A stretch of DNA of 34,234 nt from an uncultured Rhodospirillales bacterium (GTDB lineage: Bacteria; Pseudomonadota; Alphaproteobacteria; Acetobacterales; Acetobacteraceae). Within the stretch, counting starts at the first letter, position 1; each line of letters begins with the position of its first letter. The stretch covers positions 1 through 34,234 of the forward strand of contig CAIMWH010000328.1 in the NCBI GenBank assembly GCA_903845065.1. Reading direction: 5' to 3'. A program made the position numbers and the translations under genes. A model generated the notes under the pieces. It was not told the DNA's origin, did no database searches, and worked only from the letters and a program-made list of their open reading frames with translations. Shown here piece by piece: positions 1 through 34,234 of the stretch.

Positions 1-392
1 CGCATCCGCACCCGATGGCCGGCCGCCACATCGCCATGCAGATGCGCAACCACGCCCGGCCCGCAATCCAGCGCCACCATCCCGCTGCGCCACGGCGCCT
101 GCTGGCGAAAATACGGATCAGCGCTGATCCGCGTCGTCGTCGCCGCCAGCACCACGCCCCCCGCCGCCACATCCCGCCACGGCAAATCGGGCCCGAGGCA
201 CGCGCAACACACCTCGCGCGGCGGATACTGCGCCGCGCCACACGCCGCACACACCTGCAACGCGAACCGCCCCCGCGCCGCCGCCGCCGCCAACCCCAGC
301 GCCGCCCGGCTCCGCCCCCCCGGCGGCGCCAGCGGCGCGGATGGCACCGCCATCGGATCGGACGGCCGGCGCGGCGCCAATGGCTCCGTCAT
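1..392 (-). CDS. DUF35-type zinc-ribbon/OB-fold protein, C-terminus beyond window
   Basis: The first 130 codons of a minus-strand gene are visible, and the rest lies beyond the left edge. After a low-complexity Ala/Pro/Arg leader of about 45 residues comes a zinc-ribbon segment with two cysteine pairs (CAAC near residue 48, CCAC near residue 62), followed by a beta-rich start of an OB fold. That is the layout of DUF35 (YlxP/Zn-ribbon + OB-fold) proteins, which are known as partners of thiolase-fold enzymes and are thought to bind acyl-CoA or shape the active site. Its ATG overlaps the stop of the upstream thiolase-like gene by four bases (ATGA), so the two are probably translated together and form a complex. 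The long leader is unusual; an internal ATG at codon 14 is an alternative start. Family assignment is fairly sure; substrate is unknown. Confidence 0.8.
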   Translation of the reverse strand, partial: MTEPLAPRRPSDPMAVPSAPLAPPGGRSRAALGLAAAAARGRFALQVCAACGAAQYPPREVCCACLGPDLPWRDVAAGGVVLAATTTRISADPYFRQQAPWRSGMVALDCGPGVVAHLHGDVAAGHRVRM

Positions 393-1555
393 GACACGCC
401 CAGGATAGCGGCCCCGGAGCACAGCCCGCGGTCGTAGTTGATCATCCCGAACCCCGAAACCAGTGCCGTCCGCGCGCCCGCCACCTGCGCCCCCGGCGCC
501 GTCCCGGTAAGCTGCCGCATCGCCTCCACCAGCCCGAGATACCCTCCCGCCGCCCCCGCCTGCCCCACCGAAAGCTGCCCGCCCGACGTGTTGTGCGGAA
601 AATCCCCGGTGGTGGTCAGGTCATGCCCACGCACGAACGCCGGCCCCTCGCCCTTGGCGCAAAACCCGAAATCCTCGAACTGCATCATCACGATCACCGG
701 ATAGTCGTCATAGGTCTGCACCAGGTCGATCCCATCCGGCGACGTCCCCGCCATGGCATAGAGTTCGCCGCAATCCACCGCCCAGCCGCCGCGCAACTGG
801 ATCGGGTCCTCGGTGAACGCGTTATGCCGCTCGATAGTCCCCCTGATCTCCACCCCTGCCAACCCGAGAGACCGCGCCGTCTCGTCGCGCATCACCAGGA
901 ACGCATCCGCCCCCGCACACGGCATCACGCAGTCGAACAGCGCCACCGGATCGGAGATCATCCGCGCGCCCAGATACTGCTCCATCGTCAACGGCCGCTT
1001 CATCAACGCATGCGGGTTGGACAGCGCATTCTCCCGCTGCGAAATGCAGATGCGGCCGAAATCCTCCCGCGTCGCCCCATACGTCCGCATATACGCGTCC
1101 GTCAGCAGCGCGAAACTGCCGTTCGGCCCCGCCGCGCCATACGGATAAGTCGCATCCGCCGCGAACCGGCTGAACCCCGCCACCATGCGGCGAAACGAGT
1201 CCGGGCTGTTGGTGTCGCCGGCCACGCACGCCACGATATCCGCATCCCCCGCCTGCACCGCCCGCGCCGCGCGGCGCAGCGCCACCACCCCGGTGGCCCC
1301 GCCCATCGGGATATGATCGAGCCAGCGCGGCGAAAGCCCGAGATGCTGCGTCAGCCCCACCGCCGTATCCGCCCCGAGCGTAAAGCTCGACACGCACAAT
1401 CCATCGATATCCCGCGGCCGTATCCCCGCCCCACGCGCCACTTCGCGGATCGCGCTGCCGATCCACCAATGCGCCCCATGGATGGAATACCGCGCATACG
1501 GAATGGTCGTCGGCATCACCGCGACCACCCCCTCATAGCCGGCCCGGCGGCTCAC
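389..1555 (-). CDS. Thiolase-fold protein lacking canonical catalytic residues
   Basis: The 388-residue product is a thiolase-superfamily protein of the SCP-x/lipid-transfer-like branch. Visible landmarks are the IDGLCVSSFTL segment after the first helix, MGGATGVVALRRAARAVQ where the nucleophilic Cys of true thiolases sits, and NTSGGQLSVGQAGAAGG near the C-terminus. In that last motif the usual Gly-His-Pro catalytic His is replaced by Gln. The nucleophile position appears to be Ala/Thr, so Claisen condensation or cleavage by the normal mechanism is unlikely. Family members with DUF35 partners act as retro-aldolases, or have no known activity. I chose the GTG at 1555, whose TGA overlap with the upstream ligase stop is four bases (GTGA); a longer frame from 1729 would run deep into the ligase gene. 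A DUF35 gene follows directly. Confidence 0.85.
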   Translation of the reverse strand: MSRRAGYEGVVAVMPTTIPYARYSIHGAHWWIGSAIREVARGAGIRPRDIDGLCVSSFTLGADTAVGLTQHLGLSPRWLDHIPMGGATGVVALRRAARAVQAGDADIVACVAGDTNSPDSFRRMVAGFSRFAADATYPYGAAGPNGSFALLTDAYMRTYGATREDFGRICISQRENALSNPHALMKRPLTMEQYLGARMISDPVALFDCVMPCAGADAFLVMRDETARSLGLAGVEIRGTIERHNAFTEDPIQLRGGWAVDCGELYAMAGTSPDGIDLVQTYDDYPVIVMMQFEDFGFCAKGEGPAFVRGHDLTTTGDFPHNTSGGQLSVGQAGAAGGYLGLVEAMRQLTGTAPGAQVAGARTALVSGFGMINYDRGLCSGAAILGVS

Positions 1556-3153
1556 GCCGTGCGCTTCTTCATGGCGCGGGTATCGATGGTCGCCGGCGCC
1601 ACCTGCAACGCCAGGGCCAGGTCCTTCAAAGCCCCCCGGCTCACCTTGGTCGTCGCCGTCAACGGCAGCGCATCCACGAACGCCACATACCCAGGCGCCT
1701 TGTAGTACGCCAGCCGCGACAGGCACCACGCCACGATATCGGCCGCCACCGCCGCCGGATCAGAGGCCTTGGCATGCAGCACCACGCACGCCAGCACCTC
1801 ATCCCCGCGCAGGGCATCCGGCACCGCCGCCACCGCCACGGCCTGCACGAGGTCATGCTGCAACAGCACCCCCTCCACCTCCACCGCCGCGATGTTCTCG
1901 CCTGAGCGCCGGATCACATTCTTCTTGCGGTCGATGAACACCATGTCCCCGGCCGCGTTGCGGCTGACGATGTCCCCGGTATGAAACCACCCACCCTCCC
2001 ACGCCGCCGCCGTCGCCGCCGGGTCCTTCAAATACTCGGTGAAAAACCCGAACCGCGGATCGGCCCCCGCCCGCCGCACCAGCAACTCCCCGGGCTCATC
2101 CGGTGCCACCTCCGCCCCGTCATCGCGCACAATCCGCGCCTGCATGAACGGCTCCACCCGCCCGAAACAGCTCTGCCCGATCCGCCGCGGCTCATGCTGG
2201 GCCGAAATCACCGCCCCCGCCCCGGTTTCCGTCATCGCCCACGCATCGATCAGCGGAATCCCGAACCGCGCCTCCGCCTCGGCATGCAGCCGCCGATCGG
2301 GCCCCGGACAAAACGCGAATTTCACCTGATGCGCCCGCTCGGCCGCACTCACCGGCAGCTTCATCAAAATCGCCGGCATCACGCCGAGGCAATGCACAAT
2401 CGTCGCCCGCGCCCGCGCCACGCTGTCCCACCACGTCGAGGGATGAAACCGATCGAGCGGCACCAGGCAGCCACCCGCCATCACCATCCCCATCGTCGAG
2501 CAGGCCATCGCATTCATGTGAAAGAACGGCAGCGGCGTCAGCATACGCTCGGCCCCCGGCACCAGCGCGCACCGCCCGCCCATCCGCCCATACCAGCGCC
2601 CGCATTCGAGGAACCAGGTCTGCGAAACCACGCACCCCTTGGGCAGCCCGGTGGTGCCGGACGTATAGAGCAGCGCCGCCTCGGCCGCAGGATCATCCCC
2701 CGGCGCCCCGCCCGCAAACGGCGCCGCCGGCGGCACAACCTCCGGCCCGATCACCGGCAGCCCCGGCGCCGCCCGCCGCAAATCCCCCTGCCGGCTCTCG
2801 ATCGCCACCGCCAGCACCGCCTCGGAATGCGCCAGCAGATACTCCAACTCCGCCGCCCGCAAATCCGGGTTCACCGGCACCACCGAAGCCCCACACGCAT
2901 TCAGCGCGAACCAGTGCAGGAAAAACACCGGCCGGTTTTCCAGCAGCAGCGCCACCCGATGCCCGCGCCCGTACCCGGCCTCGCGATACCCCTCCGCGAA
3001 AACATCCACCATCGCGGCGGCGTCCTCATACGTCAGCACCCCCTCGCTCACCCCATAGGCGGCGGCGGTCTCGGGCAGGATGTCGAGAAACGGCTGCTTC
3101 GGCCAGGCCGCCGCCGCCGCGCGGAACGCGGCATGAACCGAGGAATAATCCAT
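1552..3153 (-). CDS. AMP-forming acyl-CoA ligase (ANL superfamily)
   Basis: A 533-residue adenylate-forming enzyme that should activate a carboxylic acid with ATP and then CoA in the cytoplasm. All core signatures are present: the P-loop-like YTSGTTGLPKG at residues 163-173, WAMTETG near 305-311, WFHTGD at 389-394, the hinge DRKKNVIRRSGENI at about 408-421, and the C-terminal lysine in TTKVSRG (Lys503). The length is typical for class I acyl-CoA synthetases. The sequence resembles the carnitine/crotonobetaine-CoA ligase and aromatic-acid ligase groups, but substrate cannot be deduced. The ATG at 3153 shares one base with the stop of the Rieske small-subunit gene (TGATG), so translation is probably coupled. 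A longer frame reaching 3381 would overlap the small subunit and is rejected. Its place in the operon suggests it activates the acid made by, or fed to, the oxygenase. Confidence 0.92.
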   Translation of the reverse strand: MDYSSVHAAFRAAAAAWPKQPFLDILPETAAAYGVSEGVLTYEDAAAMVDVFAEGYREAGYGRGHRVALLLENRPVFFLHWFALNACGASVVPVNPDLRAAELEYLLAHSEAVLAVAIESRQGDLRRAAPGLPVIGPEVVPPAAPFAGGAPGDDPAAEAALLYTSGTTGLPKGCVVSQTWFLECGRWYGRMGGRCALVPGAERMLTPLPFFHMNAMACSTMGMVMAGGCLVPLDRFHPSTWWDSVARARATIVHCLGVMPAILMKLPVSAAERAHQVKFAFCPGPDRRLHAEAEARFGIPLIDAWAMTETGAGAVISAQHEPRRIGQSCFGRVEPFMQARIVRDDGAEVAPDEPGELLVRRAGADPRFGFFTEYLKDPAATAAAWEGGWFHTGDIVSRNAAGDMVFIDRKKNVIRRSGENIAAVEVEGVLLQHDLVQAVAVAAVPDALRGDEVLACVVLHAKASDPAAVAADIVAWCLSRLAYYKAPGYVAFVDALPLTATTKVSRGALKDLALALQVAPATIDTRAMKKRTA

Positions 3154-3620
3154 CACATGAACAACTGGATGTTGCCGAAGGCGCTGTCGCAATTCACCAG
3201 GTCGATCCTCTTCAGCTTGATCCGCAACGCGCCATCCACCATCACCAGCGTATGCCGGGCCCACCCCGCATACAGCGTCTGCTCGTCCAGCCGCGTCTCC
3301 ACGTAGTGGAACGGCGCCCAGGTCCGCACCCCGTCCGCATCGCGTCCCTCCACCAGCGGCGCCCCCATCAAATGATGGCACCGGCTTTTCGGCTTCTGGC
3401 TGTAGGTCTTGGCGCCCTTCAACCGCTCGATGCGGATGCGCAGCAGGATCTTGTCGTCATAGAACAGCGAGTTGTGCAGGATCGGGTCGGTCTGCCCATA
3501 CTCCAGCGGCATCCAGTAGCGCCCGTCCTCGGTGAACAAATCGAGCCACTCGTCGAACCGCTGCTCGTCGATCAGGCGCGCCTCATGCAGCACGAAGGCC
3601 GCAACCTCTGAGTCGGTCAC
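3153..3620 (-). CDS. Rieske oxygenase small (beta) subunit
   Basis: A 155-residue SnoaL/NTF2-like protein of the ring-hydroxylating dioxygenase beta family. It opens with the typical helix (FVLHEARLIDEQRFDEWLDLF), continues with DGRYWMPLEY and SRCHHLMG, and ends with the LKRIDLVNCDSAFGNIQLFM tail seen in benzoate/anthranilate-type small subunits. It has a structural role, forming an alpha3beta3 hexamer with the large subunit encoded immediately upstream. The start is a GTG at 3620, four bases overlapping the large-subunit stop (GTGA). The length, about 155-165 residues in the family, supports this start over the frame beginning at 3752. No reductase or ferredoxin gene accompanies the pair in this window. 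Confidence 0.9.
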   Translation of the reverse strand: MTDSEVAAFVLHEARLIDEQRFDEWLDLFTEDGRYWMPLEYGQTDPILHNSLFYDDKILLRIRIERLKGAKTYSQKPKSRCHHLMGAPLVEGRDADGVRTWAPFHYVETRLDEQTLYAGWARHTLVMVDGALRIKLKRIDLVNCDSAFGNIQLFM

Positions 3621-4924
3621 GCCGTCGCCTCGCACATGAATTTCTTCCACGCGCGGAACTGGTTGCGCATCTGCCACTCCGTCGTCCCGTTCGTCACCGC
3701 CGTCCCCTGCCCCGCCTCGGCCGGATCGTAGAGCCGCTGCATGTTGATCCACGGATTGGCGTCCGCATGCAGCGCATCCTGCGCCCGCTCATACATCTCC
3801 AGGTCGTCATGCCCCACCGGCGAGGTGGGCGCATTGATCAGCCGCGAATACATCAGCGTCCGTTCCAGCAGCTTGTCGGGCGCACCCACCAGCCGGAACG
3901 TCCAGGACTCCACCATCGTCTTGTTCGCCGCCACCGGCTTGAACAACCGCAACGCCTGGATCGGCCCCTTCATTGTCATGTTGGGGAAATACGCCGTGTT
4001 GTGCCGGTTGGTATCGAGGATGGATTTTGCCCTGGTCTCCCCATACGCCGCCACCATCTGCTCGAAATAGCCGGGAACCGCCGAATAGTCCGAATGGATG
4101 GAGTGCGACACGCCGGTATGCCCGTGCCCATTCGGCCACACCCTTATGCCCATGCTCTCATAGAACTGGTACGACGACATGAACGGCGCATAGATCTCCA
4201 CCGCCGGATGCCGCGGCGTGCCCTCCGGCATGGTCTTCCACACATTCACCGCCGTGCCGGCCGAACTCTCATGCGCCACCATCGGGTGGCAGGTATCGGT
4301 GAGGTTCTCCATCAACATCTTGTAGTTGCAGTGATGGAGATAGCGCAGCACCCCGCCCGCCACCTCCAGCTTCCCCACCGGAGAGCGGTCCACCATGTTG
4401 TCCAGGCTCGAAAGACTGTCGCCGAAATAGTCCTCGAACGGTATCCCGCTCTTCGCCAGCCGCGCGAACACGAACTCCCGGTACACATGCACATTGCGCA
4501 CCGGCGTCATCCCCTGCGCCGCGTGCGAGCCCTGGAACCCGGTGTTCTCATACCCGCCCGGCAGCGGAATGGCCGCGATGGTGCCATCGAGCCGGAAACT
4601 CCACGCATGATACGGGCAGCGGAAAAACCGCCCTGCATTGCCGCACGCCTCATTGGCCACCCGCGTGCCCTTGTGCGGGCAGCGATTGATCAGCACCGCG
4701 ATCTCGCCGCTGCCCTGCCGCACCATCACCACCGGCGTGGTCCCCAGCGTGGTGGTGATGAAATCCCCCATCGCCGGAACCTGGCTGGCATGCCCGACGT
4801 ACACCCAGGCATTGCCGAACACGTGCTTCATCTCAAGCTCGAACACCTCGGGGTCGGTATACACATCCCGATGCACCTCGCTCTCGCGCACCAGCCCGCG
4901 CACCGCTTCGAGATCGCGCGCCAT
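3617..4924 (-). CDS. Rieske non-heme iron oxygenase large (alpha) subunit
   Basis: A 435-residue terminal oxygenase subunit. The Rieske [2Fe-2S] domain shows CPH at residues 82-84 and CPYH at 103-106. The catalytic domain carries ENLTDTCHPMVAH, giving the bridging Asp210 and iron ligands His213 and His218; the third ligand is probably an Asp in the GHDD stretch (about 373-374). Such enzymes add O2 to an aromatic ring or side chain using electrons from a separate reductase. The overall sequence is closest in style to the benzoate/anthranilate/indole-acetate group rather than naphthalene dioxygenases, but this is an impression from motifs only. The ATG at 4924 is preceded by a strong ribosome site (GGGAGG, 7 bases away) and lies 10 bases after the upstream stop. 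The longer frame to 5032 is not needed. Confidence 0.93.
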   Translation of the reverse strand: MARDLEAVRGLVRESEVHRDVYTDPEVFELEMKHVFGNAWVYVGHASQVPAMGDFITTTLGTTPVVMVRQGSGEIAVLINRCPHKGTRVANEACGNAGRFFRCPYHAWSFRLDGTIAAIPLPGGYENTGFQGSHAAQGMTPVRNVHVYREFVFARLAKSGIPFEDYFGDSLSSLDNMVDRSPVGKLEVAGGVLRYLHHCNYKMLMENLTDTCHPMVAHESSAGTAVNVWKTMPEGTPRHPAVEIYAPFMSSYQFYESMGIRVWPNGHGHTGVSHSIHSDYSAVPGYFEQMVAAYGETRAKSILDTNRHNTAYFPNMTMKGPIQALRLFKPVAANKTMVESWTFRLVGAPDKLLERTLMYSRLINAPTSPVGHDDLEMYERAQDALHADANPWINMQRLYDPAEAGQGTAVTNGTTEWQMRNQFRAWKKFMCEATA

Positions 4925-4934
4925 CGCCGCCTCC

Positions 4935-6440
4935 CTACAGGCTCGCCACGGTGCGCAACGCACCGTCGAGCATCTTGCCGTCCTCATCGGCCAGCGCCGC
5001 CTCGCGCAGCCGGCGGATCCAATCCGCCGCATCCGCCCGCCCCGCCACCAGCGCCGCGGCCCCGATCACCCGGTCGAACTTGCTCTGCCCGCGCGCATGG
5101 GTGTCCGAATACCCCTTCACCAACCGCCGGCACTTCAACAACTCCACCGCCAGCCGCGCATCCTGCGGCGCCGTGCGCGCGACCAGATCGAGCCACCCCT
5201 GCACATGCGCCATCTCCCGCTCATGGCGCAGCAACCGCCGCCGCCACGGCTTCAACCCGGCGACCACATACAATTGCAGAAACCCCCGCAGATGCGTCGT
5301 CCGCACCCGCCGCCCCCGCTCGAACAGCCGCTTCAGCAACCCCGTCATCATGGGCGAGCCCTCGATCGCCCGCCCCAGCCCCGCCGGCATCGTCGCGCAA
5401 ATCTCCGCGACCCGCGGATGCATGAACTCGGTGGTATCCACCACCTGGTCCGCCCGCGCCAAAACCTCGGAGCGCACCCGGGCGAACCGGCTGCCCCGCG
5501 TCTTGAGATCGGCCACCCGGATCACATCGTCATACGACAGCGCCACCGCCACCTGCCGCGCCGCCTCGACGGCCAGCGCCGCATCGATGCGCACCAGCGC
5601 GCCCACCCGATCGAGATACTCATGCGCCAGCGCGACGTCCTGGTAATCCACCATCCGCCGCAGCCCCGCCACCAGCATCTCCCGCGCCTCGGCCGGAAAT
5701 TCGCTGTCCACCCGCCGCAACGCCCGCGTCAGCTCCGCCTGCTCCCGCGCACTCCCGCCGGTCACCCGCGCCGCCACCGCCGCCACCTCCGGCTCCGGCC
5801 GGTTCGGCGCCTGCACGGTATCGAACCCCGAACCGAACGCCCGCAGGCTCGCCTCAACCCCCAGCCCGCTCGCCCGGATGGTCTCCTCGAAATCCCCCCG
5901 CGCGAACGGCAGCGCCCCGCTCCCCGCCAGCGCGCCAAACAGCGCCGAGGAAATCACGCTCCCGCTGCGCTCCGCCATCGCCTGCATATCGGCATGCACG
6001 AACCGCTGCGCCGCCGCCCCCGCCGTCCCCAGCACCGCGGCACTATCCGCCCGCCCATCCCCCGGCTTGGCCTTCTCCGTCACCGCGTAACTGCGATGGG
6101 ACGAGGCGATCAGCGTTGTCTTGTCCGGTGACACCAGCCCACGCTGGATCGCCCGGCCGGCTTCCATCAACTCCGAGGCGATCACCACATCCACATCGCC
6201 AGGCACCGGCATCAACGACAGCACCGGCCGCGAATTACGCTGCTCCGGCCGGATCAGCTCGACATAATAGATCGTCGCCCCGGTCCGCTGCGCCACGCCC
6301 GGCACGGAGGTGGTCTGCGCCACCCACCCGCCATGCTCCGCCATGGCGACAATCCAGTCCGCCAGCACCCCGCCGCCCTGCCCGCCCATCGCCATGATGG
6401 CAATGGTGATCGGCCGATCGACCCCCGCAACCTCCCCCAT
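4935..6440 (-). CDS. Indolepyruvate:ferredoxin oxidoreductase beta-type subunit with long C-terminal extension
   Basis: The 501-residue product starts with the 2-oxoacid:ferredoxin oxidoreductase gamma/beta fold: MAMGGQGGGVLADWI (about 16-30) and PGVAQRTGATIYYVE (about 47-61) are the hallmark motifs of IorB. That domain ends near residue 190. A further roughly 300 mostly helical residues follow, rich in Arg and Ala, matching the large C-terminal (DUF6537-like) region that some bacterial indolepyruvate oxidoreductases carry. With the alpha subunit it should oxidatively decarboxylate an aryl or branched 2-oxoacid to an acyl-CoA and reduce ferredoxin. The ATG at 6440 overlaps the alpha-subunit stop by one base (TGATG). 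The role of the C-terminal extension is not known to me. Confidence 0.88.
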   Translation of the reverse strand: MGEVAGVDRPITIAIMAMGGQGGGVLADWIVAMAEHGGWVAQTTSVPGVAQRTGATIYYVELIRPEQRNSRPVLSLMPVPGDVDVVIASELMEAGRAIQRGLVSPDKTTLIASSHRSYAVTEKAKPGDGRADSAAVLGTAGAAAQRFVHADMQAMAERSGSVISSALFGALAGSGALPFARGDFEETIRASGLGVEASLRAFGSGFDTVQAPNRPEPEVAAVAARVTGGSAREQAELTRALRRVDSEFPAEAREMLVAGLRRMVDYQDVALAHEYLDRVGALVRIDAALAVEAARQVAVALSYDDVIRVADLKTRGSRFARVRSEVLARADQVVDTTEFMHPRVAEICATMPAGLGRAIEGSPMMTGLLKRLFERGRRVRTTHLRGFLQLYVVAGLKPWRRRLLRHEREMAHVQGWLDLVARTAPQDARLAVELLKCRRLVKGYSDTHARGQSKFDRVIGAAALVAGRADAADWIRRLREAALADEDGKMLDGALRTVASL

Positions 6441-8596
6441 CACGCCAGCGCCAACCGGCCGCCATCGCGCCGCCGCTGCAACCAGCCGATCACCGCCCCC
6501 CGCACCCCGGCGACAAACCGGTCCCACCCCGTCGGGTTGTGCACGATATCAGCCCGATAGAATGACGGGCACAGCACCGCCGCCTCCGAAACCTCGCCGC
6601 AGTTGCCGCAGCCCACGCACGAATTATCAATCGCCGCCACCGGGTCCTCTTTCAAGGGATCGCCCGAATCCTTCACCGACAACGAAGGACAGCCGGACAA
6701 CCGGATGCACGCATGGTCCCCGGTGCAGATATCCTCATCCACCCCGAACCGCGGCTTCACCATCCGCACGCCGCGCTTCACCGCCGCATTGAACAACGGC
6801 CGCTCCCGCCGCTGCCGGTTCAGCATGCACTCGGACGACGCGATGATGATCTTCGGCCCCGCCTCCCGCGTGGTCAGCGCGTCCCGCAGCATGTCGCGCA
6901 GCTTGCCAACCGAATACGTATGGTCGATCCGCCGCACCCACTTGGCGCCCACGCCGCGCACCGCATCCTCGATCGGATGCTGCGTCGAGCGCGTGTCATT
7001 ATCCGCCCGCGAGGACAAGATATCCTGCCCCCCGGTCGCCGCCGAATAATGGTTGTCCACCACCACCAGCAGCCCGTCATGCTTGTTGAACACGGCGTTG
7101 CCCACGCCGTTCAGCAGCCCGTTGTGCCAGAACCCGCCATCCCCCATCACCGAGATGGACCGCTTGCCCCCCTCCCGCCGCCCCTGGAACGCCGACGCGG
7201 AGGACGCCCCCAGCCCATACCCCATGGTGGTGGCGCCGATATTGAACGGCGGATTGATCGCGAACAAATGGCAGCCGATATCGCCCGCCACGTGATGCAG
7301 CCCCAACTCCTGCTGCACCAGCGCCATCGCCGAGAAAATCGGCCGCTCCGGACACCCCGTGCAGAATGAAGGCGGCCGCGGCGGCACCACCGGCGCCAAC
7401 GCCTTCACCGTCTCGCTCGCCAGCAACGGCCGCGGATCGGGCGCCGGCGTCATCTCCGCCAGCAAAGCCGGAAACGCATCCGCGATGAACTTCCGAATGC
7501 CATCGATCAGCACCAGCGCGGTATATTCCCCCGCCATCGGCAACGCGCCCTTGCCATGAATGCGCGTCTGCACATCCGCCCGCCGCAGCACCGTATTCAG
7601 CGCCTGCTCGATGAACTCGGGCTGCCCCTCCTCCACCACCAGAATTGCCTGCTTGCCCACGCAGAACGCAACCAGGTCCTCATCCACCAGCGGATACGTC
7701 ACGTTCAGCACATGCAGCGGCACCCGCGTGCTGCCCCACACATCCGCCAGCCCGAGCAACTTCAGCGCCCGCATCACCCCGTTGTACATCCCACCCTGCA
7801 GGATAATGCCGATCTCGGAAATATCGCCCGGCATCGTCTCGTTCAGCCCGCGCTCGCGAATGAACCGGATCGCCGCCGGCAACCGCTGCGCGATCTTCTC
7901 CTGCTCATGCATGAATGACGCCGGCGGCAGCACGATCCGCCCGGTATCGCGCACCGGATTGTCCAGCGCCTCGCCCAGCGTGAACGCGGGCTTGCGATTG
8001 TCCTTGGCGATGAAACTGCCATGCACATGGCACGCCCGGATGCGCACCTCCAGCATCACCGGCGTATTGCTCGCCTCCGACAACTCGAAGGACTGCTCGG
8101 TCAGGCTGACAATGCTCTCCAAATTCGGCCGCGGGTCCACCAGCCAAATCTGGGACTTCATGGCAAACGCATGCGTCCGCTCCTGCATGATCGAGGACCC
8201 CTCGCCGTAATCCTCCCCGATCACGATCACCGCCCCGCCCATCACCCCGCCCGATGCCAGGTTGGACAGCGCATCGCACGCCACATTGGTCCCGGCGGTC
8301 GATTTCCACGTCACCGCGCCGCGGATCGGATACATCACCGAGGCCGCCAGCGTGGACGCCGCCGCCGCCTCCGACGCGCTGCTCTCGAAATGCACCCCAA
8401 GATCGCCCAGGATACCCTGCGCATCGGCCAGCACATCCATCAGGTGCGAAATCGGCGCCCCCTGGTAGCCCGCCACATACCCTACGCCCGACTGCAACAG
8501 CGCCTTGGTGACCGCCAGAATCCCCTCGCCGCGAAACACCTCGCCGGCGCTGAGCTTCAGGTCCTGCACCTCGCGCGCAAAAGATCGCTCAGCCAT
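6440..8596 (-). CDS. Indolepyruvate:ferredoxin oxidoreductase alpha-type subunit (TPP, Fe-S)
   Basis: A 718-residue thiamine-diphosphate enzyme. The N-terminal pyrimidine-binding half has GYQGAPISHLMD (43-54) and ESSASEAAAA (71-80). The pyrophosphate half contains FCTGCPER (411-418) and the TPP/Mg motif beginning GDGGFWHNG at 485, with VVDNHYSAATGGQ after it. A C-terminal ferredoxin domain keeps CVGCGNC (660-666) and Cys676. The first cluster motif is irregular, with Cys624, Cys630 and Cys636. The enzyme converts a 2-oxoacid plus CoA to acyl-CoA, CO2 and reduced ferredoxin. As the first gene of the minus-strand operon it is coupled to the beta subunit. The start at 8596 follows a G-rich ribosome site; the upstream in-frame start at 8617 would add seven atypical residues. 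Aryl-pyruvate or aryl-glyoxylate substrates are plausible but unproven. Confidence 0.92.
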   Translation of the reverse strand: MAERSFAREVQDLKLSAGEVFRGEGILAVTKALLQSGVGYVAGYQGAPISHLMDVLADAQGILGDLGVHFESSASEAAAASTLAASVMYPIRGAVTWKSTAGTNVACDALSNLASGGVMGGAVIVIGEDYGEGSSIMQERTHAFAMKSQIWLVDPRPNLESIVSLTEQSFELSEASNTPVMLEVRIRACHVHGSFIAKDNRKPAFTLGEALDNPVRDTGRIVLPPASFMHEQEKIAQRLPAAIRFIRERGLNETMPGDISEIGIILQGGMYNGVMRALKLLGLADVWGSTRVPLHVLNVTYPLVDEDLVAFCVGKQAILVVEEGQPEFIEQALNTVLRRADVQTRIHGKGALPMAGEYTALVLIDGIRKFIADAFPALLAEMTPAPDPRPLLASETVKALAPVVPPRPPSFCTGCPERPIFSAMALVQQELGLHHVAGDIGCHLFAINPPFNIGATTMGYGLGASSASAFQGRREGGKRSISVMGDGGFWHNGLLNGVGNAVFNKHDGLLVVVDNHYSAATGGQDILSSRADNDTRSTQHPIEDAVRGVGAKWVRRIDHTYSVGKLRDMLRDALTTREAGPKIIIASSECMLNRQRRERPLFNAAVKRGVRMVKPRFGVDEDICTGDHACIRLSGCPSLSVKDSGDPLKEDPVAAIDNSCVGCGNCGEVSEAAVLCPSFYRADIVHNPTGWDRFVAGVRGAVIGWLQRRRDGGRLALA

Positions 8597-8706
8597 GCGA
8601 ACCCCCCAATGACCCACGCCACATGGCGCCGGGTCGGAATAGTTGAAGCCTGAAGCAATTTTCTGTCAAACCAACTTTCGGCCCCCTCCCCCGCCGGGGC
8701 AAGGAA

Positions 8707-8774
8707 GATTCACCACGAGATGGCGAGAAGCGAACCTCTTCCTTCTCCCTGCCTCTGTGCCTCTGTGGTGAATC
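8707..8774. repeat. 68-bp inverted repeat with CACAGAGG-type core between divergent operons
   Basis: Two perfect 10-base arms, GATTCACCAC at 8707-8716 and its complement at 8765-8774, enclose a segment reading GCCTCTGTGCCTCTGTGG on its right side. Short sequences built on CCACAGAGGCACAGAGG are familiar intergenic repeats in many unrelated bacteria. The element sits between the divergent oxidoreductase operon and the ABC importer, within the 279-base gap (8597-8875), which otherwise shows only a C-run/G-run hairpin near 8682-8700 and no gene. I cannot tell whether it is a mobile remnant or a functional hairpin. Confidence 0.6.
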
Positions 8775-8875
8775 AGCTTTCTTGCCACGCCCGCCGATCC
8801 GCCCGATTTTCCCAGTTCCCCCCGCGATGTTTCAACCCTAAAGTATCCCCTCAAATACGGGCATAGGGGGCTATG

Positions 8876-10390
8876 ATGGTCGCATTCACGCGCCGCAACC
8901 TGCTGCAAACCGCCACGATCGGCACACTCATGGGCGCGCTACCGGCCCATGCCGCCGATGACGGCGTCACCATCGGCTGGCCCAGTGACGTCACCTCCTG
9001 GGACCCCAACCAGCGCTTCACGCCGGACGCGCAGTCCATCTTCAAAGCCGTGTTCGACCAGCCGCTCGACCAGGACGCCAAGCTCAAGCTCGTCCCCCAC
9101 CTCATCACCAAATGGGACATGGCGCCCGACGCCCGCAGCCTGGCCCTCGAATTCCGCGATGACGTGCTGTTCCATGACGGCTCGAAAATGACCGCGGCGG
9201 ACTTCCGCTACACCTTCTTCGAACGCATCAAGGCCGGCCACAAGGTCGACATCGCGCAGTCCATGCGCAAAGTCACCGATATCGAAGTGCTCTCCCCCAC
9301 CAAGGCCGTCATGCACTTTGACAGCCCGGCCCCCACCGTGCCCGTCTGGCTCGCCTTCCTCGGCAGCTTCATCGTGCCCAAGGCCTACATGGAAAAAGTC
9401 AGCCCCGAAGCCTTCGCCCTCAAGCCCATCGGCACCGGCCCCTACAAACTCGTCGAACACCAGATGAACGCCCGCATCGTGCTCGAACGCAACGATGCCT
9501 ACTGGGGGCCCAAACCCGCCCTCAAGCGGGTCACTATCGAAATCATCAAGGACCCTTCGGCCCGCGTTGCCGCCGTCCAATCCGGCCAGGTCGACATCAC
9601 CACCTCCGTCCCGGTCCGCGAAGTCACCCGCCTCAAGGCCCAGCCCGGCCTCGTCGCCGACCTCACGCCCGTCACCAAGGTAATCATCCTCCAGGTCCGC
9701 AACGACGAAGGCTTCGCCGACAGCAACATCCGCCTCGCCGCCCATCACGCCATCGACAAAAAAGCCCTCAGCCAGGCCTTCTACGCCGGCGCCGCCGTCC
9801 CCGTGTCCGTCCTCGGCGTGCCCGGCAGCCCGGGCTATCTCGAAGACTTCACCTTCGGCTTCGATCCCGAATTGTCCAAGCAACTCCTCGCCAAATCCGG
9901 CTTCAGCCTGGACAAGCCCGCCAAAATCCGCATGGCCAGCACCAACGGCCAATTCCCGTCCGACTACGATATCGCCCGCGCCATCGTGCAGATGTGGAAG
10001 AAAGTCGGCATCGAAGCCGAACTCGAAGTCATCGAATACGCCAAATACTTCGAACTCAACCGCGGTAACAAACTCCCCGAAGCCACCCTCTATACCTTCG
10101 ACAACGCCACCGGTGATCCGGAAATCTACACCGGATACCTGATGAACCCGAAACTGCCCTTCTCGCCCTGGAAAGACATGACCCTGGGCCAGAAAGTCAT
10201 TGATCAGTTCAACGTCGCCGACGAAAAAGCCCGCATCGCCGGCTGGCGCGCCCTCAACAAAGAAGCCACCGAAACCGGCGCCGCCATGCCCCTGCTGCAA
10301 AGCGTAATGACCGTGGTGCGCAAAAAATCCCTCGAACTCACCCCCTACGGCAACGGCTGGATCCTGCCCCAGACGATGCGCTGGGGCTGA
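8876..10390 (+). CDS. ABC transporter substrate-binding protein, family 5 (peptide/nickel type)
   Basis: A 504-residue periplasmic binding protein of the DppA/OppA/NikA family. The N-terminus has a twin-arginine-like signal (TRRNLLQ, then a hydrophobic stretch) with a likely cut after ALPAHA. The mature part shows the family hallmarks: LVPHLITKWDMAPDARSLAL, FHDGSKMTAADFRYTF, GTGPYKLVEH and ERNDAYWGPKP. It should capture a small molecule in the periplasm and pass it to the permeases encoded downstream. Of two adjacent ATGs (8873 and 8876) I prefer the second, because the AGGGGG ribosome site at 8865-8870 is then five bases away. The ligand is unknown; the family binds peptides, but also many non-peptide compounds, and the divergent aromatic-acid operon suggests a catabolic substrate. 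Confidence 0.92.
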   Translation: MVAFTRRNLLQTATIGTLMGALPAHAADDGVTIGWPSDVTSWDPNQRFTPDAQSIFKAVFDQPLDQDAKLKLVPHLITKWDMAPDARSLALEFRDDVLFHDGSKMTAADFRYTFFERIKAGHKVDIAQSMRKVTDIEVLSPTKAVMHFDSPAPTVPVWLAFLGSFIVPKAYMEKVSPEAFALKPIGTGPYKLVEHQMNARIVLERNDAYWGPKPALKRVTIEIIKDPSARVAAVQSGQVDITTSVPVREVTRLKAQPGLVADLTPVTKVIILQVRNDEGFADSNIRLAAHHAIDKKALSQAFYAGAAVPVSVLGVPGSPGYLEDFTFGFDPELSKQLLAKSGFSLDKPAKIRMASTNGQFPSDYDIARAIVQMWKKVGIEAELEVIEYAKYFELNRGNKLPEATLYTFDNATGDPEIYTGYLMNPKLPFSPWKDMTLGQKVIDQFNVADEKARIAGWRALNKEATETGAAMPLLQSVMTVVRKKSLELTPYGNGWILPQTMRWG

Positions 10391-10419
10391 TGCCGGCGGG
10401 CATGAGGGCAAGGAAGGCG

Positions 10420-10460
10420 GGGGCTTCGCCCCTCGACCCCACCAGGGGCCGAGCCCCTGG
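10420..10460. repeat. Pair of short GC hairpins after the binding-protein gene
   Basis: A GGGGC/GCCCC hairpin with a three-base loop (10420-10432) is followed by CCAGGGGC/GCCCCTGG with loop CGA (10442-10460). The second hairpin is nearly repeated at 10605-10621. They lie just after the binding-protein stop and could reduce readthrough or protect mRNA ends, as intergenic hairpins often do between a binding protein and its permeases. No T-run follows, so a classical terminator is not indicated. Confidence 0.6.
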
Positions 10461-10484
10461 ACCTCTTCGCTTAAGGCAAGGGCT

Positions 10485-10556
10485 CTCGGAGGCTGAGAGG
10501 GGGCGCCAACTGCGTGGTTGCAACGGCAGAGTAGGCGCCCCCTCTCAGTCTCCGAG
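10485..10556. repeat. Long inverted repeat, 23-bp arms
   Basis: Arms at 10485-10507 and 10534-10556 are complementary at 22 of 23 bases, separated by a 26-base loop. The perfect run in each arm includes GAGAGGGGGCGCC and its complement. No open frame inside looks like a gene. The structure could be a small non-autonomous mobile element, a REP-like repeat, or a strong mRNA-stabilising stem between the binding protein and permease genes. Confidence 0.7.
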
Positions 10557-10581
10557 ATTCTTACTTCAACGGATGCGGGTC

Positions 10582-10621
10582 TGGGGGATCATCCCCCAAC
10601 GGGTCCAGGGCCGAGCCCTGG
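10582..10621. repeat. Palindromes just upstream of the permease start
   Basis: TGGGGGAT/ATCCCCCA forms a perfect palindrome around one central base (10582-10598), and CCAGGGC/GCCCTGG with loop CGA follows (10605-10621). The second resembles the hairpin at 10442-10460, indicating the same repeat family. The permease ATG is 38 bases further on, with no clear ribosome site in between. Confidence 0.55.
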
Positions 10622-10658
10622 CCTTGCTTACCTTCACGCCCACCCGGCACCATCCCCA

Positions 10659-11669
10659 ATGATCCTCCTGGGCACGCTCGGGCGGCGGTTGTTGGCGGCG
10701 GTGCCGATATTGTTTGTGGTGTCGTTGTTGTTGTTTGTGGCGTTGCGGGTGTTGCCGGTGGACCCGGCGGCGATGTCGATGCCGCCGAACGCCACGCGCG
10801 ACGAGATCGAGGCGGCGCGGCGGGACATGGGGCTCGATCGGCCGTTGGTGGAGCAGTACGGGGTGTGGTTCGACCACGCGGTTCGCGGCGATTTCGGCCG
10901 CTCGATTCATTTGCGCCGCCCGGCGGCCGGCCTGGTCGGCGAGACGTTACCGAGCACCATTGAGTTGGCAACGGCGGCGATGCTGGTGGCGAGCGTGCTG
11001 GGGCTGGCGGGCGGGCTGCTGCTGTTTGCGTTGCGCGATCGGCCGGCCGAGACGATTGCCGAGACCGGCACCACGCTGCTGATGTCGGTGCCGGAGTTCT
11101 TGTGGGCGCTGCTGTTCATCTTCGTCTTCGGCGTGGCGTTGCAGGCGATGCCGTTCACCGGGAGGCTTGATCCGGGGCTCCAGCGCCCGATGGTGACCGG
11201 GTTTCTGCTGCTCGACGCGGTGCTGACCTTGCGGTTCGATGTCCTCCGGAGCGCTTTGGTTCACTTGGTCCTCCCCGCCATCGCCCTTGGCCTTGCCTTC
11301 GCACCCCCCATCATGCGCGTCCTCCGCGCCTCCCTGCTGGACACCTACCACGAGGACTACATCCGCCAGGCCCGCCTCCGCGGCATCTCCGAAACCCGCA
11401 TCCTCCTGCGGCACGCCCTGAAAAACGCGATCCTCCCCACCCTTACCCTGATGGGCGTCCAGTTCGGCTTCCTCTTCGGCGGCTCGCTCCTGGTGGAGGT
11501 CATCTACTCCTACCCCGGTATGGGCAACCTGATGGTGGACGCCGTGCGCAACGCCGACCTGCCCATCATCCAGTTGGTCGGCCTGACCTATTGCGTCGTG
11601 GTGCTGACCATCAACTCCCTGGTGGACGGCCTCTATCTCGTCCTCAACCCCCGCCTGCGCGCCCGCTGA
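10659..11669 (+). CDS. ABC transporter permease, DppB/OppB family
   Basis: A 336-residue inner-membrane protein. It begins with the standard LGRRLLAAVPILFVVSLLLF helix and ends in LVDGLYLVLNPRLRAR, as in DppB-type permeases; about six membrane helices are visible. The cytoplasmic coupling loop appears as SLLDTYHEDYIRQARLRG at about residues 218-235. It should form the channel with the next gene product. The start at 10659 fits the family N-terminus although no good ribosome site precedes it; the frame from 10518 runs through repeats and is rejected. Codon choice changes abruptly inside the gene near 11240: before it, third positions are mostly G (GCG, TTG, GTG, CTG), after it mostly C, like the neighbours. 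This suggests that the 5' part was replaced by recombination. Confidence 0.92.
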   Translation: MILLGTLGRRLLAAVPILFVVSLLLFVALRVLPVDPAAMSMPPNATRDEIEAARRDMGLDRPLVEQYGVWFDHAVRGDFGRSIHLRRPAAGLVGETLPSTIELATAAMLVASVLGLAGGLLLFALRDRPAETIAETGTTLLMSVPEFLWALLFIFVFGVALQAMPFTGRLDPGLQRPMVTGFLLLDAVLTLRFDVLRSALVHLVLPAIALGLAFAPPIMRVLRASLLDTYHEDYIRQARLRGISETRILLRHALKNAILPTLTLMGVQFGFLFGGSLLVEVIYSYPGMGNLMVDAVRNADLPIIQLVGLTYCVVVLTINSLVDGLYLVLNPRLRAR

Positions 11670-12514
11670 TGCCCCGCTGGCTCCGTTCCGCCCGCGTCAT
11701 CGCCGGCCTCCTCCTCGCCGGCCTGGTCCTCACCTGCGCGCTGGCCGCCCCCTGGCTCGCCCCGCACGACCCTGACGAGCAGGACCTCATCGCCATGCTG
11801 CTCCCCGCGGTGTGGCAAGCCGGCGGTGACCACGCCCACCTCCTCGGCACTGACGGCCTCGGCCGCGACGTGCTCTCCCGCCTGCTCTACGGCGCCCGCG
11901 TCGCGATGACGGTCGCTCTCACCGCCGCACTTGGCGCCGCGGTCATGGGCGCCACCCTCGCCTACATCGCCGGCTACCTCGGCGGCCGCGTCGACTGGCT
12001 GATCGGCCGCGCCATCGACATCTGGATGTCCTTCCCCCCAGTTGTCCTCTCCCTCATCTTGATGACCGGCCTCGGCACCGGCACCCGCAACGTCATCCTC
12101 GCCATCGTCCTGGTCGACTGGACCCGCTTCTGCCGCGTCCTGCGCGCCGAAGTCATCGTCACCGCCCGCCGCGACTACGTCACCGCCGCCCGCCTGGTCG
12201 GCTTCTCCCATCTGCGCACCGTGATCCGCGAAATCGTCCCTGCCACCATCCCCCTGCTGGTCACCCTGCTCACGCTCGAAATGGGCATCGCCGTGGTGGT
12301 CGAGGCCATCCTCTCCTTCGTCGGCCTCGGGGTGAAATCGAGCCAGATCGCCTGGGGCCAGATGATCGCCGACGGGCGGGACGCCGTGTACCAGGCCCCC
12401 TGGAACCTGCTCGCTCCGGTGCTCGCCATTTTCGTCACCGTCGCCGGCTTCAACCTCCTCGGTGACGGCCTGCGCCGCAGCCTCGATGTCCGCATGGTCG
12501 AGGGCCGCGAATGA
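11669..12514 (+). CDS. ABC transporter permease, DppC/OppC family
   Basis: A 281-residue inner-membrane partner of the preceding permease. The N-terminal helix (VIAGLLLAGLVLTCALAAPWLAP) precedes a periplasmic HDPDEQD loop and HLLGTDGLGRDVLSRLLYGAR, the diagnostic DppC motif. The coupling helix region reads ARRDYVTAARLVGFSH, and SFVGLGVKSSQIAWGQMI near the C-terminus is also typical. The ATG shares one base with the upstream stop (TGATG), so the two permeases are probably made together in equal amounts. It ends overlapping the ATPase gene start by four bases. Confidence 0.93.
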   Translation: MPRWLRSARVIAGLLLAGLVLTCALAAPWLAPHDPDEQDLIAMLLPAVWQAGGDHAHLLGTDGLGRDVLSRLLYGARVAMTVALTAALGAAVMGATLAYIAGYLGGRVDWLIGRAIDIWMSFPPVVLSLILMTGLGTGTRNVILAIVLVDWTRFCRVLRAEVIVTARRDYVTAARLVGFSHLRTVIREIVPATIPLLVTLLTLEMGIAVVVEAILSFVGLGVKSSQIAWGQMIADGRDAVYQAPWNLLAPVLAIFVTVAGFNLLGDGLRRSLDVRMVEGRE

Positions 12515-14283
12515 CACTCCTCATCGCCCGCCGCCTCAGCGTCGCCACCGCCGACGGCGTGCCAGTCCTGCGCGGCCTCGATCTCTCGCTCGCCCCCGGC
12601 AAGGTCCTCGGCCTGGTCGGCGAGTCGGGTGCCGGCAAATCCATGATCGGCCGCGCCATCGCCCAACTCATGCCCACCGGCTTCCAGGTCAGCGGCGGCA
12701 CCCTGCATTTTGACGGGCGAGACCTCGTCCGCATGCCCCCCGCCGCCCGCCGCTCCTTGCTCGGCCGTGACATCGCCTTCATCCCCCAGGAACCCCTCAC
12801 CGCCCTCAACCCGGTGCTCACCATCGGCGCCCAGATGGACGAACACTTCGCCCATCTCGGTGTCGTCAAACGCGAGGAGCGCCTCGCCCGCGCCATTCTG
12901 GCCCTCGAAGCTGTCCACCTCGCTGACGCGCCCGACCTCCTCGCCCGCTACCCCCACCAACTCTCCGGCGGCATGTGCCAGCGCGTCCTCATCGCCATGG
13001 CCTTCGCCAGCCGCCCCCGCCTGGTCATCGCCGACGAACCCACCACCGCCCTCGATGTCACCATCCAGGCCCGCATCGTCACCCTGATGGCCGAACTCCA
13101 GAAGCGCGACGGCACCGCGGTACTCTTCATCACGCATGACCTGCGCCTCGCCGGCCGCATCTGCGACGACATCGCCGTGCTCTACGGCGGCAGCATCGTC
13201 GAGGAAGGCCCGGCCCGCCAGGTCCTGAGCCAGCCCCAACACCCCTACACACGCTGCCTGCAACTCGCCAACCCCGCCCTCAGCGGCCCCCGCCGCGCGC
13301 TCTACGCCCTGCCCGAGCAAATGCCCGGCCTGCGCGCCCTCGCCACCCTCTCCGGCTGCCGCTTCGCCCCCCGCTGCCCCCTCGCCGGCGCCGAATGCCG
13401 CGAAACCGACCCACCGCTCGCCGGCGAAACCCAGCGCGCCGCCTGCCTGCAACCCTACCTCACCCCCGGCATCACCACCGAAACCGCCCCCCACGTCGTC
13501 ACCGCCCGCGCCGAAACCGCCGCATTGGTCAACGTCCAGGGCGTCTCGAAAACCTACCAAACCGGCACCCTGTTCCGCCGCCGCGCCACACTTGCGGTCA
13601 AGCCGGTCGATTTCCGCATCGCCCCCGGCGAATTCCTCGCCGTGGTCGGCGAAAGCGGCAGCGGCAAATCCACCCTCGGCCGCCTGCTGATGGGCCTCGA
13701 ACGCCCCACCACCGGCGCCATCCGCCTCGCCGGCCAGGATGTCGCCGCCGGAGGCGAAGCCGCCCGCCGCCACCGCCTGAAAACGGCGCAAATGGTCTTC
13801 CAGGACCCCCAATCCGCCCTCAACCCCCGCCGCCGCGTCGCCGATATCGTCACCCAGGCCCTCGAAGCCGCCGGCGTCGATCGCGCCACTCGCCTGCGCC
13901 GCGCCACCGAACTCCTCGCCGAAATGGGCCTCGGCGCCGAACTCGCCGCCCGCACTCCCAGCCAGCTTTCCGGCGGCCAGCGCCAACGCGTCAACATCGC
14001 CCGCGCCCTCTGCACCCTCCCCCGCCTCCTCGTCGCCGACGAAATCGTCTCGGGCCTGGATGTCTCCGTGCAGGCCCAGCTCCTCGCCTTGCTGCTCCGC
14101 CTGCGCGAACAACACGAATTCGCCATGCTGTTCATTTCGCACGACCTTTCCGTCGTGCGTCACCTCTGCGACCGCGTCCTGGTGATGTATCGCGGCGAAA
14201 TCGTCGAACATGGGCCCACGGAAGTGGTGTTCACCACCCCACGCCATGAATATACCCGCGCCTTGCTGGAGGCGGCGGCCTAG
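12511..14283 (+). CDS. Dipeptide-type ABC transporter ATPase, two ATP-binding domains fused (DppD-DppF)
   Basis: This 590-residue protein joins two nucleotide-binding domains. Domain one has Walker A GESGAGKS (37-44), LSGGMCQR (151-158) and Walker B LVIADE (171-176). It is followed by the peptide-transporter C-terminal cysteine motif (Cys283, Cys289, Cys296, Cys312), which can hold an Fe-S cluster in this family. Domain two has GESGSGKS (380-387), LSGGQRQR (486-493) and LLVADE (506-511). It ends soon after the second domain without a second cysteine motif. It drives import by the permease pair. The ATG overlaps the permease stop by four bases (ATGA). Its TAG stop is interlocked with that of the convergent glycosyltransferase gene in a shared CTAG. 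Confidence 0.94.
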   Translation: MTLLIARRLSVATADGVPVLRGLDLSLAPGKVLGLVGESGAGKSMIGRAIAQLMPTGFQVSGGTLHFDGRDLVRMPPAARRSLLGRDIAFIPQEPLTALNPVLTIGAQMDEHFAHLGVVKREERLARAILALEAVHLADAPDLLARYPHQLSGGMCQRVLIAMAFASRPRLVIADEPTTALDVTIQARIVTLMAELQKRDGTAVLFITHDLRLAGRICDDIAVLYGGSIVEEGPARQVLSQPQHPYTRCLQLANPALSGPRRALYALPEQMPGLRALATLSGCRFAPRCPLAGAECRETDPPLAGETQRAACLQPYLTPGITTETAPHVVTARAETAALVNVQGVSKTYQTGTLFRRRATLAVKPVDFRIAPGEFLAVVGESGSGKSTLGRLLMGLERPTTGAIRLAGQDVAAGGEAARRHRLKTAQMVFQDPQSALNPRRRVADIVTQALEAAGVDRATRLRRATELLAEMGLGAELAARTPSQLSGGQRQRVNIARALCTLPRLLVADEIVSGLDVSVQAQLLALLLRLREQHEFAMLFISHDLSVVRHLCDRVLVMYRGEIVEHGPTEVVFTTPRHEYTRALLEAAA

Positions 14284-15548
14284 GCCGCCCGCTTCACCCG
14301 CGGCTTCTTCACCTTCGCCGGCGCCACCGGCCGCCCGGTCAACTCCGCAATCAGCGCCTCGTACTTCGCCAGATACCCCCCCATATCGAGGTGCTCCTCC
14401 GCGAACGCCCGCGCCTGCGTGCTCAACCGCTTCGACAGCTTGCGATCCTCCAGCACCTCCAGCACCCGCCGCGCCAGCAGCTTCGGATCGAGACACGGCG
14501 TCAACACCCCGGTCTGCCCATCGGTGATGAATTCCCGCACCGGATCAACATCGGACCCGACGATAGTGCACCCGCACGCCATCGCCTCCCGCAAGGACCA
14601 CGACAGCACGAACGGATACGTCAGGTACACATGCGCGTCCGAGCGTTGCAGCAGCCGCACATGCACGTTGTACGGCACCTGCCCCGGCATCAGCACCCGG
14701 CTGGCATCGTACTGCCCGGCGAGTTCGCGCTGCATGAAATCCTTCCACGAACTGTTCGCGATGCGCGCGCCGTAGCTCACGTCGTCCCCGCCCAGCATCA
14801 CCACCTTCACGTCCGGCCGGCTGCGCAGCAGATCCGGCAGCGCCCGCATCATGGTGTGGAACCCGCGATACGGCTCAAGATTGCGCGCCACGTAAGTCAC
14901 CAGCTTGTCCGCCGGATTGACCACGAACTTGTCCAGCACTAGCGGTTCGTTGCGCACCGCCGGATCGGGCTTGCAGATCTCCAGCGGCACCCCTTCCGGC
15001 AGCAGATGGATCTGCTTCTGCGCCCATTCCGGATACAATGACCGCTGCCACACTGTGGGTGACTGGCCGTGCTGGTTCAGCCCCAGCGCCAGGTGGTTCA
15101 CCGCGTTCATCGCCCGGATGCGCGGAAACTGGTCGTCCGAGGTCGGAAATTCGGGATCGAACCCCACATCCGTCCCGGCGGTCTGATAGTAGAACTCGAA
15201 ATACCCCAGGATCGGCGTCGCCGGAAACACATCCCCCAGGTTGAGCATCTCGCCCCAACCATGGTGGCCGATGATGATATCCGGCGTGAAACCCAGCGAT
15301 TTCAACGTCCGCGCCAGCCGCGCCACCTGGTCCGCCCGCAGCATTGCCTTGTTGAGGTCGCGGATGTTGGGATGGACGTTGGCTTCCTGCAACTCGCCAA
15401 GCTGGTAGTTCAGCCGCCGCACCCCCTGAATATGGTTCTGGTTGGGCTCGGTGATGAAGGCGATTTCGTTGCCCGGCGTGGCAATCAAATGCCGGATCAC
15501 ATGAAGATACTGGCCGGGGAAGTTCTGATGGATGAAAAGGAATTTCAC
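14280..15548 (-). CDS. GT4-type glycosyltransferase
   Basis: A 422-residue GT-B fold enzyme. The N-terminus MKFLFIHQNFPGQYLHVIRH is characteristic of a GT4 subgroup that starts with this IHQNFPGQ motif. IIIGHHGWGEM, the acceptor-half PTVWQRSLYPEW segment and the donor-half LSWSLREAMACGCTIVGSD (the E-x7-E nucleotide-sugar region) follow. The C-terminal dozen residues are Lys/Pro/Arg rich. It should transfer a sugar from a nucleotide or lipid donor in the cytoplasm; sugar and acceptor are unknown. The start is GTG at 15548 with only a weak ribosome site. It is the last gene of the minus-strand secretion/glycosylation block, 70 bases after the ChW-like gene, and converges on the importer ATPase with a four-base overlap. 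Confidence 0.88.
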   Translation of the reverse strand: MKFLFIHQNFPGQYLHVIRHLIATPGNEIAFITEPNQNHIQGVRRLNYQLGELQEANVHPNIRDLNKAMLRADQVARLARTLKSLGFTPDIIIGHHGWGEMLNLGDVFPATPILGYFEFYYQTAGTDVGFDPEFPTSDDQFPRIRAMNAVNHLALGLNQHGQSPTVWQRSLYPEWAQKQIHLLPEGVPLEICKPDPAVRNEPLVLDKFVVNPADKLVTYVARNLEPYRGFHTMMRALPDLLRSRPDVKVVMLGGDDVSYGARIANSSWKDFMQRELAGQYDASRVLMPGQVPYNVHVRLLQRSDAHVYLTYPFVLSWSLREAMACGCTIVGSDVDPVREFITDGQTGVLTPCLDPKLLARRVLEVLEDRKLSKRLSTQARAFAEEHLDMGGYLAKYEALIAELTGRPVAPAKVKKPRVKRAA

Positions 15549-15618
15549 GCGTCTATCTCGTCAGCGGGGCACCCGGGAAGCAGGGCTCCGGCCGGCACCA
15601 AGGCCGGCCGGAAGTTCG

Positions 15619-16551
15619 TCACTTTGCTTTGGCCGGCTTCTTGGCGACAGGCTTTGCCACCGGCTTGGCCGCGGGCTTGCCCACGGCATCCGCCATCGAC
15701 AGCACCTGCGCCGAACCAGCCGCCTCGCCATGCGGCACAATGGTGATCAGCAGCGATTCCAACGCCGCCAGCGACTCGGACTGGCAGGCCTCGCCGGCCT
15801 TCACCGGCCCAACCGCGGTGCCATCGACAAAGCTCGCCTCATACGTGCAGTCGAAATTCTCCGCCGCCTCGCCGCGCAGCCGCAGCCGCAGGCCGAGCAG
15901 CGGCAACGCCATGCCCCGGCTGCCGCAGAACTGCCCGCCATCCACCCACGGCGACAGCCAATCCTGCCCAAGCACTGCCTGGTATTCGATATCCGACACG
16001 CCCACGCCCTTCGTCGGCGCCACCGCAAAGCCCTCGATCCACTGGCGGCTGCCCGTAACCCCGAGACGCTCGCCGATCATGCCGCCAACATCGCCACGGC
16101 CTTGGATATGCGCCACGATATCCATGTAGCGCGGCGCCTCGGCCGCCACCGGTGCCACGGCCGCAGCCGCCGGCGCCGCCACATCCGGCGCCGCCGCATC
16201 ACCCAGGCGCAGCACCTGGATATTCGGCGCCGTGCCCTCGGCCGCTTCCATCGCCTGGTAGACCGTGATCAACACCTGCGCCCGCACGGCACCCACGCGC
16301 ACCAGCGCCGCATCGCCGAACGGTGTCAGCCACCCATCGTCACGAAACGACGAAATACTGACCGCGGCCGGATTGCTCGCCACCCCCGGCGGCAATGATA
16401 CCCGCACCCCCGGCAGCCCGGTGGCCACATTGGCAGCCTTCGAGGGATTGCAGACGATGCAGAACAATCCGGGATCCAGCGTCATCAGATGCGCAGAGAC
16501 CCGCAGTTCGTTGACCAGCTTCTGCGGTCGCTCGGCAGTGGTTTCCGACAT
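15619..16551 (-). CDS. Unrecognised protein with ChW-like (hydrophobic-W) repeats
   Basis: A 310-residue protein without a visible signal peptide or membrane segment. Residues 1-115 look like a beta-rich domain; an Ala/Pro-rich linker follows. From about residue 140 to 285 there are three related units: one ending GSRQWIEGFAV, a second GQDWLSPWVDGGQFCGSRG followed by LPLLGLRLRL, and a third with VGPVKAGEACQSESLAALES then LLITI. The G-x-x-W...G...G-x-x-x-x-L...L pattern is that of clostridial hydrophobic-W repeats, usually found on surface proteins. The tail is made of Ala-Lys-Pro repeats. The match is by eye only. The ATG at 16551 has GAGA upstream. It sits between two glycosyltransferase genes, downstream of a type I exporter, so it could be an exported or glycan-binding component. 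Confidence 0.6.
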   Translation of the reverse strand: MSETTAERPQKLVNELRVSAHLMTLDPGLFCIVCNPSKAANVATGLPGVRVSLPPGVASNPAAVSISSFRDDGWLTPFGDAALVRVGAVRAQVLITVYQAMEAAEGTAPNIQVLRLGDAAAPDVAAPAAAAVAPVAAEAPRYMDIVAHIQGRGDVGGMIGERLGVTGSRQWIEGFAVAPTKGVGVSDIEYQAVLGQDWLSPWVDGGQFCGSRGMALPLLGLRLRLRGEAAENFDCTYEASFVDGTAVGPVKAGEACQSESLAALESLLITIVPHGEAAGSAQVLSMADAVGKPAAKPVAKPVAKKPAKAK

Positions 16552-16625
16552 TCGTGTCTCGATGTTCCTGTTGGTGCCGCCTGCGCGGCGATCAATACGA
16601 TATTCGCTGAGTGCTGATAGACGTA

Positions 16626-19505
16626 CTATGGTGTGATTTCTACACCGGGGCCGGGGCGCAGGCCAAGAAACACAGAGTTGATCGCAGCCGGCGGCAACCC
16701 GAGCGGCATCAGCCAACCCCGCCCGGTGCGCCGGATACGTTCCGCCGGCGCGCCAATATCGAATGCCGCCATCGCCAGCCCCGCCCGCCACGCCAGCCCC
16801 AGCGTGAAGCACCATGTCTCGGGCCAGATCGAAGGCTGCCAGGCCAGCTGAATATCCTGCGCGCGTATCAACGCCACCGCCTCCGCCTCCCGGTACGGCC
16901 CGGTCACGAACACCCGGCCGGTGTCGAGCAAGGGCTCGTCGTCGCTGGTATGCCCGATAACGGTGAAGTGCAGATTAAGACCGCGCGCCGCCGCATCCCG
17001 CGCACAGGCCAGCAGGATGTCATACCCCTTCTCCACCCCGATGCCTCCGATGATGCCGATATGCCGTGGCGGCCCAGCAAAACCGCGCAACGGCGGATAC
17101 CCGCCATCATCCTCCAGCGGCGTCACCTCCGGCACCACCGCCGGGAAATGCCGCCGCAACCGCTGCGCCGCATCGACCGACGGCACCACGATCCGTCGGG
17201 ACGCCGCAAGGTCCGCCGCCGTGCGCGCCCGCAGCGCCGCCGCCGGCAGCGTATCGGTGATGCTTCGCCCAACCGCCGCCACGCAGGCATCGCACTCCGC
17301 CGGATCAGCCGGCTCGCCGCAATAGCGCCCATGCCGCCCCACCAGGCTGATCCGCGGGCAGAACCCAGCGTAGTCATGCACATGGGTCTCGATCGGCACC
17401 CCAAGCCGCGCGCCCAGAGTGATCACGTCATGGTGATGGCCGACGAGATGGTGCACCTCGATCCGCACCGGCCGATCCGCCCGCACCAACCGCGCAAGCG
17501 CGCCGATCTCGCGCGGCAGGCTGAAACACAAATTGGGAAACCCGCCCGCCGCGTCCCCCTCCTCGATCTGGCACAACCCGCGCACATACGCGGCCACCCC
17601 GGTGCGTGCGATCACCGAGCGCAGCACCACCGGACGCATGCCGGCCGCCCGGATCGCCGCACTGCGCTCCCGCACCACCCGCTCCACCCCGCCGCCGCTG
17701 GCATGGGTGATCAGCAGCACAGCCCCGCCCGCCATGCCACCATCGCGCCACCGCGTCGCATCGAACCGCCGCCGCGCCGCAGCCAACGGGTCCCGCCGCT
17801 GAAACGCCGCGATGCCGGCATGATAGCCGGGATGCAACCGCTCCAGGATGTCCAGGTTGCGCGCGATCAAATCCCCCCGCGCCGCGCCGAAACTCTGCCC
17901 GCCCAGATGCGCGACAAACACACCCGGCGCCGCCAAATGCCGCCACCCCGCCGCACTCGCCCGCCGGCAGAAATCATTCTCCTCGCCATAGCCCTGCGCA
18001 AACACATCCTCGCGGAACATCCCGGTGCCGGCGAGGCACTCATGGCGGATATACATGCAGAACCCCACCGCCGTCGGGATCTCCACCGCCACCCCGGAAT
18101 TGGCCGCCGCGGCCCACCCCGCCCAGCGCGCCAGTTCCCCCGCGCCCGGCGCCACGTTGCCACCGTCCACCGCCGGATAACTCAGGATGGTCGCGTCATT
18201 GGACAGCGGCGTCACCGTCCCGGCATCCGGGCGCGCATGCACCAGGTCGCGCAGCCCCTCAACCCATCCCGGCGGCACCAGCGTGTCGCTGTTGAGCAGC
18301 ACCACATCGTGCCGCCGCCGCAGCGCCAGCACGGCGCGCAACCCGGTGTTCACCGCCGCCGGAAACCCCCGGTTGATCGCATGGCGCAGCACCGTCACCC
18401 GCCGCCCGCCCGCCGCCCGGATCACCGCCGTCACCCGCGCCAGCGTCTCGGCCTCGGGCGAGGCGTCATCCACCACGATCACCCGGCAGCCCCGCGGCAA
18501 CGTCGCCAGCACCGAGGTAAGACACCCGGAGACAATGTCCCCCTGCCCATACACCGGTACCACCACCGCCACCGGCCGGTCCGGTTGTGGCCGCGGCGGC
18601 GTCGCCGCCACCGCCGCCGGCAAAGCCAACGGCGCCCCCAGATCCAACGGACTGCCCAGCAACGCCCCGCCATCCAGCCCGCTCACCGTGAACGGCCCCG
18701 CCATCCCGGCCAGCCGCCGCGCCGCGATCTGAAACCGCCGCGGCCGCGCCAGCGCCGCACCGGCCAGAATATTCTGGTCCCGCGCCGTCACCCGCAGCGC
18801 ATCCCCACCGGCCGACCGCACCACCACCACCGGGTCCCGATCGGGCGCACCGGGATGCCAGGCCCACCCCGCCAGCCCCTCCCCGGTTGCGGCGACAAAC
18901 CCCTCGATCCGATTGATCCGGTCGATCCGCAGCGGGCTGCCCAGCAACGCCCGCCCATCCACGCTCACCGAAACCACCCGGGTCCCCGGCAAGATCCGCC
19001 GCCGCCCGGCCCGTACCGCCACCCCGTCCACCTCGATGCGCAGGCTGCCCGGCCCGCGCTGGCGCACCACCAGCACCCCGTCCTCGCCGCAGCCGCACCA
19101 TCCCGGACCGCCGGCAACCCCGTCCGCCAGGTCCCACACCCCGCCCGCCGCCGGCAACGCATGGGCGGACAGCGCACGCCCCAGCGTCACCGCCGCCGCC
19201 GCATCACGCATCCGATGTTGCAGGGAGGCCAGGGTGAACCAGATTTCCCGGCTGTCCTGCCGCGCCGCCAGCGACCGCAGCAAATCCGCCGCCGACCGCA
19301 ATTCGCCCACCCGGATGCGCGCAATCGCCACCGCCAGCCCGATGCCAGGGTCAGAGGGCGCGATCCGGTGCGCCCGCTCGATCCAGCGCAGCGCCTCCGC
19401 GTTGCCCCCTGCCTCCCCCGCAACCCGGCTGCGCTCGGCCGCCGCGGTCGCATTGGCCCGGAACCAATCCGCCTGCGACATCGCCACAGACGGCGCCTCC
19501 GCCAT
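16626..19505 (-). CDS. Large glycosyltransferase: GT2 domain plus GT4-like domain
   Basis: A 959-residue, probably cytoplasmic, protein. Residues 10-120 are helical and TPR-like. Residues 120-300 hold a beta-rich region with a repeated ALLGSPL motif (187-192 and 281-287). Residues 311-540 form a GT2 (GT-A) domain: VAVVVPVYGQGD, VIVVDDASPE, LLNSDTLVPPGW with the metal/nucleotide Asp, and GYGEENDFCRRA with the probable catalytic acid. Residues 595-945 resemble a GT4 (GT-B) domain that includes HVHDYAGFCPR, four cysteines (716, 729, 738, 741) that could bind metal, and a GGIGVEKGYDILL donor-side motif. Two active sites in one chain suggest stepwise building of a disaccharide or polymer. The ATG at 19505, 7 bases after the SEL1 stop with AAGG before it, is preferred over longer frames. 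Confidence 0.9.
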   Translation of the reverse strand: MAEAPSVAMSQADWFRANATAAAERSRVAGEAGGNAEALRWIERAHRIAPSDPGIGLAVAIARIRVGELRSAADLLRSLAARQDSREIWFTLASLQHRMRDAAAAVTLGRALSAHALPAAGGVWDLADGVAGGPGWCGCGEDGVLVVRQRGPGSLRIEVDGVAVRAGRRRILPGTRVVSVSVDGRALLGSPLRIDRINRIEGFVAATGEGLAGWAWHPGAPDRDPVVVVRSAGGDALRVTARDQNILAGAALARPRRFQIAARRLAGMAGPFTVSGLDGGALLGSPLDLGAPLALPAAVAATPPRPQPDRPVAVVVPVYGQGDIVSGCLTSVLATLPRGCRVIVVDDASPEAETLARVTAVIRAAGGRRVTVLRHAINRGFPAAVNTGLRAVLALRRRHDVVLLNSDTLVPPGWVEGLRDLVHARPDAGTVTPLSNDATILSYPAVDGGNVAPGAGELARWAGWAAAANSGVAVEIPTAVGFCMYIRHECLAGTGMFREDVFAQGYGEENDFCRRASAAGWRHLAAPGVFVAHLGGQSFGAARGDLIARNLDILERLHPGYHAGIAAFQRRDPLAAARRRFDATRWRDGGMAGGAVLLITHASGGGVERVVRERSAAIRAAGMRPVVLRSVIARTGVAAYVRGLCQIEEGDAAGGFPNLCFSLPREIGALARLVRADRPVRIEVHHLVGHHHDVITLGARLGVPIETHVHDYAGFCPRISLVGRHGRYCGEPADPAECDACVAAVGRSITDTLPAAALRARTAADLAASRRIVVPSVDAAQRLRRHFPAVVPEVTPLEDDGGYPPLRGFAGPPRHIGIIGGIGVEKGYDILLACARDAAARGLNLHFTVIGHTSDDEPLLDTGRVFVTGPYREAEAVALIRAQDIQLAWQPSIWPETWCFTLGLAWRAGLAMAAFDIGAPAERIRRTGRGWLMPLGLPPAAINSVFLGLRPGPGVEITP

Positions 19506-19512
19506 CCTTGCT

Positions 19513-21354
19513 CTAGCCGGCGGGCAGCCCGGCCGGAGCCGTCTGCTCAACTGCCCCGTTCGGCGGCATCCCAACCGCCGGCGTCTCAGCCGCCGGCAGC
19601 GCCGCAAGGTCGCCCTGCGCCTCGGTCAGCCCCTTCTCCAGCGCCTGGTTGAACCAGAACCGCGCCTCGTCGACGTTGGTTTCCCCGGTCAAACCGCGCG
19701 CCAGGTAACGCCCGAGCATCAACTGCGCGAACGCATGCCCGCGCTCCGCCGCTTGGCGGAACCAGCCCAGCGCCGCCGGTCGATCCCACGGCACATCATG
19801 CCCGCCACCCAGCATCGCCCCCATGGCGAACATCGCGCCGACATGGCCCAGCTTGGCTGCCCGCTCGAAGAACACCAGCGCCTGGGCATGGTCCTTGTCC
19901 CCGCCGGTGCCATTCACCAGCAGTTCCGCATAGGCCACCAGGGCATCGATCATTCCCGCCTCGGCCGCCATCGCGATCCACTTGCGCCCCTCCACCGGAT
20001 CGGCCGTGGTGCCCCGCCCTTCGACCACCATCCGGCCATACCAGTAGCGCGCGTTGACCACGTTCTCCGCGGCCCGGCGCAGCCACACCAGCGCCTCCGC
20101 ATCGTTGCGCGCCACGCCGACGCCCTCTGCGAGGCAGATCCCGTAGTTGTAGGCCCCCACCGGGTCGCCGTTCTGCGCCTCCTTCTCGAACCACTCGCGG
20201 GTGCGCTCGGCCTCCTCGGGCGCCGCCTCCCGCTTCAGCACGATCGAGGCGAGATCGTAGCGTGACGCCGTGTCCCCCGCCTCGGCCGACTGGCGGAACC
20301 ACCGCGCCGCCTCCTCCGGATCACGCGGCGTGCCCAGGCCATTGAGGTGCATCAACCCCAACGCCCGCGCCGCCACCCGATGCCCGCCCTCGGCCGCCCG
20401 GCGATACCACATCGCCGCCTCGGCATGGTTGGGCGGCAGGTCGCCACCGCGCGCATACAAATCACCGACGAAGGCCGCCGCATCGATGTCGCCCTGCAAG
20501 GCGGCCCGGCGCAGCCACGACTCGCCCTCCTGCACATCCTTCGCAACGCCACGGCCCTCGAACAGCACCATCCCGTAGCGGGTCTGCGCCGCCCGCAGGT
20601 TCCGCTCCGCCGCCTGGCGATAGTACTCCATCGCCCCCGGCGGATCGGCCGGCACCCCCTGGCCCTGCTCGGTCATCGCCCCGCGCAGATACAAAGCCGT
20701 CGCCAGCCCGGCATCCGCCGCCGCGACAATCCAGCGATACGACTCTGCATGCAGCGCCGGGTCTTCCTTGCGCAACAGCGCCAGCCCGTAGCCGAGGCAC
20801 CCCTGCGGACAATTCCCCTCGGCCGACAACCGGTACAGCCGCTCGGCCTCGGCCAGATCGCGAATATCGTCCGGGCCCGAGGTCAGGATATAGGCCAGCA
20901 ACGCCTGCCCATCCGCCGCACCCGAGGCCGCCGATCGCCGCGCCCATACCACCGCACTGGCGTAGTCGGGCTTGCCCGGCTCCTCCACGCCAAACAGCGC
21001 CGAGGACGGCCGGGCGCCAGAAATCCCGGACACATCGGCGTCCCGGCTGGCATGCGGCCCGATCATCCCCTGCACGAACAGCGCCGCCAGCAGCGCCTGC
21101 GCCTCCAGGTCGCCATGCTCGGCCGCGCGTTCCAGCCAGAACGCCCCATCCCGCAGGCTGCGCGGTACCCCGCCGCCTTCGAGATACGCCCGCCCGATCA
21201 GATACTCCGCCCGCTTGTTGCCGGCCTGCGCCAGCGGCGTGAGTTCCTTGAACGCGGCAAACCGGTCACCGGCGGCAATCTGCGCCTCGGCGCGTTGCAG
21301 CCGGCTCGCCTCGGAGGCGAACACCTTGGTGAATTTGCCCAACAGCCCGCTCAT
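19513..21354 (-). CDS. SEL1-like repeat protein
   Basis: A 613-residue protein made almost entirely of SEL1/TPR-like helix pairs of about 36 residues, with roughly a dozen units. Clear examples are AAMWYRRAAEGGHRVAARAL, AARWFRQSAEAGDTASRYDL, and ALGWFRQAAERGHAFAQLML. It opens MSGLLGKFTKVFASEASRLQ with no signal peptide, so it is probably cytoplasmic. An Ala/Pro/Thr-rich tail closes it. SEL1 solenoids act as protein-protein scaffolds. The neighbouring exporter and glycosyltransferases suggest it organises or recruits the substrate of that machinery. The ATG at 21354 has GGAGAGG nine bases upstream and lies 55 bases after the HlyD-type gene. The upstream extension to 21486 would overlap the HlyD gene and is rejected. 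Confidence 0.92.
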   Translation of the reverse strand: MSGLLGKFTKVFASEASRLQRAEAQIAAGDRFAAFKELTPLAQAGNKRAEYLIGRAYLEGGGVPRSLRDGAFWLERAAEHGDLEAQALLAALFVQGMIGPHASRDADVSGISGARPSSALFGVEEPGKPDYASAVVWARRSAASGAADGQALLAYILTSGPDDIRDLAEAERLYRLSAEGNCPQGCLGYGLALLRKEDPALHAESYRWIVAAADAGLATALYLRGAMTEQGQGVPADPPGAMEYYRQAAERNLRAAQTRYGMVLFEGRGVAKDVQEGESWLRRAALQGDIDAAAFVGDLYARGGDLPPNHAEAAMWYRRAAEGGHRVAARALGLMHLNGLGTPRDPEEAARWFRQSAEAGDTASRYDLASIVLKREAAPEEAERTREWFEKEAQNGDPVGAYNYGICLAEGVGVARNDAEALVWLRRAAENVVNARYWYGRMVVEGRGTTADPVEGRKWIAMAAEAGMIDALVAYAELLVNGTGGDKDHAQALVFFERAAKLGHVGAMFAMGAMLGGGHDVPWDRPAALGWFRQAAERGHAFAQLMLGRYLARGLTGETNVDEARFWFNQALEKGLTEAQGDLAALPAAETPAVGMPPNGAVEQTAPAGLPAG

Positions 21355-21409
21355 GGCACCAGCCTCTCCTTGCCCGCGCGTGCGACGCTTCGGCGTTCCA
21401 TCAACCCTC

Positions 21410-22891
21410 TCATGGCTCGCGGAAGGATTCCGTGGTCGCCGGAATAATCCGCGCGAACAGGTATTCCATGAACGTCCGCCGCCCAACCATGATGTCGATC
21501 GTCACCTGCATGCCCGGCACCGGCTTGAAGCCGGGCGGAACTCCCATCAGGTTCAAGTCCTGCATTTCCACCCGCCCCTTGTAGAACAGGTTACCGAAAC
21601 TCTGCTGCGCCGTGCTGAGATCCGACGGCGCGGTCAGCGGATTGTACGGATTGCGGCTCGCATCGGGGCTGATCACCCGAACCTTGCCGGTGCCCACCCC
21701 GTGCGTCACGTAGGGAAACGTGTCGAACTTGATGGTGGCGCGCTGGCCGGGCCGCACGAACCCAACCGAGGCGCCATCGATCAGCACTTCGCACTCCAAC
21801 GCGGAATCCAACGGCGTCAACTGGATCAACTGGGTGCCGGTGGTCGCCACCGTGCCGGCGTTGATCGGCGACACCGCCAGCACCGTGGCATCGAACGGCG
21901 CCCGCAGTTCCACCATTGCCAGCGACTGGGTCGCCCGCTCCAAGCCGTCCCGGGCCTGGGCAAGTTTGTCGCTCTGATCCTTCTTCGCCTGCGAGGTCGT
22001 CGCGCGCCAGGTCTCCAGCGCCGCATCCCGATCCGCCTTCTTGGACGCAAGGCTCGCCCTGGCCTGCGCCACCTGCGCCTTGGCGGCATCGAGGGTGCGC
22101 TGCATTTCCGCCCGCTGATCGGACGCGGACATCGTGTTCAACTCGCTGCCCACGCCAAGCCGCCCCAACTCGCGCCGCTTGTCCTCAACCCGGCTCGCCA
22201 GCCCCACCCGCTCGGTATAGCCGCGGATATCCGCCTCGCCCTGGAACACCTGCGCCTGCAACGCCGCGATCTGCTGGTTGAAACTCTCGATCTGGAACGT
22301 CAACTCGGCATGCCGCTGGGTGAACAGCGAGGCCTGCAACTCGCCATGGCGAGACCCGTCGGACAAATACGTCCGCCCCGACAACTCAGCGTCGAGCCGG
22401 CGGATTTCCTGCGTCAACGCATCCACCTGGTCGGTATAGTTGGTCTTGTCGGCCGTTGCATTGGTGGGGTCGAGCGTCATCAGCAGATCGCCCTTCTTCA
22501 CCGTCATGCCCGGCCGCGCGAGAATCGCCCGGATCATCCCGGTTTCCAGCGCCGCGATCCCGGTCTGCGGCTCGATGGTCACAATCTGGCCGGGCGCCGT
22601 CACCACACGATCGATCGGCATCACCAAAGCGATGGTGAACAGCATGAAAAACATCGAGAAAATAATATAAACCGTGAACCGCGACCGCAGCGGCACCGGC
22701 TGCGCCAACTGCGTGGCCGCCGGCGATTCATATTCAAGCAGGATCTGCGTCGTCCGCGCCGCATCCGCCGTCGCAACCTCGCGGTTCGCCGGCCCCACGG
22801 TCATGCTCTGGCCGGACGGTACGCCCGGCGGCTTCGGTGAAACCGCAACATTGGTGTCGCCTGCCTTGGTATCGGTGGGAACATTTGCCAT
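21410..22891 (-). CDS. Type I secretion periplasmic adaptor, HlyD/MFP family
   Basis: A 493-residue membrane-fusion protein. A cytoplasmic N-terminal tail of about 70 residues leads into one membrane helix (72-92). A lipoyl-like half (DRVVTAPGQIVTIEPQTGIAAL, with GMTVKKGDLL), a long coiled-coil hairpin of heptads (about 150-310) and the closing lipoyl/beta-barrel part (ELRAPFDATV, FVRPGQRATIKFDTFPY, PVPGMQVTIDIMVG) follow. It should bridge the inner-membrane ABC exporter and an outer-membrane TolC-type channel; no such channel gene is present here. The ATG at 22891 is 14 bases after the exporter stop, with AAGGGGAA upstream. The longer frame to 22981 overlaps the exporter and is rejected. Confidence 0.94.
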   Translation of the reverse strand: MANVPTDTKAGDTNVAVSPKPPGVPSGQSMTVGPANREVATADAARTTQILLEYESPAATQLAQPVPLRSRFTVYIIFSMFFMLFTIALVMPIDRVVTAPGQIVTIEPQTGIAALETGMIRAILARPGMTVKKGDLLMTLDPTNATADKTNYTDQVDALTQEIRRLDAELSGRTYLSDGSRHGELQASLFTQRHAELTFQIESFNQQIAALQAQVFQGEADIRGYTERVGLASRVEDKRRELGRLGVGSELNTMSASDQRAEMQRTLDAAKAQVAQARASLASKKADRDAALETWRATTSQAKKDQSDKLAQARDGLERATQSLAMVELRAPFDATVLAVSPINAGTVATTGTQLIQLTPLDSALECEVLIDGASVGFVRPGQRATIKFDTFPYVTHGVGTGKVRVISPDASRNPYNPLTAPSDLSTAQQSFGNLFYKGRVEMQDLNLMGVPPGFKPVPGMQVTIDIMVGRRTFMEYLFARIIPATTESFREP

Positions 22892-22905
22892 TTTCGTGTT
22901 CCCCT

Positions 22906-25173
22906 TCAGGCGCCAGGCACCAACGCGGTCGACTTCTTGCTCGACCGGAAGCTTTCCATATGGCGGTTCTGCTGCTGCCAAAGCTGGCGATACACGGTGC
23001 AGGTTTCCAGCAACTGGGTGTGCGGCCCGATATCCATCACCTTGCCGCGATCCATCACCAGGATTTGATCGCTATCAACCAGCGACGAAAGCCGGTGCGA
23101 GACGATCACCATGGTCCGGTTGGCGGCGATGCGCGAAATATTGGCGTTCACCAGCGCCTCGCTTTCCGGATCGAGCGCGCTGGTCGCCTCGTCGAGGATC
23201 AACAGCCGCGGGTCATGGATCAGCGCGCGCGCAATCGCCAAACGCTGGCGCTGCCCGCCCGAAAGGTTCGGCGAACCTTCCTCCACGATCGTCTCGTAGC
23301 CCATCGGCATGCGCTCGATGAATTCCTCCGCGCCGGCCAACCGCGCCGCGCGCACCGCATCGGTCAGCGTCAGTCCCTGCCGCCCGGCCAGCAAATTCTC
23401 GCGCACCGTGCCGCGGAACAGGAAGTTCTCCTGCAACACCACGCCGAAGCTGCGGCGCAGATGCGACAGATTGATCTCGCGCATATCCACGCCGTCGATC
23501 TTGATCTGCCCCTCGTATTCCCGGTTGATGCCCTGCAACAGCCTGGTGATGGTCGACTTGCCCGAACCGGACCGCCCGACCAGGCCCAGAATAGTCCCCG
23601 CCGGCACGTCGAACGACACGCCATCGAGCGCGCGGTTCTTCGAGCCCGGATAGGTGAACTTCACGTCGCGGAACGACAGCGCCCCCTCGAAGCGCGGCCG
23701 CAGCCCAACGCTCGGGTTCACCGTCTCGGGCCGGTTGTTCAGCACCATGCCGGCCATCGCGATGCCCGAGCGCACTTCCTCCAGGTCCTGCATCAGCCGC
23801 GCCATCGACATCAACGGGCCCGACACGCGATTGGCCACCATCATGAACGCCACGATCGAGCCGACGCTGGCCGATCCGCCGGTCACTGACATATAGGCGC
23901 CGATCATCAGCACGCCGCGCGTCATCAGCGTGTCCATCGGGGTGACCAGGGTTTCCGGCCAGTTCGAGATATCGTCGAGCTTGCGCCGCCAATAGGCCGA
24001 CTCGGCCGCCCGTCGATCCCACGCATCGCGCTGCGCCGGCTCCAATGCCAACGACTTGATGGTGCGGATGCCGTGCAGCGTTTCCACCAGGATGGTGTTC
24101 TTGCGCACCTCGGTGCTGAGATAATGCGCGTACACCCGGCGGATCGGGCCGATGAACACCGCGATGATCAGCGCCATCACGCCACCCAGCGCCAGCACCA
24201 TCCACGCCAGCGGCACGCTCATCCAGAACAGCACCGGCAGCACCACGATCAGGTTGATCATGTCGAAAATGGTCGTCATCATCTTGCCGGTGACGAACGA
24301 ACGGACCTTCTGGGTCTGCTGGATTAGGTAGCCGATATGGCCGGTGGGCGTGCGCTCGAAGTAGTCGATCGGCAGCCCGAGCAACCGGCGGAACACGAAC
24401 AAATTGATCTTGAGGTCGAGTCGCAGCGCGATAATGGCGGTCAACTGCCGGCGCACATAGCCCAGCATCGTCTCGTAAACCACCGCCAGCAACAGCACCA
24501 TGCTCGCCATCAGCAGCGTCGACAGCGCCTTGTAGGCCACCACCTTGTCGATCACGAGCATGGTCAGCAGCGGCGGCACAACCGAAAGGAACGCCATCAC
24601 GATCGAGCCGATGGTGATGTCGCGGATCACCCCGCGCTCGGTGGCCACCACGCGCGCCACCCAGCCGATGCCCCAGGCCTCGTTATCGGTCCGGCTCTGC
24701 TGGTCCGGGCGCAGCATGAGCACTTCGCCGGCCCACAACTGCGACAGCCGCAGCTCGTCCACCGGCACGCCGTCCTGCTCCACCGCAACCGCGGGGTCCT
24801 TCAACCACACCACGTTGCGCACCGCGTCGGGCCGCGCCATCACCGAGGCGCTGCCGTCCCGCATCAACAGAACAACCGCGCCCATCCCCTTGAGCTTCAA
24901 CAACTCGCGCCAGCTCAACCGCACCGCGCGACACCAAAGCCCGGACAGCCCCACCCATTCGGCCAGCGCGGCCGGCGACGGCACCTGTCCCGGCTTCAGC
25001 CGCAAATCCTCGCGATCGAGTTCCGCGCCAAGATCCCGCGCGGCCATCGATACGGCCATCAAGCAAAGCTCAAGCGGTGTCTGCGACGGTCCGTCAGCGG
25101 TCGGGTCGGGGGCAGTCAAATTGCGCGGATCGGAGTCCAAAAGTTCCACCTCATCACTTGCACCGACGGGCAT
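22906..25173 (-). CDS. Type I secretion ABC exporter with degenerate C39-like domain
   Basis: A 755-residue inner-membrane exporter (LapB/HlyB type). Residues 35-155 have the size and helical pattern of a C39 peptidase domain, but I find no convincing catalytic His: the expected His-x-Val-Val-Leu region reads MGAVVLLM. It is therefore probably a substrate-recognition C39-like domain and the cargo would lack a double-glycine leader. Six membrane helices occupy about 185-450. The ATPase domain has Walker A GRSGSGKS (533-540), LSGGQRQR (637-644) and Walker B LLILDEATSALD (657-668). It is the first gene of the minus-strand block. The start is uncertain: ATG at 25173 is used here, GTG at 25188 and TTG at 25185 are alternatives. 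Confidence 0.93.
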   Translation of the reverse strand: MPVGASDEVELLDSDPRNLTAPDPTADGPSQTPLELCLMAVSMAARDLGAELDREDLRLKPGQVPSPAALAEWVGLSGLWCRAVRLSWRELLKLKGMGAVVLLMRDGSASVMARPDAVRNVVWLKDPAVAVEQDGVPVDELRLSQLWAGEVLMLRPDQQSRTDNEAWGIGWVARVVATERGVIRDITIGSIVMAFLSVVPPLLTMLVIDKVVAYKALSTLLMASMVLLLAVVYETMLGYVRRQLTAIIALRLDLKINLFVFRRLLGLPIDYFERTPTGHIGYLIQQTQKVRSFVTGKMMTTIFDMINLIVVLPVLFWMSVPLAWMVLALGGVMALIIAVFIGPIRRVYAHYLSTEVRKNTILVETLHGIRTIKSLALEPAQRDAWDRRAAESAYWRRKLDDISNWPETLVTPMDTLMTRGVLMIGAYMSVTGGSASVGSIVAFMMVANRVSGPLMSMARLMQDLEEVRSGIAMAGMVLNNRPETVNPSVGLRPRFEGALSFRDVKFTYPGSKNRALDGVSFDVPAGTILGLVGRSGSGKSTITRLLQGINREYEGQIKIDGVDMREINLSHLRRSFGVVLQENFLFRGTVRENLLAGRQGLTLTDAVRAARLAGAEEFIERMPMGYETIVEEGSPNLSGGQRQRLAIARALIHDPRLLILDEATSALDPESEALVNANISRIAANRTMVIVSHRLSSLVDSDQILVMDRGKVMDIGPHTQLLETCTVYRQLWQQQNRHMESFRSSKKSTALVPGA

Positions 25174-25585
25174 CCGATCGGCCAACACCTATCGACGCCC
25201 AAGTCATCGACACCCAACCCGCCGACGCCACTTGCCGCCGACGCGTCCTGTTCATCGTTCCATCCCGGACAAACGCCCTGAACAGCGGCCCGGAAACCGG
25301 GCTGCACGGGCTTATACAGCGACTGTCTCGCACACCCAAGTACGACAGACGCTTCTACATATAGCATATGCGTGAAGCAAAAATTATGAAAAGCCGGACA
25401 GCTTCAGTTCGACATCGTTCCACACCCCATGGCGCACCAAATGATTGCGCCCCCCGGCCGTGCGTGGCATGCACCCCGCATCGGCCGCTGCGGGCCCGGC
25501 AACGAAACGCCCCTCAGCGCGCGCCCGAAAGCCTGCACGTCAGCCTGCACGTCAGCCTGCAAGAAAGCGTGAGAGTCCCGCCGCC
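25174..25585. promoter_or_regulatory. Divergent intergenic region between exporter and peptidoglycan-binding gene
   Basis: About 410 bases without a credible gene. An AT-rich patch at 25356-25392, unusual for this DNA, contains CATAT/ATATG around AGC at 25358-25370, which on the minus strand gives a TATATG -10-like hexamer for the exporter operon. I could not fit a convincing -35 box. The rest is ordinary GC-rich sequence plus a 12-base tandem repeat near the right end. Short open frames here (for example 25368-25589) have no protein-like features. Confidence 0.3.
25531..25566. repeat. 12-base tandem repeat, about three units
   Basis: GCCTGCACGTCA occurs twice in succession (25531-25554) and a third, diverged unit begins GCCTGCA at 25555. 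The tract ends about 20 bases before the start codon of the peptidoglycan-binding protein, so a change in copy number could alter its 5' leader. Confidence 0.7.
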
Positions 25586-26008
25586 ATGAAGAGCCTGCAA
25601 CCCGGAGACACCGGCCGAGACGTCGAAGTCTGGCAGCGCTTCCTGGCCCGGGTCTGGGTCGGCGAGTTCGACACCATGCTGCCCGGCGTGTTCGATGACG
25701 CCACCGAGGAGGCCACTCGCGCCTTCCAGGAACGCTTCGGCATGGAAATCAGCGGCCTGGTCGATCGCGGCACCCTCGAGCAGGCGCAAATGCTCGGCCT
25801 CGGCACCGTCGATGACATGACCCCGAAAGGCGTCACGAAGTCCACCGCGCTGGCCGTCTTTGTCATGCTGGTGGCCTTCAGCATCCTCTCGCAATGCATG
25901 CTGATGCCCGGCTCCGGCCAGACCTACGGCGGCTACCAACTCCCGGTGGACCCCAAGCTGGTTCCCGGCACCGCCCCCCGCCGCGAATGCCCGGGCTGGT
26001 TCTGCTAG
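25586..26008 (+). CDS. Small membrane protein with peptidoglycan-binding-like domain
   Basis: A 140-residue protein. Residues 3-72 follow the PG_binding_1 pattern: LQPGDTGRDVEVWQRFL, GVFDDATEEATRAFQERFG and GLVDRGTLEQAQ. A membrane helix (about 87-107, ALAVFVMLVAFSILSQCML) follows, then a short Pro-rich tail with two late cysteines. Because the domain precedes the helix and there is no signal peptide, topology is unclear: either the domain is periplasmic through an N-out insertion, or it binds something other than peptidoglycan in the cytoplasm. GAGAG 10 bases before the ATG is the probable ribosome site. It is divergent from the type I exporter and may belong functionally to that block. Its TAG interlocks with the stop of the convergent small gene (CTAG). 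Confidence 0.8.
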   Translation: MKSLQPGDTGRDVEVWQRFLARVWVGEFDTMLPGVFDDATEEATRAFQERFGMEISGLVDRGTLEQAQMLGLGTVDDMTPKGVTKSTALAVFVMLVAFSILSQCMLMPGSGQTYGGYQLPVDPKLVPGTAPRRECPGWFC

Positions 26009-26361
26009 CCGGCATCCGCTTCCTCCAGCACAAACCGCGCCGCCAGGAACACATCCTCCGCCAGCAGCCCGCGCAACACCGCCTGCCCGGCCGCATCGAG
26101 GTCCGCCAAAACGCCTGAAAACCGAGCCACCTCGCCCCGCATGGCCGCCACGAACAACCCATGCAGCACCCGCGCCGCCGCCGCCCGCGGCACACAGCAC
26201 GCGCAGCCGCCAGGATGCCCGTCCAGCCCCGCCCGCGGCCAAACCGCCCACACCGCCGGGCCCGCCACGGCCACGCCACCCCCCGCCAGCACAGCCTCCC
26301 CCGCCCGCCAACTCGCCAGCGCTCCAAAGCGAACTGCTATGCGGGGATCAGTTTTTGCCAT
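26005..26361 (-). CDS. Hypothetical small protein with Cys-x-Cys-Cys motif
   Basis: I do not recognise this 118-residue product with certainty. It begins MAKTDPRIAVRFGALASWRA (an ATG six bases earlier, at 26367, is equally possible), then has an Ala/Gly/Val-rich stretch, GHPGGCACCVPRAAAARVLH around residues 51-70, and a helical C-terminal half ending in FVLEEADAG. A CxCC motif is the metal-site signature of COG0523 (CobW-type) GTPases, so a metal-handling role is conceivable, but there is no GTPase domain here and no cobW neighbour in the window. It is divergent from the ArsR-methyltransferase gene with about 40 bases between starts, so it may share its operator. The stop overlaps the convergent gene by four bases. 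Coding reality is supported by tight packing on both sides. Confidence 0.6.
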   Translation of the reverse strand: MAKTDPRIAVRFGALASWRAGEAVLAGGGVAVAGPAVWAVWPRAGLDGHPGGCACCVPRAAAARVLHGLFVAAMRGEVARFSGVLADLDAAGQAVLRGLLAEDVFLAARFVLEEADAG

Positions 26362-26372
26362 GATCATCTAGA

Positions 26373-26390
26373 CATAAGAATATCTTTATG
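26373..26390. promoter_or_regulatory. Palindromic operator candidate for the ArsR-type regulator
   Basis: CATAAGAATATCTTTATG is an imperfect palindrome (seven of nine base pairs) in an AT-rich island between the divergent genes. ArsR-family regulators of methionine/SAM metabolism (SahR-like) are known to bind ATAAAGATATCTTTAT-type sites, and this site lies directly at the start of an ArsR-methyltransferase/metH operon. Autoregulation is therefore likely. The site contains the first possible ATG (26388), which argues that translation begins at the next one. Confidence 0.6.
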
Positions 26391-26402
26391 CGATGGCAAG
26401 GC

Positions 26403-27359
26403 ATGGAGACATTGCTGACCGCTTTGCGCGCCGCGGCGGAGATCACCCGCCTGCGCCTCTTGGGCCTGGCCGCCGGGGGACAATTCTGCGTGACCGAATT
26501 CGCCGAGATCCTCGGCCAGTCGCAGCCGCGCCTGTCCCGCCATCTCCGCCTCCTCGGCGAGGCCGGCCTGCTCGACCGTGCCCGCGAAGGCGCCAACACC
26601 TGGTTCACCCTGCCGCCCCCCAACACCCAGGGCGGCGCCCTCGCCCGCCTCCTCCTCGCCCGCATCCCCGAAGACGACGCCATGCTCGTCGCCGACCGCC
26701 GTCAGGCCGCCCGCGTGGTAGCCGAACGCGCCCGCGCCGCCTCCGAGGCCTTCCAGCGCGCCGGCGCCGACTGGGACGAAATGCGCGCCCTCAACCTCCC
26801 CGCCGAGGCCGTCGAACACGCCCTGGTCGCAGCCCTGCCCGAAACCGTCGGCCGCCTGCTCGATATCGGCACCGGCACCGGCGCCCTGCTCGAACGCCTC
26901 GCGCCGCGCGTGAACTCCGCCCTCGGCGTCGATGCCAGCCGCACCATGCTGGCCCTCGCCCGCACCCGCCTCGCCAAGCCCGGCCTCGGCCACTGCGCCG
27001 TGCGCCTGGCCGACATGTACCGCCTGCCGCTGCCCGATGCCGGCTTCGATCTCGTGGTGCTGCAAATGGTGCTGCACTACGCCGAAGACCCCGCCGGCGT
27101 CATCGCCGAGGCCGCCCGCGTCCTGCGCCCCGGCGGCCAGGTCGTCATCGTCGACCTCGCCGCCCACACCGACCGCGCCAGCCTCGCCCGCCTCGCCCAC
27201 CGCTGGCCCGGCTTCACCGATGACGAAGTCCGCACCCTGCTCCGCCAGGCCGGCCTCACCGTTCATGCCGCGCAAACGGTTCCCGGCCCATTGGATGTCC
27301 GCATCTGGTCAGCCGTCCACGCTTCCGCCGACATCCTTGCTTTGGAGACCACCCCATGA
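26403..27359 (+). CDS. ArsR-family regulator fused to SAM-dependent methyltransferase
   Basis: A 318-residue two-domain protein. Residues 1-70 are a winged helix-turn-helix of ArsR type (LRAAAEITRLRLLGL, then FAEILGQSQPRLSRHLRLLGEAGLL as the recognition helix region). From about 130 onward lies a class I methyltransferase domain: LLDIGTGTGALLERL (152-166, motif I), GVDAS with Asp177, then LPLPDAGFDLVVLQMVLHY and VLRPGGQVVIVDL. Proteins of this build sit next to metF/metH in many alphaproteobacteria and are thought to sense SAM or SAH and regulate methionine synthesis; enzymatic activity is not established. The ATG at 26403 fits the family start; 26388 would add five residues but lies inside the operator. 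The stop overlaps the metH start (ATGA). Confidence 0.88.
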   Translation: METLLTALRAAAEITRLRLLGLAAGGQFCVTEFAEILGQSQPRLSRHLRLLGEAGLLDRAREGANTWFTLPPPNTQGGALARLLLARIPEDDAMLVADRRQAARVVAERARAASEAFQRAGADWDEMRALNLPAEAVEHALVAALPETVGRLLDIGTGTGALLERLAPRVNSALGVDASRTMLALARTRLAKPGLGHCAVRLADMYRLPLPDAGFDLVVLQMVLHYAEDPAGVIAEAARVLRPGGQVVIVDLAAHTDRASLARLAHRWPGFTDDEVRTLLRQAGLTVHAAQTVPGPLDVRIWSAVHASADILALETTP

Positions 27360-30300
27360 CCCGCCCCAACCTGCTCGACGCATTGCGCGATCGCGTCCTG
27401 CTCGCCGATGGCGGCACCGGCAGCCACGTCCAGGCCCTCACCCTCGATACCGAGGCCGACTACTGGGGCCGCGAGAACTGCACCGATATCCTGTGCCTTT
27501 CCCGCCCCGATATCGTCCGCGACCTCCACCACAGCTACTTCGCCGCCGGCGCGGACATGGTGGAAACCAACAGCTTCGGCGCCTCCCCCATCACCCTGGC
27601 CGAGTTCGACCTCGCCGAAAAAACCTTCGAAATCAACAAGCGGGCCGGCGAACTCGCCCGCGAAGCCGCCGACCAGTTCGCCGATGACCGCCCGCGGTGG
27701 GTGCTCGGCAGCATCGGCCCCGGCACCAAACTCCCCAGCCTCGGCAACATCGCCTACGACGACCTGGAAGACGCCCTGGCCGAGCAAAGCCGCGGCCTCA
27801 TCGCCGGCCTGGTCGACGCCATCCTCATCGAAACCTGCCAGGACACCCTGCAGATCAAGGCCGCCGTCAACGGCGCCAAGCGCGCCCGCGCCGCCGCCGG
27901 CACCACCACGCCCATCTTCGTCAACGTCACCGTCGAGACCACCGGCACCCTCCTCGTCGGCCCCGACATCGCGGCCGCCGCCACCATCGTCCACGCCCTC
28001 GATATCCCCATGCTCGGCATGAACTGCGGCACCGGCCCGCAGGAAATGGCCGAACACATGCGCTGGCTCGCCGCCAACTGGCCCCGCCTCCTCGCCGTCA
28101 TGCCCAACGCCGGCCTGCCCGAACTCGTCGACGGCCGCACCCACTACCCCCTCGCCCCGGCCGAAATGGCGAGCTGGCTCGAACGCTTCGTCGCCGAGGA
28201 CGGCGTCAACCTCATCGGCGGCTGCTGCGGCAGCACCCACGCCCACATCGCGGCACTCGATGCCATGCTGAAGCGCCGCGGCGAATACCGCCCCGCGCCC
28301 ATCGCCCGCAAATCCATCTGGGTGCCCTCCGTCGCCAGCCTCTACCAGCCCGTCCCCCTCCGCCAGGAAAACGCCTTCTTCGCCATCGGCGAGCGCTGCA
28401 ACGCCAACGGCTCCAAGAAATGGCGCGAACTGCAGGAAAAAGCCGACTGGGACGGCTGCGTCGCCATGGGCCGCGAGCAGATCGACGAGGGCTCCCACAG
28501 CCTCGACATCTGCACCGCCTTCGTCGGCCGTGACGAGATCTACGAGATGAACGAGGTCATCCGCCGCTTTACCGCCTCGGTGAACTCCCCCCTCGTCATC
28601 GACAGCACCGAAACCCCCGTCATCGAGGCCGCCCTCAAGCTGCACGGTGGCAAGCCCATCATCAACTCGATCAACTTCGAGGACGGCGAAAAAGCCGCCA
28701 CCGACCGCCTCATCCTCGCCCGCCGCTTCGGCGCCGCCGTCATCGCGCTGACCATCGATGAAGTCGGCATGGCCAAATCCCCCGAAAGCAAACTCGACAT
28801 CGCCGCCCGCCTGGTCGACTTCGCCTGCACCAAGCACGGCCTGCCGCAGTCCGACCTGCTGATTGACCCCCTCACCTTCACCATCGCCACCGGCAACGAG
28901 GACGACCGCAAGCTCGGCCAGTGGACGCTGGAAGGCATCCGCATGATCCGCGACCGCTTCCCGGACGTGCAGATCGTCCTCGGCCTCTCCAACATCAGCT
29001 TCGGCCTCAACCCCGCCGCCCGCGCCGTGCTGAACTCCGTCTTCCTCGATCACGCCGTCAAAGCCGGCATGACCGGCGCCATCGTCCACGTCTCCAAAAT
29101 CCGCCCGCTCCACCTCATCGCCGCCGAGGAAGTCCAGGTTTGCGAAGACCTCATCTTCGATCGCCGCCGCGAGGGCTACGACCCCCTGCAACGCCTCCTC
29201 GAACTCTTCGCCGACCGCAAACTCGCCGACGCGGTGAAAAAGAAGCGCTCCGAAACCGTCGAGGGCCGCCTCAAGGACCGCATCGTCGATGGCGACCGCA
29301 AGGGCCTCGGCGACGAGCTGGACGAAGCCATGCTCACCAACAAGCCACTGGATATCATCAACAATATCCTGCTCGACGGCATGAAGGTGGTCGGTGACCT
29401 GTTCGGCGCCGGCAAAATGCAGCTCCCCTTCGTGCTGCAATCCGCCGAAACCATGAAAGCCGCCGTCGCCCACCTCGAACCCCACATGGAGCGCGTCGAG
29501 GGCCAGGAAAAAGGCACCATCGTGCTCGCCACAGTGAAGGGGGACGTGCACGACATCGGCAAGAACCTGGTCGACATCATCCTCACCAACAACGGCTATC
29601 GGGTGGTCAACCTCGGCATCAAGGTCCCCCTCGCCGACATGGTCGCCGCCGTGCGCGAGCACCGCGCCCACGCCATCGGCATGTCCGGCCTGCTGGTGAA
29701 ATCCACCGTCGTGATGCGCGAGAACCTTGAGGAAATGTCCCGCCAGGGCCTCGATGTCCCCGTCCTGCTCGGCGGCGCCGCCCTCACCCGCAACTACGTG
29801 GAAGACGACTGCGTGCGCGCCTACGGCTCCGGCCGCGTCGCCTACGCGCGGGATGCCTTCGACGGCCTGCATCTGATGGACCGCGTCACCGGCAACGGCT
29901 TCGATGACTACCTCGCCGCCGTCCAGGCCAAGCGCGCCGGCAAGGCCCGCAACACCACCCGAACCCTCGGCCAGGCCGACGCCCGCGCCTTCCGCCCCGT
30001 CGATGTCGCCGCCGTCCGCCAGCGCCGCCACCGCCTCACCCAGGACGTGCCGCCCTTCGAACCGCCGTTCTGGGGCTCCCGCATCGTCGAAGCCGCCCCG
30101 AAAGCCATCATCCCCTTCGTCAACGAGCGCAGCCTGTACCAATTCCAGTGGGGCTTCCGCAAACAAGGCCGCACCCTGGAGGATTTCCTCGGCTGGGCCC
30201 GCCAGGAACTCCGCCCCGTCATGCGCCGCATGCTCGCCATCTGCGACGAACAGGACATCCTCAAGCCCCAAGCCAGCTACGGCTACTGGAAAGCCGCGGG

Positions 30301-30871
30301 CATGGGCAATGACCTGGTGATCTTCGAACAGGACGGCACCACCGAAGTCACCCGCTTCACCCTGCCGCGCCAACCCAAGGAAGACGGCGACTGCATCGCC
30401 GACTTCTTCCGCGATATCGATGACGTTCCGCGGCAGCGCAGCGCGAGCGGCCAAGTGGAGCGCGACGTCATCGCCCTGCAAGTCGTCACCGTCGGCCAGA
30501 AAGCCTCCGACACCGCCCGCCTGTGGTTCGAGGACAACCGCTACCAGGACTACCTGTACCTGCACGGCCTCTCCGTCGAAATGGCCGAAGCCATGGCCGA
30601 ATACACCCACAAGCGCATCCGCGCCGAATGCGGCTTCGCCGGGGAAGATGACCGCGACATGGAGAAAATGCTGAGCCAAGGCTACCGCGGCAGCCGCTAC
30701 TCCTTCGGCTACCCCGCCTGCCCCCGCCTGGAAGACCAGGAGCCCATCCTGAAAATGCTCGCCGCCGAGCGCATCGGCGTCTCCCTGTCCGACGAATGGC
30801 AACTCCACCCGGAACAATCCACCAGCGCCATCGTGGTGCTCAACCCGCGGGCGAAGTACTTCTCGGTTTAG
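27356..30871 (+). CDS. metH: Cobalamin-dependent methionine synthase, full length
   Basis: A 1171-residue enzyme that methylates homocysteine using 5-methyltetrahydrofolate and methylcobalamin. All four modules are present. The homocysteine domain (about 1-320) holds zinc ligands Cys224 in GMNCGTG and Cys290/Cys291 in GGCCGST. A pterin-binding domain follows (about 340-610, FFAIGERCNANGSKKW, ISFGLNPAARAVLNSVFL). The B12 cap and Rossmann domain carry the axial-ligand motif DVHDIGKNLV (His732). The SAM-binding reactivation domain (about 870-1171) has SYGYWKAAG and YRGSRYSFGYPACP. Length matches the family. It is translationally coupled to the regulator. metF, often in the same operon, is not found here. 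A large inverted repeat directly after the stop may act as terminator. Confidence 0.98.
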   Translation: MTRPNLLDALRDRVLLADGGTGSHVQALTLDTEADYWGRENCTDILCLSRPDIVRDLHHSYFAAGADMVETNSFGASPITLAEFDLAEKTFEINKRAGELAREAADQFADDRPRWVLGSIGPGTKLPSLGNIAYDDLEDALAEQSRGLIAGLVDAILIETCQDTLQIKAAVNGAKRARAAAGTTTPIFVNVTVETTGTLLVGPDIAAAATIVHALDIPMLGMNCGTGPQEMAEHMRWLAANWPRLLAVMPNAGLPELVDGRTHYPLAPAEMASWLERFVAEDGVNLIGGCCGSTHAHIAALDAMLKRRGEYRPAPIARKSIWVPSVASLYQPVPLRQENAFFAIGERCNANGSKKWRELQEKADWDGCVAMGREQIDEGSHSLDICTAFVGRDEIYEMNEVIRRFTASVNSPLVIDSTETPVIEAALKLHGGKPIINSINFEDGEKAATDRLILARRFGAAVIALTIDEVGMAKSPESKLDIAARLVDFACTKHGLPQSDLLIDPLTFTIATGNEDDRKLGQWTLEGIRMIRDRFPDVQIVLGLSNISFGLNPAARAVLNSVFLDHAVKAGMTGAIVHVSKIRPLHLIAAEEVQVCEDLIFDRRREGYDPLQRLLELFADRKLADAVKKKRSETVEGRLKDRIVDGDRKGLGDELDEAMLTNKPLDIINNILLDGMKVVGDLFGAGKMQLPFVLQSAETMKAAVAHLEPHMERVEGQEKGTIVLATVKGDVHDIGKNLVDIILTNNGYRVVNLGIKVPLADMVAAVREHRAHAIGMSGLLVKSTVVMRENLEEMSRQGLDVPVLLGGAALTRNYVEDDCVRAYGSGRVAYARDAFDGLHLMDRVTGNGFDDYLAAVQAKRAGKARNTTRTLGQADARAFRPVDVAAVRQRRHRLTQDVPPFEPPFWGSRIVEAAPKAIIPFVNERSLYQFQWGFRKQGRTLEDFLGWARQELRPVMRRMLAICDEQDILKPQASYGYWKAAGMGNDLVIFEQDGTTEVTRFTLPRQPKEDGDCIADFFRDIDDVPRQRSASGQVERDVIALQVVTVGQKASDTARLWFEDNRYQDYLYLHGLSVEMAEAMAEYTHKRIRAECGFAGEDDRDMEKMLSQGYRGSRYSFGYPACPRLEDQEPILKMLAAERIGVSLSDEWQLHPEQSTSAIVVLNPRAKYFSV

Positions 30872-30882
30872 GCCACAAGCAA

Positions 30883-31124
30883 GGCTCCGCCGGCCAAGGG
30901 CCGCACGCCCTTGGAACCCATCCCCGCTCGCGGCTGGGGCGACGGCCTTCAGCTGTCGGGACGGGCGAAGCCCAGCAAATCCCGCGCGCCTGCACCATCT
31001 CGCCGGCGCGCGGGATCGATTGCCTGCGGCGCGAGCAAGAACGTGGATATCATCTGAAGGCCGTCGCCCCAGCCGCCAGCAGTACCGGGTTCCAAGGGCC
31101 TCTCGGCCCTTGGCCGGCGGAGCC
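30883..31124. repeat. Nested inverted repeat of about 240 bp between metH and tRNA-Leu
   Basis: Outer arms 30883-30952 and 31054-31124 are inverted copies sharing exact blocks of 21, 12 and 23 bases, with diverged stretches between. Each arm holds its own small hairpin around CCAAGGGC/GCCCTTGG. Inside the loop a second perfect 12-base pair, ATCCCGCGCGCC at 30979-30990 and its complement at 31005-31016, forms another stem. No frame across it looks like protein. It could be a miniature mobile element or REP-type repeat, and may also end metH transcription, although no T-run follows. Confidence 0.75.
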
Positions 31125-31193
31125 CTGCTGCCCCTTTCGAGCGATTTCGTCCCCACCGCGCCGCATCGGGACGGGGACGTGACAGAACCGCAC

Positions 31194-31222
31194 TTGTGAG
31201 CCCGGCCCCCTTGCGCTAAAGC
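31194..31222 (+). promoter_or_regulatory. Candidate promoter of tRNA-Leu
   Basis: TTGTGA (31194-31199) and TAAAGC (31217-31222) are separated by 17 bases and lie 33 bases before the tRNA. The fit to a sigma-70 promoter is moderate. The stretch from 31125 to 31255 shows nothing else. Confidence 0.35.
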
Positions 31223-31255
31223 CCCGCCTTCACGGTCGCGGCCGGGTTGTCGCAA

Positions 31256-31340
<85 letters not shown>

Positions 31341-31384
31341 CCTCGGCCGGATTTGGTACGTTCTTACTGAGGGTTTTCCGAGAC

Positions 31385-32713
31385 ATGCAGGTCACCGAGA
31401 CGCTTTCCGATGGGCTCAAGCGCGCCTGGAGCGTGGTCGTTCCCGCCGCTGATATTGACGCCCGCCGCTCCAAGCGGCTCGGCGAAATCACGCGCACGGC
31501 CAACATCCCCGGCTTCCGGCCCGGCAAAGTGCCGATGGCCGTGGTCAAGAAGCGCTTCGGCACCGCCGTCATGGCTGAGGTGCTCGAAGAGAGCGTCAAC
31601 AACGCCACCCAGGAAGTCCTGACCGACCGCGGCCTGCGCCCGGCGATGCAGCCCAAGGTGGACGTCACCTCGCTGGACGAAGGCAAGGACCTGGCGTTCA
31701 ACGTCGAGGTCGAGCTTCTCCCCGAGATCAAGCTGCCCGATTTCAGCGCCATCGAGCTGACCCGCCAGAAGGCCCTGCCCGACGAAGAGTCGATCATCAA
31801 GGCCCTCACCGAGATCGCCACCCGCAATGCGGATCTGGTTGCCGTCGAGGAAGTGCGCCCCGCCGTAAAGGGTGACATCCTGAGCGTCGACTTCGTCGGC
31901 AAGGTTGATGGCGTTGCCTTCGAAGGCGGCACCGCCGAAGGCATCGACCTCGAAGTTGACGGACCGGGCTTCATCCCCGGCTTCACCGAGCAGGTCGTCG
32001 GCATGGCCCCGGGCGATACCCGCACCATCGAAGTCACCTTCCCGGCCGAATACGGCGCCGCCGAACTCGCCGGCAAGGCCGCCACGTTCGACATTACCGC
32101 CAAGGCCCTCAAGCAGCGCCAGATCCCGGCGCTCGATGACGATCTGGCCAAAAAGCTCGGCTTCGAGGAACTCGCCCGCGTGCGGGACCTCATCAGCCAG
32201 CAGATGCAGCGCGAATACGACCAGCTCAGCCGTGCCCGCATCAAGCGCCAGCTGCTTGACGCCCTCGCCGGCCTCGCCGATTTCCCGGCCCCCGAGAGCA
32301 TGGTCACCGCCGAGTTCGACACCATCTGGCAGCGCATCGAGGCCGATCGCGCCAAGGGCGAGCTGGACGAGGAAGACAAGGCCAAGGACGAAGACACCCT
32401 GAAGGCGGAATACCGCGCCATCTCCGAGCGCCGGGTGAAGCTCGGGCTCCTGCTGTCGGAAATCGGCCGGGTGAACACCATCCAGGTCGGGCCGGACGAG
32501 ATGACCCGGGCGATGCGCCAGGAAGCGGCGCGCTACCAGGGCCAGGAGCAGATGGTGATGGATTTCTTCCGCAAGAATCCGCAGGCCGCCGAATCGCTGC
32601 GTGGTCCGATCCTGGAAGAGAAGGTGGTCGATTTCGTCATCGAACTCGCCAAGGTCACGGAAACCGTTGTTTCCGTTGAAGAACTCACCAAGGAACCGGA
32701 CGCCAAGGGCTAA
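31385..32713 (+). CDS. tig: Trigger factor, ribosome-associated chaperone and prolyl isomerase
   Basis: The 442-residue product binds the ribosome exit tunnel and folds nascent chains. The N-terminal ribosome-binding domain has the signature GFRPGKVP (43-50). The FKBP-type isomerase domain follows (about 150-240: KGDILSVDFVGKVDGVAFEG, GFIPGFTEQVVGMAPGDTR, FPAEYGAAELAGK). The helical substrate-cradling C-terminal domain includes LGLLLSEIGRVNTIQV and ends with charged residues. Length is in the normal range. The ATG at 31385 starts 45 bases after the tRNA; GAGGG about 11 bases upstream may serve as ribosome site. The longer frame from 31247 runs through the tRNA and is rejected. Codon use is more balanced between G and C endings than in metH. 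Confidence 0.97.
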   Translation: MQVTETLSDGLKRAWSVVVPAADIDARRSKRLGEITRTANIPGFRPGKVPMAVVKKRFGTAVMAEVLEESVNNATQEVLTDRGLRPAMQPKVDVTSLDEGKDLAFNVEVELLPEIKLPDFSAIELTRQKALPDEESIIKALTEIATRNADLVAVEEVRPAVKGDILSVDFVGKVDGVAFEGGTAEGIDLEVDGPGFIPGFTEQVVGMAPGDTRTIEVTFPAEYGAAELAGKAATFDITAKALKQRQIPALDDDLAKKLGFEELARVRDLISQQMQREYDQLSRARIKRQLLDALAGLADFPAPESMVTAEFDTIWQRIEADRAKGELDEEDKAKDEDTLKAEYRAISERRVKLGLLLSEIGRVNTIQVGPDEMTRAMRQEAARYQGQEQMVMDFFRKNPQAAESLRGPILEEKVVDFVIELAKVTETVVSVEELTKEPDAKG

Positions 32714-32795
32714 CCGTCCGCCCGGTCAAACGGCGGGGACGGGCCGCGCGTAGCTGACAGCGCGCGGCAGCCGCCCTATTTACATGATATTGACA
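32714..32795 (+). promoter_or_regulatory. tig-clpP gap: hairpin and possible clpP promoter
   Basis: CCGCGCG/CGCGCGG (32744-32750 and 32761-32767, ten-base loop) can form a stem after tig but lacks a T-run. A good -35 hexamer, TTGACA, lies at 32790-32795; the sequence 17 bases later (TGCTGC) is a poor -10, so this promoter call is weak. clpP begins at 32853. Confidence 0.3.
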
Positions 32796-32852
32796 CCCTC
32801 CGGCGCAGAATGTGCTGCCTCGGAGTGGTTCGGGTGAGGTCAGGGGATAAGC

Positions 32853-33497
<645 letters not shown>

Positions 33498-33520
33498 GCC
33501 AGGTGCTTTTTCCGCTTCTT

Positions 33521-33542
33521 GCCCCCCCACGTAAGGGGGGGC
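33521..33542 (+). terminator. G/C hairpin between clpP and clpX
   Basis: GCCCCCCC (33521-33528) pairs perfectly with GGGGGGGC (33535-33542) around loop ACGTAA. It is preceded, not followed, by T-rich sequence (CTTTTTCCGCTTCTT), so it is not a standard intrinsic terminator in the forward direction. It may attenuate readthrough from clpP into clpX or stabilise the clpP mRNA end. Confidence 0.5.
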
Positions 33543-33588
33543 TACACTCGCCGTCTTGCGCGCCCGGGATGCCGGGCCAGGGGTGCCC

Positions 33589-34234
33589 ATGAGCAAATCC
33601 GGCGATTCCAAGAACACCCTCTACTGCTCGTTCTGCGGCAAGTCGCAGCACGAGGTCCGCAAACTCATCGCGGGCCCGACGGTGTTCATCTGCGACGAAT
33701 GCGTCGAACTCTGTATGGATATCATCCGCGAGGAGCACAAAACGCACCTCGTGAAATCGCGCGACGGGGTGCCGACGCCGAAGGAGATCTGCAAGGTTCT
33801 CGATGACTATGTCATCGGCCAGGCGCACGCGAAAAAGGTGCTCAGCGTCGCCGTGCACAACCATTACAAGCGGTTGGCGCACGGGGCGAAGAACAACGAC
33901 ATCGAAATCGCCAAGTCGAACATCCTCATCCTCGGCCCCACCGGCTCCGGCAAAACCCTGCTGGCGCAGACCCTGGCGCGCATCATCGATGTGCCGTTCA
34001 CCATGGCTGACGCCACCACGCTGACCGAGGCCGGCTACGTCGGCGAGGATGTCGAGAACATCATCCTCAAGCTGCTGCAAGCCGCCGACTACAACGTCGA
34101 GCGCGCCCAGCGCGGCATCGTCTACATCGACGAAGTCGACAAGATCAGCCGCAAGTCCGACAACCCCTCCATCACCCGTGATGTGAGCGGCGAAGGTGTG
34201 CAGCAGGCCCTGCTCAAGATCATGGAAGGCACCG
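33589..34234 (+). CDS. clpX: Clp protease ATP-binding subunit ClpX, C-terminus beyond window
   Basis: The first 215 residues of the AAA+ unfoldase that feeds ClpP. The N-terminal zinc-binding domain has Cys13/Cys16 and Cys35/Cys38 (CSFC and CDEC). The AAA+ module shows [20 protein letters not shown], Walker A GPTGSGKT (116-123), the [11 protein letters not shown] pore-side segment (146-156), Walker [11 protein letters not shown] (177-186) and the start of [14 protein letters not shown]. The gene runs off the right edge, where about half of the protein is still missing. AGGGG before the ATG is the ribosome site. Confidence 0.98.

Follow-up and report, generated by a model that had tools for sequence, protein, structure and literature searches.

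The closest described system is the iad operon of Variovorax paradoxus CL14 (PMC9613470, PMC10374108, PMC12633357), a pathway by which, according to the openly available text of PMC9613470, bacteria on roots clear auxin and safeguard the growth of the root. Within it iadDE is described as minimally required for indole-3-acetate (IAA) degradation, which is one criterion for an iad-like locus. In PMC8383072 the names iadA and iadB are used for a different cluster, iadHABICDEFG. A second route, the anaerobic iaa pathway, is that of Aromatoleum, and A. evansii KB740 also carries an iad locus (L077). To our knowledge the iaa pathway involves no oxygenase. It leads from IAA to 2-aminobenzoyl-CoA, as is proposed here for the iad route, through genes that PMC9613470 describes as highly divergent.

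We examined a window (the whole stretch of DNA analysed) of 34,234 nucleotides from an uncultured Rhodospirillales bacterium. Judged from its sequence, the locus at its start is an iad-type IAA degradation operon (Table 1), and iadA and iadB, used in PMC9613470 as exclusive markers of iad-like loci, are both present. Seven open reading frames lie on the minus strand in the order iadA-B-D-E-F-G-H, and the five overlaps of 1-4 bases and single 10-base gap given in the initial annotation were read again from the sequence: a 1-base TGATG overlap at A/B and E/F, a 4-base GTGA at D/E and F/G, a 4-base ATGA at G/H and the gap at B/D. The count of seven genes for the operon was wrong. The window is a complete contig (G000:C328), so its seventh gene is cut by the contig end, and the operon continues on contig C153, where the SDR half of iadH at the contig end is followed by iadI and iadJ on the operon strand; a TetR-type gene adjoins iadJ. 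The ends of C153 and of the window do not overlap, and we infer the join from protein continuity: a 405-aa relative matches the window with residues 3-130 and C153 with residues 133-404, and iadH of related loci is mostly a DUF35-SDR fusion of about 414 aa. The full operon would consist of nine genes, iadA-B-D-E-F-G-H-I-J.

Table 1. Features of the iad locus and its divergent neighbours in the window.
Feature	Position	Strand	Remarks
iadH, N-terminal DUF35 part (zinc ribbon + OB)	1..392	-	cut by contig end; SDR half on C153, L120:8079-8912
iadG	389..1555	-	thiolase-fold protein, retro-aldolase-like active site, GTG start
iadF	1552..3153	-	AMP-forming CoA ligase, proposed dioxindole-3-acetate-CoA ligase; domain matches
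iadE	3153..3620	-	Rieske oxygenase small subunit, GTG start; 154 bits to 7yls_A
iadD	3617..4924	-	Rieske oxygenase large subunit; 575 bits to 7yls
iadB	4935..6440	-	POR domain + DUF6537, beta partner of IadA; NF006179, 706 bits
iadA	6440..8596	-	IOR-alpha-like TPP subunit with a ferredoxin-like Cys cluster at its C terminus; proposed as part of an isatinate oxidoreductase
Operator-like motif before iadA	8639..8655	-	directly after TTGACA box
Second motif copy, before divergent transporter gene	8827..8843	-	motif search
SBP_bac_5 solute-binding protein, dppA-like, divergent transporter	8873..10390	+	among the best 80 of 442 loci, 7 have it close to iad
dppB-like and dppC-like permeases, fused dppDF-like ATPase	10518..14283	+	dppC-like by Pfam; others by ORF reading

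The gene families first assigned from visible motifs were borne out by the TPP-enzyme C domain of IadA, the POR domain and DUF6537 of IadB, the AMP-binding ligase IadF and the Rieske and ring-hydroxylating alpha and beta subunits, the alpha catalytic domain being slightly below the Pfam cut-off. The supposed thiolase/DUF35 pair stood in part: the thiolase-like C domain and the zf-ChsH2 and OB domains are there, but the thiolase nucleophile is missing and the DUF35 gene is one half of a fusion that the contig end cuts. Related loci were taken as the best 80 of 442, and their gene content was read from a homology map of 95 sequences with a lower score threshold for small genes. The gene set recurs among them far beyond chance, iadG and iadA each in 57 of these 80. 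The comparison of gene order with characterised IAA clusters that the initial annotation had proposed gave a match to Variovorax-type iad loci (iadABCDEFGHIJ, IadD 94% identical to the solved structure 7yls, same IadG and IadI motifs). Likeness to the CL14 operon thus extends over the order A-B-(C)-D-E-F-G-H-I-J, the IadD pocket and the IadG and IadI motifs. In contrast to CL14, no iadC is present in the operon, no MarR gene lies beside iadA, the transporter is of the SBP_bac_5 type instead of one with branched-chain-type binding proteins, and the iad operon has a motif in common with 2-aminobenzoyl-CoA-type genes.

We propose an aerobic breakdown of IAA with shared regulation, to which as a whole we give a probability of about 0.78; our own evidence for it consists of homologies, conserved residues and motif sites. 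IadDE would oxygenate IAA at C2-C3 (no IadC was found here as its electron donor), the SDR IadJ would oxidise the hydrated product to dioxindole-3-acetate (DOAA), and IadF would turn DOAA into DOAA-CoA; all three steps are very likely. Likely, with an enzyme role assigned here, is the next step, in which IadG and the DUF35 part of IadH would split the tertiary beta-hydroxyacyl-CoA by retro-aldol cleavage into isatin and acetyl-CoA, with no thiolysis. IadI would then almost certainly open isatin to isatinate (2-aminophenylglyoxylate). Oxidative decarboxylation of isatinate to 2-aminobenzoyl-CoA and CO2 is the role that we assign to IadAB, probably rightly, if with less assurance than any other step. 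An enzyme of the 2-aminobenzoyl-CoA monooxygenase/reductase type, encoded on another contig, would quite likely carry on, the choice of substrate being ours, and free anthranilate would be fed in by an anthranilate-CoA-ligase-like enzyme. The first two steps, a proposal for the third and the metabolite formulas come from the Variovorax preprint. DOAA accumulates without iadF (PMC12633357), and C8H7NO3, which when formed from isatin was assigned to isatinate (PMC8383072), accumulates in strains overexpressing iadC-K2, a region as named without iadAB (PMC12633357); these published formulas fit the proposed pathway. The idea of an IAA route through an aryl-glyoxylate, here isatinate, is well supported by the similarity of IadDE, the isatin hydrolase in the operon and the gene order.

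IadD is 55% identical to 7yls, which was taken as Variovorax IadD and which the residue numbers of PMC10374108 fit. Of the residues named in that paper for the cluster, the iron and the IAA pocket, it keeps all 14. That every pocket residue is kept speaks against a related compound as the natural substrate, such as a substituted IAA or an IAA conjugate imported by the SBP_bac_5 transporter; we regard this as improbable, even if loci of the window's type have a dipeptide-type transporter, here with its own copy of the motif.

An orthologue of the IadC reductase was not found in this genome (best match 33%, 66 bits), which is 96% complete, so that a missed iadC gene is possible. Counts of IadC, IadA and NF006101 were made in the genomes of 50 of the 80 loci; the others, mostly near-duplicate Bradyrhizobium and short contigs, were dropped. 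Of the 50 genomes, 14 gave no match to IadC at E 1e-40 or better. A family (f39) that is encoded close to several of the iadC-less loci consists of alpha/beta hydrolases, not of reductases that could serve IadDE. A speculative idea, to which we give a small chance, is that iadC-less operons power their first step themselves: two electrons from isatinate oxidation would pass via the ferredoxin-like domain of IadAB, or a ferredoxin, to IadDE, which would need two per IAA, in a one-to-one internal loop. It draws on these 14 genomes, on a close IadA homologue in all 50 (whole-genome search), on the 10 bases between iadB and iadD, and on the nearness of iadA to iadD in iadC-less genomes (within the fetched locus in 12 of the 14, and in L099 and L101 about 12 kb from iadD on a contig of equal length); in at least three iadC-bearing genomes (L047, L049, L052) iadA is on a contig other than that of iadD. 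Counting against it, iadAB also stand alongside iadC in most loci, and the pattern of 13 conserved Cys columns in IadA (56 copies aligned) is the same in iadC-less and iadC-bearing loci.

For residue counts only copies aligned over most of their length and free of stops were used. A 2025 preprint has IadG as a ketothiolase and IadI perhaps as a broad amidase. By sequence and by fold, the best PDB match of IadG is the Sal-Shy(DUF35) aldolase 9myr. The predicted model, with a pLDDT of 81 that drops near residues 326-333, has fold Z scores of 42.8 for 9myr, 41.4 for 4u4e, 40.8 for 7yvy and 40.4 for 6ok1, the next folds being 1.4-2.4 Z below 9myr. The fold by itself cannot tell an aldolase from a thiolase here; the residues do. 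All 61 copies have Gly in place of the nucleophilic Cys, and a 3-keto group is absent from DOAA-CoA. Removal of the acetyl unit by thiolysis, IadG being a true thiolase as annotated in PMC12633357, agrees with the thiolase fold and with scores close to those of thiolases, but the same Gly for Cys bars thiolysis in CtSal (PMC12329534), and we give this view little credence. Like Sal-Shy and Ltp2-ChsH2, steroid side-chain aldolases whose catalytic residues we took from PMC12329534, IadG has a thiolase fold, no nucleophilic Cys, a YD-motif Tyr and a DUF35 partner. It differs from them in its YDDY motif (not YDCY or YDHF), in a DUF35 partner joined to an SDR, not to a MaoC hydratase, and in a small indolic substrate, as predicted. 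The Tyr of YDDY and both Gln are kept in 61/61 copies. The second catalytic residue of the known aldolases is missing: the position of CtSal Cys304 is Asp, and that of TcLtp2 Tyr344 is Gln, as in CtSal, both in all 61. With Gly for Cys and the YD Tyr, yet without Cys304 or the second Tyr, IadG may work like Sal/Ltp2 and was not filed as either.

By its signatures IadI is a predicted isatin hydrolase. Like the enzymes of Labrenzia aggregata and Ralstonia solanacearum it has the metal motif, WxW and GLQC, with no striking differences from them, here within an IAA operon: HxG[T/A]HxDxPxH, WxW/FxW and GLQC/GLAS (motifs from PMC6117287) occur in 54 of 54 copies, that of C153 included, and IadI of a relative matches isatin hydrolase A with 388 bits. 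Isatin hydrolase and indole-3-acetic acid have already been named together in the open-access literature.

IadAB is named only as 'indolepyruvate oxidoreductase'-like in NCBIfam and in the accessible literature, and IadA matches the IOR-alpha-like family below the NCBIfam cut-off. In the openly accessible passages searched no reaction is assigned to IadAB, and IadG is never called an aldolase. This naming would suit a pathway that, as published, ends in free anthranilate, with the co-controlled ligase making 2-aminobenzoyl-CoA and IadAB otherwise employed, for example in the oxidation of indolepyruvate or side products. Variovorax iadC-K2 fully restores anthranilate (PMC12633357), which makes IadAB dispensable for reaching anthranilate there, and an anthranilate-CoA-ligase-like gene under the shared motif could supply 2-aminobenzoyl-CoA without IadAB. 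We nevertheless find this alternative rather unlikely, given IadA in 50 of 50 iad genomes, iadA or iadB local to iadD in 61 of the best 80 of 442 loci, and the accumulation of a compound with the isatinate formula upon iadC-K2 overexpression. We rejected a mutual replacement of iadAB and a second CoA ligase (lig13), which local gene lists had suggested: in the whole-genome search all 50 genomes carry an IadA homologue. An aryl-CoA end point, also suggested initially, gains indirect support from the motif shared with 2-aminobenzoyl-CoA-type genes; IadAB is a putative maker of this aryl-CoA.

With up to one mismatch the motif has five sites in the 5.9 Mb genome and the reversed control none. They precede iadA, the divergent transporter, a 2-aminobenzoyl-CoA monooxygenase/reductase-type gene, an anthranilate-CoA-ligase-like gene (motif starting 36 bases before it; best PDB match of the product the anthranilate-CoA ligase 4wv3) and a TRAP binding protein. 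The pattern was written from three of these sites, the ligase and TRAP sites playing no part; L127 (C249) had been selected before the motif came to light, whereas L140 and L141 were chosen for motif hits. We searched six relatives (L038, L040, L041, L044, L046, L055; L039, L042, L043, L045 and L063 were left out) with a pattern widened at one position. Two matrices were built as well, one from six iadA-side sites including the window's, the other from five relatives only. By pattern the motif lies before iadA in 4/6, before the NF006101 gene in 5/6 and before the ligase in 4/6; the iadA-side site of L038 was found by matrix only, and none was found in L040. The pattern gave 38 hits, 20 away from target genes, and the 17 near them include two second-strand readings of one palindromic site.

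The monooxygenase gene on C249 is a full fusion of flavin monooxygenase and OYE, as in 2-aminobenzoyl-CoA monooxygenase/reductase and the salicylyl-CoA 5-hydroxylase type (NF006101: 1131 bits, curated cut-off 1078), its substrate being predicted; we take the NF006101 architecture to be that of 2-aminobenzoyl-CoA monooxygenase/reductase. NF006101 scores above cut-off in 49 of the 50 iad genomes (in the 50th two contigs each bear a partial match) and in 50 of 289 control genomes of the class, which include our own genome and some iad carriers and so lessen the contrast. An IadR-type MarR gene was not found beside iadA, whose neighbour is the transporter. The MarR protein of C249 was rejected as a clear IadR orthologue (7kfo 30 bits; best match 3boq, 78 bits). 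Encoded beside the monooxygenase gene, it is plausibly the one regulator that would co-control the operon, the 2-aminobenzoyl-CoA-type units and the uptake genes.

From these results we can conclude that the locus belongs to the known iad-type auxin operons and is distinct in that the usual electron-supplying enzyme was not found, which exposes a group of iad operons with a Rieske oxygenase and no known reductase. A common motif and joint presence in nearly all genomes checked tie the iad pathway to 2-aminobenzoyl-CoA metabolism, and the evidence from sequence suggests testable chemical roles for IadA, IadB, IadG and IadI.

The seven ORFs and six junctions described in the initial annotation were both borne out as described, the former by an ORF map and the latter by reading the junctions from the sequence. 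The genome comprises 5.9 Mb in 380 contigs and is 96% complete; as the window is the entire contig C328, the seventh gene, iadH, runs off the contig. With an intact 405-aa homologue as query, residues 3-130 matched the left end of the window (79% identity) and residues 133-404 the right end of C153, another contig of the same genome (78% identity), where iadI and iadJ follow on the same strand (90% and 76%, respectively, to the relative's genes). The two contigs' ends, when compared, do not overlap, so we infer the join; on this basis the operon reads iadA-B-D-E-F-G-H-I-J across C328 and C153.

Among solved chains, 7yls/8h2t and 9o71 are by a wide margin the nearest to the Rieske alpha subunit IadD (575-578 bits, the next solved alpha subunit having only 153) and to the beta subunit IadE (154 bits). 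We took 7yls as IadD of Variovorax because residue numbers in PMC10374108 fit that chain's residues. The 14 cluster, iron and indole-3-acetate (IAA) pocket residues named there are all identical in the window's IadD, at 55% overall identity to 7yls; 13 of them are invariant in 86 sequences at 59% identity or more, and five IAA-pocket positions are altered in nine remoter homologues. When 96 IadD-like proteins were placed in a tree, that of the window fell in a well supported 12-row clade, mostly Rhodospirillales or Acetobacteraceae, nested in an 86-row clade whose sister is formed by Variovorax IadD and a second Rhodoferax copy. The comparison with a characterised indole-acetate cluster, which the initial annotation had proposed, was favorable: in Variovorax-type loci from two genomes, with an IadD 94% identical to 7yls, the order is A-B-C-D-E-F-G-H-I-J and then solute-binding proteins, in agreement with the published gene names. 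Rhodoferax/Variovorax-type loci also carry a second iadD-iadE pair 3' of iadJ (see table), with iadD 48-50% to that of the window. Relatives of iadD, E and J (iadD 60-63%) were found in four genomes of one genus of the class (L027-L030), while iadA, B, F, G, H and I are absent from the 17-20 kb stretches examined there.

No orthologue of the reductase IadC was found in this 96% complete genome, the best match having 33% and 66 bits. IadA is present in all of 50 iad genomes, and IadC is matched at 1e-40 in 36 of them; the 14 with no match at 1e-40 include all six window-type ones tested. Lacking IadC, IadDE must take electrons from another source; a novel, though improbable, proposal is that in iadC-less operons this would be the 2-oxoacid oxidoreductase IadAB.

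Published metabolites agree with the proposed enzyme roles. According to PMC12633357, C10H9NO4 (dioxindole-3-acetate) shows the greatest build-up without iadF, C8H7NO2 builds up without iadI, and C8H7NO3 and C7H7NO do so when iadC-K2 is overexpressed. By our own assignment these last three match dioxindole, isatinate and 2-aminobenzaldehyde by formula, and C8H7NO3 formed from isatin is identified as isatinate in PMC8383072. IadI of a relative gives 388 bits against isatin hydrolase A. The metal motif and WxW are found in all 54 full-length copies, the own copy included, with GLQC in 53 and GLAS in one; the metal site with GLQC/GLAS is treated as an isatin-hydrolase signature in PMC6117287.

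In all 61 copies of IadG a Gly is aligned to the thiolase nucleophile, accompanied by YDDY (its first D varies in one copy) and two Gln. The best match of IadG, both by sequence and by fold, is CtSal, a DUF35-bound retro-aldolase that shares this Gly, the Tyr and both Gln; its authors state in PMC12329534 that this Gly bars thiolysis. By analogy, we would say that IadG works like DUF35-bound retro-aldolases, but we do not file it among them because its second catalytic residue differs from that of the known DUF35-partnered aldolases. Of 50 full-length copies of its partner IadH, at least 49 keep four zinc-ribbon Cys. The DUF35 part stands alone between iadG and iadJ in four Alcaligenaceae loci (L093, L105, L113 and L115), so IadH can also occur without its SDR half.

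A gene of type NF006101, in which a flavin monooxygenase is fused to an OYE, is no more than about 10 kb away from iad in 17 of the 80 named loci (the best 80 of 442). Of 50 iad genomes, 49 have it above the cut-off, compared with 50 of the 289 genomes taken from the class; the 50th iad genome has two partial matches, located on two contigs. Contig C249 carries the own copy together with SDR, MarR and RidA genes, an arrangement which adjoins iad in two relatives (L041, L055). Aromatoleum evansii KB740 (L077), a model of the anaerobic IAA pathway, also holds an aerobic-type iad operon, on a contig that bears an NF006101 gene and genes of a TRAP transporter as well. Genes resembling gentisate/5-aminosalicylate 1,2-dioxygenase, with FAH-family genes, adjoin iad in 17 of the 80 named loci, 14 from Bradyrhizobium (L068, L070, L071, L073-L076, L078, L081, L082, L084-L086, L090) plus L093, L105 and L113, suggesting ring cleavage following 5-hydroxylation.

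An operator-like motif was first seen when window-type loci were aligned between iadA and the transporter gene, and a matrix from iadA-side sites, run on 20 kb of C249, points to the SDR/NF006101 intergenic space. Three exact matches to the pattern occur in the own genome, before iadA, the transporter gene and NF006101, and two further ones with one mismatch, before a ligase gene (best solved match anthranilate-CoA ligase, 306 bits) and a TRAP DctP protein gene. The reversed pattern has zero matches in the whole genome, as has the pattern in shuffles of the window and the C249 stretch. Genomes of six relatives yielded 38 matches versus 5 for the control. Seventeen sit no farther than about 100 bases from a target gene (iadA, the transporter gene, NF006101/SDR, the ligase or DctP), two of these being second-strand readings of a single site. 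Another is found 660 bases upstream of iadA, close to the end of a contig, and the other 20 fall elsewhere. By genome, the motif accompanies iadA in four, NF006101 in five, the ligase in four and DctP in one of the six. Eight of the ten exact matches are at these target genes, and the remaining two precede a luciferase-like monooxygenase gene; a third relative has a one-mismatch site at a gene of this kind. These genes are SfnG/RutA-like, under those families' cut-offs, with a [2Fe-2S] protein beside two of them (L173, by Pfam; L167, by reading), and possibly represent a second N-heterocycle route within the same putative regulon.

Features located in the window and in related loci
Sequence	Positions	Feature	Remark
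Window	8707-8776	iadA-transporter intergenic stretch, about 70 bases	mostly gaps in seven relatives; inverted ends GATTCACCAC ... GTGGTGAATC
Window	16626-25188	long glycosyltransferase-like ORF, Sel1-like repeat ORF, HlyD/HlyB-like type I secretion pair	by reading only
Window	26388-32713	ArsR-methyltransferase-like ORF overlapping MetH-like ORF; trigger-factor-like ORF after tRNA-Leu	by reading only
Window	31256-31340	tRNA-Leu	after MetH-like ORF
L173	1234-2376	luciferase-like flavin monooxygenase gene	behind motif
L177	3004-4176	luciferase-like flavin monooxygenase gene	behind motif
L167	1544-2638	luciferase-like flavin monooxygenase gene	behind motif
L083	17486-18800	second iadD-iadE pair	
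L133	4200-5953	second iadD-iadE pair	
L134	2594-4350	second iadD-iadE pair	

The least secure step of the pathway is the IadAB reaction, proposed to convert isatinate to 2-aminobenzoyl-CoA. Anthranilate was reached with the iadC-K2 region in the published work (PMC12633357), and an alternative path to the CoA ester is provided by the ligase whose gene has the same motif before it. The operon is of a known sort, the iad type; its version is new and its details are informative.
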